A stretch of DNA of 64,000 nt from Clostridiales bacterium GWD2_32_19. Lineage in GTDB: Bacteria > Bacillota > Clostridia > Lachnospirales > UBA12420. The stretch covers positions 1-64,000 of the forward strand of contig MGOU01000021.1 in the NCBI GenBank assembly GCA_001795385.1, in the 5' to 3' direction. Positions 1 through 64,000 of the stretch are shown here, one piece after another. Numbering within the stretch: position 1 is the first letter of the stretch; every line of letters begins with the position of its first letter. The translations under genes were made by a program, and so were the position numbers. The notes under the pieces are model-generated. The model was not told where the DNA came from and did no database searches. It saw only the letters and a program-made list of their open reading frames with translations.

Positions 1-2
1 GA

Positions 3-845
3 TTTACTAAGGCGAAGAATACCTTTGTGGGGAGTAAAATAATATCTAGGCAAACAGACTTAAATATGCTATACTATTTGCATGATAAACATGGAGATGT
101 GACGAAGCTGTTTGGGGAAATAACAGACCCGATAACTGGTAGGATGTCTTATAGTGTGGTGAAGGACTACAAGTATGATGCTTTTGGTAATGAGCAAGAG
201 AACTATGGGCAAGTTTTTGGTGGTAAGCAGATTGAAACTAAGTGGCAAGCAGAGGTAAATGCGGTAGATAATCCATTTAGATATTGTGGGGAGTACCAAG
301 ACCAAGAGATCGGGAATATATATTTGCGAGCTAGATACTACGACCCTAGTATTGAGAGGTTTATAAATGAAGATACATACTGGAAATCTAGCAAATACAG
401 GTATTCTAAAACATCATTTATGAATTTTCAAAAAAATAAATACGAATCCATTAATAATTTAAAAAATTCTACGAAAATGTATAACTCTAATGATTTAATG
501 CAAATTAATAATCTGTATATATACTCTTTAAATAATCCAGTAAAATATCATGATGAAAGTGGAAACAATGCGGCGGTGATTTTAAGAAATTCATGGAGTG
601 TAGGAGGTGCTGCTTCTATTTCAGATGGACCATTACCGTATGGTGATGTGGTAGGAGCCACAATAGTGGCAGGAGGTACAGTATGGGCAACTGCGGATTG
701 GATTGGAGAGCAGTATAAAAATTATCAAGAAGATCAACAATCAATTAGGACTAAAACAAGAGCAGACACGATAAGTAGCATAAAAATAATAGACCAAAGG
801 ATACAATTATTTATAGAACAGGAAATGGAAATGCAACAAATTTAA
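3..845 (+). CDS. Rhs-family polymorphic toxin, C-terminal part (5' end outside window)
   Basis: The frame is already open at the window edge (TTT ACT AAG precede the first GTG at 27), so this is the end of a longer gene and no start is called. The end of the RHS core is clear: YLRARYYDPSIERFINED, followed after a degenerate insert by IYSLNNPVKYHDESG. Rhs proteins are large secreted or wall-associated YD-repeat shells carrying a variable C-terminal toxin. After the core comes a pre-toxin stretch (PLPYGDVVGATIVAGG). The frame stops at 845, but a convincing continuation lies in another frame from about 782, so the gene looks frameshifted. The immunity-like gene at 1119 fits the toxin reading. 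Confidence 0.85.
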   Translation, partial: FTKAKNTFVGSKIISRQTDLNMLYYLHDKHGDVTKLFGEITDPITGRMSYSVVKDYKYDAFGNEQENYGQVFGGKQIETKWQAEVNAVDNPFRYCGEYQDQEIGNIYLRARYYDPSIERFINEDTYWKSSKYRYSKTSFMNFQKNKYESINNLKNSTKMYNSNDLMQINNLYIYSLNNPVKYHDESGNNAAVILRNSWSVGGAASISDGPLPYGDVVGATIVAGGTVWATADWIGEQYKNYQEDQQSIRTKTRADTISSIKIIDQRIQLFIEQEMEMQQI

Positions 846-1102
846 CTCCAAGGGAAAAAGATATAAAAGGATTGTCATATACTACTGTTTTGCCTGCAAG
901 CGGTGAATTTACAATGACCACAATTCAAATGGTTAATAACACAGGAGTTCTGAGAGCAGTTAAGGATGGACCAACGCATGTATCAGTGAAACCGGTCCAG
1001 ACCTCGAGGATGACGGAATGGATAAACTCGAGATTAACAGCAATATTCAATCCACATGCATTCTCTAAAATACTTCAGAGTATTTCTATAAAAATAAAAT
1101 AA
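782..1102 (+). pseudogene. Displaced C-terminal toxin region of the upstream Rhs gene
   Basis: This frame is shifted relative to the Rhs frame and has no ribosome binding site. From about 782 it reads KNNRPKDTIIYRTGNG, then GLSYTTVLPASGEF, then VKDGPTHVSVKP and WINSR near the end. From memory this is the kind of sequence found at the C-terminus of Rhs and other polymorphic toxins. The two frames meet in an A5 run at 782-786; one missing A there would join them. A TTG at 872 could start a 76-residue product, but I think that unlikely. Either the gene is inactivated, the run is phase-variable, or the base call is wrong. Confidence 0.65.
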
Positions 1103-1118
1103 TTTTTGGAGGGATAGA

Positions 1119-1571
1119 ATGGATAATAATAAAGTTAAATTGTTGGTAACTAATTTAGATTGGAATATGTCAATTGAGACGCAAAATAATACAATTGATT
1201 TGTTAACAAAAATTGATGCTGAACAAGTCGGACTTTTGATTGATTTCAAATTAAAAGGTACATGGGAAAATGCTGTAAAAGTTGTGAAAAAAATTGGATA
1301 TCCAGGAAACTATAGAGCAATACCAAGCTTATTGGAGTTATTACAAGACCTTAATTGGCCAGGAACGCTTATGGGAGTTGAAATATTAACTAGTATGGAT
1401 ATAAAAGTAACTATTCCTTTTATTGAAGAAGCTATACAAAAAGCATATAATGAAGAAGATTACATGTGGTTAGGTGGAATAAATGAAATTATTAAATTGG
1501 CAAACATAAAAGAAGAAGATTTTAATAATAAGGCTATATTTAAATTACTTAGATATAGAGACTGGAATTAA
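1119..1571 (+). CDS. Putative immunity protein, DUF5071-like
   Basis: A 150-residue cytosolic protein starting at ATG 1119 behind TTTGGAGGGAT, 16 bases after the displaced toxin end. The central part (AIPSLLELLQDLNWPG, then ILTSMDIKVTIPFIEEAI) resembles the DUF5071 family, with helical repeat-like pairs and the LQDLNWP signature. Position directly behind an Rhs toxin tail suggests the cognate immunity protein; that role is inferred from context. No signal peptide or membrane segment is visible. A strong hairpin follows at 1582. Confidence 0.65.
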   Translation: MDNNKVKLLVTNLDWNMSIETQNNTIDLLTKIDAEQVGLLIDFKLKGTWENAVKVVKKIGYPGNYRAIPSLLELLQDLNWPGTLMGVEILTSMDIKVTIPFIEEAIQKAYNEEDYMWLGGINEIIKLANIKEEDFNNKAIFKLLRYRDWN

Positions 1572-1581
1572 ATATATAAAG

Positions 1582-1612
1582 CAAAAGTTGAGGTGATAAA
1601 CCTCAACTTTTG
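1582..1612 (+). terminator. Hairpin terminator after the immunity-like gene
   Basis: Perfect 12-bp stem, CAAAAGTTGAGG (1582-1593) against CCTCAACTTTTG (1601-1612), 7-base loop. The T run lies inside the 3' arm, so it may work in both directions. Confidence 0.75.
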
Positions 1613-1721
1613 TTACTATTACTTATAAGGAAATTGCTAAGACTGACCTACTACAACAGAAGAACAAAGCAGAACACAGGCATTGCAATCTTTAATGTTT
1701 GTGGATAGTATAAAATAATAG

Positions 1722-1955
1722 TGGGCAGAAAATAATACAAAAACAGAAAACGAACAAACATTCAAGCAAATCGATAAAAAAATATTTGAAGAAGTAGTAG
1801 AAAAGAGGGTCACAGGTTTGACTTATTCACTTCTATCAAGTGATAAGAAAATTTGATTTACACTAGATGCAGCAAGAGTTTTAGATGAAGAATCAGGAAA
1901 TGTGAATATTGGCAACATAGAAGGCGATACTGCTTTGAGAGGAAACAGATGTTAA
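1722..1955 (+). pseudogene. Decayed coding fragment of unknown origin
   Basis: One frame stays protein-like for 77 codons but is interrupted by TGA at 1854. It reads VTGLTYSLLSSDKKI, stop, FTLDAARVLDEESGNVNIGN, then IEGDTALRGNRC before TAA. There is no start codon or ribosome binding site of quality. I do not recognise the parent protein. The surrounding 1613-2226 otherwise shows only A+T-rich non-coding sequence and a short repeat at 2171-2216, consistent with old insertion or deletion events next to the toxin locus. Confidence 0.4.
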
Positions 1956-2170
1956 TTTAAATTAGAAAACTCTCAAATAACTGTAAAAGAGTAATCAGTC
2001 TTTTTAGTTTGAAATAGATTACTTCAACTATTGTTAGAAAAATAAGAATATGATATAATACCAAAAAGTAAATACTGGAAAGGATAATTATAAGCAAATT
2101 TGGAATTATAAAGGTAATGTTAAATGAAACATGAAAGTTAGAATGGATAACAGTAGAAGGAATGAAATAA

Positions 2171-2216
2171 TGTGACTCCACCTAGCCTCCTCTTCTCAGG
2201 AGAGGGATGAATTAGG
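2171..2216. repeat. Copy of the CTAGAGTAGGGGAG-type intergenic repeat (divergent)
   Basis: ACCTAGCCTCCTCTTCTCAGGAGAGGG-like sequence with an internal CTCCT/AGGAG hairpin. It resembles the elements at 15170, 40985 and 42916 but is the weakest copy. Confidence 0.4.
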
Positions 2217-2226
2217 AGATGTTTTT

Positions 2227-2610
2227 ATGAATTATGATGAAATACAGGAAGTGCTAAAACTTAATAATTGGGCAGTAGTAGGTGCTACGAATAGAACTGA
2301 AAAGTATGGATATAAAATATTTAAGAAATTAATTACACATGGAAAAACAGTATTCCCTATTAATCCTAGGCTTGAGGAAATAGAGGGAATTAAAGTGTAT
2401 AAGGAGCTAAAAGAAATTCACCAAAAAATAGATGTTGTTAATTTTGTTGTAAATCCAGCAATAGGGATTAACTTTGTGAAAGAGTGTAAGGAATTAGGAA
2501 TAAAATATATTTGGCTGCAACCAGGTACAATAAGTGATGAGTTATTGAAGTATGCAAGTGAAAGTGACATTATTACAATAGATGCATGTGTGCTGGTAAT
2601 GTTGCGATAA
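2227..2610 (+). CDS. CoA-binding domain protein (YccU-like)
   Basis: 127 residues, ATG start behind TTAGGAGATG. The N-terminal Rossmann part WAVVGATNRTEKYGYKI, then VFPINPRLEEIEGIKVY, and the IKYIWLQPGTISDE motif are diagnostic of the small cytosolic CoA_binding_2 family related to succinyl-CoA synthetase alpha. The exact substrate of these proteins is not established. Length is close to the family's usual 120-140 residues. It is a single-gene unit closed by a terminator at 2635 and shows no link to the toxin locus before it. Confidence 0.85.
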   Translation: MNYDEIQEVLKLNNWAVVGATNRTEKYGYKIFKKLITHGKTVFPINPRLEEIEGIKVYKELKEIHQKIDVVNFVVNPAIGINFVKECKELGIKYIWLQPGTISDELLKYASESDIITIDACVLVMLR

Positions 2611-2634
2611 CTTTTTTAATAATTAAGTACAGAA

Positions 2635-2660
2635 GGCTTGAGTAATCGAGTCTTTTTATT
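2635..2660 (+). terminator. Intrinsic terminator
   Basis: GGCTTGA (2635-2641), loop GTAA, TCGAGTC (2646-2652) with two G-U pairs, then TTTTTATT. Confidence 0.8.
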
Positions 2661-2693
2661 TATATACATCTATTTATATTATTTATCTAAGTA

Positions 2694-2722
2694 TTGTTAT
2701 GAATAGAAGATTATGGTATAAT
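2694..2722 (+). promoter_or_regulatory. Sigma-A promoter for the flavoprotein gene
   Basis: TTGTTA at 2694, 17-base spacer, perfect TATAAT at 2717-2722; GGAGG and ATG follow at about 30 bases. Confidence 0.7.
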
Positions 2723-2754
2723 TGAGCAATAATTAATAGAGGAGGAAAATATAG

Positions 2755-3987
2755 ATGGGTGCGTTAAAAATAGTTGTTATAGGTGCTGGTCCTGCTGGTA
2801 TTATGGCTGCAGGGATGGCTGCAAAAGGTGGAAATGAAGTAATTTTACTTGATAAAAATGATAGATTGGGTAAAAAATTATTTATTACAGGAAAAGGTAG
2901 ATGTAATGTCACTAACTCGAGTGATATAGAGGATATGATAGATAATGTCCCTGGTAATGGGAACTTTTTATACAGTGCTTTTTATACATTTACAAATGAA
3001 AATCTGATTGAGTTTTTGAATGATCTGGGGCTTGCGACAAAAGTCGAGAGAGGGAATAGAGTATTTCCTGAGTCAGATAGGGCTAGTGATGTTATAGATA
3101 CATTAGAAAAGTTTTTAAAATTGAATAATGTAAGAATACAACTTAGAGCAGAAGTTAAGAAGATATATAAAAAAAATAAAGAGTTTATTATTGAAATGGG
3201 TAATGGTGATCATATTATATGTGACAAACTGATTATATCAACTGGGGGATGCACATATCAAGGGACAGGCTCTACAGGTGACGGATACCGTTTTGCTAAG
3301 AGTTTTGGACATACAATAAAAGAACCGAAGCCCTCTTTAATTCCCTTAGTGACGAAAGAAGATTGGGTTAAAGAACTACAAGGTTTATCACTTAAAAATG
3401 CTAAAGTAACTTTGATGAAAAATAATAAGAAATTATATGAAAGTTTTGGTGAAATGCTTTTTACACATTTTGGAGTGTCAGGACCTGTAATACTCAGTAG
3501 TAGCAGACATTTGGTGGGTGTAGACACAGTAAAAGATGATGTCAAGCTAATAGTCGACTTAAAACCTGCTTTGACTTTTGAACAACTAGATAATAGGATA
3601 ACTCGTGATTTTGAAATGTTTACGAATAAAAATTATGTAAATGCCTTAGATGAATTACTCCCTCAAAAGATGATTCCAGTAATAGTAAGCTTGTCTGGTA
3701 TAAGTGATATTAAGAAAGTACATCAAATAACGAGGGAAGAACGACAAAATCTAGTTAGATTATTAAAAAATTTAACTATGACAATAGAAAAGACTAGACC
3801 TCTAAATGAAGGTATAATAACAGCAGGTGGAGTTCTCACCGACGAAATAAACCCTAGTACAATGGAGTCTAAACTTGTAGAGGGACTGTATTTTGCAGGA
3901 GAAGTAATTGATGTAGATGCCTATACAGGTGGATTTAACCTGCAAATTGCATTTTCAACAGGATATCTAGCAGGATGTAATGTTTAG
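2755..3987 (+). CDS. BaiN/HI0933-family NAD(P)/FAD-dependent flavoprotein
   Basis: 410 residues, ATG behind GAGGAGGAAAATATAG. The N-terminus has the dinucleotide-binding fold IVVIGAGPAGIMAAGMAAKGG and the family's GKKLFITGKGRCNVTN signature, followed by ISTGGCTYQGTGSTGDGY; the C-terminus has the second FAD contact TAGGVLTDEINPSTMES and GLYFAGEVIDVDAYTGGFN. The HI0933/YhiN family consists of soluble flavoproteins; characterised relatives reduce bile-acid intermediates, but most members have no assigned substrate. Own promoter and terminator, so it is monocistronic. Confidence 0.9.
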   Translation: MGALKIVVIGAGPAGIMAAGMAAKGGNEVILLDKNDRLGKKLFITGKGRCNVTNSSDIEDMIDNVPGNGNFLYSAFYTFTNENLIEFLNDLGLATKVERGNRVFPESDRASDVIDTLEKFLKLNNVRIQLRAEVKKIYKKNKEFIIEMGNGDHIICDKLIISTGGCTYQGTGSTGDGYRFAKSFGHTIKEPKPSLIPLVTKEDWVKELQGLSLKNAKVTLMKNNKKLYESFGEMLFTHFGVSGPVILSSSRHLVGVDTVKDDVKLIVDLKPALTFEQLDNRITRDFEMFTNKNYVNALDELLPQKMIPVIVSLSGISDIKKVHQITREERQNLVRLLKNLTMTIEKTRPLNEGIITAGGVLTDEINPSTMESKLVEGLYFAGEVIDVDAYTGGFNLQIAFSTGYLAGCNV

Positions 3988-4005
3988 TATAAAAGATAAA
4001 ATATT

Positions 4006-4026
4006 GGGGCTGTAAAGTCCCTTTTT
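4006..4026 (+). terminator. Intrinsic terminator
   Basis: GGGGCT (4006-4011), loop GTAA, AGTCCC (4016-4021) with one G-U pair, then TTTTT. Confidence 0.85.
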
Positions 4027-4090
4027 GTTTTACATAAAAATAACTGTTGGAAGTTCTTACACAACAGTTGATAAATGAAATTATATCTTA

Positions 4091-4852
4091 CTATAGAGCA
4101 GTCTGCAAGTAAGTGTATTCAGTTGTTTCATTATACAATAATCCATTAGATTGGTTATCAATATCAAGTTTAAAAATACTGTCAACATCAACATCATCAG
4201 GCTTCAAAGGTAAAGAATTTGATGATGGAGTAATATTTGAATCATATGTTATAACGGTATTGCTTACTTTGGTATTTAGATATCCAGATGAATCAGCTTC
4301 AGCGTATATCACTTGATTATCCTCTTTAGGTATTGAAGGAATATCAAGTGTACTAACAAGACAATGATCGCTGCAAAATTTTGGCTTAAGTAATTGTTCT
4401 ACTGAAAATTCAGGGACTTTTGAATTAAAAGATATACCAAAAGAAATCTCAGCACCATATAATTTATTTGAAGTATTTAAGCTAACAACTTGTGATATAT
4501 TAATACCTTTATCACCAGCTTCCCCACTATATATAATTATTGTATGTCCTTGATCTTGAAAGCATAAGACTGGAGTTCCTTTATTGATACCTATCATATC
4601 TTCAATATTAGTTTCCCCATTATTAACAGAATATATAGACTCAATACAAGATCCGATGGAATTTAATTTTACTTTATGACCTTCTTTAATTACCCAAGAA
4701 ACTACAAATTCATTCTCGTCACCGCTTGCAGCAATAATAGCTCCAATTTGACTTCCATCCAAATATCTATTTTTAATAGGTAAGCGTGATGGCACCACAG
4801 CCGCTTCTTTACTTTTAACAATACTAGGTTTTTTAGTTGCAAAAAAGTTCAT
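4091..4852 (-). CDS. Unrecognised 253-residue protein
   Basis: On the minus strand, ATG behind ATGGGAGGAATACATT. I recognise no family. The N-terminus is basic and lacks a signal peptide or membrane segment; the middle is beta-rich with alternating hydrophobics (EFVVSWVIKEGHKVKL, TPVLCFQDQGHTIIIYSGE), which could be small beta-barrel or carbohydrate/ligand-binding folds; the C-terminal third is Asp/Asn/Ser-rich and acidic (PLKPDDVDVDSIFKLDID). It is transcribed divergently from the metallopeptidase-like gene across an intergenic region with a good promoter for each direction, so the three genes may form one locus. Confidence 0.7.
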   Translation of the reverse strand: MNFFATKKPSIVKSKEAAVVPSRLPIKNRYLDGSQIGAIIAASGDENEFVVSWVIKEGHKVKLNSIGSCIESIYSVNNGETNIEDMIGINKGTPVLCFQDQGHTIIIYSGEAGDKGINISQVVSLNTSNKLYGAEISFGISFNSKVPEFSVEQLLKPKFCSDHCLVSTLDIPSIPKEDNQVIYAEADSSGYLNTKVSNTVITYDSNITPSSNSLPLKPDDVDVDSIFKLDIDNQSNGLLYNETTEYTYLQTAL

Positions 4853-4890
4853 AATGTATTCCTCCCATGGTGAGTATAATTTATATATTT

Positions 4891-4918
4891 ATTATACTTT
4901 TTAATTTACAAAAGTCAA
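4891..4918 (-). promoter_or_regulatory. Promoter for the minus-strand gene
   Basis: On the minus strand TTGACT (4918-4913), 16-base spacer, TATAAT (4896-4891). Confidence 0.7.
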
Positions 4919-4982
4919 CAAATTTCTACAATATTATTAAGCAAAAATAGAACCCCTCTAATTTGTAGTATTATGTTAAAAA

Positions 4983-5011
4983 TTGACAAAACATGTATAA
5001 AGTAGTATAAT
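4983..5011 (+). promoter_or_regulatory. Consensus sigma-A promoter for the metallopeptidase-like gene
   Basis: Perfect TTGACA (4983-4988), 17-base spacer, perfect TATAAT (5006-5011). Confidence 0.9.
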
Positions 5012-5041
5012 ATATATAAAAGAAAAAGGAAGGTGACAGAT

Positions 5042-6607
5042 ATGGCAAACATCTTTGATGGAATTAAAAACCTTTCTTATAATGTAAAAATGAGTTCTAT
5101 AAAAACAATGGATCAAGCAATTGAAGCGCTTGATAATCCTGAATTATTTAAAAATATTCCCAACAAGATTTTATATAGAGATACGTTTAAGGACATTTTA
5201 AAATGTATAAATAGTCGTGCAAAAGATAATAAAATTAATATTAATGAAGAACGAATAATAGAAGAATTTAAAAATATTATTCTTAGTGAAGGTGCCGGAG
5301 AACGCAATAAGAAACCTGAAAGTTCAGCAGGTTTGAATGGGGTAGAAAAAAAGAACGATGTATTAGTTCAATTTATTTGGTTAAATAGAAATATTGTTAA
5401 GAGTTTTGGTGAAACTAGATGTGTTCTATTACATGAATTTTGTCATTTTCTAACAAGAGATATAAAAAATAACCTTTTAGGATTTCAAAAACCAAATGAT
5501 CTAAGTCGTGCATTTAATGAAATAGCTACAGATTATATGGCACAAGTGTTAGCAAATGAATTGGGGTATGGCAAAGAGTTTAAAAGTCTATATGATAGAA
5601 ATGTAGAGTATTTTCATATATTTAAGGATTATTTATTTGGTGGAGATAATAATATTATTGATAGTCTTTTTAATAATGATAGACTCAAATTAATAAACAT
5701 AGATAATAAAACAGATGGCACTAATGTGGTATTGGATTTAATTGAAACATTTAATTATAATCTGAATGAACATAAATATAGTCCAGAATTGAATAAAGAT
5801 TTTATTAGGGTTGTAAATTCAGTAAAGAAAAGTTTGAAACCTCTGATAAAGGAGAAAAAGATAACTTATGGAGATATAGAAAAAATTTATCAGAACTTAG
5901 ATGAACTTTATGTTAAAAAACACCATAAATGTGATGTTCACGATAGGAATGGAATAAGAAATAGTATTGCGGATAGCTTAATAGCTATGCATTATGAATA
6001 TTTTAAACAAGCTGATGATAAGGAAGTAACTGCCATTAAAGGTTCAATGGAGTATTACAACATCATGCTACGAATATCTTCAAATCCTATTTATAGGACA
6101 GAGGGAGAAATAAAACATTTAACCGACAATATAGCAATAAAACAAATAGAAAACGGAAATGTTACAGACGAACAATTTAGAAGTATAATGAAAATAGGTC
6201 TCCTTTACGGAATAGATGGAGAAAGTAGAAAACAGGTACTAGATACATATAGAAAACAAAAGGAATATCAAGGACAAGATATAATTATAACAGAGCCAGT
6301 GGTGGTAGACAAAAAACCGATTTTAAAACTGGAACAAAAAGAAGTAATAGATGATTCTAAAAATGGTAGAGAACCATTATCAACTGCGGCCATGAAATAT
6401 GCTTTCGCTGCATATGGAATCCAAAAGAGTTATTCAACACAAGATATAATTACAACAAATCCTATAGTAGAGGCAACAAAAAATGATTTTGATGTTGCTA
6501 ACATGATATTTGACGCTTCTGAAATTACATATACAGATACCCAATCAATTATAGACGAGCCGAGTGTATCAACAAATGAGGAGGGAATGTCATATGAAAA
6601 ACAATAA
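5042..6607 (+). CDS. Putative zinc metallopeptidase with HEFCH motif
   Basis: 521 residues from ATG 5042, which sits 8 bases behind AAGGAAGG; the in-frame GTG at 5033 overlaps that site and is rejected. Near residue 131 the protein has VLLHEFCHFL, an HExxH zinc-protease motif, and about 28 residues later NEIATDYMAQ, a plausible third-ligand helix with Glu/Asp. No signal peptide or membrane segment is visible, so it appears cytosolic or released by another route. The C-terminal 150 residues contain repeated short motifs (YGIDGESRKQ, YGIQKSYSTQDIITTNPIV, and an earlier GQDIIITEPVV), suggesting an internal repeat. It overlaps the next gene by 14 bases. The family is not identified. Confidence 0.7.
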   Translation: MANIFDGIKNLSYNVKMSSIKTMDQAIEALDNPELFKNIPNKILYRDTFKDILKCINSRAKDNKININEERIIEEFKNIILSEGAGERNKKPESSAGLNGVEKKNDVLVQFIWLNRNIVKSFGETRCVLLHEFCHFLTRDIKNNLLGFQKPNDLSRAFNEIATDYMAQVLANELGYGKEFKSLYDRNVEYFHIFKDYLFGGDNNIIDSLFNNDRLKLINIDNKTDGTNVVLDLIETFNYNLNEHKYSPELNKDFIRVVNSVKKSLKPLIKEKKITYGDIEKIYQNLDELYVKKHHKCDVHDRNGIRNSIADSLIAMHYEYFKQADDKEVTAIKGSMEYYNIMLRISSNPIYRTEGEIKHLTDNIAIKQIENGNVTDEQFRSIMKIGLLYGIDGESRKQVLDTYRKQKEYQGQDIIITEPVVVDKKPILKLEQKEVIDDSKNGREPLSTAAMKYAFAAYGIQKSYSTQDIITTNPIVEATKNDFDVANMIFDASEITYTDTQSIIDEPSVSTNEEGMSYEKQ

Positions 6608-7076
6608 AGTACTAATAATAGTAGATGGAGTACCTTATAGTGGTAAAAGCGATTATATAGATGAACACTTTAATCCTATTGAATGCGATTTAATAGATAC
6701 AAAATTTTTGCAGAAGGAGTATGAACATTGCGAAAGCTTAATTCCTGATATTATAAAAAAATCTATGTATTCACTAACATATAATGATAAGCTAATAATA
6801 AAAAGCGTAATAATGAATGGTAAATATATAGATCAGATAATAAGACCTCTTAAAGAGAAATTTAAAAATATAAAAGTGGAATATGTTTTAATTGAAACTG
6901 ATTTAGATAAAATTGAAGATAACATCAGAGCAAGTGATAACGATGGCTTAGAAGATATAAAGTTAGAGTATATTAATAATTTAAAGAAAGATTATCAATA
7001 CGCAAATGTGCAAAGTAAATATATAGATAAAAAAACATTAATTAAAAATGGTGTTGAAGTTTCTGAGAGTAACTAA
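6594..7076 (+). CDS. Small P-loop NTPase/kinase-like protein
   Basis: 160 residues from ATG 6594, 8 bases behind GAGGAGGG; an upstream in-frame GTG (6564) lacks a site. The N-terminus VLIIVDGVPYSGKSDYIDEH contains a GxPxSGKS Walker A motif as in AAA_33/zeta-toxin-like and other small kinases; a downstream VEYVLIETDLDKIEDNIR stretch fits a core strand plus helix. No clear Walker B or substrate motif can be assigned. It is translationally coupled to the HEFCH protein (14-base overlap) and followed by a very long palindromic terminator, so the two form an operon. Function is unknown. Confidence 0.7.
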   Translation: MKNNKVLIIVDGVPYSGKSDYIDEHFNPIECDLIDTKFLQKEYEHCESLIPDIIKKSMYSLTYNDKLIIKSVIMNGKYIDQIIRPLKEKFKNIKVEYVLIETDLDKIEDNIRASDNDGLEDIKLEYINNLKKDYQYANVQSKYIDKKTLIKNGVEVSESN

Positions 7077-7120
7077 CACAAGAAGGTGAAAAAATTAATA
7101 GTGATAGATGATTTTTTGAT

Positions 7121-7180
7121 AATATAAATAGAATTTAAAAAAGCTTCATATGTGAAGCTTTTTTAAATTCTATTTATATT
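7121..7180. terminator. 60-bp perfect palindromic terminator
   Basis: Arms of 28 bp pair perfectly (7121-7148 with 7153-7180) around a TATG loop. The inner part AAAAAAGCTTCA/TGAAGCTTTTTT has A and T runs on both sides, so it should terminate transcription in either direction. Confidence 0.9.
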
Positions 7181-7230
7181 TGCTATAGACATAAAGAAGT
7201 ATCAATATCCATTATAGGTAAGCTTCTGAA

Positions 7231-7250
7231 AGTTCACAAAAAAGTCACAA
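7231..7250 (+). promoter_or_regulatory. Candidate response-regulator box upstream of the two-component operon
   Basis: TCACA occurs at 7234-7238 and 7245-7249, an 11-bp period typical of OmpR/PhoB-family direct repeats. The octamer AGTTCACA recurs at 9446-9453 before the LTxxQ protein. A -10 TACAAT is at 7282-7287. Confidence 0.45.
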
Positions 7251-7323
7251 TATATCTATATTAAAAAACGTAGATATATGATACAATTATAAGAAACATT
7301 TTAGCTAAAAGCAGGTGATAATA

Positions 7324-8022
7324 ATGAGTACTAAAACAATACTTATTGCTGATGATAATGAAGAAATAGTAGATTTGATAATTCCACACTTGGTTAAAGA
7401 TGGGTTTATGCCCATAATAGCGAATGATGGGGAGAAGGCTATTGAATTATTTGAAAAGGAAAACCCCATTCTTATTTTGCTTGATATCATGATGCCGAAG
7501 TTAGATGGGCTGGCTGTATGTAAATACATAAGGGCAAAGTCAGATGTGCCTATTATTATGATAACTGCCAAGTCAAGTGATGAAGATATGATAATGGGTA
7601 TAGATATAGGTGCAGACGATTACATAATAAAACCGTTTAGCCCAAAGCAAGTTTTGGCTAAAATAAAGGCTTTGCTTAGAAGACTAGATATACCTTTAAA
7701 AGATGATAAAATAATAAAATTTGGTAATTTAGAAATTAATATGAATGAATATAAGGTGAAGCTCGATACAAAAGAGATAATTTTTACTAAAAAGGAAGTT
7801 GAGATATTGTTTACTTTAGCAAGCAATCCATCTCAGGTTCAATCAAGAGAAATGCTACTAAATGAGTTATGGGGTTACGAGTATTTTGGAGACACTAGAA
7901 ATGTAGATACTCATATAAAGCGTATCCGAGCAAAGCTTGGTTTGACCGAAGAAAATAACTATATTTGGGACATAAAAACTGTCTGGGGAGTAGGCTATAA
8001 ATTTGAAATTGAAAATCATTAG
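7324..8022 (+). CDS. OmpR/PhoB-family response regulator
   Basis: 232 residues from ATG 7324, 6 bases behind AGGTG; the in-frame GTG at 7315 is part of that site. Receiver domain about 1-120 with acidic pocket D10-D11, phospho-acceptor D54 in LLDIMMPKLDG, T81 and K103 (YIIKPFSP). The C-terminal winged helix (about 132-230) has EVEILFTLASNPSQVQSREMLL and the recognition region RNVDTHIKRIRAKLG. It is paired with the histidine kinase 39 bases downstream and probably controls the LTxxQ protein and efflux genes that follow. Confidence 0.95.
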   Translation: MSTKTILIADDNEEIVDLIIPHLVKDGFMPIIANDGEKAIELFEKENPILILLDIMMPKLDGLAVCKYIRAKSDVPIIMITAKSSDEDMIMGIDIGADDYIIKPFSPKQVLAKIKALLRRLDIPLKDDKIIKFGNLEINMNEYKVKLDTKEIIFTKKEVEILFTLASNPSQVQSREMLLNELWGYEYFGDTRNVDTHIKRIRAKLGLTEENNYIWDIKTVWGVGYKFEIENH

Positions 8023-8060
8023 CGATGACAAAATTAAATGAGAATTAGGACGGTGAAGAT

Positions 8061-9446
8061 ATGAATAGAATTTCTGTTAAGTTGATTATGGGGATAACAT
8101 TAATTGTTCTTATTTCTTCGGCATTATCGGGGTTATTATATTTGAATAATTACAAGCAATTTATAATTACCCAAAAACAAGATGAGTTGCTTAAAAGATG
8201 TGAGCAGATTGCTAAGTTTTCTGTTACTATTAATGCTGATGATATTTCTTTTGGTAGACGAATGCAAATGATACGACTAGTAGATGAGCTTACTGACTCA
8301 ATCGTTTGGGTTGTTGATAAAAAAGGGATGGTAATTTTCGATTCAAATGATGACTTTAGGTTTATGAGAGCTATGATCGATATTTCTGATATAAAGAAGG
8401 GGGATAAAATAACGACTCAAGATTTTACTTCGTATTTTAAGCAAAACACGCTAACTGTAGCTGTTCCTATATACAATTTTAATGAAGTTGTAGGTGCGAT
8501 ATATTTGCATACATCTATCGATGATGTATACAGGACTTACCAAGAATATAAATACTATCTAATAAATATACTGCTATTTTCTATTTTCTTAAGTGTCATA
8601 TTAGGTGCTCTTTATTCAATGTTTTTCACAAAAAATATTGAAAAGATGAAAAAAACTGTTGATGAAATATCAAAGGGAAATTATAAAGTTAGAACGAATG
8701 TAACTAGTAACGATGAAGTTGGGGAACTCGCAAGAACTTTAGATAAAATGACTGGAGATATAGACACCCAAATAGAGGAAATAAAGAGACTTTCACAGAT
8801 GTCTAAGGACTTAGTGGCAAATGTGTCACATGAATTTAAGACACCTCTTACTTTGATAAGGGGGTATATAGAAAACATAAAAGATAATACAGTGGAAGCA
8901 AGTGAAAAAATATATGATAGAATTTTAGATAATACTAGTTCACTTGAAAAAATGGTGAATGAGGTACTAGATCTTTCTAAACTAGAGTCAGGTAAGGTTG
9001 AAATTAATAGGGAAGAATTTGAACTCGACGAAATGATTAAAAATATTATAAAAGAGATGTCTTTAATTGCAATAAAAAGGAATATTAAAATTCATTTGGA
9101 TATAAATGATGATCCAGTCATTTTAGAAGCAGATTATATAAAAATAAAGCAAGTACTTATCATTTTTATAGATAATGCAATTAAGTATTCAAAAGAAGAT
9201 GGAGTTGTAAATATAAATTTGAAGGCTGATTGCATTGAAATAGTAGATGAAGGAATAGGTATAAAGGCAGAAATATTACCTCATATATTTGAGAGGTTTT
9301 ATCAAGCCGAATTGTCTAGAAGTGGAAAAGGATATGGATTAGGTTTATGCATTGCAAAACATATATTGGATATGCATCAATTCGATATGAATATAGAAAG
9401 TGAGGAAAATAAAGGTACGAAAATCACTATATTATTAAAAAACTAA
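8061..9446 (+). CDS. Membrane sensor histidine kinase
   Basis: 461 residues. TM1 about 7-27, an extracytoplasmic sensor of about 135 residues, TM2 about 166-189, HAMP about 190-243 (GNYKVRTNVTSNDEVGEL), HisKA with H257 in VANVSHEFKTPLTLIRG, and an HATPase_c domain with N box FIDNAIKYSKEDG and G boxes IVDEGIGIKAE and GKGYGLGLCIAKHIL. The domain order is that of the class I kinases such as PhoR/CpxA/BaeS. The sensor domain resembles single-Cache/PAS-like folds but gives no ligand. GGACGGTGAAGAT precedes the ATG. Cognate partner is the regulator just upstream. Confidence 0.95.
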   Translation: MNRISVKLIMGITLIVLISSALSGLLYLNNYKQFIITQKQDELLKRCEQIAKFSVTINADDISFGRRMQMIRLVDELTDSIVWVVDKKGMVIFDSNDDFRFMRAMIDISDIKKGDKITTQDFTSYFKQNTLTVAVPIYNFNEVVGAIYLHTSIDDVYRTYQEYKYYLINILLFSIFLSVILGALYSMFFTKNIEKMKKTVDEISKGNYKVRTNVTSNDEVGELARTLDKMTGDIDTQIEEIKRLSQMSKDLVANVSHEFKTPLTLIRGYIENIKDNTVEASEKIYDRILDNTSSLEKMVNEVLDLSKLESGKVEINREEFELDEMIKNIIKEMSLIAIKRNIKIHLDINDDPVILEADYIKIKQVLIIFIDNAIKYSKEDGVVNINLKADCIEIVDEGIGIKAEILPHIFERFYQAELSRSGKGYGLGLCIAKHILDMHQFDMNIESEENKGTKITILLKN

Positions 9447-9501
9447 GTTCACATATTGTTAAAAGAAACAACACACTTTCGCCATAATTAAGTTGTATAA
9501 T
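9446..9501 (+). promoter_or_regulatory. Promoter region of the LTxxQ-protein gene with AGTTCACA box
   Basis: AGTTCACA (9446-9453), also present before the regulator gene, overlaps the kinase stop codon; TATAAT is at 9496-9501 with no good -35, as expected of an activator-dependent promoter. Confidence 0.4.
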
Positions 9502-9535
9502 GAGCATATACTAAAATGGAAGGAGGGTGGAGAAT

Positions 9536-9563
9536 AAAGTACAAAGTACAAAGTACAGAGTAC
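9536..9563. repeat. AAAGTAC tandem repeat in the 5' leader
   Basis: Heptamer AAAGTAC three times (9536, 9543, 9550) plus AGAGTAC (9557). Related sequence occurs as separated inverted copies at 23826-23962. Confidence 0.75.
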
Positions 9564-9591
9564 AGACAACAAAAAAAATGGAGGTATTAAT

Positions 9592-10242
9592 ATGAGAAGA
9601 GTTTTAAGTATAGGGTTAGCTACTTTGATGTTAGCATCGAGTGTAGCATATGCAGCAGATGGGGTAGCTGCAAAAACAACAGATGAAACGAATTTTGCAG
9701 GAAGAGGTAGACATCAAATGTGTTTTGCTGGAAAAATCCAGGGAGAAGCAGGAAAAGGTTTCGGAATGATGAATAGGGGATTTGGAAGGAATATGGAAGA
9801 AAGCTGTATAACAGATGTTTTGGGCGATACAGTACTTACAGATGCACAAAAAACTAAAGTAGAAACAATAAAGACGAATAATACTGTAATAAAAGGTCTA
9901 AGAGAAGAAATACAAGTAAAACAGAGAGAAATAATAGGTGATACAGCTAGAACGAGGGGTATAGCAGGGAATCAGAAAATGGGTAAGGGAAACTTGGCTA
10001 ATTTAACTGATGCGCAAAAAGAAAAAATAAATGCTATAAGAGAGAAATTACAATCAATTAATAAACCAAATGTGAGTGAAGATAGTATTCTAAATAAACA
10101 ACAAGGAAAATTTGCTATGAATGCTGACAGTAATTTAACAAAGGAAGAAAGAGCAAAGAAGTTATTAGCTGATGTAGATAATATTATAACAAAACAAAAT
10201 GCGAAGATAACAGCTTTACGAGAGATATTAGCAGATTTATAA
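9592..10242 (+). CDS. Secreted Spy/CpxP-like protein with LTxxQ motifs
   Basis: 216 residues with a clear signal peptide (MRRVLSIGLATLMLASS, likely cleavage near AYAAD, residues 19-23). The mature protein is helical and highly charged, with LTDAQ at 82-86, LTDAQ at 138-142 and a third LTKEE at 182-186, each heading a Lys/Glu-rich helix. LTxxQ motifs characterise the extracytoplasmic chaperone/stress proteins CpxP and Spy of Proteobacteria. A Met/Gly-rich segment (GKGFGMMNRGFGRNM) could bind metal. Position between a two-component system and an efflux system suggests an envelope-stress sensor or buffer. Homology to CpxP/Spy is suggested, not proven. Confidence 0.7.
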   Translation: MRRVLSIGLATLMLASSVAYAADGVAAKTTDETNFAGRGRHQMCFAGKIQGEAGKGFGMMNRGFGRNMEESCITDVLGDTVLTDAQKTKVETIKTNNTVIKGLREEIQVKQREIIGDTARTRGIAGNQKMGKGNLANLTDAQKEKINAIREKLQSINKPNVSEDSILNKQQGKFAMNADSNLTKEERAKKLLADVDNIITKQNAKITALREILADL

Positions 10243-10247
10243 TCTGC

Positions 10248-10308
10248 TAATATACAAGAGTAAAACGAAGATAAGAACACCAATATGGTGTTTTGCTCTT
10301 GTATATTA
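10248..10308. other. Long intergenic hairpin between the LTxxQ gene and the adaptor gene
   Basis: TAATATACAAGAG (10248-10260) pairs perfectly with CTCTTGTATATTA (10296-10308) and continues inward with TAAAAC/GTTTTG; a nested AACACC/GGTGTT hairpin is an alternative. It is followed by AAAAAT, not a T run, so on the plus strand it is more likely an attenuation or mRNA-stability element than a terminator. Confidence 0.6.
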
Positions 10309-10337
10309 AAAATCACTAAAAAGCTAGGAGGGTAAAG

Positions 10338-11819
10338 ATGAAAAAAAATAAAAAAAAGCTAATTATATTAGTTGTTGCAATTATTGCGGTAGGGTTGGGA
10401 GCTTTTTGGTATATCAATAATAGCAAAAAAGCTACATCTAAAACTGAAAGTACATATACTACAGGCACAGTTACAAAAGGGGATTTGAAAATTGATTATT
10501 CTGATGAAGGTAGTGTTAATCTAAATGTAAAAGATCTAATGTTTACTTTGGCTGGTACAGTAGATAGTATACCGGTAAAGGAAAATGATGTTGTAAAAGC
10601 TGGAACTATCCTTATGACTATTGATAACACAGATTATGTAGATCAAATGAAGCAAGCAGATATTTCATATCAAAATTCTAAAATATCATATGAAAAATCA
10701 AAAATAGAATCACAGACAACACTTGTCAATTTAAAAAATCAAGTTGATCAGTATAATATTAAAGTTGAGCTTACAAAAGAAAATTATGAAGAGTTGATAA
10801 AGAAATATAATGTAGTGGGTGGAAATTACGATACTGTCAAAATAGATGATAGCAATCTTAAAACACTAGAGATAGAATATAATTCTATGCTTGTGTCTCC
10901 AGATGCATACGCTAAAAATGATATGAAAAATAAGCAAATAGAATATGAAAATGAAAAAACAAATTATGTCACTTCTATAAGTAGCGCAAAATCAGCACTT
11001 AAGCAAGCAAAACTGAACTACGATACTGCTGTAATAGACTATAATAAGGCAGTTAAGGAATATGATATAGAAAAAAACATGAATTATAGTGAAAAACTAA
11101 ATAAACTTTCTATTGACAAGGCATCTATTGATTATAAAACTACAAAGGATACACTAAATGGGGCAAGACTTGTGGCTCCTTATGACTGTAAGATAGTTGG
11201 TATTTCTGTAAATATAGGAGATGAAATTACAAAAGACACTGTTGTTTTACAGGTAAGAATGATAGAAAATCCTAAGGTTATAGCTAATATTTCAGAATCA
11301 GATATTGGAAACATAGCAGTAGGAATGATTGTCGAAGTTACATCAGATAACCTAGAAGGAAAAATCTTTACAGGTAAAGTAACAAAGGTATCAAATGTAG
11401 CAACTGTAGGTTCTGGAAGCACTGTTTCTTATGAGGTTAGTATGGATTTAGATGAAGATTATTCAGAAATAAGGGATAAGATGACTTGCAACATAAGTTT
11501 CATAATAAAACAAAAGAAAGAATGTCTTAAAATTCCAAATAAAGCTGTATATATGGAAAATGGTTCTCAATATACTAAAGTTTTAGGAAATGATAATAAA
11601 ACTATAGCTAAAAAAATAAAGACAGGATTCACAGATGGCACTGATTCAGAAGTAGTAGAAGGATTGAGTGAAGGTGATACTGTAGTAATAGAGGGTACTA
11701 TATCAACGAGTAAGACATCTTCAAATACCAAAACATCAAGTACTACTAAAACATCAAGTACTACTAAAACATCAAATAGTAGCAAAACATCTAGTAGTGA
11801 CATGCCTCCAATGTTTTAG
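10338..11819 (+). CDS. MacA/HlyD-like efflux adaptor (membrane fusion protein)
   Basis: 493 residues, ATG behind GCTAGGAGGGTAAAG. One N-terminal membrane anchor (LIILVVAIIAVGLGAFWYI), a barrel-sandwich hybrid half (GTVDSIPVKENDVVKAGTIL), a long coiled coil of about 170 residues, the second half (ARLVAPYDCKIVGISVNIGDE), a beta-barrel region and a C-terminal low-complexity tail built from repeats of KTSSTT. Such adaptors couple MacB-type permeases to an export path. The permease follows 36 bases downstream, so this is the adaptor of a tripartite-like ABC exporter. Confidence 0.88.
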   Translation: MKKNKKKLIILVVAIIAVGLGAFWYINNSKKATSKTESTYTTGTVTKGDLKIDYSDEGSVNLNVKDLMFTLAGTVDSIPVKENDVVKAGTILMTIDNTDYVDQMKQADISYQNSKISYEKSKIESQTTLVNLKNQVDQYNIKVELTKENYEELIKKYNVVGGNYDTVKIDDSNLKTLEIEYNSMLVSPDAYAKNDMKNKQIEYENEKTNYVTSISSAKSALKQAKLNYDTAVIDYNKAVKEYDIEKNMNYSEKLNKLSIDKASIDYKTTKDTLNGARLVAPYDCKIVGISVNIGDEITKDTVVLQVRMIENPKVIANISESDIGNIAVGMIVEVTSDNLEGKIFTGKVTKVSNVATVGSGSTVSYEVSMDLDEDYSEIRDKMTCNISFIIKQKKECLKIPNKAVYMENGSQYTKVLGNDNKTIAKKIKTGFTDGTDSEVVEGLSEGDTVVIEGTISTSKTSSNTKTSSTTKTSSTTKTSNSSKTSSSDMPPMF

Positions 11820-11855
11820 GTTTGCCATTTTGCATTAGATATAGGGGGTGAAAGA

Positions 11856-13046
11856 GTGTTATTTTGGGAAATTATAAAAACAGTGCTTATTAATATGAAA
11901 TCAAATAAGATTAGAGTTTTACTCACGGGGCTAGGAATAATAGTTGGAGCAATTACAATAATATTTGTTTTAGGTATCGGAAGAAAAAGCACTTTAGATA
12001 TAGAAGAACAGTATAAAAATCTGAATGTTAAAATGATAAATGTAATGCAGATGGGTGGAAGAATGTTCGGTGGATCAAACACAAAGCAGATAAGATTTTC
12101 AAAAGAGGATGCTACATATTTGATGCAAGACTCAGAATATCTAGATGATGTGGAAACGATGTTGACTGAGAATGCAAGTATAACTTATAATAAAGATACT
12201 GCATCGTACTCCCTTTATGGGGTTATGAATAAGTATGCAGAGATGAATAACTACGAAATGCAGTATGGAGAATTTATATCAGAAGAAAATGATACGAATA
12301 AGGAAAAAGTTGTTGTTTTAGGATATGACACAGCAGAATATTTTTTTGGTGAAAACTTTGAAGACATTACAGGTACATATATAACTTTAGGTGGTAAGAA
12401 ATTTCAAATAATAGGTGTTTTAACTAGAAGGGGTGAGACAACTATTGATGAAGTAGTATATGTTCCATATGAAACTTGTAAGAAGTACCTTGTAGGTAGT
12501 AGAGGTGGGATGACTAGAATTATAGCATTTGCAACAGATGTAAAATTTGTAGAGCAAGCTAAGGAAGAAATACTAACCAAACTAGGAGAAAATTATGATG
12601 TTAATACAATTAATGTTAGAGATGCAGGTAGCAGGGTAACCTCAGCGATAGAATCTGCTAATACGATGACTCTTATGCTAATGTCTATTGCAGTGATAGT
12701 TCTAATAGTTGGAGGTATTGGTATAATGAATGTTCTCTTGGTTTCTGTACGGGAAAGAACAAAGGAAATAGGTATACTAAAGGCGATAGGTACTAGAAAG
12801 AAGGATATTTTAAGTATATTTATGATAGAGGCAATATTTATAAGTGTTGGTGGGGCTGCAATAGGTGTGGCGATTTCAATGATACTAGTTCCTATTCTAT
12901 CTGGGTTCGGAGTAGGAGTGGTAAATAGCACAGATGATTTCCTAATTGCAATAGCATTTTCACTAATTACGGGAGTATTTTTTGGATATTATCCAGCAAA
13001 AAAAGCATCGGATTTAAAACCTATAGATGCACTTAGGTATGAGTAG
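11856..13046 (+). CDS. MacB/FtsX-type ABC exporter permease
   Basis: 396 residues from GTG 11856 behind AGGGGGTG. N-terminal TM with the typical NKIRVLLTGLGIIVGAITII, an extracytoplasmic MacB_PCD region of about 200 residues, then three TM segments in an FtsX domain carrying VGGIGIMNVLLVSVRERTKE and GYYPAKKASDLKPIDALRYE. No ATPase domain is fused; the ATPase is the separate gene at 15223. MacB-type exporters work by mechanotransmission and export peptides, lipids or toxic compounds from the outer face of the membrane. Confidence 0.92.
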   Translation: MLFWEIIKTVLINMKSNKIRVLLTGLGIIVGAITIIFVLGIGRKSTLDIEEQYKNLNVKMINVMQMGGRMFGGSNTKQIRFSKEDATYLMQDSEYLDDVETMLTENASITYNKDTASYSLYGVMNKYAEMNNYEMQYGEFISEENDTNKEKVVVLGYDTAEYFFGENFEDITGTYITLGGKKFQIIGVLTRRGETTIDEVVYVPYETCKKYLVGSRGGMTRIIAFATDVKFVEQAKEEILTKLGENYDVNTINVRDAGSRVTSAIESANTMTLMLMSIAVIVLIVGGIGIMNVLLVSVRERTKEIGILKAIGTRKKDILSIFMIEAIFISVGGAAIGVAISMILVPILSGFGVGVVNSTDDFLIAIAFSLITGVFFGYYPAKKASDLKPIDALRYE

Positions 13047-13294
13047 AAAAAGGTTAGATAATAACTGAAATAAGCGAGAGACTTTTGTGAAATGTCTGCC
13101 CTACAGGGGAAATGAGTTTACACATAAGATTTACTTATTTAGATAGTATCAAAAGTTTTATGAAAAAATGAAAACCTCAAATTTGTCATTGCGACATCCT
13201 AAGACTTGGTTTGTGTATTGTGTAAACCTAGACATAGGGGTCCTCTAGGAGGGTGAATGAAGCAATCCTGTTTTTAAGAAAGGATGATATAAAA
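13047..13294. other. Intergenic region with a degenerate TCATTGCGA/GAAGCAATC element
   Basis: No gene. GTCATTGCGACATCC (about 13184) and TGAAGCAATCCTG (about 13257) resemble the two ends of a common bacterial intergenic repeat; CCTCTAGGAGGG lies between. GATAGTATCAAAAG (13140) resembles a piece of the hairpin repeat that begins at 13295. Confidence 0.35.
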
Positions 13295-13335
13295 GGATAG
13301 TGTAGTATTTAGTACTATAAATATTTTACACTACC
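13295..13335. repeat. AGTGTA...TACACT hairpin repeat, copy 1
   Basis: GGATAGTGTAGTATTT, central AGTACT palindrome, AATATTTTACACTACC. The ends pair as TAGTGTA/TACACTA. Two more copies lie at 44219-44260 and 51091-51125, each ending 23-25 bases before a start codon. Confidence 0.8.
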
Positions 13336-13360
13336 ATGATTTAGAAGGAGGTAGAATTAA

Positions 13361-14488
13361 TTGAAAAAAATAATAGCATTAGCATTATGTATTATGTTTT
13401 CATTTTCAAATACCGTATTTGCTGTAGATGGAACAGCTATTACAACGACAAATACGGTAATTGCAAACGAACCACAAAAGTTTAGCATAGCAGAGGCGAT
13501 ATCATATGCGAAAGAGCATAACTATGATATTATTCTAGCTAAAATAGATGAAGAAAACATGAAGACGAGCAAGAAAAGCGCCAAAGAAGCGGAAAGTACC
13601 GCAAAAGATTCTTATGCAGAAAATAAAGAAAATGATAATTTTTCAAACTATAAAACCAGAAATGGGTATAACATTTTATCTGTAAAAAATCAAGAAAAAC
13701 TGCTGAATTTAAAGAATACACAAAAGGTACTTTCACTTGAAATATCAGTAGAAACAGCTTATTATAATTTATCAGAAAAGAAAACTACATATGATATAAA
13801 AAAGAGAACAACGGACCAAATTGCAAATCAACTTAATATTGCTGAAAATAAATTGAAGAACGGCAGTATTTCACAGCTAGATTATAAAAAAGTAGAGTTA
13901 GAAAAAGGATCAGCAGATGTAGCACTTATGAGTTCTGAAGCAGATTATAAAAAAGCAATGTTTGACTTTAATCAAATACTTGGATTGCCAATAATGCAAC
14001 AGGTTATACTCACAGATGAAATAGTACCTTTTACATATGTAATACCTACATTTGATGAGAAATTTGAGGAACTTAAAGCAACTGATACAACTTATGTGCA
14101 ATATGTTTTGAATAAAGATTTATCAGAATCAGAAAATAGACTTACAAGAGCTTATTATGGATCTAATTCGGACCAATATAAGCAATTATTGAAAACGGAA
14201 GATCAAACAAAAATCAATTTTAATCGTTATTTTGAGACAATGCAGTATAATTTAATATTTAATATCATCAATTTAAATATAGCAGCAAGAAATATTACAC
14301 TAGATGATCAATCAATACAAATATCAAAGCTTACATTAGATGCTACAAAACATAAATATTTAGTCGGGTTAATTTCAGACATGGATATGATAACAGCAGA
14401 ACTTAACTATCAGAATGCCGAATTAAAATATGTTCAACAATTACATAGTTATAAAACACAAGTATTGAAATTTAAAAATAATATTTGA
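13361..14488 (+). CDS. TolC-family (outer membrane efflux protein-like) secreted protein
   Basis: 375 residues from TTG 13361 behind AGAAGGAGGTAGAATTAA. Signal peptide MKKIIALALCIMFSFSNTVFA, then FSIAEAISYAKEHNYDIILA as at the start of OEP repeats, followed by long heptad-rich helices in two halves (KRTTDQIANQLNIAENKLKN in the first). TolC proteins form trimeric outer-membrane channels, but TolC-family members also occur in single-membrane Clostridia, where they may act in the wall. Neighbours (adaptor, permease, ATPase) support a role in the same exporter. Slightly shorter than classical TolC. Confidence 0.82.
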   Translation: MKKIIALALCIMFSFSNTVFAVDGTAITTTNTVIANEPQKFSIAEAISYAKEHNYDIILAKIDEENMKTSKKSAKEAESTAKDSYAENKENDNFSNYKTRNGYNILSVKNQEKLLNLKNTQKVLSLEISVETAYYNLSEKKTTYDIKKRTTDQIANQLNIAENKLKNGSISQLDYKKVELEKGSADVALMSSEADYKKAMFDFNQILGLPIMQQVILTDEIVPFTYVIPTFDEKFEELKATDTTYVQYVLNKDLSESENRLTRAYYGSNSDQYKQLLKTEDQTKINFNRYFETMQYNLIFNIINLNIAARNITLDDQSIQISKLTLDATKHKYLVGLISDMDMITAELNYQNAELKYVQQLHSYKTQVLKFKNNI

Positions 14489-14501
14489 AAGGAGAATGAA
14501 A

Positions 14502-15146
14502 ATGAAGTGTAATTTAAAGTTTAATAAAAAATATGTATTAATTGCAGTAGGAGTATTTATAGTATTAATTGGAGGAGTGGCTGCTTATTTTATTTTAACA
14601 AGCCCGAAAAGTAACCCTGTGCAGGCAAATGCAGGATGGCAAGCTAATTCTACTAAAATGCCTAACAGAGGCGGTATGAAGCTAGATGAAAATACTAAAA
14701 GTATCTATGGTAAAGTAACTAAAATAGTAGGTAATGAGATAACGGTTGCAGTAGCAGAAAATCCAATGCAAAATAGGCAAAATGAAGTAACTCAAAATAA
14801 TACAGGAATAAATAATGCGGATAATGCTACTAGAAGATCATCGCAAAGACAAGAATTTGGCGGTGGTGGTGGATTTGGTGGAGGTTTTCCAGGTGAAGGT
14901 ATGAGTCAAGGTAATGTAAGTAACAGGTCTACAAGGAACGCTACTGAACTAAAATTAACCGGAGAGACAGAAGATATAACAATACCTGTTGGACTTGAAA
15001 TAACAAAAATGGGTATGAAAAGTCAAAATGGGGGGACTAATACCACTCAGCTATCTGATATTACGACAGATACAATCATCACAGTCTTTGTAGATAAAGA
15101 CGATACAACAGAATCAAAAACTGCAAAAAGAGTAATGATAAGATAG
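14502..15146 (+). CDS. Membrane-anchored protein with Gly-rich segment, exporter-associated
   Basis: 214 residues from ATG 14502, 7 bases behind GAAAGGAG; the ATG at 14496 is too close to that site. One N-terminal TM (YVLIAVGVFIVLIGGVAAYF) with the rest outside. KSIYGKVTKIVGNEITVAVAE and the later LKLTGETEDITIPVGLEI and DITTDTIITVFVDKD form a beta-rich domain interrupted by a low-complexity insert (FGGGGGFGGGFPGEG). From memory, short Clostridial proteins of this layout accompany MacAB-like exporters. No enzyme motif. Translation is probably coupled to the TolC-like gene 13 bases upstream. Confidence 0.7.
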   Translation: MKCNLKFNKKYVLIAVGVFIVLIGGVAAYFILTSPKSNPVQANAGWQANSTKMPNRGGMKLDENTKSIYGKVTKIVGNEITVAVAENPMQNRQNEVTQNNTGINNADNATRRSSQRQEFGGGGGFGGGFPGEGMSQGNVSNRSTRNATELKLTGETEDITIPVGLEITKMGMKSQNGGTNTTQLSDITTDTIITVFVDKDDTTESKTAKRVMIR

Positions 15147-15169
15147 ATAACAAATAACTTGTGTATGAG

Positions 15170-15202
15170 TTCCCCTCTCCCTACAACAAAGGGAGAAGGG
15201 GA
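15170..15202. repeat. C-rich/G-rich hairpin, related to the CTAGAGTAGGGGAG family
   Basis: TTCCCCTCTCCCT pairs with AGGGAGAAGGGGAA with one bulged base, loop ACAACA. Lies between two genes of one apparent operon, so it may modulate rather than stop transcription. Confidence 0.55.
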
Positions 15203-15222
15203 AAAAAGAAGGATGTGAGACA

Positions 15223-15894
15223 ATGGCAAACTCGGTAATACATATGAATAATATTGTAAAAACATATGAAATGGGTGAGGAAAAAGTTGATGTATTAAAA
15301 GGTGTCTCAATAGATATAAATGAAGGCGAATTTGTTTGCATACTAGGACCTAGTGGTTCAGGCAAAAGTACTTTAATGAACATAATAGGATGCATTGATA
15401 CACTTTCTCACGGAGAATATTATCTTGATAATGAAAATATAACTACATCAAATGAAGATAAATTGACAGAAATACGCAACAAAAGAATAGGATTTATATT
15501 TCAAAAGTTTAATCTTTTATCTAAATATGATGCCTTATATAATGTGGCATTACCTTTACTGACTAGAGGTAGGCGGTATAAAGATGTCGTAGATGAAGCG
15601 AAAAATGCACTTAGAGAAGTGGGACTTGAAGATAGGATGAATCACAAGCCAAACGAATTATCGGGTGGACAACAGCAAAGGGTGGCAATAGCAAGGGCAT
15701 TAGTAGGAAACCCAGATATACTTTTGGCTGACGAACCAACTGGAAATCTTGATTCAAAATCAGGGGAAGATGTGATTCATTTGTTTAAAGAATTAAATAA
15801 AAGAGGACACACTATAGTACTAATAACGCATGACATGAATGTTGCTAAGAATGCGGGTAGAATAATATCTATAAAAGATGGATTGATAGATTAA
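15223..15894 (+). CDS. LolD/MacB-type ABC transporter ATPase
   Basis: 223 residues. Walker A GPSGSGKST at 42-50, Q-loop FIFQKFNLL, signature LSGGQQQRVAIARAL, Walker B ILLADEPTGNLDS and H-switch LITHDMN. The VDVLKGVSIDINEGEF start is typical of the ATPases that serve FtsX/MacB-type permeases. It lacks its own permease and is therefore assigned to the permease at 11856, completing regulator, kinase, LTxxQ protein, adaptor, permease, TolC-like protein and ATPase in one direction. A terminator follows. Confidence 0.95.
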   Translation: MANSVIHMNNIVKTYEMGEEKVDVLKGVSIDINEGEFVCILGPSGSGKSTLMNIIGCIDTLSHGEYYLDNENITTSNEDKLTEIRNKRIGFIFQKFNLLSKYDALYNVALPLLTRGRRYKDVVDEAKNALREVGLEDRMNHKPNELSGGQQQRVAIARALVGNPDILLADEPTGNLDSKSGEDVIHLFKELNKRGHTIVLITHDMNVAKNAGRIISIKDGLID

Positions 15895-15901
15895 CTAAAA
15901 T

Positions 15902-15935
15902 AAAAATTGCTTATTGTTGTAAGCAATTTTTATTT
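15902..15935 (+). terminator. Intrinsic terminator of the exporter cluster
   Basis: AAAAATTGCTTA (15902-15913) pairs perfectly with TAAGCAATTTTT (15920-15931), loop TTGTTG, then ATTTT. Confidence 0.9.
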
Positions 15936-15939
15936 TCTC

Positions 15940-15968
15940 TTGATAATATTTATATAATGTAATATAAT
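15940..15968 (+). promoter_or_regulatory. Promoter of the asd-dapA-dapB operon
   Basis: TTGATA (15940-15945), 17-base spacer, TATAAT (15963-15968). Only about 55 bases separate it from asd, too short for a lysine riboswitch or T-box. Confidence 0.75.
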
Positions 15969-16025
15969 TATTATTAAGGAATATAATTTAGATATCATGA
16001 TTTCTATTATGGAGGTGTTTTTGAT

Positions 16026-17009
16026 ATGAATTTGGCTATAGTGGGGGCTACAGGGCTTGTAGGAAAAACTTTTCTCGATGTGCTTGAGGAAAGAAATATT
16101 GAGATTGATAATTTGTTTTTGTTTGCTTCGGAAAAATCAAAAGGAAAAATAATAAAATTCAAAGAAAAAGATTACACAGTTCTTGAGCTTACAGAAGATT
16201 CATTTAAAATGAACCAAATAGATTATGCACTATTCTCGGCTGGGGGAGAAATAAGTAAAAAATTTGCTCCGATAGCTGCGGAAAATGGATGTATTGTGAT
16301 AGACAATAGTTCTTCATGGAGAATGGATGAAAAAGTTCCTTTAGTAGTACCAGAAGTAAACCCAGAAGATGTGAAATGGAATAATGGTATAATTGCTAAT
16401 CCTAATTGTTCTACTATTCAGGCTGTGGTTGCACTTGCCCCACTTCATAGAGAGTATAAGATAAAAAGAATAGTTTATTCTACATATCAAGCAGTATCAG
16501 GAGCAGGAATAGAAGGGATAAAAGACCTAGAAAGAGGAATGAAAGGTGAAAAAAACGAGAAATTCCCACATCAAATATATAATAACTGCATACCTCATAT
16601 AGATTCATTCTTGGACAATGGATATACAAAAGAAGAAATGAAGATGGTGAATGAAACTAGAAAGATGTTACATGATCAGACGATGAAGATAACATCAACA
16701 ACGGTTAGAGTGCCGGTAACTAATTGTCATAGTGAAAGTATAAATATAGAGTTTTATAATCAATTTGAAATAGAAAAAGTAAAACAACTGCTTAGGGATT
16801 CAGAGGGCATTATAGTTGTTGATGATATACAAAACAATATGTACCCACTAGCAACAGGTGCAGAGGGTAAAAACGAGGTATATGTTGGCAGGATAAGAAG
16901 AGATGAGAGCTTGGAAAATGGACTTAATTTATGGGTAGTTGCTGATAACATAAGGAAAGGTGCAGCTACAAATGCAGTTCAAATACTTGAATTGATGTTG
17001 AAGGGATAA
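16026..17009 (+). CDS. asd: Aspartate-semialdehyde dehydrogenase
   Basis: 327 residues, ATG behind TGGAGGTGTTTTTGAT. Reduces aspartyl phosphate to aspartate semialdehyde with NADPH, the branch point to lysine/diaminopimelate, threonine and methionine. NADP-binding N-terminus LAIVGATGLVGKTFLDVLEE, substrate loop IDNSSSWRM, catalytic C128 in GIIANPNCSTIQ, and the conserved QAVSGAGIEG. The lysine-branch genes dapA and dapB follow directly, so its product feeds diaminopimelate for peptidoglycan and lysine. Confidence 0.97.
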   Translation: MNLAIVGATGLVGKTFLDVLEERNIEIDNLFLFASEKSKGKIIKFKEKDYTVLELTEDSFKMNQIDYALFSAGGEISKKFAPIAAENGCIVIDNSSSWRMDEKVPLVVPEVNPEDVKWNNGIIANPNCSTIQAVVALAPLHREYKIKRIVYSTYQAVSGAGIEGIKDLERGMKGEKNEKFPHQIYNNCIPHIDSFLDNGYTKEEMKMVNETRKMLHDQTMKITSTTVRVPVTNCHSESINIEFYNQFEIEKVKQLLRDSEGIIVVDDIQNNMYPLATGAEGKNEVYVGRIRRDESLENGLNLWVVADNIRKGAATNAVQILELMLKG

Positions 17010-17059
17010 GGCTAGATTAAGGTAAAAATTAGTTATCAAATAAAAAAGGAGTGAAGATT

Positions 17060-17932
17060 ATGAGTTTGTTCACCGGTGCTGGAGTTGCTATTGTTACTCC
17101 ATTTGACGAAAATGATAATATAAACTTTGATGTTTTGGAGGAACTGATTGAGTTTCAAATTGAAAATAAGATTGATGCGATTATTGCTTGCGGGACAACA
17201 GGTGAATCAGTTACATTGAGTGAAAAAGAACATATCAGCGTGGTTAAGTTTACAGTAGAGAAGGTAAGAGGGCGCGTACCTGTTATTGCAGGAAGTGGTA
17301 GTAATAATACAAAACACGCGATTGAACTTAGCCAAGAATGTGAAAAGGTTGGTGCAAATGGACTATTGGTAGTTACACCATACTATAATAAAACTTCACA
17401 AAAAGGACTTATAGAGCATTATACAGCTATTGCGAACAGCGTAAAGATACCTATAATAATGTATAATGTACCATCAAGAACAGGATTTAATATGCTTCCA
17501 AAAACAACATATGAACTTTCAAAGGTAAATAATATTATAGGAGTAAAAGAGTGCTGCAGTAATATGTCTCAAATAGCTGAGATAGTCAATCTATGCGGTG
17601 AAGACTTTGATGTATATTCTGGAAATGATGATGAAATTCTACCTACTCTTTCTCTTGGAGGAAAAGGTATTATTTCAGTTGTCGCAAATATAATACCAAA
17701 AGAAATTCATGATATTGTAGAATTATATATGGACGGAAATATTAAAAAAAGTAGAGAGCTACAGTTAAAGTATTTAAAATTAATAAAGACAATATTTATA
17801 GAAACAAACCCTATACCTATAAAAGCAGCACTTAATATGATAGGATACAATGTTGGTAAAGGTAGATTACCACTTACTACTATGGGAGAAGAAAATTTTA
17901 AATTATTACAGGATGAAGTAACCAAGATATAA
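17060..17932 (+). CDS. dapA: 4-hydroxy-tetrahydrodipicolinate synthase
   Basis: 290 residues from ATG 17060, 8 bases behind AAAGGAG; the in-frame GTG at 17051 overlaps that site. Condenses aspartate semialdehyde with pyruvate. Schiff-base K163 in IGVKECCSNM, Y135 in MYNVPSRTG, and the CGTTGES substrate motif at about 44-50 identify a true DapA rather than another member of the aldolase family. It lies 50 bases after asd and 22 bases before dapB. Confidence 0.97.
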   Translation: MSLFTGAGVAIVTPFDENDNINFDVLEELIEFQIENKIDAIIACGTTGESVTLSEKEHISVVKFTVEKVRGRVPVIAGSGSNNTKHAIELSQECEKVGANGLLVVTPYYNKTSQKGLIEHYTAIANSVKIPIIMYNVPSRTGFNMLPKTTYELSKVNNIIGVKECCSNMSQIAEIVNLCGEDFDVYSGNDDEILPTLSLGGKGIISVVANIIPKEIHDIVELYMDGNIKKSRELQLKYLKLIKTIFIETNPIPIKAALNMIGYNVGKGRLPLTTMGEENFKLLQDEVTKI

Positions 17933-17954
17933 TAATGAAAGGAATGATTATATT

Positions 17955-18707
17955 ATGCAAAAGATAATGATCCACGGATATAGTGGAAAAATGGGGCAAA
18001 TGGTTGAACAAGTAATAAAGGAAGATGGAACATTCGAAATTGTTGCAGGTATTGGTAAAAAGAATGATCTTTGGGTTAGTTATGATACTTATTTTGATAT
18101 AAACTCATGCGAAAAAGCAGTAGATGTAGTAATTGACTTTTCAAACGCAGATGCTATAGGTGATTTGATTGAGTATGCTAATACGAAAGGAATACCTTTG
18201 GTGATTTGTACAACAGGACTTACAGAAAAAATAATAGTGAAGATTAAGGAGTACTCGAAAAACATTCCAATACTTATGTCAGCTAATATGTCATTTGGTA
18301 TAAATATTGTTAATGTTTTATTAAAGCAAATATCAAATTCTCTATATAACCAGAATTTTGATATAGAAATTTTAGAAAAACATCATAAAGGCAAAGTTGA
18401 TTCTCCAAGTGGAACGGCTCTGTTTTTAGCAAGTACGATAAAATCAACGGTTGAAGATAAAACGGAATATATATTTGATAGAACTAACAACATGAAAAAA
18501 AGGGACAAAAAGGAAATAGGTATTAGTGCTATAAGAGGTGGTACTATACCAGGTGAACACTCTATAATATTTGCAGGTGATGATGAAATAATAGAAATAA
18601 AGCATACAGCACTTTCAAAAAAAATATTTGCTGATGGAGCTTTAAAGGCAGCAAAGTTTGTTATGACAAAGAAGAACGGACTATTTAGTATGGAAGATGT
18701 GATATAA
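17955..18707 (+). CDS. dapB: 4-hydroxy-tetrahydrodipicolinate reductase
   Basis: 250 residues. N-terminal NAD(P)-binding IMIHGYSGKMGQMVE; the catalytic signature EILEKHHKGKVDSPSGTA carries the conserved His-His-Lys and substrate-binding SGTA. Catalyses the second step of the diaminopimelate branch. It ends the asd-dapA-dapB operon at a terminator. Other lysine genes are not in the window. Confidence 0.97.
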   Translation: MQKIMIHGYSGKMGQMVEQVIKEDGTFEIVAGIGKKNDLWVSYDTYFDINSCEKAVDVVIDFSNADAIGDLIEYANTKGIPLVICTTGLTEKIIVKIKEYSKNIPILMSANMSFGINIVNVLLKQISNSLYNQNFDIEILEKHHKGKVDSPSGTALFLASTIKSTVEDKTEYIFDRTNNMKKRDKKEIGISAIRGGTIPGEHSIIFAGDDEIIEIKHTALSKKIFADGALKAAKFVMTKKNGLFSMEDVI

Positions 18708-18710
18708 GCA

Positions 18711-18744
18711 AAAAAGTTTGTAAATCACTTTACAAACTTTTTTT
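18711..18744 (+). terminator. Intrinsic terminator of the dap operon
   Basis: AAAAAGTTTGTAAA (18711-18724), loop TCAC, TTTACAAACTTTTT (18729-18742), further T residues. Its 3' arm supplies the -35 of the next promoter. Confidence 0.9.
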
Positions 18745-18756
18745 ATATGGTATAAT
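18729..18756 (+). promoter_or_regulatory. Promoter overlapping the dapB terminator
   Basis: TTTACA (18729-18734), 16-base spacer, TATAAT (18751-18756); the -35 is the terminator's 3' arm. Confidence 0.6.
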
Positions 18757-18801
18757 TGGTAAAAATGATAATAAGCAAAACTTGAGATGGAGGCGTTAGT
18801 A

Positions 18802-19125
18802 ATGGAATTATTAAACTGGAGAGAGTATCTAAAAAACCATGAATTAAATAGTAGTATTTACAAAGGATTGATAGAAATTGAGAATGAAAAAAAGAAAATC
18901 TTGGAAGAATCAATTATTCCAGGTAATTTAGAAGATTGTGGTTTATTTTTTCAGGGTGTTGAGGGCTGTGTTGAAAGTTTGAAAGATATGAGTCAAATGT
19001 TGCAGGAAGGTGTAAATCCACAGATATCAGACTTATTTGGTGGTGCTATTTTAGCAAATACAGATACAGCAAAAGAATATCTAGAAATAATTAGTAACTA
19101 TACTGAATCAGGTATACAAGTTTAA
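18802..19125 (+). CDS. Unrecognised 107-residue protein
   Basis: Start chosen at ATG 18802, 8 bases behind GGAGG, rather than the in-frame ATG 18787 upstream of that site. Soluble and mostly helical, with no signal peptide; contains [18 protein letters not shown] in the middle and an acidic helix-rich rest. I know no family. It lies 19 bases ahead of fba and shares the promoter at 18729, so it is probably cotranscribed with the aldolase. Confidence 0.7.
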
Positions 19126-19144
19126 AAATGAGGGGGATAAAATT

Positions 19145-20005
19145 ATGTTAGAATCAATGAAAGATATGTTAGAAAAAGCAAAAGAGGGCAAATATGCAGT
19201 AGGACAATTTAATATTAATAATTTGGAATGGACGCAAGCTATATTGCTTGCAGCACAAGAGGAAAATTCACCAGTTATACTCGGAGTTTCAGAAGGGGCA
19301 GCAAAGTATATGGGTGGATTTGGACTAATTACAGCTATGGTTGATGAACTTATAGTATCTTTTGATATAGATGTTCCAGTTGCAATTCACTTAGATCATG
19401 GTTCAAGTTTTGAAAAATGTGTAGAAGCTATTGGTGCTGGGTTTACATCAGTTATGATAGATGCTTCACATTATCCATTGGCAGAAAATATAGAAATGAC
19501 AAAAAAAGTTATCGATGTAGCACATGTACTTGGAGTTTCTGTAGAAGCTGAGCTTGGACGTGTTGGTGGGCAAGAAGATCACCTAAGCGTGTCAGAAGCT
19601 GATGCAACTTATGCAGTAACATCTGAGTGTTTAGAATTTGTAAAAGCTACTGCCGTTGATTTTTTAGCACCAGCGCTAGGTTCAGTTCATGGACCATACA
19701 AAGGCGAACCACATCTAGGGTTTGAAAGAATGGAAGAAATAGGAAGACTTACAAATACACCCCTAGTGCTACACGGTGGAACAGGAATACCTGATGCAGA
19801 TATAAAGAAAGCTATTGTTTGCGGAACAGCTAAGATAAATGTAAACACAGAGTGTCAACAAGTATTCTTTGCAAAAGTGAAAGAACAGTTAGCGGCTAAC
19901 CCAGAACAGTATGACCCTAGAAAATACATGGGACCTGCAAAAGACGCAATAAAAGAATCAGTAAAGGAAAAAATGAGAGTATTTGGATGTAGTGGAAAAG
20001 CTTAA
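19145..20005 (+). CDS. fba: Class II fructose-bisphosphate aldolase
   Basis: 286 residues, ATG behind TGAGGGGGATAAAATT. Zinc-dependent glycolytic/gluconeogenic aldolase. Zinc and active-site motifs are visible: [12 protein letters not shown] (first His and Asp), [15 protein letters not shown] with the second His, and [10 protein letters not shown] with the third, plus NVNTECQ. Length and motifs fit the short Firmicutes FbaA type rather than the KbaY/GatY tagatose aldolases, which cannot be fully excluded. Confidence 0.93.
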
Positions 20006-20033
20006 AATAGTAAATGTTGAAAGGAATAAAAAT

Positions 20034-21320
20034 ATGAGTTTAGATGATTTGAAAGAAAAGAAACTTGACGAGCTTAGAGAGATTGCTCGAAAATTAAATA
20101 TAGATGGTGTGAGTAAGCTAAAGAAGCAAGACTTGATAGATGAGATAAGCAAAGCAAGTCTTGCTTCTAGCGTGCAAGAAACAGAAATAGAAGAAAATAA
20201 TAATGGAAAAGAAAACAGAGAAGGTATACTTGAGGTATTACCTGATGGATTTGGTTTTCTAAGAGGTAAAAATTTCATGTCAGGGCATACTGATGTGTAT
20301 ATATCACCTACTCAAATAAAAAGATTTAATCTTAAAACAGGTGATTGGGTTTCAGGTATTGCGAGAAACCCTCGGAAAGATGAAAAATTTAAAGCACTCA
20401 TTTATGTGAATACGGTTAATGGTGATGGTCTAGAAGTTGTTTTAAGAAGAAGGAATTTTGAGGATTTAAGGCCTATATACCCGAAAGAAAGATTAATACT
20501 TGAGAACAAAGAAAATAGTATATCAGCAAGGGTTATAGACCTATTCGCGCCTATTGGAAAAGGACAGAGAGGCTTGATTGTGTCTCCTCCTAAGGTAGGT
20601 AAAACCACTCTAATTAAGCAGATTGCAAATGCAATTACTCAAAATTATCAAGATATTTATGTTATAATACTTCTGATTGATGAAAGACCAGAAGAAGTTA
20701 CTGATATGCAAGACAGCATAAAAGGTAAAAATACAGAAATAATATACTCTACATTTGATGATCAACCTGAACAACATAAAAAGGTAACTGAAATAGTGTT
20801 AGAGCGTGCTAAAAGGCTTGTAGAACACAAAAAAGATGTAGTAATATTGCTAGATAGTATTACTAGACTAGCAAGGGCATACAACACATTGGTGCCTCAA
20901 AGTGGCAGAACTCTATCTGGAGGACTTGATCCAACAGCACTTTATATGCCCAAGAAATTTTTTGGAGCTGCGAGGAACATACAAGATGGAGGAAGTCTGA
21001 CTATACTCGGAACAACTCTTATTGATACTGGAAGTAAAATGGACGATGTCATATTTGAAGAATTCAAAGGTACAGGAAATATGGAACTAGTACTCGAAAG
21101 AAAATTAGCAGAAAAGCGAATATATCCAGCAATAAACATACTTAAATCTGGTACACGCAAAGAAGAACAACTGTTAGATGAAAACGAACTTGACTTTGTA
21201 TATTCAGTAAGAAGAGAGCTATCAAACAGCAGTATAGAATCAGTAGAGAAGGTATTTGAACTAATAAAAAGGACGCCAGATAATAAAAGTATGCTTAAAA
21301 ATAAAATATTCTCAAAATAA
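20034..21320 (+). CDS. rho: Transcription termination factor Rho
   Basis: 428 residues from ATG 20034 behind GAAAGGAATAAA; the upstream in-frame start at 19983 lies inside fba and is rejected. Domains: Rho_N helical domain 1-45 ([20 protein letters not shown]), RNA-binding CSD about 62-130 ([14 protein letters not shown]), and the hexameric ATPase with Walker [11 protein letters not shown], Walker [18 protein letters not shown] and the Q-loop/R-loop [20 protein letters not shown]. Terminates unstructured C-rich transcripts. The following rpmE has its own promoter. Confidence 0.97.
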
Positions 21321-21332
21321 TATAAACTATAC

Positions 21333-21361
21333 TTGCAAAAACTTACAATATATGCTATAAT
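21333..21361 (+). promoter_or_regulatory. Promoter of rpmE
   Basis: TTGCAA (21333-21338), 17-base spacer, TATAAT (21356-21361). Confidence 0.85.
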
Positions 21362-21463
21362 GCAGAAGTATGTTAATAAAAATTAATCTGAATAAGATTA
21401 TATAAAGGTCCCTAGCCACTTTGCATTGCAATGTGTACTGGAACTAGTCGAGGAGGTGCAAAT
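21362..21463 (+). promoter_or_regulatory. Structured rpmE leader, candidate ribosomal-protein L31 leader
   Basis: A 100-base leader between promoter and SD. CTAGCCA pairs with TGG and CTAG downstream across a CATTGCAATG hairpin, placing AGGAGGTG just 3' of the structure. L31 leaders that respond to L31 protein are known in several phyla; whether this belongs to one is an inference. Confidence 0.4.
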
Positions 21464-21706
21464 ATGAAAGAAGAAATACATCCAGAGTTAAATAACATAG
21501 AAGTAACGTGTAATACATGTAATACAAAGTTTACTACTGAGTCAACGAAAGCTGGTTTTAAAAGTGTAGAGGTTTGTTCAAAATGTCATCCATTTTACAC
21601 TGGAAAACAGAAAAGCATAAGTAAGGGTGGACGTATCGATAGGTTTAATGCAAAATATAGTTCAGCTGCTCAAGAAACTCAAAAAACTGGAACAGAAGAA
21701 AAATAA
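21464..21706 (+). CDS. rpmE: 50S ribosomal protein L31 (zinc-binding form)
   Basis: 80 residues from ATG 21464, 5 bases behind AGGAGGTG; an upstream in-frame ATG at 21431 lies in the leader. Starts MKEEIHPELNNIEVTCNTC and has two Cys pairs (CNTC and CSKCHPFYTGKQK), so it is the zinc-containing C+ type. The C-terminal GGRIDRFNAKY is typical. A tail of about 12 residues extends past the usual end, which is common in Clostridia. Confidence 0.96.
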   Translation: MKEEIHPELNNIEVTCNTCNTKFTTESTKAGFKSVEVCSKCHPFYTGKQKSISKGGRIDRFNAKYSSAAQETQKTGTEEK

Positions 21707-21755
21707 AAAAATCACAGAGTTAGACTATAATATATAGTTTATTCTGTGATTTTTT
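21706..21755 (+). terminator. Intrinsic terminator of rpmE
   Basis: AAAAAATCACAGA (21706-21718) pairs perfectly with TCTGTGATTTTTT (21743-21755); the loop itself contains an ACTATA/TATAGT stem. Confidence 0.85.
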
Positions 21756-21808
21756 ATAACTTGTTTGTTTAAATTATTGTAAGATAATTAAATAAACAAG
21801 TTATTTTT
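21756..21808 (+). terminator. Second, adjacent hairpin ahead of prmC
   Basis: ATAACTTGTTTGTTTAAATTAT (21756-21777) pairs almost fully with the segment 21784-21804, loop TGTAAG, then TTTTG. A tandem terminator or an attenuator, since no separate prmC promoter is evident. Confidence 0.65.
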
Positions 21809-21832
21809 GTAATGAGAGAAAGGACTGAGTAA

Positions 21833-22696
21833 ATGCCGAAAATTATGGACATTTTAAAGCAAGGGAAAGAAAAACTAAAAGATAGTGGTATCAATACCTC
21901 TTCACTAGATGCTGAACTAATAATGTCATATGTTACCCATGAGTCAAGAGAACGAATATTAGCAAGATTAGTGTGTAACATAGCTGACACAGATATAGAT
22001 AATTATTTTAACTTGATAGATAAAAGAGCAGGTGGGTATCCCCTTCAGTATATAACAAATCATCAGGAATTTATGTCTCTTGATTTTTATGTTGATGAGA
22101 GAGTGTTAATCCCAAGACCCGATACAGAAATTTTAGTTGAAAATGTAATAAAATATTGCAAAAACAACAAAAATGTAGTATTATTAGATATGTGTACAGG
22201 AAGCGGATGTATAGCTGTTACATTAGCAAAATACATTGAAAATATATCTGTTGTAGCGGTAGATATTTCAAGAGAAGCACTTGATGTTGCAAAACGTAAT
22301 GCAGAAAATAATAGCGTTGCAGATAAAATAACTTTTATACAAAGTAATTTGTTTGAAAATTTAGATAAAAGATATATAAATAGTTTTGATATTATAGTTT
22401 CTAATCCTCCATATATTGAAAGTAGTATAATACCTGCACTCTTAAGAGAAGTAAAAGACTTCGAACCTAAGATAGCTTTAGATGGCGGAGAAACAGGTGT
22501 TGACTTTTATAAAATAATTTCTAAAAAAAGTATAGAGTATTTCAAAAGGAATGGAAGATTATTTTATGAAATTGGATATAATCAAGGAAATAATGTAAAA
22601 AATATATTATTAGATTTTGGTTTTGATAATATAAATATAATAAAAGACCTAGCAGAAAAAGATAGAGTAGTTACTTCTATTTACAATTTAAAATAA
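21833..22696 (+). CDS. prmC: Peptide chain release factor glutamine N5-methyltransferase
   Basis: 287 residues. N-terminal helical substrate-recognition domain; SAM-binding LLDMCTGSGCIAVTLAKY, and the catalytic IVSNPPYIES (NPPY) that binds the Gln side chain. Methylates the Gln of the GGQ motif of release factors. Placement right before prfA, its substrate, is the usual arrangement. ATG at 21833 with AAAGGA upstream at slightly long spacing. Confidence 0.95.
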   Translation: MPKIMDILKQGKEKLKDSGINTSSLDAELIMSYVTHESRERILARLVCNIADTDIDNYFNLIDKRAGGYPLQYITNHQEFMSLDFYVDERVLIPRPDTEILVENVIKYCKNNKNVVLLDMCTGSGCIAVTLAKYIENISVVAVDISREALDVAKRNAENNSVADKITFIQSNLFENLDKRYINSFDIIVSNPPYIESSIIPALLREVKDFEPKIALDGGETGVDFYKIISKKSIEYFKRNGRLFYEIGYNQGNNVKNILLDFGFDNINIIKDLAEKDRVVTSIYNLK

Positions 22697-22757
22697 ATAA
22701 TACAAAAATATATTTGATTTTATTAATAGTGAATTGAACGAAGAAGGAGTGTTAAAT

Positions 22758-23825
22758 GTGTTTGATAAATTAGATGAAGTTATACTTAGATATGAAGAAG
22801 TTTCAGGTCTTATCGCTGATCCAGAGACTATAAATAATCAGTCTGAGTGGAGAAAACTCATGAAAGAGCATAGTGATATGTCGCTAGTAGTGGAAAAGTA
22901 TAGAGAATACAAGAATGCTTTGGCAAGTTTTAAAGAAGCTGAAGAAATGCTAAATGAAAAGATAGACGACGAATTTAGAGATTTAGTAAAAGAAGACTTT
23001 TTCCATTACAAGGAACTACTGATTAAAATAGAAGAAGAATTAAAAATTTTACTTTTGCCTCGCGATGTTAATGATGATAAGAATGTTATTATTGAAATAA
23101 GAGCGGGTGCAGGTGGAGATGAGGCATCAATATTTGCAGGGGACTTATTTAGGTTATATTCAAGATATGCAGAGAGGCATGGATGGAATATAGAATTAAT
23201 GAATATGAATGATAGTGGATCTGCTGGATGTAAAGAGGCAATATTTATGATACGCGGAAATGGCGCATACTCAAGGCTAAAGTACGAGAGTGGTGTTCAC
23301 AGAGTACAGAGGGTTCCAGCAACTGAATCAGCTGGTAGGATCCATACTTCAACTGCAACTGTTGCTGTTTTAGCAGAAGTGGAAGATGTAGAGGTAGAAA
23401 TAGGACCAAATGATGTGAGAATAGATGTATTTAGAGCAGGCGGAAATGGGGGACAATGTGTAAACACAACAGATTCTGCAGTTAGGATAACTCATATAGC
23501 TACAGGGCTTGCTGTATCTTGTCAAGATGAGAAATCTCAACTTAAAAATAAAGAAAAAGCCATGAAAGTTCTCAGAGCAAGATTATACAATCTTGAACAA
23601 GAAAAACAAAACTCCAAAGTAGCAGCAGAAAGAAAAAGTCAAGTTGGAACTGGAGACAGAAGTGAAAAAATAAGAACATATAATTATCCTCAAACAAGAA
23701 TAACAGATCATAGATTACCTATTACTATATACAAATTAGATTATGCTATGGATGGTGACATAGACGACCTTATAGATGCAATAATAACATTTTATCAAGC
23801 GGAAAAACTAAAAAATCTAGCGTAA
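22758..23825 (+). CDS. prfA: Peptide chain release factor 1
   Basis: 355 residues from GTG 22758, 8 bases behind AAGGAG; this gives the family start [13 protein letters not shown] at 22734 precedes the site and is rejected. Contains the GGQ motif ([19 protein letters not shown]) that triggers peptidyl-tRNA hydrolysis at [24 protein letters not shown], and the [14 protein letters not shown] region with a PAT-type codon-recognition tripeptide, which supports RF1 rather than RF2. The Gln is the target of PrmC encoded upstream. Confidence 0.97.
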
Positions 23826-23962
23826 CAGAGTACAAAGAACAAAGTACAAATAAAAGATAAAGGATGACAGATAACAGAGAGCACGGAGCAGATAACAAAC
23901 ACCAGAGAACAAGTAATAGAATTCATTAATATTGTACTTTGTGCTTTGGACTTTGTACTTTG
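23826..23962. repeat. Separated inverted AAAGTAC-type repeats
   Basis: AGAGTACAAAGAACAAAGTAC (about 23828-23847) and its inverted partner TTGTACTTTGTGCTTTGG (23933-23950) followed by ACTTTGTACTTTGG flank about 85 bases (GATAAAGGATGACAGATAAC and similar). Same family as the heptamers at 9536. Could be a degenerate miniature element. Confidence 0.6.
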
Positions 23963-23979
23963 GTATGGGGGTGATGTAA

Positions 23980-25419
23980 ATGAGTAAAAAATCTAAGGTT
24001 TTTATATGGATTATAGCAACACTTTCAGTAGTGGTAATAGGACTTTTATTTTACCAGTTTAACGATATCTTATCAGTTGTAAACTCTGATAAAATATATA
24101 CCGGGATAACAATAAATAATATTGAGATAGGTGACTTAACAAAAAAAGAGGCGTTCGAGAAACTTCTGGAACGAGATAAAGAAATTTTTAGTACTCCGAT
24201 TTTAAATCTTTATTATAAAAATGTAAATAAAGACTTATACTATGATGATATAATGGCTGATAATAATCTTGAAGAATTAATTGCAAAAGCCTTTAATATC
24301 GGAAGAGAAGGAACTGTAATAGACAGATATATTGGTGTGAAAAAAATGGTAAAAAACCCTCAAAACCTCGAGATTGTATATACTCCAGATAAAGAGAAGG
24401 TATTTAAAGTAATAGAATCTATGAAAAAAGAAATAGAAATAAATCCAACAAATGCTACCATGCAAAAGTCTAAGGGCACTTCTTTCGTAATTAAAGCAGG
24501 TATAGACGGAACAATTATTAATTCAGATAAAACTTTTGAAGATATAAAAACCGCATTAGATGAAAAAGAAACAAAAGCAAAAGTATATGTAGATGTTGTA
24601 AAACCTGAATTCACCTCAAAAGACTTGGAAAAGATACAAACACAAATTGCAACATTTAGTACTAATTTTAATAAAAATGATATATCAAGAAGTACCAATT
24701 TACAAGTTGCTACAAGCTTAATAAACGGTAGTATAGTTAAAGCAGGAGAGATATTTTCCGTGAATAATACGATTAAGGAAAGAACAGAAGCAAACGGATA
24801 TAAGACGGCCCATGTAATAGTAAATGGAGAATATGTAGATGGTATAGGAGGAGGCATATGTCAAGTAGCTACAACTTTATACAATGCAGTTTTACTTGCA
24901 GAACTTAAAGTAGTAGAGAGACGTAATCATTCCCTTACATCTGCTTATGTAAAACCAGGTAGAGACGCTACTGTTTCAGGAAGTTATTTGGACTTCAAGT
25001 TCAAAAACACCACTGATAAACCTATTTACTTGGAAGGCTATATAAGTGGAGGCACTATAAATTATACAATATATGGTGGATTAGATTTTGTACCTAAAAA
25101 TAAGATTGATTTTGAATCAGTCGTAATAAAAAGAATACCACCACCTCCAGAAAAAATAGTAGAAGATCCAACTATGGAAATAGGCAAACGCAAGGTTAAA
25201 GAAAAGTCAAAAGAAGGAATGGTTGTAAAACTATATAAACTTACTTATGATGCAAATAATGTATTGTTAAAGAGAGAGTATGTAAGTCAAAGTACATACA
25301 AACCCATGCAAGCTGAGGTTCTTGTAGGAACAAAGAAACCGATAGCGGTAACTGCTGCTACGACTGTACAAGAAGATAATACTATAGATACGAATGTAGT
25401 TCAACCGATTACTCGATAA
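23980..25419 (+). CDS. VanW-family protein with C-terminal G5 domain
   Basis: 479 residues, one N-terminal TM (FIWIIATLSVVVIGLLFYQF) with the rest outside. Peptidoglycan-binding-4/YoaR-like region about 30-230, then the VanW core with ISRSTNLQVATSLINGSI, GEIFSVNNTI and the signature GIGGGICQVATTLYNAVLLA, and HSLTSAYVKPGRDATV. The C-terminus (about 395-460) is a G5 domain, a putative carbohydrate-binding module. VanW proteins are found in the wall of many Clostridia; biochemical activity is not established. GGGGGTGATGTAA precedes the ATG. Confidence 0.92.
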   Translation: MSKKSKVFIWIIATLSVVVIGLLFYQFNDILSVVNSDKIYTGITINNIEIGDLTKKEAFEKLLERDKEIFSTPILNLYYKNVNKDLYYDDIMADNNLEELIAKAFNIGREGTVIDRYIGVKKMVKNPQNLEIVYTPDKEKVFKVIESMKKEIEINPTNATMQKSKGTSFVIKAGIDGTIINSDKTFEDIKTALDEKETKAKVYVDVVKPEFTSKDLEKIQTQIATFSTNFNKNDISRSTNLQVATSLINGSIVKAGEIFSVNNTIKERTEANGYKTAHVIVNGEYVDGIGGGICQVATTLYNAVLLAELKVVERRNHSLTSAYVKPGRDATVSGSYLDFKFKNTTDKPIYLEGYISGGTINYTIYGGLDFVPKNKIDFESVVIKRIPPPPEKIVEDPTMEIGKRKVKEKSKEGMVVKLYKLTYDANNVLLKREYVSQSTYKPMQAEVLVGTKKPIAVTAATTVQEDNTIDTNVVQPITR

Positions 25420-25440
25420 ACTATTAATAAATAAAAGGTA

Positions 25441-25469
25441 TTGCAAAATTCATTTTAATGTGGTAAAAT
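25441..25469 (+). promoter_or_regulatory. Promoter of cheX-trmL
   Basis: TTGCAA (25441-25446), 17-base spacer, TAAAAT (25464-25469). GCAAAATT/AATTTTGC around it form an inverted repeat that could be an operator. Confidence 0.6.
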
Positions 25470-25513
25470 AAATTTTGCATAATATAAAATAATATAAGAC
25501 AGGGGGAAGAAAA

Positions 25514-25987
25514 ATGTCAGTTAATGTAAAGTATATAAATCCATTTATAGAGGCGTCTCAAAGTGTATTACAAGATATGTGTAAACAAGAATTAAAGATA
25601 GGTAAGATTTATCTAAAGGTTGCACCTTATGCAAGCTCGGAAGTTGTAATTATTATAGGTATTACTGGAGATATAAAAGGGCAAGTAATATTTAGTATAT
25701 CAAAAGATGTTGCCTGTTCTATAGCATCAAAGATGATGGGTGGTATGGAAGTAAAAGAACTAGACGAACTATCAAAAAGTGCTGTGCAAGAATTATCAAA
25801 CATGATTTTAGGAACTACTGCAACTATCTTTTATAATAGGGGTATTTCTATAGATATTACACCTCCATCGTTGCTTATTGGACAAGAGATACGGATATCA
25901 TCAAATGACATGAAAACCATATCTATTCCTTTGGAATTTGATGAAACAGGGGAAAGTTTTGAAATAGATGTAGCTATGAGAGAATAA
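25514..25987 (+). CDS. cheX: CheX-family CheY-P phosphatase
   Basis: 157 residues, ATG behind CAGGGGGAAGAAAA. The dimerising CheC/CheX/FliY fold is recognisable, with a single phosphatase helix SKSAVQELSNMILGTTATIF carrying the E-x-x-N dyad that removes phosphate from CheY. YINPFIEASQSVLQDMC is the usual start. It stands alone without other chemotaxis genes nearby; flagellar-type genes at 35.5 and 41 kb show the organism has the machinery. Confidence 0.9.
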   Translation: MSVNVKYINPFIEASQSVLQDMCKQELKIGKIYLKVAPYASSEVVIIIGITGDIKGQVIFSISKDVACSIASKMMGGMEVKELDELSKSAVQELSNMILGTTATIFYNRGISIDITPPSLLIGQEIRISSNDMKTISIPLEFDETGESFEIDVAMRE

Positions 25988-25990
25988 CAT

Positions 25991-26479
25991 ATGAATATAG
26001 TATTGTTTGAACCCGAGATTCCTCAAAACACAGGTAATATAGCTAGGACTTGTGCTGCAACTAATACAAGACTACATCTTATTAAACCATTTGGATTTTC
26101 AATAGATGATAAATATTTAAAAAGAGCAGGGCTAGACTACTGGGATAAACTAAATGTAGCAGTATATGAAAATTTTGAAGAGTTTTTGGTTAAAAACACA
26201 ATTGCTAATATTTACATGGCAACAACTAAAGCTCTTAATACATACGCTAATGTTAAATATTCTATGAACGATTATATAATGTTTGGCAAAGAAAGTGCAG
26301 GTATACCAGAAGAAATACTGGTTAACTATCCTAAAAATTCTATTAGAATACCTATGCTAGAAGATATCCGTTCTCTAAATCTTGCCAACTCAGTTGGTAT
26401 AGTACTTTATGAAGCGTTGAGACAAAATAATTTCGATGGTCTTGAAGGTAAAGGGAATTTGCATAGACTTAGTTGGTAA
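25991..26479 (+). CDS. trmL: tRNA (cytidine/uridine-34-2'-O)-methyltransferase
   Basis: 162 residues, SPOUT (SpoU) fold with the C-terminal trefoil knot. Motif 1 LFEPEIPQNTGNIARTCAAT, motif 2 IMFGKESAGIPEEIL, motif 3 RIPMLEDIRSLNLANSVGIVLYE. It 2'-O-methylates the wobble base of tRNA-Leu isoacceptors. Starts 3 bases after the cheX stop with only a weak site, so translation is probably coupled. Length matches the family (about 155 residues). Confidence 0.95.
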   Translation: MNIVLFEPEIPQNTGNIARTCAATNTRLHLIKPFGFSIDDKYLKRAGLDYWDKLNVAVYENFEEFLVKNTIANIYMATTKALNTYANVKYSMNDYIMFGKESAGIPEEILVNYPKNSIRIPMLEDIRSLNLANSVGIVLYEALRQNNFDGLEGKGNLHRLSW

Positions 26480-26485
26480 GTACTG

Positions 26486-26542
26486 TTAAATAACATTCAA
26501 AAGGCTGGCTTTTTGCTAGCCTTTTGAATGTTATTTAATATG
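26486..26542. terminator. Very long hairpin terminator after trmL
   Basis: 21-bp perfect arms (26486-26506 with 26518-26538), extended by GGC/GCT with one G-U pair to 24 bp; loop TTTTT. Likely terminates in both directions. Confidence 0.9.
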
Positions 26543-26547
26543 AGATG

Positions 26548-26576
26548 TTGACAAATTATGTAATATATTGTATAAT
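26548..26576 (+). promoter_or_regulatory. Full-consensus sigma-A promoter
   Basis: Perfect TTGACA, 17-base spacer, perfect TATAAT (26571-26576). Confidence 0.92.
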
Positions 26577-26609
26577 TATACAAAAAATATATAGGGAGGA
26601 ATAGAAAAT

Positions 26610-27335
26610 ATGTTTATTGAACAAATAGAAGACATCGAAGATATAGAATTATTAAGAGTAAATATAGAACTTATTCGTAATACTTTAACTATAGAAAGTA
26701 TGATGAAAGAGGATAACAAACCGGTATTACAACCTATCTTAAAATATTTAAAAGTGACAAATGGGAACAACCTACTGAATAATTGTACATGTACAGATAT
26801 CAAGGATTTTATTGACATAATTATGGCAAAAGAAGTAGAGTTTTTAAAAGATGAAGAAGGTACAATAACTGTTGCATACGGGGATAAAAAGTTTTTTGCA
26901 GTCGATGGTAATCTAGTAGTTTTTAAAAGAGATAATTTATCAATGAAAGCAAAAAAATATGAAGATAATATTGTAAAAGGTTCTGAAAAACCTAACTCAA
27001 TCCAAATAACGGAAAGTTCTGTTTTATTTAATGGTAGAGAATTAGGTTGTGAAATCACAACTGGAGTTAGAAAGTTAAATGAAGAACTTACAGATAAAAA
27101 AGATATAAAAACAATTTACTATACAACTATAATTGAGAAAGAAGAAACAATAGAAAAATTAACAATAGATTTAGCTAATTCTGAAATTCTAACGAAGGAT
27201 ATATGTAATAAAGAGGGTATGAGGGAAAAAGAGTGGGTTTTAGGAGGTTATATTGATACAGCTATAAAAGTAATAAATTGTGAAACCTCTATAACAGAAG
27301 AAACAGATGTACCTGAATTGAATCCTGATAATTAA
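26610..27335 (+). CDS. Unrecognised 241-residue protein
   Basis: ATG behind TAGGGAGGAATAGAAAAT. Soluble, acidic, no signal peptide or membrane segment. The N-terminal 60 residues look helical (IEDIELLRVNIELIRNTLTI); the rest alternates beta-like and helical segments (KKFFAVDGNLVVFKRDN; VLGGYIDTAIKVINCET). I recognise no family. It is monocistronic between two terminators and has a full-consensus promoter, so it should be well expressed. Confidence 0.75.
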   Translation: MFIEQIEDIEDIELLRVNIELIRNTLTIESMMKEDNKPVLQPILKYLKVTNGNNLLNNCTCTDIKDFIDIIMAKEVEFLKDEEGTITVAYGDKKFFAVDGNLVVFKRDNLSMKAKKYEDNIVKGSEKPNSIQITESSVLFNGRELGCEITTGVRKLNEELTDKKDIKTIYYTTIIEKEETIEKLTIDLANSEILTKDICNKEGMREKEWVLGGYIDTAIKVINCETSITEETDVPELNPDN

Positions 27336-27338
27336 ATT

Positions 27339-27382
27339 AATAAATAAAATAAGACCATATTTATGGTTTTATTTTATTTATT
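27339..27382 (+). terminator. Intrinsic terminator
   Basis: AATAAATAAAATAAGACCATA (27339-27359) pairs with 27361-27382 with one G-U pair; the 3' arm contains the TTTTATTTTATTT run. Confidence 0.85.
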
Positions 27383-27384
27383 GA

Positions 27385-27436
27385 TTGACAAACATGTAAA
27401 AATATTGTATACTACTGTAAAGCAAATAAACTTTAC
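27385..27436 (+). promoter_or_regulatory. Promoter of the ylxM-ffh operon with operator-like inverted repeat
   Basis: TTGACA (27385-27390), 17-base spacer, TATACT (27408-27413). Immediately after, GTAAAG (27417-27422) and CTTTAC (27431-27436) form an inverted repeat around an 8-base centre, placed over the expected transcription start. Confidence 0.8.
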
Positions 27437-27447
27437 AGGGTGATGAT

Positions 27448-27771
27448 ATGGATAATATACTAGAAAATTCCTTATTATATGACTTTTACGGGGAGTTACT
27501 TACAGAGAAACAGAAAGAAATATTTTCTCTTTACATAGAAGAGGATTTTTCATTGAGTGAGATTGCTGCAAAATTTGATATTACAAGACAATCAATTTAT
27601 GATACAATAAAGACAGCTCAAAACTTACTTGAGGATTATGAACGAAAACTTGGGTTAGTTAAAAAACACTTAGAACATAAAAAAGGGCTGAAAGAAGTAC
27701 TAGAAATGTTAAATGATAGACAAAACTTAGAAATAGTAAAAGAAAAAATTATTAAATTGATAGAAGAATAG
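27448..27771 (+). CDS. ylxM: YlxM-family putative HTH protein (UPF0122)
   Basis: 107 residues. A sigma-70 region 4-like HTH is visible: LTEKQKEIFSLYIEEDFSLSE followed by IAAKFDITRQSIYDTIK. YlxM precedes ffh in most Firmicutes and is thought to assist the signal recognition particle pathway. The ffh start follows 14 bases downstream. Length and gene order match the family exactly. Confidence 0.95.
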   Translation: MDNILENSLLYDFYGELLTEKQKEIFSLYIEEDFSLSEIAAKFDITRQSIYDTIKTAQNLLEDYERKLGLVKKHLEHKKGLKEVLEMLNDRQNLEIVKEKIIKLIEE

Positions 27772-27784
27772 AGGTGGAGTAAAG

Positions 27785-29137
27785 GTGGCATTTGAGAGTT
27801 TAACTGAGAAGTTTCAAAATGTTTTCAAGAACCTTAGAAGTAAGGGAAAGTTAAATGAAAATGACATAAAAGAAGCTTTACGCGAAGTTAAGCTTGCATT
27901 ACTTGAAGCTGATGTTAATTATAAAGTGGTAAAAGATCTGATAGATAACATAAAAGAAAAAGCAATGGGTCAAGAGGTACTAGAAAGCCTTACACCAGGA
28001 CAACATGTAATAAAAATAGTAAATGACGAGTTAACAAAACTTATGGGAAGTTCTCAAAGTAAGTTAACCTTCTCAGCAAGTAAGATTACTGTTTATATGA
28101 TGGTAGGTTTGCAAGGTGCGGGTAAGACGACTACCACAGCTAAACTTGCCATGAAGCTAAAATCACAAGGAAAGAAGCCTCTTCTTGTTGCGTGTGATAT
28201 ATATAGGCCAGCAGCAATAAAGCAATTACAGGTTGTTGGTGAAAAGGTTAATGTTCCTGTTTTTAGTATGGGAGACCAACATAATCCTGCAAGTATTGCA
28301 AAAGCAGGAGTTAATCATGCAATTGCCAATGGAAATGATATAGTTTTTATAGATACAGCAGGAAGACTTCACATTGATGATGAACTTATGGAGGAACTCG
28401 AAAACATAAAGAAAGAAGTAAAACCACAAGAGATATTACTCGTTTTAGATGCAATGACAGGGCAAGATGCTGTTAATATAGCTCAAACATTTGATGAAAA
28501 GCTAGGTATTGATGGATTCATTATAACAAAGCTTGATGGTGATACCCGTGGTGGTGCTGCTCTTTCAGTAAGCCATATAACAAAGAAACCAATCAAGTTT
28601 GTAGGTATGGGTGAGAAACTTGATGAACTGCAAGAATTTTATCCTGATAGAATGGCTTCGAGAATACTTGGAATGGGTGATATACTGACATTAATAGAAA
28701 AAGCAGGGCAAGCCATAGATCAAGAAAAGGCAGCAGAGCTTGAACAAAAAATGAGAAAAGCGGAATTTGATTTAGATGATTTTCTAGATCAAATGCAACA
28801 AATTAAAAAGATGGGTCCACTTGGACAGATTATGAATATGATACCAGGCTTAAATAGCCAACTTGCTGGTGTTAATATTGATGAAGACCAGATAGGACAT
28901 GGGTTAACACAAACTGAAGCTATAATATGTTCTATGACAAAACCTGAAAGAAAGAATCCTACTATACTAAATGGTTCTAGAAAACAACGAATTGCAAAAG
29001 GCAGTGGAACCAACATACAAGAGGTAAATAAACTTATTAAACAATTTGATATGATGAAAAATATGATGAAACAATTCATAGGTAACAAAGGTAATAAAGG
29101 GAAAATGGGAAAGATGCCATTTAAAATGCCGTTTTAG
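27785..29137 (+). CDS. ffh: Signal recognition particle GTPase Ffh
   Basis: 450 residues from GTG 27785 behind TAGAGGTGGAGTAAAG. N domain 1-85, G domain with G1 GLQGAGKTTTTAKLA, DTAGR, TKLDGDTRGGAAL and the G5 loop region GMGEKLDELQEF, then the Met-rich M domain (MQQIKKMGPLGQIMNMIPG; SMTKPERKNPTILNGSRKQRIAKGSG) ending in a Lys/Met/Gly tail. Binds signal peptides and the 4.5S RNA and targets nascent proteins to the membrane. Confidence 0.98.
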   Translation: MAFESLTEKFQNVFKNLRSKGKLNENDIKEALREVKLALLEADVNYKVVKDLIDNIKEKAMGQEVLESLTPGQHVIKIVNDELTKLMGSSQSKLTFSASKITVYMMVGLQGAGKTTTTAKLAMKLKSQGKKPLLVACDIYRPAAIKQLQVVGEKVNVPVFSMGDQHNPASIAKAGVNHAIANGNDIVFIDTAGRLHIDDELMEELENIKKEVKPQEILLVLDAMTGQDAVNIAQTFDEKLGIDGFIITKLDGDTRGGAALSVSHITKKPIKFVGMGEKLDELQEFYPDRMASRILGMGDILTLIEKAGQAIDQEKAAELEQKMRKAEFDLDDFLDQMQQIKKMGPLGQIMNMIPGLNSQLAGVNIDEDQIGHGLTQTEAIICSMTKPERKNPTILNGSRKQRIAKGSGTNIQEVNKLIKQFDMMKNMMKQFIGNKGNKGKMGKMPFKMPF

Positions 29138-29183
29138 TTAGATATGTGCATTTGAATCATTAATTTAAAGGAGGTGAATATAT

Positions 29184-29426
29184 ATGGTAAAAATAAGACT
29201 AAAAAGAATGGGAGCTAAAAAATCACCTTTTTACAGAATAGTTGTAGCAGACGAAAGAGTACAAAGAGATGGTAAAACAATAGCTGAAATAGGTAATTAC
29301 AATCCAAACACAGATCCAGCTGAAATAAAAATTGATGTTGAGGCTGCAAAAACATGGTTGAAAAATGGGGCTCAACCAACAGATACAGTAAAAGCTATAC
29401 TCAAAAAATCAGGAGTAATCAACTAA
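29184..29426 (+). CDS. rpsP: 30S ribosomal protein S16
   Basis: 80 residues, ATG behind AAAGGAGGTGAATATAT, a very strong site. [20 protein letters not shown] and [18 protein letters not shown] are invariant S16 features. Second gene of the classical ffh-rpsP-khpA-rimM-trmD-rplS order. Confidence 0.98.
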
Positions 29427-29466
29427 ATTAAATTGACTTACAATATAACTTGAAAGGGGAATTACC

Positions 29467-29697
29467 GTGAAAAACTTATTAGAATTAATTGTAAAATCAT
29501 TGGTCGATAATCCTGAGAAGATATCTATAAACGAGATATCAGGAGAAAATTCAACAATATATGAAGTAAAAGTTGCTGAAGAAGACATGGGAAAAGTAAT
29601 TGGTAAACAAGGTAAAGTTGCAAAGTCAATACGTACAGTGATTAAAGCAATTGCTGCAAGAGAAGGTAAAAGAGTAATCGTTGAGATAATGAACTAA
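29467..29697 (+). CDS. khpA: KH-domain RNA-binding protein KhpA
   Basis: 76 residues from GTG 29467 behind AAAGGGGAATTACC. A single KH domain with the GxxG loop in VIGKQGKVAKSIRTVIKA. KhpA forms a complex with KhpB (Jag) and binds many RNAs, affecting cell division and elongation. The stop codon sits inside the stem of the terminator that follows. Confidence 0.95.
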   Translation: MKNLLELIVKSLVDNPEKISINEISGENSTIYEVKVAEEDMGKVIGKQGKVAKSIRTVIKAIAAREGKRVIVEIMN

Positions 29698-29720
29698 ATG
29701 TTTTTACATTTAGTTTTTTT
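29692..29720 (+). terminator. Terminator overlapping the khpA stop codon
   Basis: AACTAAATG (29692-29700) pairs with CATTTAGTT (29707-29715) around TTTTTA, followed by TTTTT. Confidence 0.75.
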
Positions 29721-29721
29721 A

Positions 29722-29750
29722 TTGCGTTTTTTAACAAAACATGGTATAGT
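29722..29750 (+). promoter_or_regulatory. Probable promoter of rimM-trmD
   Basis: TTGCGT (29722-29727), 17-base spacer, TATAGT (29745-29750). Confidence 0.5.
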
Positions 29751-29783
29751 AATGATATTAAATATGGGAATAGGAGGCAAAGT

Positions 29784-30302
29784 ATGGATAAATACTTTAC
29801 GATAGGAAAAATAGTAAATACACAAGGGTTAAAGGGTGATTTAAGAGCAGTATCAGATACGGATGATATAAATCGTTTCGAACTGCTTGATTATGTTTTG
29901 TTAGAAAATCCCGATGATAAATCACTGACGAAGTACCAGATAGAAAATGTGTGGTACCATAAAAGCTTTGTAGTTTTTAAATTTAAGGGTATAGACAATA
30001 TGACAGATGCAGAAAAGTTAAAAGCCTTTGATATAAAAATCCCTGAAGAGTTAGGTCTTAAACTAGAAGAAGATGAGTATTACATTCGAGATTTATATGA
30101 TATGGAAGTTTATGAGGAAAATAATAATATCTTAGGGGTACTTACTGATATTTTAAATACAGGTAGCAATGATGTGTATGTGGTTACAAATAAAGAAAAA
30201 GGCCAATTATTACTTCCAGCTATAAACGAATGCATTAAGCAAATAGATGTGGAAAATAAAAAAATGATAGTTCACGTTATGAATGGACTTGAATGGCAGT
30301 AG
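29784..30302 (+). CDS. rimM: Ribosome maturation factor RimM
   Basis: 172 residues, ATG behind ATAGGAGGCAAAGT. RimM N-terminal domain (FTIGKIVNTQGLKGDLRAVS) and C-terminal PRC barrel (YYIRDLYDMEVYEENN; GSNDVYVVTNKEKGQLLLPA). Assists maturation of the 30S head, binding S19. Followed 15 bases later by trmD. Confidence 0.96.
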   Translation: MDKYFTIGKIVNTQGLKGDLRAVSDTDDINRFELLDYVLLENPDDKSLTKYQIENVWYHKSFVVFKFKGIDNMTDAEKLKAFDIKIPEELGLKLEEDEYYIRDLYDMEVYEENNNILGVLTDILNTGSNDVYVVTNKEKGQLLLPAINECIKQIDVENKKMIVHVMNGLEWQ

Positions 30303-30317
30303 AGAGAGGTTGATATA

Positions 30318-30998
30318 ATGAAATTTTATGTTTTAACTCTTTTTCCTAAAATGATAGAAGGGTTTGTATCAGAAAGTATTATTGGCAGAGCAAAGGAAAA
30401 TAATATTGTAGATGTTGAGTGTATAAACATAAGAGACTTTACTGAAAACAAGCACAAAAAGGTCGATGATTATCCATATGGTGGAGGGGCTGGTATGGTG
30501 ATGCAAGCACCACCTGTATATAATGCATATGAGAGTTTACAAAAGGACAAAAAAGTTAGGGTTGTGTTTGTTACTCCAAGTGGTAAAACTTTTACTCAAA
30601 ACATGGCAAAGGAATTTGCAAGCCAAGAAGAACTTATAATACTTTGTGGTCATTATGAAGGCGTCGATGAAAGAGTGCTAGAAGAAATAGTAACAGACGA
30701 AATATCAATAGGTGATTATGTTCTTACGGGCGGAGAGATACCAGCATGTGTATTGATAGATGCTATTGCTAGACTAATACCGGGTGTGCTAAATAAGGAA
30801 GAATCATTTGAAAATGAATCATTCGAAAATAACTTATTAGAATATCCTCAATATACACGACCACCAGTATTTATGGGAAGAGAAGTACCAGAGGTATTGC
30901 TTTCAGGACATCACAAAAATGTAGCAAAATGGAGATTAGAAAAATCATTAGAGAAGACAAAAAGGGTAAGACCAGATATGTTAGATGCGAAACTATAG
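30318..30998 (+). CDS. trmD: tRNA (guanine-37-N1)-methyltransferase
   Basis: 226 residues, SPOUT knot enzyme: LTLFPKMIEGFVSESIIGRA, VDDYPYGGGAGMVMQAPPV, ILCGHYEGVDERV and IGDYVLTGGEIPACVLIDAI. Methylates G37 of tRNAs and prevents +1 frameshifting. Slightly shorter than many homologues because the C-terminal tail is truncated, as is common. Followed here by two genes not normally placed before rplS. Confidence 0.97.
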   Translation: MKFYVLTLFPKMIEGFVSESIIGRAKENNIVDVECINIRDFTENKHKKVDDYPYGGGAGMVMQAPPVYNAYESLQKDKKVRVVFVTPSGKTFTQNMAKEFASQEELIILCGHYEGVDERVLEEIVTDEISIGDYVLTGGEIPACVLIDAIARLIPGVLNKEESFENESFENNLLEYPQYTRPPVFMGREVPEVLLSGHHKNVAKWRLEKSLEKTKRVRPDMLDAKL

Positions 30999-31022
30999 TA
31001 TAGAAATAAAAGGGGGAGTATT

Positions 31023-31349
31023 ATGAGTAATAAATTTTTATTGGGATTTGGGATTATAGCATTAGGTGTGATATTTCTTTTAGACGGATTTAACATAATT
31101 AATGAAGAACTTATAATGCAGTTTTTTTGGCCGTTTATTCTAATTTTGTTTGTAGTGTCGAATATAATAAATAATAAAAAAATAAGCCTACTTAATGTGG
31201 GAATAATCTTAGTAGCTATTAACATGGTAATGGATGAACTGGATATTTATGGGGAGTTTAATGTATGGAAAATATTTTGGCCGATTTTATTAATCACTAT
31301 TGGTGTTAATATTATGCTGAAAAAAGATAATAACAAATACAATGTTTAG
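31023..31349 (+). CDS. Small membrane protein, LiaF-TM/DUF5668-like
   Basis: 108 residues with four hydrophobic segments in pairs: LLGFGIIALGVIFLLDGF, FFWPFILILFVVSNII, ISLLNVGIILVAINMVMD and IFWPILLITIGVNIML. The paired F-W-P-I-L-L-I-x-G pattern is typical of the LiaF/LiaI transmembrane domain family, associated with envelope-stress responses. The short cytoplasmic tail has no further domain. GGGGGAGTATT precedes the ATG, 24 bases after trmD, so it is probably in the trmD transcript. Confidence 0.75.
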   Translation: MSNKFLLGFGIIALGVIFLLDGFNIINEELIMQFFWPFILILFVVSNIINNKKISLLNVGIILVAINMVMDELDIYGEFNVWKIFWPILLITIGVNIMLKKDNNKYNV

Positions 31350-31364
31350 TACAAAGGAGGTATT

Positions 31365-32606
31365 ATGAATAAAGAATTTTTTATAAATAATAGAAAAAAA
31401 TTAATAGATGGTTTGCCTGACAACAGTATTTTAATATTGTATTCAGGTTCTGCAGAATATTGGAGCGGTGATGAGAGTCATAAATTTTCTATTAGTAAAG
31501 ATTTTTATTATATAACGGGTTTAGAAGAAGAAAATTATATATATTTCTATCAAAAAAGTATAAATCCATTAGAAGTTCTTTTTATAGAAAAAGATAATGA
31601 TGAAAAATTTATAAAATTTTTTGGACACAAGAAAAGTAAAGAAGAAGTATATCAAACTACAGATATAGAAAATATAGATTACACAGATGAATTTGAAGCA
31701 TTTTTTGAAGCATTTATAGAAAATTCTAAATACACATCAATAATTGATATATATTTAGATATGATAAATTCTAATTCTAATTTTAATATTAAATTACAGC
31801 AAATTATGAATAAATTACTTAATAATATTAATTATCATAATATTGATATAGATTTTAGTAATTTAAGAGCAATAAAACAAGAAGGCGAAATAAGAAATAT
31901 TAAAAAAGCCATCGATATAACACATAAAGGAATTCAACATATTTTTAAAAATGCAAAGAATTGTAAATATGAAAACGAAATAGAAGCTTTGTATGATTAT
32001 GAAATAAAGGTAGAAGGAATATATGAAAAGGCTTTTCATTCTATTGTAGCAAGTGGAGAAAATGCTGCAATATTGCATTATTCAAAAAACAATTCAAAAA
32101 TGTGTAAAGACGACTTGGTTTTACTTGACTTAGGAGTACGATATGAAAACTATTGTTCTGATATTTCGAGAACGTTTCCATTAAATGGATATTTTAATGA
32201 TAGGCAAAAAGTTTTATATAATATTGTATTAAATACTCAAATTGAAACAATGAATAGTGTAAAGGTAGGAATGACATTTAAAGAATTAAATAATGTTACT
32301 AAAAATTCATTAATAAGACAGCTAAAAGAAATAAATTTAATTGACAAAGACGAAGAGGTTGAGAAATATTATTATCATTCTGTATCTCATCCACTTGGAC
32401 TAGATACACATGATTGCAGAGGACATACTCAAAAAATTGCAGAAGGTATGGTTATAACAATAGAACCAGGGCTCTATATAGAGGAAGAGAGTATAGGTAT
32501 AAGAATAGAGGACGATATCCTAGTAACTAAGGATGGATATATAAATTTATCGGAGAATATTCCTAAAGAAATTGAAGATATAGAAAAAATAATGAGAAAT
32601 TCCTAA
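31365..32606 (+). CDS. M24-family aminopeptidase P
   Basis: 413 residues. N-terminal creatinase-like AMP_N domain about 1-170 (KLIDGLPDNSILILYSGS; FYYITGLEEENYIYF), then the pita-bread fold with the dinuclear-metal ligands: VLLDLGVRYENYCSDISRTF (two Asp), HSVSHPLGLDTHD (His), TIEPGLYIEE (Glu) and GIRIEDDILV (Glu). All five ligands are visible. Removes N-terminal residues before proline. Codon use is even more A+T-rich than the neighbours. Lies between trmD and rplS, an unusual site. Confidence 0.93.
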   Translation: MNKEFFINNRKKLIDGLPDNSILILYSGSAEYWSGDESHKFSISKDFYYITGLEEENYIYFYQKSINPLEVLFIEKDNDEKFIKFFGHKKSKEEVYQTTDIENIDYTDEFEAFFEAFIENSKYTSIIDIYLDMINSNSNFNIKLQQIMNKLLNNINYHNIDIDFSNLRAIKQEGEIRNIKKAIDITHKGIQHIFKNAKNCKYENEIEALYDYEIKVEGIYEKAFHSIVASGENAAILHYSKNNSKMCKDDLVLLDLGVRYENYCSDISRTFPLNGYFNDRQKVLYNIVLNTQIETMNSVKVGMTFKELNNVTKNSLIRQLKEINLIDKDEEVEKYYYHSVSHPLGLDTHDCRGHTQKIAEGMVITIEPGLYIEEESIGIRIEDDILVTKDGYINLSENIPKEIEDIEKIMRNS

Positions 32607-32612
32607 AAACTC

Positions 32613-32641
32613 TTGCCAATGATGTAAAATTATGCTATAAT
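32613..32641 (+). promoter_or_regulatory. Promoter of rplS
   Basis: TTGCCA (32613-32618), 17-base spacer, TATAAT (32636-32641). Confidence 0.85.
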
Positions 32642-32713
32642 ACTTGAAGTGATTACGGATGGTCCGCTGTACGAAATGATACAAGAACATCTATGAAGAG
32701 AGGAGGAATACGA
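32642..32713 (+). promoter_or_regulatory. Ribosomal protein L19 leader
   Basis: The leader holds GGATGGTCCGCTGTAC and, further on, AAGAACATCTATGA, which pair GGATG/CATCT and match the conserved core of the Firmicutes L19 leader as I remember it. Located directly before the rplS site, it probably mediates autoregulation. Confidence 0.7.
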
Positions 32714-33085
32714 ATGAATGAAATTATTAGAGCAATTGAAAATGAAGGTCTAAAAGAAACTGTAGATTCTTTTAATGTTGGAGATACTGTAAAAGTATAT
32801 GCCAAAATTAAAGAAAAAACTAAAGATGTAACAAAAGAAAGAATACAAGTATTTGAAGGCGTTGTTTTAAAAAGACAAAATGCAGGTATTAGAGAAACTT
32901 TCACTGTTAGAAAAATATCTGATGGTGTAGGAGTAGAGAGAACATGGTCATTACACTCACCTAATATAGACCATATAGAAGTAAAAAGATGTGGTCAGGT
33001 AAGAAGAGCTAAATTATTCTACCTACGCGATAGAGTTGGTAAATCAGCTAAAGTAAAAGAAAAAAAAGTGAGCATAAATAAATAA
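32714..33085 (+). CDS. rplS: 50S ribosomal protein L19
   Basis: 123 residues from ATG 32714, 7 bases behind AGGAGG; the in-frame ATG at 32693 is upstream of that site. Contains [35 protein letters not shown] and the signature [20 protein letters not shown]. Own promoter and leader, so L19 is expressed separately from trmD here. Terminator at 33095. Confidence 0.98.
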
Positions 33086-33094
33086 AAATAGATG

Positions 33095-33117
33095 GGGACT
33101 TTTTAGTCCCTGTTTTT
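33095..33117 (+). terminator. Intrinsic terminator of rplS
   Basis: GGGACT (33095-33100), loop TTTT, AGTCCC (33105-33110), TGTTTTT. Confidence 0.88.
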
Positions 33118-33208
33118 GCGATTATGGTAAAATATTATTAATTTTATAAATTTATACATACATTTTGGTACAAATGTGGTATGATATTTAATAAGGAACT
33201 TAAAAAAA

Positions 33209-33235
33209 CCTCCTCGCAATTACATAAACGAGGAG
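33209..33235 (+). promoter_or_regulatory. Leader hairpin upstream of lepB
   Basis: CTCCTCG (33210-33216) pairs with CGAGGAG (33229-33235). A possible -10 TATGAT at 33180-33185 places it in the mRNA leader. The CCTCC face could alternatively pair with the downstream G-rich site. Confidence 0.4.
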
Positions 33236-33255
33236 ATGTAACAGGGGGAACGAAT

Positions 33256-33819
33256 ATGATTAATAGTGTATTTAAAATCCAAAATCCAATTTTAAAGGAA
33301 ATTTTTGATTGGGCAGAAGTTATTGTAATGGCTTTATTGATAACATTTATTTTAAAAGCTTATGTGGTAGAATTTACCCAGGTATCAGGACCTTCGATGC
33401 AGCCCACATTACAAGATGGTAATAGACTAATAATTAATAGATTTATATATAATCTTACGGAACCAAAGCATGGAGATATTGTAGTATTTGATTTTAGTGA
33501 AGAGAAAAGCTTTATAAAAAGAATTATAGGACTACCTGGGGATGTTATTGACATACGAGATGGCGATGTTTACATTAATGACATAAAACAAGAAGAAGGT
33601 TATATCCAGGAAAAAGTACAAATATATGGTGATGTTAATTTCCCAGTTACAGTAACTAAGGATCATTATTTTGTGATGGGAGATAATAGAAATAATAGTA
33701 GCGATAGTAGATTGAAAATGGTAGGGGATAATGGACTAGTTTCTAAGAAGGTTATTAGAGGGCCTGTTGTTCTCAGAATATGGCCATTTAACGAATTTGG
33801 TACTATTAAATATAAATAG
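33256..33819 (+). CDS. lepB: Type I signal peptidase
   Basis: 187 residues from ATG 33256 behind CAGGGGGAACGAAT; an in-frame ATG at 33181 would lie on the probable -10 and is rejected. N-terminal TM (VIVMALLITFILKAYVV), then the S26 boxes: catalytic Ser in QVSGPSMQPTLQDGNRL, box C, catalytic Lys in SFIKRIIGLPGDVIDI, and box E YFVMGDNRNNSSDSR. Removes signal peptides of Sec substrates, such as the surface proteins at the end of this window. Followed 15 bases later by rbgA. Confidence 0.96.
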   Translation: MINSVFKIQNPILKEIFDWAEVIVMALLITFILKAYVVEFTQVSGPSMQPTLQDGNRLIINRFIYNLTEPKHGDIVVFDFSEEKSFIKRIIGLPGDVIDIRDGDVYINDIKQEEGYIQEKVQIYGDVNFPVTVTKDHYFVMGDNRNNSSDSRLKMVGDNGLVSKKVIRGPVVLRIWPFNEFGTIKYK

Positions 33820-33833
33820 ATGTTGGTGATGAT

Positions 33834-34682
33834 ATGTTAATACAATGGTTTCCAGGTCATATGAAAAAAACAAAAGACTTGATAGTAGAAAATTTAAAGC
33901 TTGTTGATATAGTAATAGAAATAATAGATGCGAGGTTACCTATAAGCAGTAAAAATCCTGTTATAGATAGCCTTACTTTGAATAAACCTAAAATTATTAT
34001 GATGAATAAAATAGATTTGGCAAATGAATCTATGACACAAAAATGGACGAAGTATTTTGAAAGAGAAAATGTATCGGTTGTATATGTAAACTCTATAACC
34101 GGTGTAGGAATGAAAAGTGTAATAGGCAAATGTAAAGAAGTTCTTAAATACAAACTCGAGAAAGATAAGGTTCGAGGTAGGATCAATCGTACTATTAGAG
34201 CTATGGTAGTTGGCATACCGAATGTAGGCAAATCAACATTCATAAATAAATTTGTAGGAAAAGCTTCCACCAAAACAGGTGACAAACCAGGTGTTACTAG
34301 GGGTAAACAGTGGATTAAAGTAGGAGTCGATTTTGAGTTACTAGATATGCCAGGAATATTGTGGCCAAAGTTTGATGACGAGCAAGTTGGTATAAAATTA
34401 GCTTCAATAGGTTCTATAAAAGAAGAAATCTTAGATTCTATTGAACTTGCAATAAATTTAATTAGGATACTTAGAAAAATAAATATAACGGCAGTAAGTG
34501 AGCGTTATAAAATTATTGATATAGATAAACTATCCGATACAGAAGTACTAAGCAAGATAGCGGAAAATAGAAAATTTTGCATTACTGGTGGGGAATTAGA
34601 TTTAAGAAGAGCCTCAAAAACATTATTAGATGAATTTCAAGGTGGAAAACTTGGAAGAATAACCTTGGATATATGTAAATAA
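33834..34682 (+). CDS. rbgA: Ribosome biogenesis GTPase RbgA (YlqF)
   Basis: 282 residues. Circularly permuted GTPase: G4 MNKIDLAN precedes G1 GIPNVGKSTFINKF, then the switch region DKPGVTRGKQWIKV and G3 DMPGILWPK. IQWFPGHMKKTKDLI is the classical start. It acts late in 50S assembly (uL16 incorporation). The order rplS-lepB-rbgA-rnhB is that of Bacillus and many Clostridia. Confidence 0.97.
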   Translation: MLIQWFPGHMKKTKDLIVENLKLVDIVIEIIDARLPISSKNPVIDSLTLNKPKIIMMNKIDLANESMTQKWTKYFERENVSVVYVNSITGVGMKSVIGKCKEVLKYKLEKDKVRGRINRTIRAMVVGIPNVGKSTFINKFVGKASTKTGDKPGVTRGKQWIKVGVDFELLDMPGILWPKFDDEQVGIKLASIGSIKEEILDSIELAINLIRILRKINITAVSERYKIIDIDKLSDTEVLSKIAENRKFCITGGELDLRRASKTLLDEFQGGKLGRITLDICK

Positions 34683-34698
34683 GGGGAATGGTGATTTT

Positions 34699-35430
34699 AT
34701 GGATTTATATACTCAAATAGAAGCACTAAAAGACGAATTAAAGGATATTAATTTAAAAAAAGTGAAATTAGAAAAGTTAGAAAAAAAGCTAATTAAACTA
34801 AATGCAGAACTTACTCGACTAGAGAATATGAACATGTATGAAAATAAATATTATGCAAAAGGCTGTAAAATCATAGCAGGCATTGACGAAGTAGGCAGAG
34901 GACCTCTGGCTGGTCCGGTGGTGTCTGCTTGCGTTATTTTACCACAAAATTGTATAATAGAAGGAATTAATGATTCTAAAAAACTGTCTGGGAAAAAGAG
35001 AATGGAGTTATATGATACAATACGTAACGAAGCGTTATATATAGGTATATGTCTCATAAAACATGATGTAATAGATAAGTATAATATTCTAAAAGCAAGT
35101 TTGTTTTCAATGAAAAAAGCAATAGAAAAAATAGAAAGCGATGTAAAAATTGATGTAGTGCTTGTGGATGGAAATCACAAAATACCTGAGCTTATATATG
35201 AACAAGAAACAATAATAAGTGGTGATGCCAAAAGTATATCAATAGCTGCTGCGAGTATAATAGCAAAAGTAACAAGAGACAGATTGATGCAAGAAAAATA
35301 TCATGTTATGTATCCTGAATATAATTTCAAATCAAATAAAGGTTACGGTACTAGCGAACATGTAAAAGCACTTAAAAAGTGTGGACCATGCGAGATACAT
35401 AGAAGAAGTTTTATAAAGAATTTTGTGTAG
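34699..35430 (+). CDS. rnhB: Ribonuclease HII
   Basis: 243 residues. After an N-terminal helical extension of about 55 residues, the catalytic core starts IIAGIDEVGRGPLAGPVV (Asp, Glu) and continues INDSKKLSGKKRMELYD, DVVLVDGNHKIP (third Asp) and SISIAAASIIAKVTRDRLM (fourth Asp at KVTRD). Cleaves RNA in RNA/DNA hybrids and misincorporated ribonucleotides. Follows rbgA by 16 bases. Confidence 0.96.
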   Translation: MDLYTQIEALKDELKDINLKKVKLEKLEKKLIKLNAELTRLENMNMYENKYYAKGCKIIAGIDEVGRGPLAGPVVSACVILPQNCIIEGINDSKKLSGKKRMELYDTIRNEALYIGICLIKHDVIDKYNILKASLFSMKKAIEKIESDVKIDVVLVDGNHKIPELIYEQETIISGDAKSISIAAASIIAKVTRDRLMQEKYHVMYPEYNFKSNKGYGTSEHVKALKKCGPCEIHRRSFIKNFV

Positions 35431-35544
35431 AAGATGGTATTAACTCGTGTATAGATTTCCTCGCATACAGGAGCAAGGAAATTATATCAAGGTCAAAGGT
35501 TATTATAACCTTCGGACACTACGCTTGATCCCGGAGGGATTGTT
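35431..35544 (+). promoter_or_regulatory. Structured leader of unknown class before the FliK-like gene
   Basis: Several nested helices: TTTCCT (35456) with AGGAAA (35476); ATCAAG (35486-35491) with CTTGAT (35524-35529), enclosing a perfect AAGGTTA/TAACCTT hairpin (35496-35512) and a conserved-looking CGGACACTACG strand. GGAGGG follows at 35533. The compact multi-helix layout resembles a riboswitch or protein-binding leader, but I cannot assign a class. Confidence 0.4.
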
Positions 35545-36999
35545 ATGCGAATAGATGAGAATTCTATATATAATAAAAAAGATTATAAAGCTGTAAACAT
35601 TTCCGATTTAAAAGATGGAGATGTTTTTCGTGCGGAAGTTCTGGATATAAAACAAAACGAAACGATTTTAAAACTTTTAGGTACGAATTCAGTTATAAGT
35701 GCCAAAACACTTAAAATACTGGGACTTAAAATAGGAGAACTTGTGAATTTCAAAGTAACTTCAAACACTAAAAATCAGCTAATACTTGAACCAGTGATAT
35801 CTTCTACTCAAAATCCTGAAGCAGAGGTAATACAAAACACCATAAAAAATTTTAAGCTTCCAGATAACAATATATCAGAAGGATTAATAAAAAAAATGTT
35901 TGATAACTCCATGCTACTAGGGAAAGAAAGTCTAACTAATTTCTACAGTTTACTAAAAGAAAATCCTAGTTTAGATACAAATAAGCTGTTTATATTATTA
36001 AAAAATAACATTTCTGTGACAGAAGAAAGTATAAAAAATTTAAATAGTTTTATAAACCAGAACACTCATTTAAACAATCAGGTAGATGGGTTGATGAAAT
36101 CTTTGGCTTCTATTAGTACTACAGACATAGCGGACGCGTTGGCTGATTTTATATTGGGTACTGACTTTAAAATCAACATAAAATATGATGATTTTGTATC
36201 AAATAATAAGGAAATATTTAAATCTACTAGTGTAGAGGTGTTTGAAAGTAATATAAATAAATTGGCAAGTAATATCAGTAAAAACACAAATATTTCTCAA
36301 GATGATTTTATGATAGATTTATTAAATTTTCTAGGTAAGGTAGATGAAAATTCTGATAAGAGTTTAATAAAAGAATATGTAAAGAGAAACACCTCAGAAG
36401 TTTTAGCTTCGTTAAGTACTAAATTTAAGGTTAGTCTAAAAAATAATAATATAGAAAACATAGCTGAGGTATATAAAAATATTTATAAACTGACATCTAG
36501 CTTATTAGACAGTACAAGTGGTTTTAATAAAGTTAGTGAAAATATTTTAAGTAATGCAAGTGAGATAAAACAGAAAATTGAGTTTATGAATCAAATACTT
36601 ACATACGATACTTACTTGCAAATACCTCTAAAGTTAAACCCAAATGAGCGTAATCCAGAGCTATATGTTTTAAAAAATAAAAAACATAAGATAAACGCAT
36701 CAAATATAACGGCATTATTATGTTTAGACCTCTCCAAGTTAGGATATACAGAAGTATTAATAAATAAGAGTCTAAATAACATAAGCTGTAAATTTAGACT
36801 TGAAGATTTTGATTCAAAAGAGACATTGGTAAAACATATGAATGACTTGAAACTAAAACTATCATCTTTAGGATATAATCTTATAAATATAGCATATGAA
36901 AATTTAGAAACAAAAACAAATATAATTAACAAGAATGACTTACTACCTGATGAGGGTAAAGAAGATAAGAAGATACATTCATTTGATATAAGGGTATAA
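35545..36999 (+). CDS. FliK-like (flagellar hook-length control) protein
   Basis: 484 residues, ATG behind CCCGGAGGGATTGTT. The N-terminus holds a short beta-barrel (LKDGDVFRAEVLDIKQNETI), a long helical Asn/Ser/Lys-rich middle of about 300 residues, and a compact C-terminal domain near 375-465 (YLQIPLKLNPNERNPELYV; LEDFDSKETLVKHMNDLK; LSSLGYNL) that resembles the Flg_hook domain of FliK. The neighbouring FlhB-like gene supports a link to the flagellar export switch. Assignment is by pattern and context only. Confidence 0.6.
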   Translation: MRIDENSIYNKKDYKAVNISDLKDGDVFRAEVLDIKQNETILKLLGTNSVISAKTLKILGLKIGELVNFKVTSNTKNQLILEPVISSTQNPEAEVIQNTIKNFKLPDNNISEGLIKKMFDNSMLLGKESLTNFYSLLKENPSLDTNKLFILLKNNISVTEESIKNLNSFINQNTHLNNQVDGLMKSLASISTTDIADALADFILGTDFKINIKYDDFVSNNKEIFKSTSVEVFESNINKLASNISKNTNISQDDFMIDLLNFLGKVDENSDKSLIKEYVKRNTSEVLASLSTKFKVSLKNNNIENIAEVYKNIYKLTSSLLDSTSGFNKVSENILSNASEIKQKIEFMNQILTYDTYLQIPLKLNPNERNPELYVLKNKKHKINASNITALLCLDLSKLGYTEVLINKSLNNISCKFRLEDFDSKETLVKHMNDLKLKLSSLGYNLINIAYENLETKTNIINKNDLLPDEGKEDKKIHSFDIRV

Positions 37000-37046
37000 C
37001 CTCACAAATATTATAAGTATAAAAACAGTAATGGAGGGCAATTCAT

Positions 37047-37292
37047 ATGAAAAAGGCTGCAGCGATATCATATAATAAAAATGAAGTAGCTCCTAAAGTT
37101 GTTGCAAAGGGGCAAGGTTTTGTTGCAGAAAACATATTGAAAAAATCTGTAGAGAATGATATACCTATAGTTAAGGATGAAAAGATGATGAAAATGATAG
37201 ATAACATGGATATAGGTGACTACATACCAGAGGAACTGTACGAGGTAGTTGCAGAGGTGCTAGCGTTTGTTGTGAAATTAGATGAAAAATAA
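37047..37292 (+). CDS. FlhB C-terminal-domain homologue (FhlB/YlqH)
   Basis: 81 residues, ATG behind ATGGAGGGCAATTCAT. AAAISYNKNEVAPKVVAKGQG, then IPIVKDEKMMKMIDNMDIGD and IPEELYEVVAEVLAFV match the part of FlhB/YscU that lies after the autocleavage site. The NPTH cleavage motif is absent, as in the small stand-alone paralogues known in Bacillus. It may support substrate switching of the flagellar export apparatus with the FliK-like protein encoded just before it. Confidence 0.85.
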   Translation: MKKAAAISYNKNEVAPKVVAKGQGFVAENILKKSVENDIPIVKDEKMMKMIDNMDIGDYIPEELYEVVAEVLAFVVKLDEK

Positions 37293-37330
37293 TAGCTGGG
37301 ATTTAGATATTAAATTGGAGGAAAAAACAC

Positions 37331-37684
37331 ATGAACAAACGTAAGATAGGCGGTATAGGTGAAGATGTGGCTGTAAAGTTTTTGGAGAGTAAAGGGTATA
37401 ATATAGTAGAGAGAAATTTTGATTGTACTGTAGGAGAAATAGATATTATTGCACGCAAAGATGGATATTTAGTTTTTATTGAGGTAAAGTACCGTAAGAA
37501 CTTATCCTATGGCTATCCAGTAGAGGCTGTTACATATTCAAAACAGAAAAACATAAGAAGAGTTGCTACTTGGTATATCAAGTACAAAAATCTTATATTT
37601 GAGAAAAATTTTAGATTTGATGTGGTTGGAATGCTAGGAGAACTGGAACATCCTACAATATCTTTAATAGAAAATGCATTTTGA
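37331..37684 (+). CDS. YraN-family (UPF0102) endonuclease-like protein
   Basis: 117 residues, ATG behind TTGGAGGAAAAAACAC. GEDVAVKFLESKGYNIVERN at the start, then GEIDIIARKDGYLVFIEVKYR with the nuclease-type E-x-K catalytic pattern, and FRFDVVGM. The fold is that of Holliday-junction resolvase-like nucleases; cellular role is unsettled. Its position after rnhB in this order is conserved in Firmicutes. About 117 residues is the family length. Confidence 0.92.
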   Translation: MNKRKIGGIGEDVAVKFLESKGYNIVERNFDCTVGEIDIIARKDGYLVFIEVKYRKNLSYGYPVEAVTYSKQKNIRRVATWYIKYKNLIFEKNFRFDVVGMLGELEHPTISLIENAF

Positions 37685-37685
37685 C

Positions 37686-37714
37686 TTGAAATATATAAAA
37701 AATTGTGATAAAAT
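37686..37714 (+). promoter_or_regulatory. Promoter of the YfiH-like gene
   Basis: TTGAAA (37686-37691), 17-base spacer, TAAAAT (37709-37714); -35 begins just past the yraN stop. Confidence 0.6.
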
Positions 37715-37756
37715 ATTAATAATTAAGTATCTATATTAAGAAAGAAGGTAAATAGC

Positions 37757-38503
37757 TTGGAAAATAATAAAGATAGCATATTAAGTGTACATACTGATGG
37801 AGATATTGAGTATTACTCCATTACGGCCCTAGAAGAATTGGGCGAGATTGAACACTATATATTACCAAAAACTTTTTATGATAAAGACGAAGAAGATGCT
37901 GATTTTTTTAGATTATGCACTCTATTTGATTTTAATTTTAATAAGATTGTAACTATAAGAAACTTTAATTATGAAAGTATAGAAATAAACTCATATAAAG
38001 ATATAGAAGTTAAGGCTTTTACTGAAACAAACAGCAATGTGTGTGCTATTACAACTAATGTGAGAAAAGCTCCCCTCATTATAAGAAATAAGGGTATATT
38101 AAATGTTATAATATATGATCCAGGCAAGAAAGTAGTTTCTCTTGCAGCAGTAAACATGCAACAAACGCTGGATAAAGCCTTGAAAGCACTTGTGCTAGAG
38201 TTGAATATTAAATACAATAGTAGTCCATTGGATTTAAAGGTAGTTATGATTTCTTTTGGACAAAGTAAAGTTTATGTGGACGACAATACAAGTAATGTTT
38301 TTAAAAGTAATTTTCATAACATAAATCATTGTATTTCTCAAACAGATGAAGGATTAGAACAAGTAGATATATGTAAAATCAATATTGCAACTCTACTCGA
38401 AGTTGGGGTAAAGTATGAGAATATAATTGATATAAAAAACAAAGAGTTACCTGAAATTTTGGCAAACGTGGAAACAATATATACTATAATAAATATAAAA
38501 TAG
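37757..38503 (+). CDS. Degenerate laccase-domain (YfiH-like) protein
   Basis: 248 residues from TTG 37757 behind AAGAAGGTAAATAGC. The segment ITTNVRKAPLIIRNKG, NVIIYDPGKKVVSLAAVNMQ and TLDKALKALVLEL aligns by eye with the YfiH purine-nucleoside phosphorylase/polyphenol oxidase core, where family members read T-A-D-C...LLYDP...AAHAGWRG. Here the Cys and the His of HAGWRG are replaced, and no other Cys/His set stands in for them. It therefore looks like a pseudoenzyme of that fold. The last six codons lie inside a 60-bp palindrome. Confidence 0.5.
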   Translation: MENNKDSILSVHTDGDIEYYSITALEELGEIEHYILPKTFYDKDEEDADFFRLCTLFDFNFNKIVTIRNFNYESIEINSYKDIEVKAFTETNSNVCAITTNVRKAPLIIRNKGILNVIIYDPGKKVVSLAAVNMQQTLDKALKALVLELNIKYNSSPLDLKVVMISFGQSKVYVDDNTSNVFKSNFHNINHCISQTDEGLEQVDICKINIATLLEVGVKYENIIDIKNKELPEILANVETIYTIINIK

Positions 38504-38540
38504 AAGGCATATGCCTTCTATTTTATATTTATTATAGTAT
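38481..38540. terminator. 60-bp perfect palindrome between convergent genes
   Basis: Positions 38481-38510 are the exact reverse complement of 38511-38540, with no spacer. It serves as a bidirectional terminator for the YfiH-like gene and tmcAL, and overlaps the last codons and stop of the former. Confidence 0.92.
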
Positions 38541-38573
38541 TACAAGAACGAAGCAACAGAGTGAATTTAGTAG

Positions 38574-39806
38574 CTATATTACTATCATTTTTTCTTGTTG
38601 TTCTTGACCTGAATATCTTAGATTTTTGTTGTGGTTAATAAGATTATAAACATCGGTGCACATAAATTCATTATGTAACCATATATCTGCTTTTGAATTC
38701 TTTGTTGCGCCGTTTACATTCGTTATAACAGGTATTTTTGAGTTTTTATCTAGTAATTCAAGTAAATACTCGCTTTCTTTTCTAAAACCTAAAACTCTAG
38801 CGTATAGTTCGTTTTTTAAAATATTTTCTATAGTAGCTTTCTTAATATTTAAAACAGTATGAAGGATTAAACGCTGGAGAGCAGTATAGGTATATCTTTT
38901 TGTTTTTAGTTCAGAAATAATACTATTTATATCATAATTTCTATTGGCGCATTTAAGTAATCTATTTTCTATACCTTCATTCATTCCAAAAATTTCTGTT
39001 AATTGTAATTTATTTGTTGTTTTTAGCTTGTATTGAAGAATATCTGAAAAATCATTAAGTTCCCTTATTCCATTGGTTTTAGTTATTTCTTCTATAAATA
39101 TTTGATATGCTGGTAATGGCATAACTTTTTTTAATGCTTCGTAATCTTTTTCTTTGGTAATTTTTCGTATATTAGTTGCAGAAGTAAAATTATCAATTAT
39201 ATTTTCTGAATTATAATTTACATTAATTCTTTCTGTCAAATGTGGTTTTATGTTGCTATTAAGTTTCTTCAGAGATTTCAAATATTCTATACCTAAAATA
39301 TTATTAGAAGAATTTATTATATTATCAAACTCACTAGCAGATATATTGTTAATAAACTGCTTTGTAAGTGCTATATTTCTTGACTTAGGATATGAATTAC
39401 CCTGACTTAAAGCATTCTTTATATTTATTTTAAAATCATCTGGTTCATTAATTAGCACATCAGCTATTTCTGATAACAAATCAAGATTATTGGTTTCAAC
39501 ACCAAAACATAAATCAGTGACTATATTCATATCGTCTAATATTTTTATTGCATTGTATGAAAAAAACTCTGCACTACTAGAAGAAAAAGGGGTAGGCAGC
39601 TCTATTACGAGGTCAACACCGCATGAAACAGCCATTTTTGTGCGAGCAAATTTATCTATACAAGCAGGCTCACCACGTTCAGTAAAGTTTCCACTCATAA
39701 TAGCCACAACGAAATCTGCACCTGTAATTTCTTTTGATTTTTGTAGATGGTATAAGTGACCATTATGAAAGGGATTATACTCTACAATTATTCCTAGTAT
39801 TGTCAT
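38574..39806 (-). CDS. tmcAL: tRNA(Met) cytidine acetate ligase
   Basis: 410 residues on the minus strand; ATG preceded by AAAGGAGATATAATA. Starts TILGIIVEYNPFHNGHLYHL, a nucleotidyltransferase motif with the HNGH signature, then FVVAIMSGNFTERGEPACID, VIELPTPFSSSSAEFFSYNA and a helical C-terminal domain. TmcAL adenylates acetate to form ac4C at the wobble position of elongator tRNA-Met in Firmicutes. It is the only clear housekeeping gene on the minus strand here. Confidence 0.94.
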   Translation of the reverse strand: MTILGIIVEYNPFHNGHLYHLQKSKEITGADFVVAIMSGNFTERGEPACIDKFARTKMAVSCGVDLVIELPTPFSSSSAEFFSYNAIKILDDMNIVTDLCFGVETNNLDLLSEIADVLINEPDDFKINIKNALSQGNSYPKSRNIALTKQFINNISASEFDNIINSSNNILGIEYLKSLKKLNSNIKPHLTERINVNYNSENIIDNFTSATNIRKITKEKDYEALKKVMPLPAYQIFIEEITKTNGIRELNDFSDILQYKLKTTNKLQLTEIFGMNEGIENRLLKCANRNYDINSIISELKTKRYTYTALQRLILHTVLNIKKATIENILKNELYARVLGFRKESEYLLELLDKNSKIPVITNVNGATKNSKADIWLHNEFMCTDVYNLINHNKNLRYSGQEQQEKMIVI

Positions 39807-39959
39807 TATTATATCTCCTTTAATATATATGAAAATTTTACTTTACTTTTCATAAAAATAATTATATAATATATATTAATATATTATATAAAAAATTTCA
39901 AGGTTTTTAGATAAAAAATAATTTGGAAACTGCTAATTAATGTGAAAGGGGCTTTTTGT

Positions 39960-40961
39960 ATGTTTAACATGTGGGGTATTGACATTGGAATTGATTTAGG
40001 AACAGCAACTGTGTTGGTTTATGTAAAAGGACAAGGTATAGTTTTATGTGAGCCATCTGTTGTTGCAAAAAACAAAGACACGGGAGAAGTTTTAGCAGTT
40101 GGTGAGGATGCAAGACAAATGATAGGTAGAACTCCAGGAAACATAGTAGCTATAAGACCTCTAAGAGAAGGAGTAATATCAGATTATGATTCAACAGAAA
40201 AAATGTTGAAGAGTTTTATTTTTAAGGTTATTGGAAAAAGAATGTTTATAAAACCTAGAATTGCGGTATGTGTTCCTAGTGGAGTTACTGAAGTTGAAAA
40301 AAGAGCTGTTAAAGATGCGGCAAAACAAGCAGGTGCTAGAAAGGTAACAACCATAGAAGAACCAATAGCTGCTGCAATAGGTGCAGGTATTGACATAACA
40401 AAAGCATGCGGAAGTATGGTAGTGGATATAGGAGGCGGTACTACAGATATTGCTGTTATTTCGCTAGGTGGTAATGTAGTCAGTTCATCTTTAAAGGTAG
40501 CTGGTGATAATTTTGATGAAGCAATAATAAAATATATGCGTAAAAAATATAATCTCCTAATAGGTGAAAGAACTGCTGAGGAATTGAAGATGGGTATAGG
40601 TTCTGCTTATAAGAGAGATGTTGAACAAGAAGTAACTCTAAGAGGTAGAAATCTTATTACAGGTTTACCAAAAAGCATGACAGTTACTTCTACAGAAATG
40701 TTAGAAGCATTACGTGAACCTGTTACTAGCATAGTAGAAGCAGTACATGCGGTTCTAGAAAAAACTCCCCCAGAGCTTGCCTCAGATATTTCAAACAGAG
40801 GGATAGTAATGACCGGTGGAGGAAGCTTACTCTATGGATTAGATAAAATGATTGAGTTTAAAACAGGAATTTCTACGGTAATAGCAGATGATCCAACATC
40901 TTGTGTTGCTATTGGTACGGGGAAATATGTAGAAGTATGTGATTGGGACAGAGTATATTAA
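39960..40961 (+). CDS. mbl: MreB/Mbl-type actin-like cell shape protein
   Basis: 333 residues from ATG 39960 behind GAAAGGGGCTTTTTGT; an in-frame ATG at 39942 precedes that site. Actin ATPase motifs: phosphate 1 DIGIDLGTATVLVYVKGQG, connect 1, phosphate 2 VVDIGGGTTDIAVISLGG, adenosine ITNRGIVMTGGGSLLYGLD-type loop (SNRGIVMTGGGSLL) and IRPLREGVISDYD. Forms membrane-bound filaments guiding lateral wall synthesis. Called Mbl because flhO and flhP follow as in Bacillus; by sequence MreB is equally possible. Confidence 0.9.
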   Translation: MFNMWGIDIGIDLGTATVLVYVKGQGIVLCEPSVVAKNKDTGEVLAVGEDARQMIGRTPGNIVAIRPLREGVISDYDSTEKMLKSFIFKVIGKRMFIKPRIAVCVPSGVTEVEKRAVKDAAKQAGARKVTTIEEPIAAAIGAGIDITKACGSMVVDIGGGTTDIAVISLGGNVVSSSLKVAGDNFDEAIIKYMRKKYNLLIGERTAEELKMGIGSAYKRDVEQEVTLRGRNLITGLPKSMTVTSTEMLEALREPVTSIVEAVHAVLEKTPPELASDISNRGIVMTGGGSLLYGLDKMIEFKTGISTVIADDPTSCVAIGTGKYVEVCDWDRVY

Positions 40962-40984
40962 AATGTAGTGATTTATATTTTTAG

Positions 40985-41076
40985 TTCCTCCTCTAGAGTA
41001 GGGGAGGTTAGGTGGGGTAGTGTTTTTATACTAAACCTCTTACCCCCTCTAACTTTCCTACTTTAGGGGGAGAACT
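40985..41076. repeat. CTAGAGTAGGGGAG intergenic repeat, long inverted copy
   Basis: GTTCCTCCTCTAGAGTAGGG then GAGGTTAGGTGGGGTAG, and an imperfect inverted partner ending CTACTTTAGGGGGAGAAC. Its left end is nearly the reverse complement of the element at 42916. Confidence 0.65.
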
Positions 41077-41161
41077 ATTTTTTTTGTATATGCTCTAAAC
41101 TTTTTTGCTAAATATACCGATAAAGTAAGTGTACTATAATATACTCTAGGAGATGTTGTTA

Positions 41162-41923
41162 ATGATACGTGGATTATATACTTCTGCAACAGGAATGGTT
41201 ACTCAATCAAAATTGCTTGATACAGTATCAAATAACCTAGCAAACGCAGATACAACAGGATTTAAAAAAGATACATTGGTAGTAAGTTCGTTTAAAGATG
41301 AACTCACTAAAAGAATTGGAAATAATGATAATAAAACTATAGGCGGTATGAAAATGGGCGTTTACGGTGATCAAACATATACAAATTTCATGCAAGGTTC
41401 CTTAAAACAAACTGGGAATAAGCTTGATTTTTCAATAAAGGGTGATGGTTTTTTTACTATAGAAACGAAAGATGCAAATGGAAATAAAGTTGAGCGTTTG
41501 ACAAGAAATGGATCCTTTACATTAAACGAAAATAAGCAGCTGGTTACTACTGATGGAGATGCAGTTATAGATGAAAATGGAGAACATATATTTATACCGG
41601 ATCGAGAGGTTTATATTCTAGATAATGATGGGAGGCTATTTTTAAATAATGAAAAGATAGCTAAACTTAAAGTAGTAAATATCGAAAATCCAGAAACATT
41701 GAGAAAATCAGGCAGTTCTATGTTTACAACTACACAAGCTACTAAGTTTACTGAATTTAATGGAGAAGTAATGCAAGGTTATACAGAAACATCAAATGTA
41801 AATATTATTAAAGAAATGGTTGATATGATTAATATAACAAGAAATTTTGAGACAAATCAAAAATTACTTCAAATACATGACCAACTGTTATCAAAATCAG
41901 CAAATGAAATAGGAAAAGTATAA
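41162..41923 (+). CDS. flhO: Flagellar basal-body rod protein (FlhO/FlgF-like)
   Basis: 253 residues from ATG 41162, 9 bases behind AGGAG; ATG 41153 abuts the site and is rejected. MIRGLYTSATGMVTQSKLLD and VSNNLANADTTGFKKD form the N-terminal flagellar rod motif; GDGFFTIETKDANG is the central FlgF/FlgG signature; the C-terminal helix has GYTETSNVNIIKEMVDMINI and FETNQKLLQ. Exported axial protein of the flagellar rod. The mbl-flhO-flhP order matches Bacillus. Confidence 0.93.
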   Translation: MIRGLYTSATGMVTQSKLLDTVSNNLANADTTGFKKDTLVVSSFKDELTKRIGNNDNKTIGGMKMGVYGDQTYTNFMQGSLKQTGNKLDFSIKGDGFFTIETKDANGNKVERLTRNGSFTLNENKQLVTTDGDAVIDENGEHIFIPDREVYILDNDGRLFLNNEKIAKLKVVNIENPETLRKSGSSMFTTTQATKFTEFNGEVMQGYTETSNVNIIKEMVDMINITRNFETNQKLLQIHDQLLSKSANEIGKV

Positions 41924-41953
41924 TTTTCAACTTTCTAAAAGGAGTGATAGAAT

Positions 41954-42808
41954 ATGATGCGTTCATTATGGACAGCGGCTAGTGGTATGAAAGCTCAACA
42001 GTTAAATATAGATGTTATTTCGAATAATCTGTCAAATGTAACAACAACAGGATATAAAAAATCACGTATGGAGTTTAAAGACTTGTTTTATGAAACTTTG
42101 GAAAAGTCTAGAGGGTCAGAAGAAAGCCAAAATCCAAGGCCAACTAGTTTACAAATAGGACATGGAGTTAGAGCTGCTGCTACTGTTAAAGATTTTACCA
42201 TAGGAAATATCGAACAAACAGGTGATGTTTTCAACTTTGCTTTAGAAGGAGACGGATTTTTTGCAGTAAAATCATTTGGAGCAACTGAAAGCGATAATGA
42301 TGTTAATTCTTATGTATATACTAAAGATGGATCATTTAAAGTATCGGCAGATGCAGATGGAATGAAATATTTAACTACAGCTCAAGGATACGTAATTATG
42401 AATCAAGATAACGAGCCTATAGTACTCTCTGGAGAAAATGGGGAAATCGATACTAGTAAGATAACAGTAGATCAAAATGGTTCATTTTCATATATTGATT
42501 CTACAAGTCAAAAGGTAGATTTGAATCAAAAGATAAAAGTAGTACAGTTTTTTAATCCAAATGGACTTGAAAGTATAGGAGATAACTTGTATAAGAGAAC
42601 TGCAGCATCAGGAAAAGAAATTTCTGAAGAAGAAGTACCTTCTTATAAAAAGAGCAAAGTACTTCAAGGATATTTGGAACGTTCTAATGTACAAATAGTT
42701 GAAGAAATGGTAAATATGATAGTAGCACAAAGAGCATATGAAATAAATTCAAAATCAATACAAGCGTCAGATGAAATGATGCAACAAGCAAATCAGCTTA
42801 GAAGGTAA
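41954..42808 (+). CDS. flhP: Flagellar basal-body rod protein (FlhP/FlgG-like)
   Basis: 284 residues, ATG behind AAAAGGAGTGATAGAAT. MRSLWTAASGMKAQQLNIDV and ISNNLSNVTTTGYKKSRMEF at the start, LEGDGFFAVKSFG in the middle, GYLERSNVQIVEEMVNMIVA and AYEINSKSIQASDEMMQQA at the end. Slightly longer than FlhO. Distal-rod type protein exported by the flagellar apparatus and cotranscribed with the gene before it. A strong terminator follows. Confidence 0.94.
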   Translation: MMRSLWTAASGMKAQQLNIDVISNNLSNVTTTGYKKSRMEFKDLFYETLEKSRGSEESQNPRPTSLQIGHGVRAAATVKDFTIGNIEQTGDVFNFALEGDGFFAVKSFGATESDNDVNSYVYTKDGSFKVSADADGMKYLTTAQGYVIMNQDNEPIVLSGENGEIDTSKITVDQNGSFSYIDSTSQKVDLNQKIKVVQFFNPNGLESIGDNLYKRTAASGKEISEEEVPSYKKSKVLQGYLERSNVQIVEEMVNMIVAQRAYEINSKSIQASDEMMQQANQLRR

Positions 42809-42833
42809 TATATATACATAATATCAGTTGAAA

Positions 42834-42869
42834 CATAAAAAATTCAAGTTTAAGCTTGAATTTTTTATG
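42834..42869. terminator. Intrinsic terminator of flhO-flhP
   Basis: 15-bp perfect stem CATAAAAAATTCAAG (42834-42848) with 42855-42869, loop TTTAAG. Confidence 0.9.
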
Positions 42870-42915
42870 TTTATAAGGTAGAATGGTAGAAAGTATAGTA
42901 CAAAATCTAAATTAA

Positions 42916-42942
42916 GGTTCTCCCCTACTCTAGGAGAGGAAA
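42916..42942. repeat. CTAGAGTAGGGGAG intergenic repeat, short copy
   Basis: GGTTCTCCCCTACTC then TAGGAGAGGAA, nearly the reverse complement of the left end of the element at 40985. Confidence 0.6.
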
Positions 42943-42968
42943 CTCATATTAATCAAGGTGGTGCATTT

Positions 42969-44132
42969 ATGGAATATTTAATTATTGGTGTCTTTATTGG
43001 TTTTTCAATTGGGATGCTACTCATGTATGTTCTAATATATAATAAAAAGTTTAGACTAGAAAAAGAGTTAGTGAAAATTCAGTTTGAGCTGCAAAAGGCA
43101 GAAGAAAAACAATCAAAAATAGATCAAATTGAAAAGAATTTTGGTGAAGCATTTAAAAATCTTGCTAATGATATTTTAGATACAAAAATGACCCAAATGT
43201 ACAAGATAAACGAAAGTGAATTAATAAATGTCATAAAACCCCTTGAAAAAGATTTGAAAGAGTTTAAAGATAAAGCTGATACAACTCACAAAGAAAGTAT
43301 TGAGAAAAATGCAACTTTAATCGAGAAAATATTAAACTTAGAAAAAGTGGGATTAAATATCTCAGAAGAGGCGAATAAACTAACAAAAGCTCTAAAATCA
43401 GAAAGCAAAACTCAAGGGACATGGGGTGAACTAATACTCGAAAGGATACTAGAACAATCTGGGCTTAGACATGGTATAGAATACCTATCACAAGGCGTAG
43501 GGATGGATATTAGAGATGAAGATAATTATAAACTAAAGCCTGATTTTATAATATTATTACCTGATGATAAACATATAATCATTGACTCAAAAGTTTCAAT
43601 AAAATACTATGAGGAATATATAAATGCAGAAACAAAAGAAATACAAAATCAAATGTTGAAAAATCTACTTATCTCAATAAAAAATCATGTTACCAACTTA
43701 GAATCAAAACACTATGATAGAAGAGAGGGGATGAACTCTCCAGACTTTGTTTTTATGTTCCTTCCTATTGATAATATTTTTAGCATAATATCAAATGAAG
43801 AAAGTGATGTATTAAAATATTCGTGGAATAAAAAGATAGGTATTGTAACACCTATGACCCTTATGTATATGCTGTGGCTCATAAGTTATATATGGAAACA
43901 AGATAATCAGTCTAAAAATGTAATGGAAATAGCAAAAAAAAGTGGTGAAATGTATGATAAATTTGCTCTTTTTTTAGAAACATTAGGTGATATAGGAAGA
44001 CAAGTTGATAGAGCAAAAGAGTCATATGATAAAGCAATTAACCAACTTTCAAACGGAAAGGGTAATTTGATAAAACGTGCAGAAGAAATAAAAAATCTAG
44101 GGGCTAATAGTAAAAAAAATATAGAAAGTTGA
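42969..44132 (+). CDS. rmuC: RmuC-family DNA recombination protein
   Basis: 387 residues. N-terminal TM (YLIIGVFIGFSIGMLLMYVL), a coiled coil of about 120 residues, then the nuclease-like RmuC core: KTQGTWGELILERILEQSGL, DDKHIIIDSKVSIKYYEEY with the acidic E/D-x-K pattern, and DFVFMFLPIDNIFS. RmuC limits inversions at short inverted repeats and is thought to act on DNA secondary structure. That is notable in a genome with many long palindromes, though no direct link is shown. Confidence 0.92.
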   Translation: MEYLIIGVFIGFSIGMLLMYVLIYNKKFRLEKELVKIQFELQKAEEKQSKIDQIEKNFGEAFKNLANDILDTKMTQMYKINESELINVIKPLEKDLKEFKDKADTTHKESIEKNATLIEKILNLEKVGLNISEEANKLTKALKSESKTQGTWGELILERILEQSGLRHGIEYLSQGVGMDIRDEDNYKLKPDFIILLPDDKHIIIDSKVSIKYYEEYINAETKEIQNQMLKNLLISIKNHVTNLESKHYDRREGMNSPDFVFMFLPIDNIFSIISNEESDVLKYSWNKKIGIVTPMTLMYMLWLISYIWKQDNQSKNVMEIAKKSGEMYDKFALFLETLGDIGRQVDRAKESYDKAINQLSNGKGNLIKRAEEIKNLGANSKKNIES

Positions 44133-44218
44133 TGATTGGCAATAAAACTAAAAAAGGAACTGCACTTGCAATGACAAGGAGGGGAAAGATAATACTGATA
44201 AAATATATTGAATATAAA

Positions 44219-44260
44219 GGGATAGTGTAGTATTTAGTACTATGAATATTTTACACTACC
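44219..44260. repeat. AGTGTA...TACACT hairpin repeat, copy 2
   Basis: GGGATAGTGTAGTATTT, AGTACT centre, AATATTTTACACTACC. Differs from copy 1 (13295) by a single base in the core. Ends 23 bases before the ATG at 44284. Confidence 0.85.
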
Positions 44261-44283
44261 TCAAATGCCTAAGGGGGAATTAT

Positions 44284-45573
44284 ATGAAAAAAAGTTTTGT
44301 TCTTTTTTCACATAAACACGGAGCATTAGATTTTTATAGAAATGAGATAAAAACAGGTGTAATGTTAAACTCTAGTAAAATAACAAAGGAAGATTTTGAG
44401 AACTTACTTGATATAAAATTAATTAAAATACCGTGGTGTGATAAAGGATATGTGATAGATGAACACGAAAAATTGATTGCTTTAAAAAGTCTTAGCATAG
44501 ATTCGGGATTGTTTCATGTTGCAGATCCTAAAGAACTATATCCAATATCGTTACTAGATATACAACCAGGACATAAGGTCTTGGATGTTTTTTCTTGTGC
44601 TTCAGGAGTAAGAACTATACAAGCTGGGCTGTTTTTAGAAAATAAAGGACTACTTGTTGCTAATAGTGAAAATAAAGCAAAAACTATTAAGACTACCAAT
44701 AAACTTCAAACCTTTGGTATTACAAACTTTATATCTATAAATTCTGGACATGAAAAGCTTTTAAAATCTAATAAAGATAGTTTTGATAGAATAATGGTAA
44801 CTCCAACTAAAGATCACAAGGATGAAGAAACAAATTATATGAAGATGCCTATAAAAGTAAGAAAATTAAAGCTTACAGAAAACACAAAAAAAATATATAA
44901 TCTTTTAGATAATTCATTATCTATGTTAAAGCATGGTGGAAAATTACTATATTCTGCAAAAGGTAACTCATTTTTAGAAGAAAAATATGCGTTAAATAAA
45001 ATATTAAATGCTCATAAAAATGTATATATAGGCAAAATTGATTCTGAATATGATGCTAAGATGGTAATTAGTGATAAATACTCATCTGAAAAAATGTACA
45101 TATTAGTATTGGAAAAACTTATTTCTGAAAATTATAATAATTTAGATAATAAAGCATACCAAGAATATAATAACGAAATAACTCCGTATATAGCATTCGA
45201 AAAGAAATATATGAATATAACATTAGAAGATAAAGTTGTAAGAAATAATAATAAGTTTTATATACTACCCGAACATGCAATAAATACAGAAAATGTAGAT
45301 GTCAGAAATACAGGATCTGTAATAGGATTTTTAAAATATGATAATTTCACTCCATCTCATGCATTGTCTTGCATTTTGAAAAAAGAAGACTTCAAAAATT
45401 ATTATGAATTTGACTTTAAATCTGATGAGTATAAAAAGTATATAAATAATATAAGCTTTAAGGCAACAATAAAATCTGATATTTATTTGATTGGTTGTAT
45501 GGGATACCCTATTGGTTGGGGAAGAGTAAGAAATGGGCTGTTTTTTAATATAACGAAAAAATTCGTGAAATAA
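44284..45573 (+). CDS. RsmF-like NOL1/NOP2/Sun protein lacking the catalytic cysteines
   Basis: 429 residues from ATG 44284 behind AAGGGGGAATTAT; an upstream in-frame start at 44242 lies in the repeat. The layout matches RsmF: SGLFHVADPKELYPISLLDI, IQPGHKVLDVFSCASGVRT (family: DLCAAPGGKT), FDRIMVTPTKDHKD where active enzymes have DAPCSG, and HGGKLLYSAKGNSF where they have STCTF. Both catalytic Cys are therefore missing. The C-terminal PUA-like module is intact (NFTPSHALSCILKK; IGCMGYPIGWGRVRNG). Probably an RNA-binding pseudoenzyme rather than an m5C methyltransferase. Confidence 0.75.
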   Translation: MKKSFVLFSHKHGALDFYRNEIKTGVMLNSSKITKEDFENLLDIKLIKIPWCDKGYVIDEHEKLIALKSLSIDSGLFHVADPKELYPISLLDIQPGHKVLDVFSCASGVRTIQAGLFLENKGLLVANSENKAKTIKTTNKLQTFGITNFISINSGHEKLLKSNKDSFDRIMVTPTKDHKDEETNYMKMPIKVRKLKLTENTKKIYNLLDNSLSMLKHGGKLLYSAKGNSFLEEKYALNKILNAHKNVYIGKIDSEYDAKMVISDKYSSEKMYILVLEKLISENYNNLDNKAYQEYNNEITPYIAFEKKYMNITLEDKVVRNNNKFYILPEHAINTENVDVRNTGSVIGFLKYDNFTPSHALSCILKKEDFKNYYEFDFKSDEYKKYINNISFKATIKSDIYLIGCMGYPIGWGRVRNGLFFNITKKFVK

Positions 45574-45613
45574 TATGTATTTTAATAAATAGATAGCTGA
45601 AAGGATTGAGATA

Positions 45614-46738
45614 ATGTATAAAATATTAAAAGAAGATGGGTTGGCTAAATCAAGCGAGTTTGAGACAATTCATGGAGTTATAAAAACTCCAGTGTTTATG
45701 AATGTCGGAACACAGGCTGCCATAAAAGGTGCAGTATCAACAGAAGATTTAAAAGATATCAAGTGTCAAGTACAATTATCAAATACATATCATTTACATG
45801 TTAGACCTGGTGATGAGTTGATTAACGAATTAGGCGGTTTACATAAATTTATGGTATGGGACAGGCCTATACTCACTGATTCTGGGGGATTCCAGGTATT
45901 CTCTCTTTCGGGTCTACGTAAAATAAAAGAGGAAGGAGTATACTTTTCTTCACATATAGATGGTAAGAAAATATTTATGGGACCAGAGGAAAGTATGCAA
46001 ATTCAATCAAATCTTGCATCTACTATTGCAATGGCGTTTGATGAATGCCCACCTAGCAAAGAAGATGTTTCTTATATAAAAGACTCAGTGAATAGGACAA
46101 CACGCTGGCTACAGAGATGTAAAACTGAAATGGATAAGCTAAATAGTCTTGATAATACAATAAATAAAAAGCAAATGCTGTTTGGTATAAATCAAGGTGG
46201 TGTGGTAAATGATATTCGAGTAGAACATGCAAGGGTGATATCGGAATTTGATTTAGATGGTTATGCCGTTGGAGGACTAGCTGTTGGTGAATCACACGAA
46301 GAAATGTATAGCGTACTCGATGCTGTAGTACCACAATTGCCTAGAAATAAACCAACATATCTAATGGGAGTAGGAACACCTGAAAATATACTAGAGGCGG
46401 TGGATAGAGGTGTTGACTTCTTTGACTGTGTACTGCCAGCCAGAAACGGAAGACATGGAAATGTGTATACTACTTATGGCAAATTAAATATGTTTAATGT
46501 AAAATTCAAACTAGATAGTAAACCAATTGACGAAAATTGTGCTTGTTCTACATGTCGCACTTACAGTAAAGCTTATATACGACATTTACTAAAAGCAAAA
46601 GAAATGTTGGGTATGAGACTATGTGTTATTCATAATTTATATTTTTATAATAATCTTATGGAAGAAATACGCCAAGCAATTTTGTCAGGTGAATATAAAA
46701 AATTCAAAAAAGAAATGTTAGAAAAAATGATGGGATGA
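45614..46738 (+). CDS. tgt: Queuine/preQ1 tRNA-ribosyltransferase
   Basis: 374 residues. (beta/alpha)8 barrel with VFMNVGTQAAIKGAVSTEDL, nucleophile/general Asp in LTDSGGFQVFSLSG, MAFDECPPSK, INQGGVVNDIRVEHA, YAVGGLAVGE and the zinc site CACSTCRTYSKAYIRHL. Exchanges the wobble G34 of tRNA(Asp/Asn/His/Tyr) for preQ1. ATG behind TGAAAGGATTGAGATA. The queuosine partners (queA, ruvAB order) are not adjacent here. Confidence 0.97.
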   Translation: MYKILKEDGLAKSSEFETIHGVIKTPVFMNVGTQAAIKGAVSTEDLKDIKCQVQLSNTYHLHVRPGDELINELGGLHKFMVWDRPILTDSGGFQVFSLSGLRKIKEEGVYFSSHIDGKKIFMGPEESMQIQSNLASTIAMAFDECPPSKEDVSYIKDSVNRTTRWLQRCKTEMDKLNSLDNTINKKQMLFGINQGGVVNDIRVEHARVISEFDLDGYAVGGLAVGESHEEMYSVLDAVVPQLPRNKPTYLMGVGTPENILEAVDRGVDFFDCVLPARNGRHGNVYTTYGKLNMFNVKFKLDSKPIDENCACSTCRTYSKAYIRHLLKAKEMLGMRLCVIHNLYFYNNLMEEIRQAILSGEYKKFKKEMLEKMMG

Positions 46739-46862
46739 GGATACTAAAAAGCTAAGTATTGTGCAGTTATTTATCATAAAATGTTTAAAACTCAATAAAA
46801 CAATGATACATTACAAGTAAAAAATACTATAATGAAATACTATTCGACATATAATCTTAAAA

Positions 46863-46920
46863 TCCAATAAATATAAAAACCTTTTAAAGATATTTTTAAA
46901 AGGTTTTTATATTTATTGGA
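46863..46920. terminator. Long palindromic terminator after tgt
   Basis: 26-bp perfect arms (46863-46888 with 46895-46920), loop GATATT. The 3' arm contains AAAGGTTTTTATATTT. Confidence 0.92.
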
Positions 46921-46927
46921 AAAATAG

Positions 46928-46955
46928 TTGAAAAAACTTTATTAAATGGTATAAT
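46928..46955 (+). promoter_or_regulatory. Promoter of SLH cassette 1
   Basis: TTGAAA (46928-46933), 16-base spacer, TATAAT (46950-46955). Confidence 0.7.
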
Positions 46956-46980
46956 ATAATATAATAATTAAGATAAAGTT

Positions 46981-47016
46981 TATTACAATCATCAAGTCTA
47001 TTACAATCATCAAGTC
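46981..47016. repeat. 18-bp direct tandem repeat in the cassette 1 leader
   Basis: TATTACAATCATCAAGTC occurs twice in perfect tandem (46981-46998 and 46999-47016), in the transcribed leader of the SLH gene. Confidence 0.9.
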
Positions 47017-47068
47017 TATAAGTTGTATGGATGGACTTTGAAAAAACATTATATAGGAGGGGAATTAA

Positions 47069-47734
47069 GTGAAGAAAGTGAAAAAAATAATGGCGTATAT
47101 AATAATAATATTAATAAGTATTAGTATCATAAATATTAGCTATACAAAAGTGGAAGCAAATGACTTAAAATTAACTGATGTAAAAGAGGGAGACTGGTTT
47201 AAATCAAATGTCGAATTACTAATAGGAAAAGGAATAGTAAACGGATATACTGATGGAACATTCAAACCAAGTAACACAGTAACAAAAGCCCAATTTATAA
47301 AGATGGCTATTACATCAATAGGGCGAGATGATATACAGTTAGATAGTGAGTACTGGGCTAATAATTATATAAATGTTGCATATCAAGAAGGTTACATTGA
47401 AAGCAAGTACAGTAAAGACCAAAATTATGAGGCGCCTATAACAAGAGGTGAAATGGCAATAATAATTGCAAAGATAATAAACGAAGAAGCAAGTACTCAA
47501 GATATAATAAAATATGCAGATGAAATAAAAGATATTGATAAAGTTAATGGGCAAGATATGTTATACATAATAGAGACATATAAATATGGAATACTAAAGG
47601 GATATCCAGACGGAGAATTTAAACCTAACAATAATGCAACAAGAGCAGAAGCAAGTACTATGATAGTACGATTGCTAGATAAAATTAAAGATAGATCAGT
47701 ACCACAAGTGATTTCTGGTACTGGTGGAAACTAA
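47069..47734 (+). CDS. SLH-domain surface protein, cassette 1 anchor (SLH only)
   Basis: 221 residues from GTG 47069 behind AGGAGGGGAATTAA. Signal peptide (IMAYIIIILISISIINISYT) followed by three SLH domains: DVKEGDWFKSNVELLIGKGI and GYTDGTFKPSNTVTKAQF; then ITRGEMAIIIAKI; then GYPDGEFKPNNNATRAEAS. SLH trimers bind pyruvylated secondary wall polymers. Unlike the three later anchors it ends right after SLH3, with only a short Gly tail. The large vWA protein starts 14 bases downstream, so the two are cotranscribed and probably work together. Confidence 0.9.
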   Translation: MKKVKKIMAYIIIILISISIINISYTKVEANDLKLTDVKEGDWFKSNVELLIGKGIVNGYTDGTFKPSNTVTKAQFIKMAITSIGRDDIQLDSEYWANNYINVAYQEGYIESKYSKDQNYEAPITRGEMAIIIAKIINEEASTQDIIKYADEIKDIDKVNGQDMLYIIETYKYGILKGYPDGEFKPNNNATRAEASTMIVRLLDKIKDRSVPQVISGTGGN

Positions 47735-47747
47735 GGAGGTGGCTAGT

Positions 47748-50700
47748 ATGGATCAAATATTTAAGAGAATAGGGGCTTTAATATTAGTTGTAATTTTTAC
47801 ATTATCTAATGTGGTGTTTAATTTTAGTATATCAAATGCAGCAGTAACACCAGGAATTTATACTTGGACTCTTAATTCAAGTGGAACATGGAATGTAAAT
47901 TATGAAGGAAAACTACAACAGAGTGAGTGGTATTGGAATTCTGATGTATATAAATGTGATAATAATTGGAGTGGTGTAGTAAAACTAAAAGCAGGATATG
48001 AAATAAAGGCTACAAGTTCGTCTCCATTTTTAGATGAATACTATGTATTATGGATAAATAATGGTACTAGTTGGATGAGAACAAATGGTGTTCAGAGAAT
48101 AATGCAGACAGGGGTTAAATATAACTTTGAAGCAACTTTTCAGGAACCAACAAATATAACAAAGTTCGCAATAATACCATTAGAACCTAAGGCAGATGAT
48201 ACTACAGTATATAACTGGGGATATAATCTATATACAAGCACAGTAGAAACTGGAAATTCTGGTATCATGACCATGAGACCAGTTGACTTGGTCTTTGCAA
48301 TCGATACAAGTGGTAGTATGGACACTTATATCAATAGTGTTGAAACTAATATTGTAAATTTTTCTACAACACTTAAGAGCCAAGGTATAGATGTTAGACT
48401 AGGATGTATACTAATGGGTGATCATTATTACAATTTAGGAACTGTAAATGGTAAATATAGTATGACAGATCAGCCAGATAATATTAAGAATTTTTTAAAT
48501 GATCCTGAAGGACCGACTGATAACAGTGATTCAGAAGATTCTGTGCTGGGTGCTACAAATGCGATAAACAAGTATAATTGGAGAGCGGATGCTACAAAGT
48601 ATGTAGTAGGAATAACTGATGAAAACTTGCTACCGGGGAATACTACGCAAGCTATCTTTGATAATTTAAAACAATTATTAAGTGATACCCAAACTAAATT
48701 TATAGGTCTTAATGACCAATCAGCACATACTCTGTTGGCAGAGGCATCTGGTGGTTTTGCATTGCCACTGTCTGCAAACTTATCGGATCAATTAAATAAA
48801 ATAATAAATGCAATACTAGGAAAACCAATAATAATATCACCAGAAAATGCAGGCGAACCAGAGGAACATAAAGGTGAATACTTTAATCAAATGGATATAA
48901 TAGGAAGCTTGTCCTTTCCAGGTACTGGAAGTATCACCGTGAAATATCAAATAGAAGACATGAGCGGAAATATAAAACTAGGTCCGGAAACTTTAGTATC
49001 AGGACTAGTATCAAATAAAAAAGAAATACTATTCATGAAAAAGGGAATAGACATAGCAAATTGTGGTTTAATAGAATATAATCATTACATACTAAGAGTA
49101 TATCTAGAAGTAGATGGAGTTAAATTAAGTACATCAGAAACAGTAGAGTTCGTGAGAGCTGATAGTTTAGGACCACTAATTAATTTCGAAGTTCCAACAG
49201 GTAGTGATGTGGCATATCAAGCATTAATAAATATGACAATAAACGATAGTCAATCAGGAGTAAAGGAATATAGGTATAAATGGCTATGTAATCCACCATC
49301 TAGTTTATTGGGCAATACTATAAGTAATTTAGATTTAAGCCCACACATGGGAGAGTGGATGCCAGTTGAAGGACTAAGATATACAGTAACAGAGACGCTG
49401 AAATTTAGGGAAAGTGGGCCATGGTACCTATTTGCTCAAGCAACAGATAATAAAGATATTATGAGTTCAAAAAGGATGAATAAGGAGGTAATAATAGATA
49501 CAAAAGCACCAAAAATACCAGAATTGATAGTAAAAATAGATGATAATAATGTAATGCAAACAAGTTGGACACCATTTTCTGAATTTGCTGCAAGTGAAGT
49601 AAATCAAACAAACTATGTAGCTTCAGGATTCGGAGAAATGAGGCTATATGTACAAAAATGGGGTTTACTGGGAAATACCACTAATTACGGTTGGTCTAAC
49701 ATAGTAAATGACAGCAAAGGATATATACAAATAACAGATGAAAGTCAAGTTAGTAAGGAGATAACAAGCAGTATGTTAACTGAGCCTATAGACAAAGTTA
49801 AATTACGATATAGAGTAAAAATAAGACAAATAGACAAAGCAGCACTAGATTATATAACAACTTATACAATAAAAGATGAATGGGACCCAGCATATGCAGT
49901 TCAAAAATTTAAAGACACACAACTTGCTACTGGAGAAATAGTAAATATAGAAAGTATGGGAAACATAGCAGACTCAGGATGGGTACATACATTTGCAAAT
50001 TTAGGAGCAGTAGTGCTTAAATATCAAACAGAACCTCTAGAATGGGATATGATTGCAGGACGAGGGAAAATACTATTATCATGGAATGCAGTTGATGGAG
50101 CAAGTGGATATCAGGTAGAAGTATATGATGGAAATCAATGGAGTATATATGACATTAGTAAAGCAACAACATGGGATAGTAGTGAACAAAAATTATATCC
50201 TCTCACAAGTGAAGCAGTATTAAACAGTTATACAAATGATAGTATAAGCGACCAAATGTATTTACATAGTAAAGAAGGACTAGACCTAAGGGATAATCCA
50301 AACACTATATACAAAAAAACAATAGGAACGGCTTATAATGCAGAAACAATGTATAGCATAAGAGTAAGACCGTACACTTCAATTATGACAAATGGTGTTG
50401 AAATTCAGACACCAGGACCTATAGGACCAGATTCTACTGTGAAAGTAGAATTACAGAACAGAACGGATAGAACACCACCTACAGCTGCAATATTGGTAGA
50501 ATACGACACGACTGTAGCTAACTACTATAAATCAGCATTTATAACAATAACAGCAAATGACACGGAAAGTGGACCTCAAAAAATAGTACCGAGTAATATG
50601 AGTGGTCTAGAACTGATATCAACAGAAATAAAAGGGCAGTACATAACGAATGTATACAAAACATCAATAAATGGAACATATATGTTTACAGCTTTTGATA

Positions 50701-51074
50701 ATGTGGGATGGACTAAGACAATAAATGTAGATGTAAAAAATATAGATCCTGCAAAACCAATAATAGTATTTAGTAGAGAAGGTAAACTGGTAACAGAAAT
50801 ACATTTATCAGATAAAGTAAAAAGTGCGGGTTATACAAAATATGGAGATACACATGGAAGTAATAGTGCGCCTAATGCAACTAACCTATTAAGTGTAAGT
50901 AATAATGTTATAAATATACCATTAGTTATTGACACTATTGATACAACTTACACTATACCATACTATATAAAATTACAAAATAATAGCGGAAGTGCAGTAT
51001 TAAATGCTAAATTTAATGTATTGATTAATGGAAACAGGACTGAGATAATACAGGAATACTTAGTATATAATTAG
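47748..51074 (+). CDS. Large secreted vWA protein, cassette 1 partner
   Basis: 1108 residues from ATG 47748 behind AAGGAGGTGGCTAGT. Signal peptide (ALILVVIFTLSNVVFNF). A vWA domain about 179-370 has an intact MIDAS start DLVFAIDTSGSM (D186, S188, S190). The rest is beta-rich Ig/FnIII-like: DDSQSGV-type bacterial Ig repeats, IILLSWNAVDGASGYQVEVY-like FnIII (here ILLSWNAVDGASGYQVEVYD) and NIDPAKPIIVF near the end. There is no SLH, LPxTG, lipobox or C-terminal TM, so wall retention must come from a partner, plausibly the preceding SLH protein. From about residue 480 it is paralogous to the protein at 57983. Confidence 0.85.
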   Translation: MDQIFKRIGALILVVIFTLSNVVFNFSISNAAVTPGIYTWTLNSSGTWNVNYEGKLQQSEWYWNSDVYKCDNNWSGVVKLKAGYEIKATSSSPFLDEYYVLWINNGTSWMRTNGVQRIMQTGVKYNFEATFQEPTNITKFAIIPLEPKADDTTVYNWGYNLYTSTVETGNSGIMTMRPVDLVFAIDTSGSMDTYINSVETNIVNFSTTLKSQGIDVRLGCILMGDHYYNLGTVNGKYSMTDQPDNIKNFLNDPEGPTDNSDSEDSVLGATNAINKYNWRADATKYVVGITDENLLPGNTTQAIFDNLKQLLSDTQTKFIGLNDQSAHTLLAEASGGFALPLSANLSDQLNKIINAILGKPIIISPENAGEPEEHKGEYFNQMDIIGSLSFPGTGSITVKYQIEDMSGNIKLGPETLVSGLVSNKKEILFMKKGIDIANCGLIEYNHYILRVYLEVDGVKLSTSETVEFVRADSLGPLINFEVPTGSDVAYQALINMTINDSQSGVKEYRYKWLCNPPSSLLGNTISNLDLSPHMGEWMPVEGLRYTVTETLKFRESGPWYLFAQATDNKDIMSSKRMNKEVIIDTKAPKIPELIVKIDDNNVMQTSWTPFSEFAASEVNQTNYVASGFGEMRLYVQKWGLLGNTTNYGWSNIVNDSKGYIQITDESQVSKEITSSMLTEPIDKVKLRYRVKIRQIDKAALDYITTYTIKDEWDPAYAVQKFKDTQLATGEIVNIESMGNIADSGWVHTFANLGAVVLKYQTEPLEWDMIAGRGKILLSWNAVDGASGYQVEVYDGNQWSIYDISKATTWDSSEQKLYPLTSEAVLNSYTNDSISDQMYLHSKEGLDLRDNPNTIYKKTIGTAYNAETMYSIRVRPYTSIMTNGVEIQTPGPIGPDSTVKVELQNRTDRTPPTAAILVEYDTTVANYYKSAFITITANDTESGPQKIVPSNMSGLELISTEIKGQYITNVYKTSINGTYMFTAFDNVGWTKTINVDVKNIDPAKPIIVFSREGKLVTEIHLSDKVKSAGYTKYGDTHGSNSAPNATNLLSVSNNVINIPLVIDTIDTTYTIPYYIKLQNNSGSAVLNAKFNVLINGNRTEIIQEYLVYN

Positions 51075-51090
51075 ATAAATACATAAATTA

Positions 51091-51125
51091 GATAGTGTCA
51101 AAACTTTTGAATATTTTACACTACC
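51091..51125. repeat. AGTGTA...TACACT hairpin repeat, copy 3 (diverged centre)
   Basis: GATAGTGTCAAAACTTTTG then AATATTTTACACTACC; ends match copies 1 and 2, centre differs. Ends 23 bases before the GTG at 51149. Confidence 0.7.
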
Positions 51126-51148
51126 AAATCATGTAGGAGGGGAACTAA

Positions 51149-52273
51149 GTGAGAAAACTGAAATTAGTAGTAGTATATACATTGGTAATAATAATAAACA
51201 TTTATATAAATCTAGGCAATACAAATGTTTATGCAGAGAAGCTAAAACTAACTGATGTAAAAGATGGAGATTGGTTTAAGTCAAATGTAGAATTTCTTAT
51301 AGACAAAGGTATAGTAAATGGATATGCTGATGGTACATTTAAGCCAAGCGATACAGTAACAAAGGCTCAGTTTGTTAAGATGATTATAACATCAATTGGA
51401 TATACGGATATACCATCTGGAAGCAACTATTGGGCAGCGCCATATGTAGAAAAAGCAATGACGCTAGAAATATTATCGCCTCGAATAGTAACGAAAGATG
51501 AATTTGAGCAACCTATTTCTAGAGCAGACATGGCGCTAATAATATCAAAGGCATTACGAGAAGACTATGTGAAAAACATAGAAGACTATGCAAAACTTCT
51601 AAAAGATTATGCGAGTATAAATGATATATATAAGGAATATGTACTAAAAGCATACTCAAAGGGAATACTAGGCGGGTATTCTGATGGTGAATTCAAAGCT
51701 ACTAACAGTCTAACAAGAGCAGAAGCAAGTACAGTAATAGTGAGGATGCTGAATAAAAATGTTAGAATTAAAGTAAAGGTTGAGTTTACAGATGAAGATA
51801 CTGCAAGACTAAAAGGTTACGAATTTTCAAGTGGACAAGCGTTAAGCTTCGAACAAACAACAAGCACACTAGGAACATTTTATTCATTAGTTTATGAAAA
51901 TCAAGCAAAAGACTACTTGGAGCATGTTTTATATGGAGTTGACTATACTAAGTTGCAAGTAGATGAAATACCTTGGAGACTTGCGTACTTAGCAGCTAAA
52001 GCTGAAGAAAATAAAGAAGAAGAGGATAAAATAATTAAATACATTATTGATAATCAAATAATTAACGAAGCTAAATTTATCACAAGTGATAAATTTATGT
52101 ACAAGTCTACCACAGGAAATATAATGGTAAGAGGTATGCTAGAATATAAATATGTAAGCACACTTGAAGAAAACATAACAAAAAACACATTAATTAGAAA
52201 AGATGTAGAAGTAGAAATAACAGCAACACCAAATCAACCAATTATTGTCAAAAACATCAAATACCTAAATTAG
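51149..52273 (+). CDS. SLH-domain surface protein with C-terminal adaptor-like domain, cassette 2 anchor
   Basis: 374 residues from GTG 51149 behind GTAGGAGGGGAACTAA. Signal peptide, three SLH domains within about 30-205 (GYADGTFKPSDTVTKAQF; ISRADMALIISKAL; GYSDGEFKATNSLTRAEAS), then a domain of about 165 residues with YGVDYTKLQVDEIPW, INEAKFITSDKF and MVRGMLEYKYVSTLEENITK, ending VEVEITATPN. That domain recurs in the anchors at 56804 and 61042 and matches no family I know. The partner gene begins 12 bases downstream. Confidence 0.9.
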   Translation: MRKLKLVVVYTLVIIINIYINLGNTNVYAEKLKLTDVKDGDWFKSNVEFLIDKGIVNGYADGTFKPSDTVTKAQFVKMIITSIGYTDIPSGSNYWAAPYVEKAMTLEILSPRIVTKDEFEQPISRADMALIISKALREDYVKNIEDYAKLLKDYASINDIYKEYVLKAYSKGILGGYSDGEFKATNSLTRAEASTVIVRMLNKNVRIKVKVEFTDEDTARLKGYEFSSGQALSFEQTTSTLGTFYSLVYENQAKDYLEHVLYGVDYTKLQVDEIPWRLAYLAAKAEENKEEEDKIIKYIIDNQIINEAKFITSDKFMYKSTTGNIMVRGMLEYKYVSTLEENITKNTLIRKDVEVEITATPNQPIIVKNIKYLN

Positions 52274-52285
52274 GAGGTGACCAAC

Positions 52286-55200
52286 ATGAAGAATAAATTA
52301 TTTATATCATTAATAACTTTACTATTCATAAGCATATTTAGTTTTTCCAATATAGCTAATGCATTAGACATAGATCCGGGAATATCAGGAGGGTCTGGAG
52401 GTAGCGGAGCTTTTCTAAATGGAGGGATAGGTGCTGTAAGACTTATGCTTGTATATAGACCCGATAAAACTGCTGGTCCCGCAGGTGATACTATTTTACA
52501 TGAAAAGTTTTTTATGTATGGTAGTTGGCCAGATTATTTTGGAGGATTAAGTAATTTAGACAGTACTTTTTCAGCAGAATCTGTAGGAGGTCGTTTTAGT
52601 GCATCCTCGGATATCGTGTTGACTGATACACCTATGACAGATGCAAAAAATTATAACTTTCAGTCTGATTCAAATTGGAATTTTACGGATGCGCAGTTAA
52701 ATGCTTTAGTTACTGCAGGTAAAATACCCGCTATAGTTCCTAACAATTCAATAGCATATACAAGAATAAAAATATATTATAATTTTGGAGCATCTAACTT
52801 TGACATTTATAGGGTAGGTTTAGCAAGCAGTGATAAGACAACTGACTATAAGGCTGCTGAAGGAGCTGGTCTTAAACATGGTTCGATTTGGGTGTTAGGT
52901 AGAACTAGCTATGGGGCATATCTAAACGAATTTACAAGTATTATTACTTCAGGCTGGAATAGTTTACCTTCAGGTCAAATATACTCAAAAGTAGGAAAAT
53001 CACAAGTATTTAACGATAAAATTGGTAATAGTGGCATGCTAAATATTTATAATACAGATGAGGCTAGGAATGTATTAATAGATAGTAGTGATGGAAATCC
53101 TAGAATGAATGAAGGAATACCATTAATAAATGCGGACGGTTCATTCTCATTACTGAGTACTGATGAAATATATAATGGGGTTAGTGGTTATCCTCCTACT
53201 CCAACAGCTGACTATACATATATGGGATATAAAATCATATATAATACAGGCCTTAGATTGTTTTATCCATATGATAATTCATTAGATTCTTCATTTGATA
53301 GTGTAGCTCTGACACCTTCAAGTACTGTAAATGGAATAATAATAAGTCCAAATACAGTAGCTAATGTATGTTTTATATGGAGGCAAACCAAATCAGGTGT
53401 AATTAATGTAAGACATCTAGATCAATCAGGGAATGTTTTAGCATCAGTTGCTGTGAATGTACCTATGTCTACTACTGCTACTCCTACGCCATACACTATT
53501 GCATATAGCAATAATACGTATGGTCGAGCAAGCGTTCCAGCAGGCTTCACAATAGATGGTTCTTCAAATGGTGGCAAAACAGCTACAAATGTAAGACCAG
53601 GAATGCCGGCAAAAACAGCTGTAAATACAACATCAATATCATTCGCAAAGGACGATCCCACTAGATATGCATGGGTAGACTTCTACTGGCAAGGAACACC
53701 ACCAGTAAGCACAACTTATAATATAATATACGATGAAGCCAATTCTTTTCCACCTTATACAGATCTAGATAGAGTAAACTGGACAAATGATAGTGATGTT
53801 AAAGTATTTTATGATGGGGATGGTGTATTAGTATATAACGATGCAACTCTATTAAGAAGGGATCCTATGCAAAGCGGTGCGTCATATGTAAAAAACTCTA
53901 ATTTTGTCTCTGCATCACGTACTCCAGACACTACATATGTAGGTAACTACAAGAAAGATGTTACATTACACTATAAATGGGAGTGGACAACATATAGTAC
54001 TAATGCAGATGGTGAGACTGAAAGTGAGGATCATTCACAAACCGATGATGTTCCATGTACCTATTATGGATACTGGTATCTTGATAATATAGTTACATCA
54101 GGGAATGCCTTAAGGAATCCTAGTAATGGACTTATTGAGAGCAAAGATTATGTAGATTTAAATGAAGGCAAACAGATAAAGTTGAATGCTGTACCAGGGG
54201 TATGGGATACAAATTCTCACTGGGTAACTACACCGACGAAGCCATCTACTAAACCAGCTAGTGGTGCGTCTGGTAGTTTTGTTGAGAGTACAGATTGTGA
54301 TTACTATTTTAGACTTAATTTCCCAACTCCAAGTACACCTCCTTGGAATGGAGAAGTTAATCCAGGTAAATATAGTGTAGACTATACAGACCCAACAGTA
54401 AAAATAATAGCAAATATAGGAAGCACATCAACTCCTAATAAAATATCTGATATACCTCAAAGAAAATGGTTTGGTGGACCAGGATATGAACAAATAATAA
54501 CAATTGCCACAGTTTCAGATACAGATACAACTACATATAATAAAACAGGAAATAAATCAGGTATATGGGATGCTGATTTAACAGATACAACAAATGAATT
54601 TCTTCAAGATTTAACACTTGGTGGAGTTGTTGATGTAAGGCCAGCTAGTACAAATCATTATACAACATCAGAAACTATAGCACCTGAAGATATTCAGACA
54701 AAATCGCTTCCTAATTCTAGTAAAAATACAGGAAGACATACAGCATACTTACATGTGGAAGATTTTGCCAAGAATGAAAATGATCTTACAAAGTTGTATT
54801 TACTAGACAATATAAAGCCAACTATTGCATTTAGTGGAGCGGGTGTAGGATCCCCAACATGGTCTAATGTACCATTTACTATAGGGATGGCTTTCAAGGA
54901 TAAAGACTCAGGTCTAGATAAAATAGATTATAATTTAAGAAATGAATCAAGAGATACGACAACAAATGAATATATAGGAACAAATGAAAAATTAAAAAAT
55001 ATAGACTTTGGTAGAGATACACAAGGAGAAGTGGATTTAAATAATGAAATAAAAGAAATAAACTCAACTATAAAGATAGGTAAAGTTGGGGAAGTAGGAG
55101 AAGATGGAGAATACTACCTATATGTAAATCATGTTATAGATCCGGTAGGGAATAACCTTGGTAGTATAGAAAGAGGACCATATAAATATGATTCAACAAG

Positions 55201-56494
55201 ACCAAGTATAGATATGGACTTCAAAGGTAGAGCTGCACTGGCTAATATGGCAGGAATAAACAGGATTGAATATATATCAGATAGAGAAAATAAGATAAAT
55301 ATAGCTGTATGGGATAACATATCAGGTATAGATAAAATAGAATATGCTTTGGTGAAAGAAGATGACATATCTAATGCTCCAGAATTAACATTTGGTTGGC
55401 AGACGCTTCATACTTATAATGGATTGGGAAATAAATATATAAATATTTTAAAAGACAAAGATAATCCATATTTAAGTACTATAGAGATAGATGTTACTGA
55501 TTTATGGAAAGACATGAAAAGTGATTGGTATTATTTACACTTTAGGATAACAGACAGAGCAGGAAATGTGACGCTTGTATCAGGCACAGGTGCAACAGAT
55601 ATAACAACAAGCATACACATAGAATTAAGAAGACCAGCAGAAGCAAGATATAATTCTATACCGATATTTGTAGATAAGGTAGTACCTGAATTTACAGATA
55701 GATTTAGATTAACAGATGTAGCTGATCCAAGATGGAAAAGTACTTTAGAAGGTGATAAATATATACCAGTACTGGAGATGCCAGCATATACTAATGAAAA
55801 ACCTAGTAAGATAAAACTGGGATATAGAACATATTTTGAAGTAGATACAACAGGATATGGACATACGAGAGATGATAAGCTACATGTAAAAGCAAGATAT
55901 TTTGTAAATACACCAAATGGATACAAAGAAGTATCTATGTATCAACCAAAAGATAAATACAGTAATAGTTATGTAGAACAACCAAACTTGGAAATGGATA
56001 GGATAAGGACTGTTGATTATACTATTGATAACATAGATATACCAGGAGTCATAAAAACAATAGACATTTCAAAAGAACAATATAGATGGTTCTTTGACTT
56101 TTATATAAGACCAGATGCTAAATTTGTTAGAAAAGATGCAGGAGCACCAGCTAACATAGACTTGTCAAGGACTGATCAAACAAAATTCTTTGTAGATACG
56201 AAAGTAAGTCCGAATTTACTTGTGTTATTTGAAGTTGATGCGTATAGACGCCCTAATTATGCTTATCCTGGATTTGACACTAGATTAGATTTCACACAAC
56301 AAGATGATGCTTGGGGAGATGGTCCAGATCCTACAAGCTACGGAAATAAAAATCCATCAAGAAATGACTTGATAGGAAAAGGTATGGGAACAATTCTTGC
56401 CGGTGATCTAAACCACGGAGAAATATTCTGGTACGATTTACAAAACACACTAATAGATGATCTTCAAGGTAATACAGAGTGGAGTGGAAATTAA
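52286..56494 (+). CDS. Giant secreted MucBP/Ig-like protein, cassette 2 partner
   Basis: 1402 residues from ATG 52286, 6 bases behind AGGAGGTGA; GTG 52277 falls inside that site. Signal peptide (LFISLITLLFISIFSFSNIA), a Gly/Ser linker (ISGGSGGSGAF), an N-terminal region of about 330 residues shared with the protein at 62238 (YNTGLRLFYPYDNSLDSSF), a MucBP-like segment near 372 (INVRHLDQSGNVLASV), then beta-rich Ig-like segments (DNIKPTIAFSGAG; YKYDSTRPSIDMDF; IDKIEYALVKED). No SLH, LPxTG or TM anchor. Likely a long adhesin or surface-layer component displayed by the SLH protein upstream. Confidence 0.85.
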   Translation: MKNKLFISLITLLFISIFSFSNIANALDIDPGISGGSGGSGAFLNGGIGAVRLMLVYRPDKTAGPAGDTILHEKFFMYGSWPDYFGGLSNLDSTFSAESVGGRFSASSDIVLTDTPMTDAKNYNFQSDSNWNFTDAQLNALVTAGKIPAIVPNNSIAYTRIKIYYNFGASNFDIYRVGLASSDKTTDYKAAEGAGLKHGSIWVLGRTSYGAYLNEFTSIITSGWNSLPSGQIYSKVGKSQVFNDKIGNSGMLNIYNTDEARNVLIDSSDGNPRMNEGIPLINADGSFSLLSTDEIYNGVSGYPPTPTADYTYMGYKIIYNTGLRLFYPYDNSLDSSFDSVALTPSSTVNGIIISPNTVANVCFIWRQTKSGVINVRHLDQSGNVLASVAVNVPMSTTATPTPYTIAYSNNTYGRASVPAGFTIDGSSNGGKTATNVRPGMPAKTAVNTTSISFAKDDPTRYAWVDFYWQGTPPVSTTYNIIYDEANSFPPYTDLDRVNWTNDSDVKVFYDGDGVLVYNDATLLRRDPMQSGASYVKNSNFVSASRTPDTTYVGNYKKDVTLHYKWEWTTYSTNADGETESEDHSQTDDVPCTYYGYWYLDNIVTSGNALRNPSNGLIESKDYVDLNEGKQIKLNAVPGVWDTNSHWVTTPTKPSTKPASGASGSFVESTDCDYYFRLNFPTPSTPPWNGEVNPGKYSVDYTDPTVKIIANIGSTSTPNKISDIPQRKWFGGPGYEQIITIATVSDTDTTTYNKTGNKSGIWDADLTDTTNEFLQDLTLGGVVDVRPASTNHYTTSETIAPEDIQTKSLPNSSKNTGRHTAYLHVEDFAKNENDLTKLYLLDNIKPTIAFSGAGVGSPTWSNVPFTIGMAFKDKDSGLDKIDYNLRNESRDTTTNEYIGTNEKLKNIDFGRDTQGEVDLNNEIKEINSTIKIGKVGEVGEDGEYYLYVNHVIDPVGNNLGSIERGPYKYDSTRPSIDMDFKGRAALANMAGINRIEYISDRENKINIAVWDNISGIDKIEYALVKEDDISNAPELTFGWQTLHTYNGLGNKYINILKDKDNPYLSTIEIDVTDLWKDMKSDWYYLHFRITDRAGNVTLVSGTGATDITTSIHIELRRPAEARYNSIPIFVDKVVPEFTDRFRLTDVADPRWKSTLEGDKYIPVLEMPAYTNEKPSKIKLGYRTYFEVDTTGYGHTRDDKLHVKARYFVNTPNGYKEVSMYQPKDKYSNSYVEQPNLEMDRIRTVDYTIDNIDIPGVIKTIDISKEQYRWFFDFYIRPDAKFVRKDAGAPANIDLSRTDQTKFFVDTKVSPNLLVLFEVDAYRRPNYAYPGFDTRLDFTQQDDAWGDGPDPTSYGNKNPSRNDLIGKGMGTILAGDLNHGEIFWYDLQNTLIDDLQGNTEWSGN

Positions 56495-56515
56495 GGTTTG
56501 TATCAGTTAATGTAT

Positions 56516-56557
56516 AAAAGAAGAGGACAGTATATAATATTGGACTCTTCTTTTTTT
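56516..56557 (+). terminator. Terminator after cassette 2
   Basis: AAAAGAAGAG (56516-56525) pairs with CTCTTCTTTT (56545-56554), followed by more T residues. Confidence 0.8.
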
Positions 56558-56674
56558 CTATGTATTCCTTTATTAATATTTATAGTAAGTATAATACTAG
56601 TTAAAGTCTGTATAATGGGGTTAAGTCCCTTATTTGCTTTAATACAAAAATTTCCGTAATTTTATTTAAAAATA

Positions 56675-56705
56675 TGTCGAAATATGTATAAAAAGATGAT
56701 ATAAT
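56675..56705 (+). promoter_or_regulatory. Spo0A box at the -35 of a sigma-A promoter, cassette 3
   Basis: Perfect 0A box TGTCGAA (56675-56681) overlaps a -35 of TCGAAA (56677-56682); 17-base spacer; TATAAT (56700-56705). This layout matches Spo0A-activated sigma-A promoters. Confidence 0.55.
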
Positions 56706-56803
56706 AGATTAAGTAATATAAATATTTTACCATATCCAAAATATATTCAATAACGAAGGGATGGTATTTTAAAGTATAACATATTATACGAGGAGGTAAT
56801 GTA

Positions 56804-57955
56804 ATGAGAAAGATATTAGTAAGTTTATTGGTAGTATTATTTTTTTTAAACACAGGTACTGTATTTGCTAAAACGTTAGATGAAGTTAAAAGTGACGTGG
56901 TGGAATTGAAAAAGAAAGCCATAGAAAAATTTTTAGATGTAAAAGAGAAAGATTGGTATTTAGAAAATGTTGCAATATTAACAGAGTTAGGAATAATAAG
57001 TGGATATGAAGATGGAACATTTAAGCCTAATGAAACAATAACAACAGCACAGTTTATAAAGTTAGTGGTAACATCACTCGGTCATACAGACATAGTAAAC
57101 GGAAATGTATATTGGGCGAGAGAATACATAAAAAAGGCATATGAAATAGGTATTACTGATATTGATTACAGTAGTCAAGTAAACTATGATGAACCAATTA
57201 ACAGGGCAAACATGGCAGTTATAATATCACGCGCACTGAAAGAAGAGTACGATAGTGATATACAAAAGTATGCAGCTTTAATAAATGATTATAGTAGTAT
57301 AGAAAGTTTTTATAAGATAGAGATACTAAATACATACTCAAAAGGAATAATCTCAGGATACCCAGATGGGGAGTTTAAGCCAAATAATAGTTTGACAAGG
57401 GCAGAAGCAACAACGGTTATATATAGAATGTTGAGTAAGGATGATAGAGTAAATGTTGGGGAATTACTTTTAAAAGCTGAAGAGGGACAAAAAGCAGGAG
57501 CAGATGAATATAAAAATATGGTAGATAGCATGGGTATTAAAAATGATTTATCCGAAACAGCAATTCAAATTTCTAAAATATTTATTGAGAATGTAAAATA
57601 TGGAGTTAATTATAAAAAAATTATAGAAGATTCAACAGAGTGGGAAAAACAGTTTGATATTACAATTGTAGACAACGATGTAACAGATGAAAACAAGAAC
57701 TATAAATCAGATAGTTATAAGCAATTCCTTAAAGAACAAATAATTGCAAATGAAATAATATGTGAGGCTGAGTTTAAATCAGATAAACTAAAAGTAAAAA
57801 TTTTAGATGGTAAAATACAAGTGACAGGAACAGTAAAAACAATATATACTAGCGGAACTGGTGATTTCACTTTAAATAATACAATAGAAAAAGATATAAC
57901 TATTGAATTAATAAATTATAATGGAAGAATTAGCATAAGTAAAATAATTAACTAA
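56804..57955 (+). CDS. SLH-domain surface protein with adaptor-like domain, cassette 3 anchor
   Basis: 383 residues, ATG behind CGAGGAGGTAATGTA. Signal peptide (ILVSLLVVLFFLNTGTVFA), a short charged helix (KSDVVELKKKAIEKFLDVKE), three SLH domains (GYEDGTFKPNETITTAQF; INRANMAVIISRAL; GYPDGEFKPNNSLTRAEA) and the C-terminal domain: KYGVNYKKIIEDSTEW, EIICEAEFKSDKLKVKI, KIQVTGTVKTIYTSG. It is the most diverged of the three adaptor-bearing anchors. The Gly-rich giant starts 27 bases downstream. Confidence 0.9.
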   Translation: MRKILVSLLVVLFFLNTGTVFAKTLDEVKSDVVELKKKAIEKFLDVKEKDWYLENVAILTELGIISGYEDGTFKPNETITTAQFIKLVVTSLGHTDIVNGNVYWAREYIKKAYEIGITDIDYSSQVNYDEPINRANMAVIISRALKEEYDSDIQKYAALINDYSSIESFYKIEILNTYSKGIISGYPDGEFKPNNSLTRAEATTVIYRMLSKDDRVNVGELLLKAEEGQKAGADEYKNMVDSMGIKNDLSETAIQISKIFIENVKYGVNYKKIIEDSTEWEKQFDITIVDNDVTDENKNYKSDSYKQFLKEQIIANEIICEAEFKSDKLKVKILDGKIQVTGTVKTIYTSGTGDFTLNNTIEKDITIELINYNGRISISKIIN

Positions 57956-57982
57956 ATTATATTTTAGAAAGGAGACGATAGG

Positions 57983-60970
57983 ATGAAATATTATATGAAA
58001 AGATTTTTAGCAATTGTTATAAGTATATGTTTTGTTATAAGTAGTGGACTATATATACCAACTACAGTAGATGCAGCAACTATATGGAATTATGGTTATA
58101 TTGGAAGTCAGCAAACATTTACTGCCTCTATTGCGGGTAAGTATTTACTAGAAGTATGGGGTGCACAAGGTGGTAACGGTTCTGGAGGGACAGGAGGTTA
58201 TTCAAAAGGTGAAATAACTTTAGCAAAAAATGATATCCTATATGTTTATGTGGGAGGCTCTAATGGATATAATGGAGGAGGCTCAGGACATGGTAGATCA
58301 TCAGATGTCGGTGGTGGTGGTACAGATATAAGAAAGGGTAGTACTTCTATCTACAACAGGATAATTGTTGCTGGAGGAGGAGGAGGTATTGGTCCAGCGT
58401 ACGGAGGAGTTGGCGGTGGAGCAATTGGAGGAACAGGAGGAGATCATTTCGGTACTCCGGGTTCTGGTGGAACTCAAAGTTCAGGTGGATATGGTGGTTC
58501 TAATTATGGTAATTCAGGTTCACTAGGTCAAGGTGGTTCTAATAATACCGATTCACGATCAGGTGGTGGAGGCGGTGGTGGTGGTTACTACGGTGGAGGC
58601 TCTGGTGGTAACGACTATTCAAGATATAGAGATTATGATGACTCAGGTGCAGGTGGAGGATCTGGTTATATAGGTGGAGTTAGTGGCGGTTACATGCTAA
58701 GTGGAGAGCGTTATGGAAGCGGATATGCAAGAATAACACAATTAACAGTAATAGATACAACAGCTCCAGTGATAAGCTTAAGCGCAACACCAACAGCATT
58801 AACAAATGGATTAGTAACAATAAACTGCATAATAACAGACGATAATGCTATAACAGTAAAAAAATGGGCAGTAGGAAATCAAACATTATCATATTTTACA
58901 TCAAGTGGAACAAACCTATCAGGAACAAGCTTTACAGTATCAACAAATGGAGTATATACAGTATACGCAAAAGATGAGTTTGGAAATGCAGCTGTAAAAA
59001 CAATAACAATATCTAACATAGATAATAATGGACCTACTATAACATTTAATATACCAACAAATAATGAAATAAGTTATCAGACACTAGTAAATATGACAAT
59101 AACAGATCAAGGAGGAATAACAAAATACAGGTATAAATGGATGTCTAATCCACCATCAAGCTTAATGGGAGAGGCGATAAGTCCAATAGACTTAGATTTA
59201 TATATGGGGTATTGGTCAACATTAGCAGAAAACCCAACAATAAAGGCGGAACAGCTACAATTAAACCAAATTGGGCAATGGTATTTATTTGTACAAGCAG
59301 TGGATGTGATGGGAAATATATCATCAACAAGACTAGACGAAGAATTGAAAATGGACACGCTAGCACCAAAAGAACCAAGTATAACAGTATCAATAGATGA
59401 AAACGGGGTAATGCAAACAAACTGGACAGCTTACAGTGAATACAGTCAATCAGAGCTAGATCAAATAAACTCTGAATTAGGATATAACTACACAACAACA
59501 GAAGGGAAAATAGTAAATATAAAATCAGACGGAAATGTAAGTATTGTCTCATCAGGATTTGGAGAGATGAGATTATATGTACAAAAATGGGGAAAAGTAG
59601 ATGGGGTAAACTATGGTTGGTATAACATATTAAAAAGTGGTGAATATATACGAATAACAAACCAAAGTCAAGTAAGCCAACAAATAACAAATACAATGGT
59701 AAACGACGGAGCAATAGATGGAAATGGAGCAAGATATAGAGTGAAAATAAGACAAATAGACAAAGCGGGATTATATTACATAATAGACAATGGAATAAAA
59801 GATGAGTGGGACAAAACATACGCAGCCCAAAAATTTAAAGATACAGCACTTTCACCAGAAGGGACAGCAAACATAGAAACGATGGGAAATATAGCAGACT
59901 CAGGATGGGAAGAAACATACGCAAAAATGGGTGCTGTAGTACTACAATATCAAGTGATACCAGGTGTATGGCACCCAAGCGAAGGACGAGGACAAATAAA
60001 ACTAACTTGGGTACCAGTAGCAAGAGCAAATGGATATTATGTAGAAATATATGACGGTAATCAGTGGAGTAGATTTGATGCAGGTGATACAACAACATGG
60101 GACAGTAGTCAAGGAAAAATCTATCCAAGTGAAAGTGTGATAGCAAGTAAAACAAACAACAGTGTGAGTACAGAAATATACTTGCACAACAAAACAGGAC
60201 TAGACCTAAGAGATAACCCAAATAACATATACAAAAAAACAATAGGAACAGGGTATGATGCCGAGATGAAATACAGCATAAGAGTAATACCATATATCTC
60301 GGAAATAACTCGATTAATAAATGGACAACTAATAGAAGAGCGAGTTGACGGTCCGATAGGCCCACAGTCAGTAGCAATAGTAGAACTAATACATAGGACA
60401 GACAAAAATGAGCCAACAGGACTAACTGAAGTAGCATATGTAGACAATTACACAGCATCAACAATAACAGTAAGAATGACTGATATTGAAAGTGGACCAA
60501 AAGATATAACAGGCCCAAGTGGAGCAACTTTAATAAGTACAGCAGTAAATGGACAATATATGACAAAAGTATTTAGAGTAACAGGAAATGGAACATATAA
60601 CTTCACTATAAAGGACAATGTGGACAGATTTACAGTAGTAACAGCAGAAGTAAAAAACATAAACCCAAACAAACCAATAATAATATTTAACAGAGAAGAA
60701 AAAACATTTATAGAAATGCATCTACCAAGTAACACACAATCACCAATTTATACGAAATACGGATATACATTCGGAAGTAACAGTACACCGATAGCAAATA
60801 TTACATTAGTAAATAGTGCAATAAGTATAAAATTAGAAATAAATCCATCAAGCACAAATTACACCATACCATACTATATAAAACTACAAAATGCAAGTGG
60901 ATCAGTTTTAAATAAGAAATATAATGTAACAATAACTGGAGACAGGACAGATATAAAAGAAGTTTATTAA
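57983..60970 (+). CDS. Large secreted Gly-rich/FnIII protein, cassette 3 partner
   Basis: 995 residues, ATG behind AAAGGAGACGATAGG. Signal peptide to about residue 31, then a Gly-rich domain about 40-250 (SIAGKYLLEVWGAQGGNGSG; IIVAGGGGGIGPAYGGVGGG) of the ALK/LTK-type Gly_rich family that caps receptor and phage-tail ends. Next, Ig-like and FnIII-like regions that parallel the C-terminal half of the 47748 protein (YRYKWMSNPPSSLMGEAI; SSGFGEMRLYVQKWG; YRVKIRQIDKAGLYYI; GLDLRDNPNNIYKKTIGT). No wall-sorting signal, SLH or TM. The vWA domain of its paralogue is replaced here by the Gly-rich module. Confidence 0.85.
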   Translation: MKYYMKRFLAIVISICFVISSGLYIPTTVDAATIWNYGYIGSQQTFTASIAGKYLLEVWGAQGGNGSGGTGGYSKGEITLAKNDILYVYVGGSNGYNGGGSGHGRSSDVGGGGTDIRKGSTSIYNRIIVAGGGGGIGPAYGGVGGGAIGGTGGDHFGTPGSGGTQSSGGYGGSNYGNSGSLGQGGSNNTDSRSGGGGGGGGYYGGGSGGNDYSRYRDYDDSGAGGGSGYIGGVSGGYMLSGERYGSGYARITQLTVIDTTAPVISLSATPTALTNGLVTINCIITDDNAITVKKWAVGNQTLSYFTSSGTNLSGTSFTVSTNGVYTVYAKDEFGNAAVKTITISNIDNNGPTITFNIPTNNEISYQTLVNMTITDQGGITKYRYKWMSNPPSSLMGEAISPIDLDLYMGYWSTLAENPTIKAEQLQLNQIGQWYLFVQAVDVMGNISSTRLDEELKMDTLAPKEPSITVSIDENGVMQTNWTAYSEYSQSELDQINSELGYNYTTTEGKIVNIKSDGNVSIVSSGFGEMRLYVQKWGKVDGVNYGWYNILKSGEYIRITNQSQVSQQITNTMVNDGAIDGNGARYRVKIRQIDKAGLYYIIDNGIKDEWDKTYAAQKFKDTALSPEGTANIETMGNIADSGWEETYAKMGAVVLQYQVIPGVWHPSEGRGQIKLTWVPVARANGYYVEIYDGNQWSRFDAGDTTTWDSSQGKIYPSESVIASKTNNSVSTEIYLHNKTGLDLRDNPNNIYKKTIGTGYDAEMKYSIRVIPYISEITRLINGQLIEERVDGPIGPQSVAIVELIHRTDKNEPTGLTEVAYVDNYTASTITVRMTDIESGPKDITGPSGATLISTAVNGQYMTKVFRVTGNGTYNFTIKDNVDRFTVVTAEVKNINPNKPIIIFNREEKTFIEMHLPSNTQSPIYTKYGYTFGSNSTPIANITLVNSAISIKLEINPSSTNYTIPYYIKLQNASGSVLNKKYNVTITGDRTDIKEVY

Positions 60971-60977
60971 TATGAGG

Positions 60978-61005
60978 CCAGGATGCCCACATACGGGTAT
61001 CCTGG
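60978..61005 (+). other. G+C-rich hairpin between cassettes 3 and 4
   Basis: CCAGGATGCCC (60978-60988), loop ACATAC, GGGTATCCTGG (60995-61005), one G-U pair. Followed by AAAAG rather than T residues; a weak or mRNA-processing element. Confidence 0.65.
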
Positions 61006-61041
61006 AAAAGTATAAAATAATTTCTGACAGGAGGGAGCAAA

Positions 61042-62226
61042 GTGATCAAAATAAAAAATATACTAGCATATGTAGTGCTAATATTAATAGGTATTAGCAG
61101 CATAAACCTAAGATATACAACTGTAGAAGCAAGTGACCTAAATTTAACGGATGTAAGAGAGTCAGATTGGTTTAAATCAAATATAGAGTTTTTAATAGAT
61201 AAAGGTATAGTAAATGGATACACAGATGGCACATTTAAACCAAATAATACAGTAACAAAAGCTCAGTTTGTAAAGATGGTTATCACAGCGATGGGGCATA
61301 ATGAACTACAAAATGGAGGCGATTACTGGGCTAGTCCGTATATAAAGAAAGCTATGTTTTTAAACATATTATCATCAAAGGAAGTGATTCCTGAAGAGTT
61401 TGAAGCACCTATAATCAGGGCTGATATGGCGATAATAATATCCAAAGCATTACAAGAAGAATACGCAGATAATTTGGATGAGTATGCAAGTCTTTTAAAA
61501 GATTATGAAAGTATAAAAGATATATATAAAGAATCTGTACTTAAAACATATTCGAAAGGAATAATAGGTGGATACTCAGACGGCGAGTTTAAAGCTAATA
61601 ATAGCCTCACAAGAGCAGAAGCGAGTACAGTAATTGTGAGAATGATAGATACATCTAAAAGAGTACAAGTAGAAACTATATTTTCAGAAGAAGATATGAA
61701 AATACTGCAAGACTATCAAATAAATAAAGACATGTATAAAACAGGATATACAGGATTAACAAAAAGTTTCGGACAAGTTTCTACTGAAAGATTAGGAGAA
61801 TATATAACAGATCTTTGCATAGATACGGCGAAGACTTATGTTGAAAAAGTAAAATATGGTGTAAATTATTCGGAACTAAAAGAAAATGATAAAGAGTGGA
61901 GAACATACTATATAGAATCTATGGGGACAACTGATGTATTAGATAACAACGAGAAGTATTCTTATGAAGAATACCAAGACAAACTAATAAAACAATATAT
62001 AGATGACGAAACTATAAGCGAAGCGCAGTTTATGACAAATAATGATTTGGTATATATTACTGATACGGGAACTGTTGCAGTTAGAGGGATACTGAAGTAT
62101 ACTTATTTGAATACGCTTGATGCAAACATAGAAAAATTTGTTACTGTAAAAGAATATGTAGAAATAGAAATAAGAAGTAATGCAAACGCAGAATTTATGG
62201 TTAATAAAATTATAAAAATGAACTAG
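61042..62226 (+). CDS. SLH-domain surface protein with adaptor-like domain, cassette 4 anchor
   Basis: 394 residues from GTG 61042 behind AGGAGGGAGCAAA. Signal peptide (ILAYVVLILIGISSINL), three SLH domains (GYTDGTFKPNNTVTKAQF; IIRADMAIIISKAL; GYSDGEFKANNSLTRAEAS) and the shared C-terminal domain: KYGVNYSELKENDKEW, ISEAQFMTNNDLVYI, AVRGILKYTYLNTLDANIEK, YVEIEIRSNAN. Closest to the cassette 2 anchor, as its partner is to the cassette 2 partner, which implies duplication of whole two-gene units. Confidence 0.9.
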   Translation: MIKIKNILAYVVLILIGISSINLRYTTVEASDLNLTDVRESDWFKSNIEFLIDKGIVNGYTDGTFKPNNTVTKAQFVKMVITAMGHNELQNGGDYWASPYIKKAMFLNILSSKEVIPEEFEAPIIRADMAIIISKALQEEYADNLDEYASLLKDYESIKDIYKESVLKTYSKGIIGGYSDGEFKANNSLTRAEASTVIVRMIDTSKRVQVETIFSEEDMKILQDYQINKDMYKTGYTGLTKSFGQVSTERLGEYITDLCIDTAKTYVEKVKYGVNYSELKENDKEWRTYYIESMGTTDVLDNNEKYSYEEYQDKLIKQYIDDETISEAQFMTNNDLVYITDTGTVAVRGILKYTYLNTLDANIEKFVTVKEYVEIEIRSNANAEFMVNKIIKMN

Positions 62227-62237
62227 GAGGTGAAAAG

Positions 62238-64000
62238 ATGAAGAATTTATTTAGAGGAATGCTCAGTTTTTTAATAATACTATTGTTATCAATAAACATA
62301 ACATGTGCATCTGGTATAATAGATCCAGGAACCAGTGGTGGGGGAGGGAATACTAGCAGTTTAACAGGTGGTATCGTAAGTGTAGAGCTGCAACTAAGAT
62401 TTGTAGAAAATAAGTATACAGGTGCAGTAAATCATCTTGTACACAGAAAAAATTTTAGTGGATCAGGATTTTTAACCTCATATCTAGGACATAACTTAAA
62501 TACTGCAGAGTGGAAGTTTAATTCTAAAGCAGAGTTAGAAGCTGCAGTTGGAGGAACAGTTGATATTACACAAGAATATCTATGGTATACGAGATCAATT
62601 TTCACATTGCAAGGCGGTGGAACAATTGATATTTGGAGAAAAGGACCAAGTTCAATGAGCTCTGATTATACAACTTATATAAATAATGGTGGTATAAAAA
62701 ATGCAAGTGGAGCTTGGATACTCGGATCAAGTCAAGACGACGAGATTTTGAGCTTAGGTGGTTGGAGTGGTGGTAGTGAGTACTGCACATCAGGAAAATC
62801 ACAAGCAAATAAAGGTACAATGCCACCTGCGCTAGCATATAGACTAAACATTTATAATGCAGATGAAAGTAGAAATGTATTGGTAGACACTAGTGATGGT
62901 AATCTAAGAAAAAATGAAGGAATATCACTATCTCTTGCATATCCTTCATTCTCATTAAGGTATGATGAACCATATAACGGTAATAGTGGCTATCCGCCAC
63001 CAACAACTGAATATACATATGTGGGATGGAAAATTATATATAATACTGGTGCTTCACTATTTTATCCAGCTGATGGTTCGCTAGATTCTTCGTTTGATAG
63101 TGTAAGCTTGACAACTGGAGATACTGCATCCATAAATATAGTAAATCCAAATACAACAGTAAATTTATGTTTTATATGGAAGAAAAATTCAGGTGGTGTA
63201 ATAAATGTAAGACATTTAGACAATGCTGGGAATGTCTTAACAACAACTACAAAAACAGTATCAACCATAGCGCTATATGCAGAAACTATAGCATATAATA
63301 CCACTGCATATGGTTACTCAGCTTCAAACTTTGCAAATTACACAAGTACAGGATATACATATTATTGTACTCCCACAAGTTCAAGACCAGTAATAGCACA
63401 AATACTTCAACCAAATAAATCTATTAACGCTACCTTTGGGGTAAACGATCCAAATAGATATATGTGGATAGATTTTTATTGGAATGGAACGCCTGTGCCA
63501 AGTACAAACGAATATGACATATTATATTCTCCACCTGACTCAGTAAATCCTCCTAGATTTAACTGGACAGACAATGATGATGTGAGAGTATTTTATGAAC
63601 CCGATGCAACGCCATATAGGAGAGATCCTATGACTTTAAATAACTCTACATATGAAAAAAACACATATGCAACAAGGTCAAAATCTCCTGAAACAAATGG
63701 ATCTTATGAACAAGACATAACTCTAAACTATAAATGGACATGGAGAGAAAAGCATACATCAACATCTACCGATTCTGAGGGAAATACCACTACTAGAACT
63801 TGGTATACAAATAAAAGTGATACAGTACGAGTTGACTGTACCTATGCAGGATATTGGGAATTACATAGGATAGTTGCATCAGGAAATGCATTAAGAAGTG
63901 GTGCAAATATAAGTCATAATGATACTGTTAACCTAAATGAAGGTAAAAGGATAGAACTAGACTCAATACCAGGAATATGGGATAGCCATAGTTGGTGGGT
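62238..64000 (+). CDS. Giant secreted MucBP-like protein, cassette 4 partner (3' end outside window)
   Basis: Frame open from ATG 62238 (AGGAGGTGAAAAG before it) to the window edge without a stop, at least 587 codons. Signal peptide (GMLSFLIILLLSINITCASG), a Gly-rich linker, and a region paralogous to the 52286 protein throughout: YNTGASLFYPADGSLDSSF, INVRHLDNAGNVL near residue 322, DPNRYMWIDFYWNGTPVP, RFNWTDNDDVRVFYEPDATP. The cysteine near residue 23 does not fit a lipobox. Starts 11 bases after the cassette 4 anchor, repeating the cassette layout. Confidence 0.9.
   Translation, partial: MKNLFRGMLSFLIILLLSINITCASGIIDPGTSGGGGNTSSLTGGIVSVELQLRFVENKYTGAVNHLVHRKNFSGSGFLTSYLGHNLNTAEWKFNSKAELEAAVGGTVDITQEYLWYTRSIFTLQGGGTIDIWRKGPSSMSSDYTTYINNGGIKNASGAWILGSSQDDEILSLGGWSGGSEYCTSGKSQANKGTMPPALAYRLNIYNADESRNVLVDTSDGNLRKNEGISLSLAYPSFSLRYDEPYNGNSGYPPPTTEYTYVGWKIIYNTGASLFYPADGSLDSSFDSVSLTTGDTASINIVNPNTTVNLCFIWKKNSGGVINVRHLDNAGNVLTTTTKTVSTIALYAETIAYNTTAYGYSASNFANYTSTGYTYYCTPTSSRPVIAQILQPNKSINATFGVNDPNRYMWIDFYWNGTPVPSTNEYDILYSPPDSVNPPRFNWTDNDDVRVFYEPDATPYRRDPMTLNNSTYEKNTYATRSKSPETNGSYEQDITLNYKWTWREKHTSTSTDSEGNTTTRTWYTNKSDTVRVDCTYAGYWELHRIVASGNALRSGANISHNDTVNLNEGKRIELDSIPGIWDSHSWW

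Follow-up and report, generated by a model that had tools for sequence, protein, structure and literature searches.

The window, as the whole stretch of 64,000 nucleotides analysed from Clostridiales bacterium GWD2_32_19 is called here, ends in an array of alternating genes for SLH proteins and for very large secreted proteins, referred to below as giants. SLH domains bind secondary wall polymers, and the array represents a genuine, unnamed two-part variant of SLH-based surface display. In the reading favoured here, given a probability of about 0.55, each SLH protein docks a giant to the wall without a covalent bond, and the two together act as an accessory to a Tad-like machine.

Open reading frame calls on the + strand give eight genes between 47069 and contig position 66257, in which SLH protein and giant alternate. 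A sequence-only reading of this DNA had described four SLH/giant cassettes at 47069-64000; the open reading frames bear these out, with the fourth giant running past the end of the window. The features of the array are as follows, the ATG start of giant A1 having been picked by its ribosome-binding site.

47069-47734, + strand: SLH1, 221 aa; signal-peptide-like N-terminus and three SLH repeats, with no further domain
47748-51074, + strand: giant A1, 1108 aa from ATG; VWA-type head (188-320) and conserved A-type C-terminal ~400 aa
51149-52273, + strand: SLH2, 374 aa; SLH repeats and a C-terminal domain of ~170 aa (profile A6, weakly NTF2-like)
52286-56494, + strand: giant B1, 1402 aa from ATG; variable N-terminal part, weak Ig-like matches and conserved C-terminal ~440 aa
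56516-56554, + strand: terminator-like hairpin followed by a T-run, closing block 1; dG -17.9 kcal/mol, z -5.0
56804-57955, + strand: SLH3, 383 aa; SLH repeats and an A6-type C-terminal domain; opens block 2
57983-60970, + strand: giant A2, 995 aa; ALK/LTK-type glycine-rich head (51-253) and A-type C-terminal region homologous to that of A1
60978-61005, + strand: strong hairpin without a T-run, between A2 and SLH4; z -4.8
61042-62226, + strand: SLH4, 394 aa; SLH repeats and an A6-type C-terminal domain
62238-64000, + strand, cut by the window end: giant B2; the full protein has 1339 aa and ends at contig position 66257

The SLH-to-giant gaps measure 13, 12, 27 and 11 bp and are accompanied by strong ribosome-binding sites, in agreement with the spacing of 11-27 bases and the strong SD sequences described earlier. 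Cassettes within a block are separated by 74 and 71 bp and the two blocks by 309 bp, and 3' of giant B2 lies another terminator-like hairpin, whose stem pairs perfectly over 25 bp. Because the in-block gaps are small, because B1 is followed by 309 bp and a hairpin with a T-run, and because a hairpin also follows B2, the array is better described as two tandem four-gene operons, [SLH-A-SLH-B] x2, than as four cassettes. Likewise, since A1/A2 and B1/B2 are separate families of giants, what is repeated is a block of four genes, found twice. Neither the A/B alternation nor the two-operon structure figured in the sequence-only reading, and the same is true of the tie to Tad-like pilus operons set out below. 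Only individually folded hairpins were used as terminator evidence; scans for promoter and terminator consensus sequences did no better overall than chance, and no known RNA elements were found within the window. Roughly 25 genes of the ~2 Mb genome encode SLH domains, so that four pairs side by side, with further examples in other families, are far beyond chance.

All four SLH proteins match PF00395 in a Pfam scan. An AF2 model of SLH4, built from window sequences only, matches the solved SLH trimers 3pyw (B. anthracis) and 6cwf at E values of 1e-6 to 1e-5, with a TM score by target of about 0.71 against 3pyw and SpaA-SLH, and the trimer characteristic of SLH-anchored wall proteins is thus present. 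The ligand of SLH domains is pyruvylated (PMC6081394), and CsaB, which pyruvylates the wall polymer and is associated with SLH anchoring, has its gene on contig C41 of the same genome (TIGR03609, 253 bits with a cut-off of 213). Beyond their repeats, SLH2-4 carry the additional C-terminal domain A6, of ~170-190 aa, which SLH1 lacks. The A6 model is of low confidence (region pLDDT about 30-65), with matches to NTF2-like/VirB8/TcpC folds at E values of about 0.01-0.1, where an NTF2-like fold was taken as helices followed by a curved four-strand sheet and judged by structural match.

A reverse search for A6 in 381 genomes of the class recovered anchors in which A6 is preceded by SLH in some cases and by PF07833, Cu_amine_oxidN1, in others, and for most of the hits from other genera the next gene encodes a large secreted protein. 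This replacement of SLH by Cu_amine_oxidN1 with retention of A6 fits an anchor-plus-adaptor design, and the findings suggest that PF07833 can act as an envelope-attachment module. Cu_amine_oxidN1 proteins stand in the place of the SLH anchor beside giants at loci L122, L129, L110, L152, L154, L155 and L157. A universal docking domain in the anchor is ruled out, since A6 is missing from several anchors: the short SLH partners on contig C17 of the window's genome and in the congener UBA12072 resemble SLH1 in having no C-terminal docking domain, and the anchors of G320, G468, G242, SKW257 and Alkaliphilus possess C-terminal regions other than A6. Such anchors count against the docking reading.

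The giants possess a hydrophobic, signal-peptide-like N-terminus. They had been described as free of SLH, LPxTG, lipobox and TM anchors, and inspection of motifs and TM segments agrees with Pfam on this point, since the giants show neither a second TM-like segment nor an LPxTG-like motif nor a lipobox, and Pfam detects no wall-binding domain in them. A1 and A2 have about 400-700 C-terminal residues in common, with tails that are 54-57% identical, and their heads are unrelated, comprising a VWA domain in A1 and an ALK/LTK-type glycine-rich domain in A2. B1 and B2 share 54-56% identity along most of the chain and 66% in their tails, and the last 22 residues are the same in both. A single family of A and B giants was rejected, as comparison of the tail profiles gave no match. 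The complete A-type tail was found in the window's genus only, with partial matches in other members of the order, and a PDB sequence search with A1 gave no match.

Different families have kept the C-terminal region of the B giants (profile A4), at the end of which stand a near-constant strand and an [ST]-A-x-DD-[LY] motif; the C-terminal end of B1 is FWYDLQNTLIDDLQGNTEWSGN. The motif is kept within B/DUF5704, and its interpretation as a universal C-terminal sorting motif was dropped, held-out unrelated giants having scored E values of 3-5. Several relatives that bear the B tail, as judged by the same tail profile, match PF18964 (DUF5704); B1 and B2 give no PF18964 match above the cut-off. An initial scan of genome contigs with B1 alone returned no relatives, and an AF2 model made for the B tail, at a mean pLDDT of 51, was too poor for use.

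The sequence-only reading had proposed a modular surface system, with co-occurrence and co-evolution of the pairs as points to check. Searches made with giants only recovered 25 B/DUF5704 giants, the window's included, each with a visible upstream gene, and in 23 of them that gene is of the anchor type, usually within 30 bp. Four of these anchors are of the Cu_amine_oxidN1 kind and the other 19 are SLH genes, so that B/DUF5704 giants are not frequently found without an adjacent SLH gene; two of the SLH partners (in G722 and G625) are degenerate and match only a family-specific SLH profile. Of the remaining two giants, one lies at a contig end behind an A giant, and the other has its SLH gene downstream (G004, contig C75). 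In the window's genome, contig C17 carries a third set, A-SLH-B, and contig C8 (L134:1959-12529) encodes an A6-bearing SLH protein, a 2134-aa giant whose gene comes 21 bp later, and then four small pilin-like genes. The C8 pair and its pilin-like genes are flanked by transposase-like genes. A reversed pair, consisting of a 1263-aa secreted giant, 20 bp and then an SLH protein, is present on contig C19 (L049:1809-6511). In the congener UBA12072 (G001), A-SLH-B occupies the tgt-yigZ slot, which is also where the window array lies. The co-occurrence of SLH protein and giant extends well beyond the window's genome. Three SLH partners, SLH1 and those of C17 and UBA12072, consist almost only of SLH repeats, which counts against a physical hold of the SLH protein on the giant.

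Anchor and giant trees agree where resolved, with (SLH2,SLH4) corresponding to (B1,B2) and with C17 and UBA12072 grouped in the SLH, A and B trees alike. A Mantel test of anchor C-regions against giants, which is confounded by species relatedness, gave a Pearson r of 0.55 (p 0.0005) and a Spearman coefficient of 0.07 (p 0.22), and anchor C-region similarity tracks giant similarity only among close relatives.

Several features of the surroundings were also recorded. An 18-bp unit, ATTACAATCATCAAGTCT, occurs in two direct copies at 46982-47017, between a promoter-like site and SLH1. Straight after the second operon, at 66435-68441 of the window's contig, C21 (L010:6436-8442), lies the gene of a 668-aa protein with a signal-like N-terminus and without a family match, which is missing from the same slot in UBA12072. 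Flagellar basal-body rod-type genes are found near the array in the window's genus (window 41153-42808) and beside an SLH/DUF5704 pair in G406 (L126:4157-5856). An SLH/B pair close to that of Clostridiales GWE2_32_10, with an SLH protein 79% identical, is present on L140 (MEOD01000015.1), a contig labelled Bacteroidetes bacterium GWF2_29_10 that is probably mis-binned.

The association with Tad-like machines is seen in G021, where the gene order is CpaB-CpaE-TadA-TadB-TadC, four pilin-like genes, and then SLH-B-SLH-B. The pair is contiguous with a Tad-like operon in G320, G468, G625, G722 and Clostridia SKW257 as well, while Tad-like genes lie close to an A6-type anchor in G070 and G205. These machines are divergent, their T2SSE matches falling below the cut-off. 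A Tad-like (TadA-like) ATPase is encoded in 22 of 24 pair-bearing genomes, as compared to 38 of 148 genomes of the class (Fisher p about 1e-9 to 1e-10, uncorrected for phylogeny); the pair-bearing genomes were picked through giant and anchor searches rather than through Tad genes, and the query ATPase came from one of them. A T2SSE search gives no match on contig C21, and by this measure Tad genes are not contiguous with the window's cassettes. The window's genome instead encodes an intact, unlinked Tad-like operon on contig C6, with an ATPase 58% identical to that of G021, and in this genome and two congeners the orthologous operon has no SLH or giant genes at its end.

A scheme that would connect these observations begins with all eight proteins probably leaving the cell by Sec. 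The SLH trimer is predicted to bind pyruvylated secondary wall polymer, CsaB being encoded in the genome, and the giant, having no anchor of its own, would be held non-covalently beside the SLH protein via its conserved C-terminal region. The conserved tail would then form the docking end on the inside, with the variable head, whether VWA, glycine-rich or Ig-like, facing outward as an adhesin. The pair probably belongs to a wider Clostridial anchor/giant family that is often located at the 3' end of Tad-like type IV filament operons, and in the window's genome it would have been amplified at a separate chromosomal slot.

It is also conceivable, if unlikely, that SLH protein and giant are independent and merely co-transcribed, with the giant binding the wall or other surface polymers itself and the pairing ensuring co-expression only. 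The partners that amount to nothing but SLH repeats (SLH1, C17 and UBA12072), the downstream SLH gene of the G004 giant, and anchor C-region/giant co-evolution that is not demonstrable at a distance speak for such independence. Co-expression alone, however, has difficulty explaining immediate adjacency in the same order in many families together with replacement of the anchor module, and the giants' lack of any wall-binding domain found so far weighs against their binding the wall unaided.

Quite unlikely, too, is a reading that makes the pair chiefly a structural component of the Tad-like filament machine, the SLH partner serving, for example, as a wall-level collar or guide and the giant as a filament-associated adhesin. 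This would account for pairs that are contiguous with Tad-like operons in several families and for the co-occurring ATPase, and it draws on the view that monoderm Tad systems have lost the secretin (PMC6668835) and on the VWA and lectin modules carried by type IV pilus tips, as in PilB/PilC of S. sanguinis (PMC12075869), given the VWA head of A1. In the window's genus, however, the pairs are unlinked and multicopy whereas there is a single copy of the machine operon, the orthologue of the one in G021; in addition, two pair-bearing genomes have no ATPase match, and the N-termini of the giants are Sec-like. Docking of the giant by its SLH partner, with the pair as an accessory of the machine in possible contact with the filament, remains the preferred reading. 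A bolder and doubtful version of it would make the pair a display module of monoderm Clostridia, in which the docking domain of swappable SLH or Cu_amine_oxidN1 anchors places giant, variable-headed adhesins at the exit of the Tad-like machine, the spot in the wall that the secretin port fills in diderms.

Comparison with known systems places the array among SLH surface proteins (PF00395; S-layer and S-layer-associated proteins such as Sap and SpaA), with which it has in common the SLH trimer for non-covalent binding to pyruvylated polymer and an encoded CsaB. In classical SLH proteins, however, a single chain combines SLH with functional domains, whereas here these are split over two adjacent genes. 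In the cellulosomal SLH-cohesin anchoring of scaffoldins, an SLH-bearing partner likewise displays a large protein non-covalently, as proposed here, but the Pfam scan found no cohesin or dockerin domains in the eight proteins. DUF5704 proteins have the C-terminal region and terminal motif of the B giants and usually have an SLH gene in front of them too, differing in their PF18964 match. A resemblance to the Tad/Flp pili of monoderms lies in the anchor/giant pairs that close Tad-like operons in several families, whereas the window array is unlinked to its machine operon. A further likeness is that between the VWA head of A1 and a type IV pilus tip adhesin, the VWA minor pilin of S. sanguinis (PMC12075869), but the window's giants look Sec-secreted and not pilin-like. 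Within the open literature, as distinct from subscription sources, no description of a two-gene SLH/giant system was found, nor any function or mention of DUF5704.

These findings suggest that many large unanchored Clostridial proteins that now bear a hypothetical or DUF5704 annotation make up one half of a two-gene unit for wall display. Cu_amine_oxidN1 gains a testable role as an alternative to SLH, and both it and the SLH/giant pairs become tied to the poorly studied Tad-like machines of monoderm bacteria. If the proposal is true, gene order alone would predict partners across many genomes.
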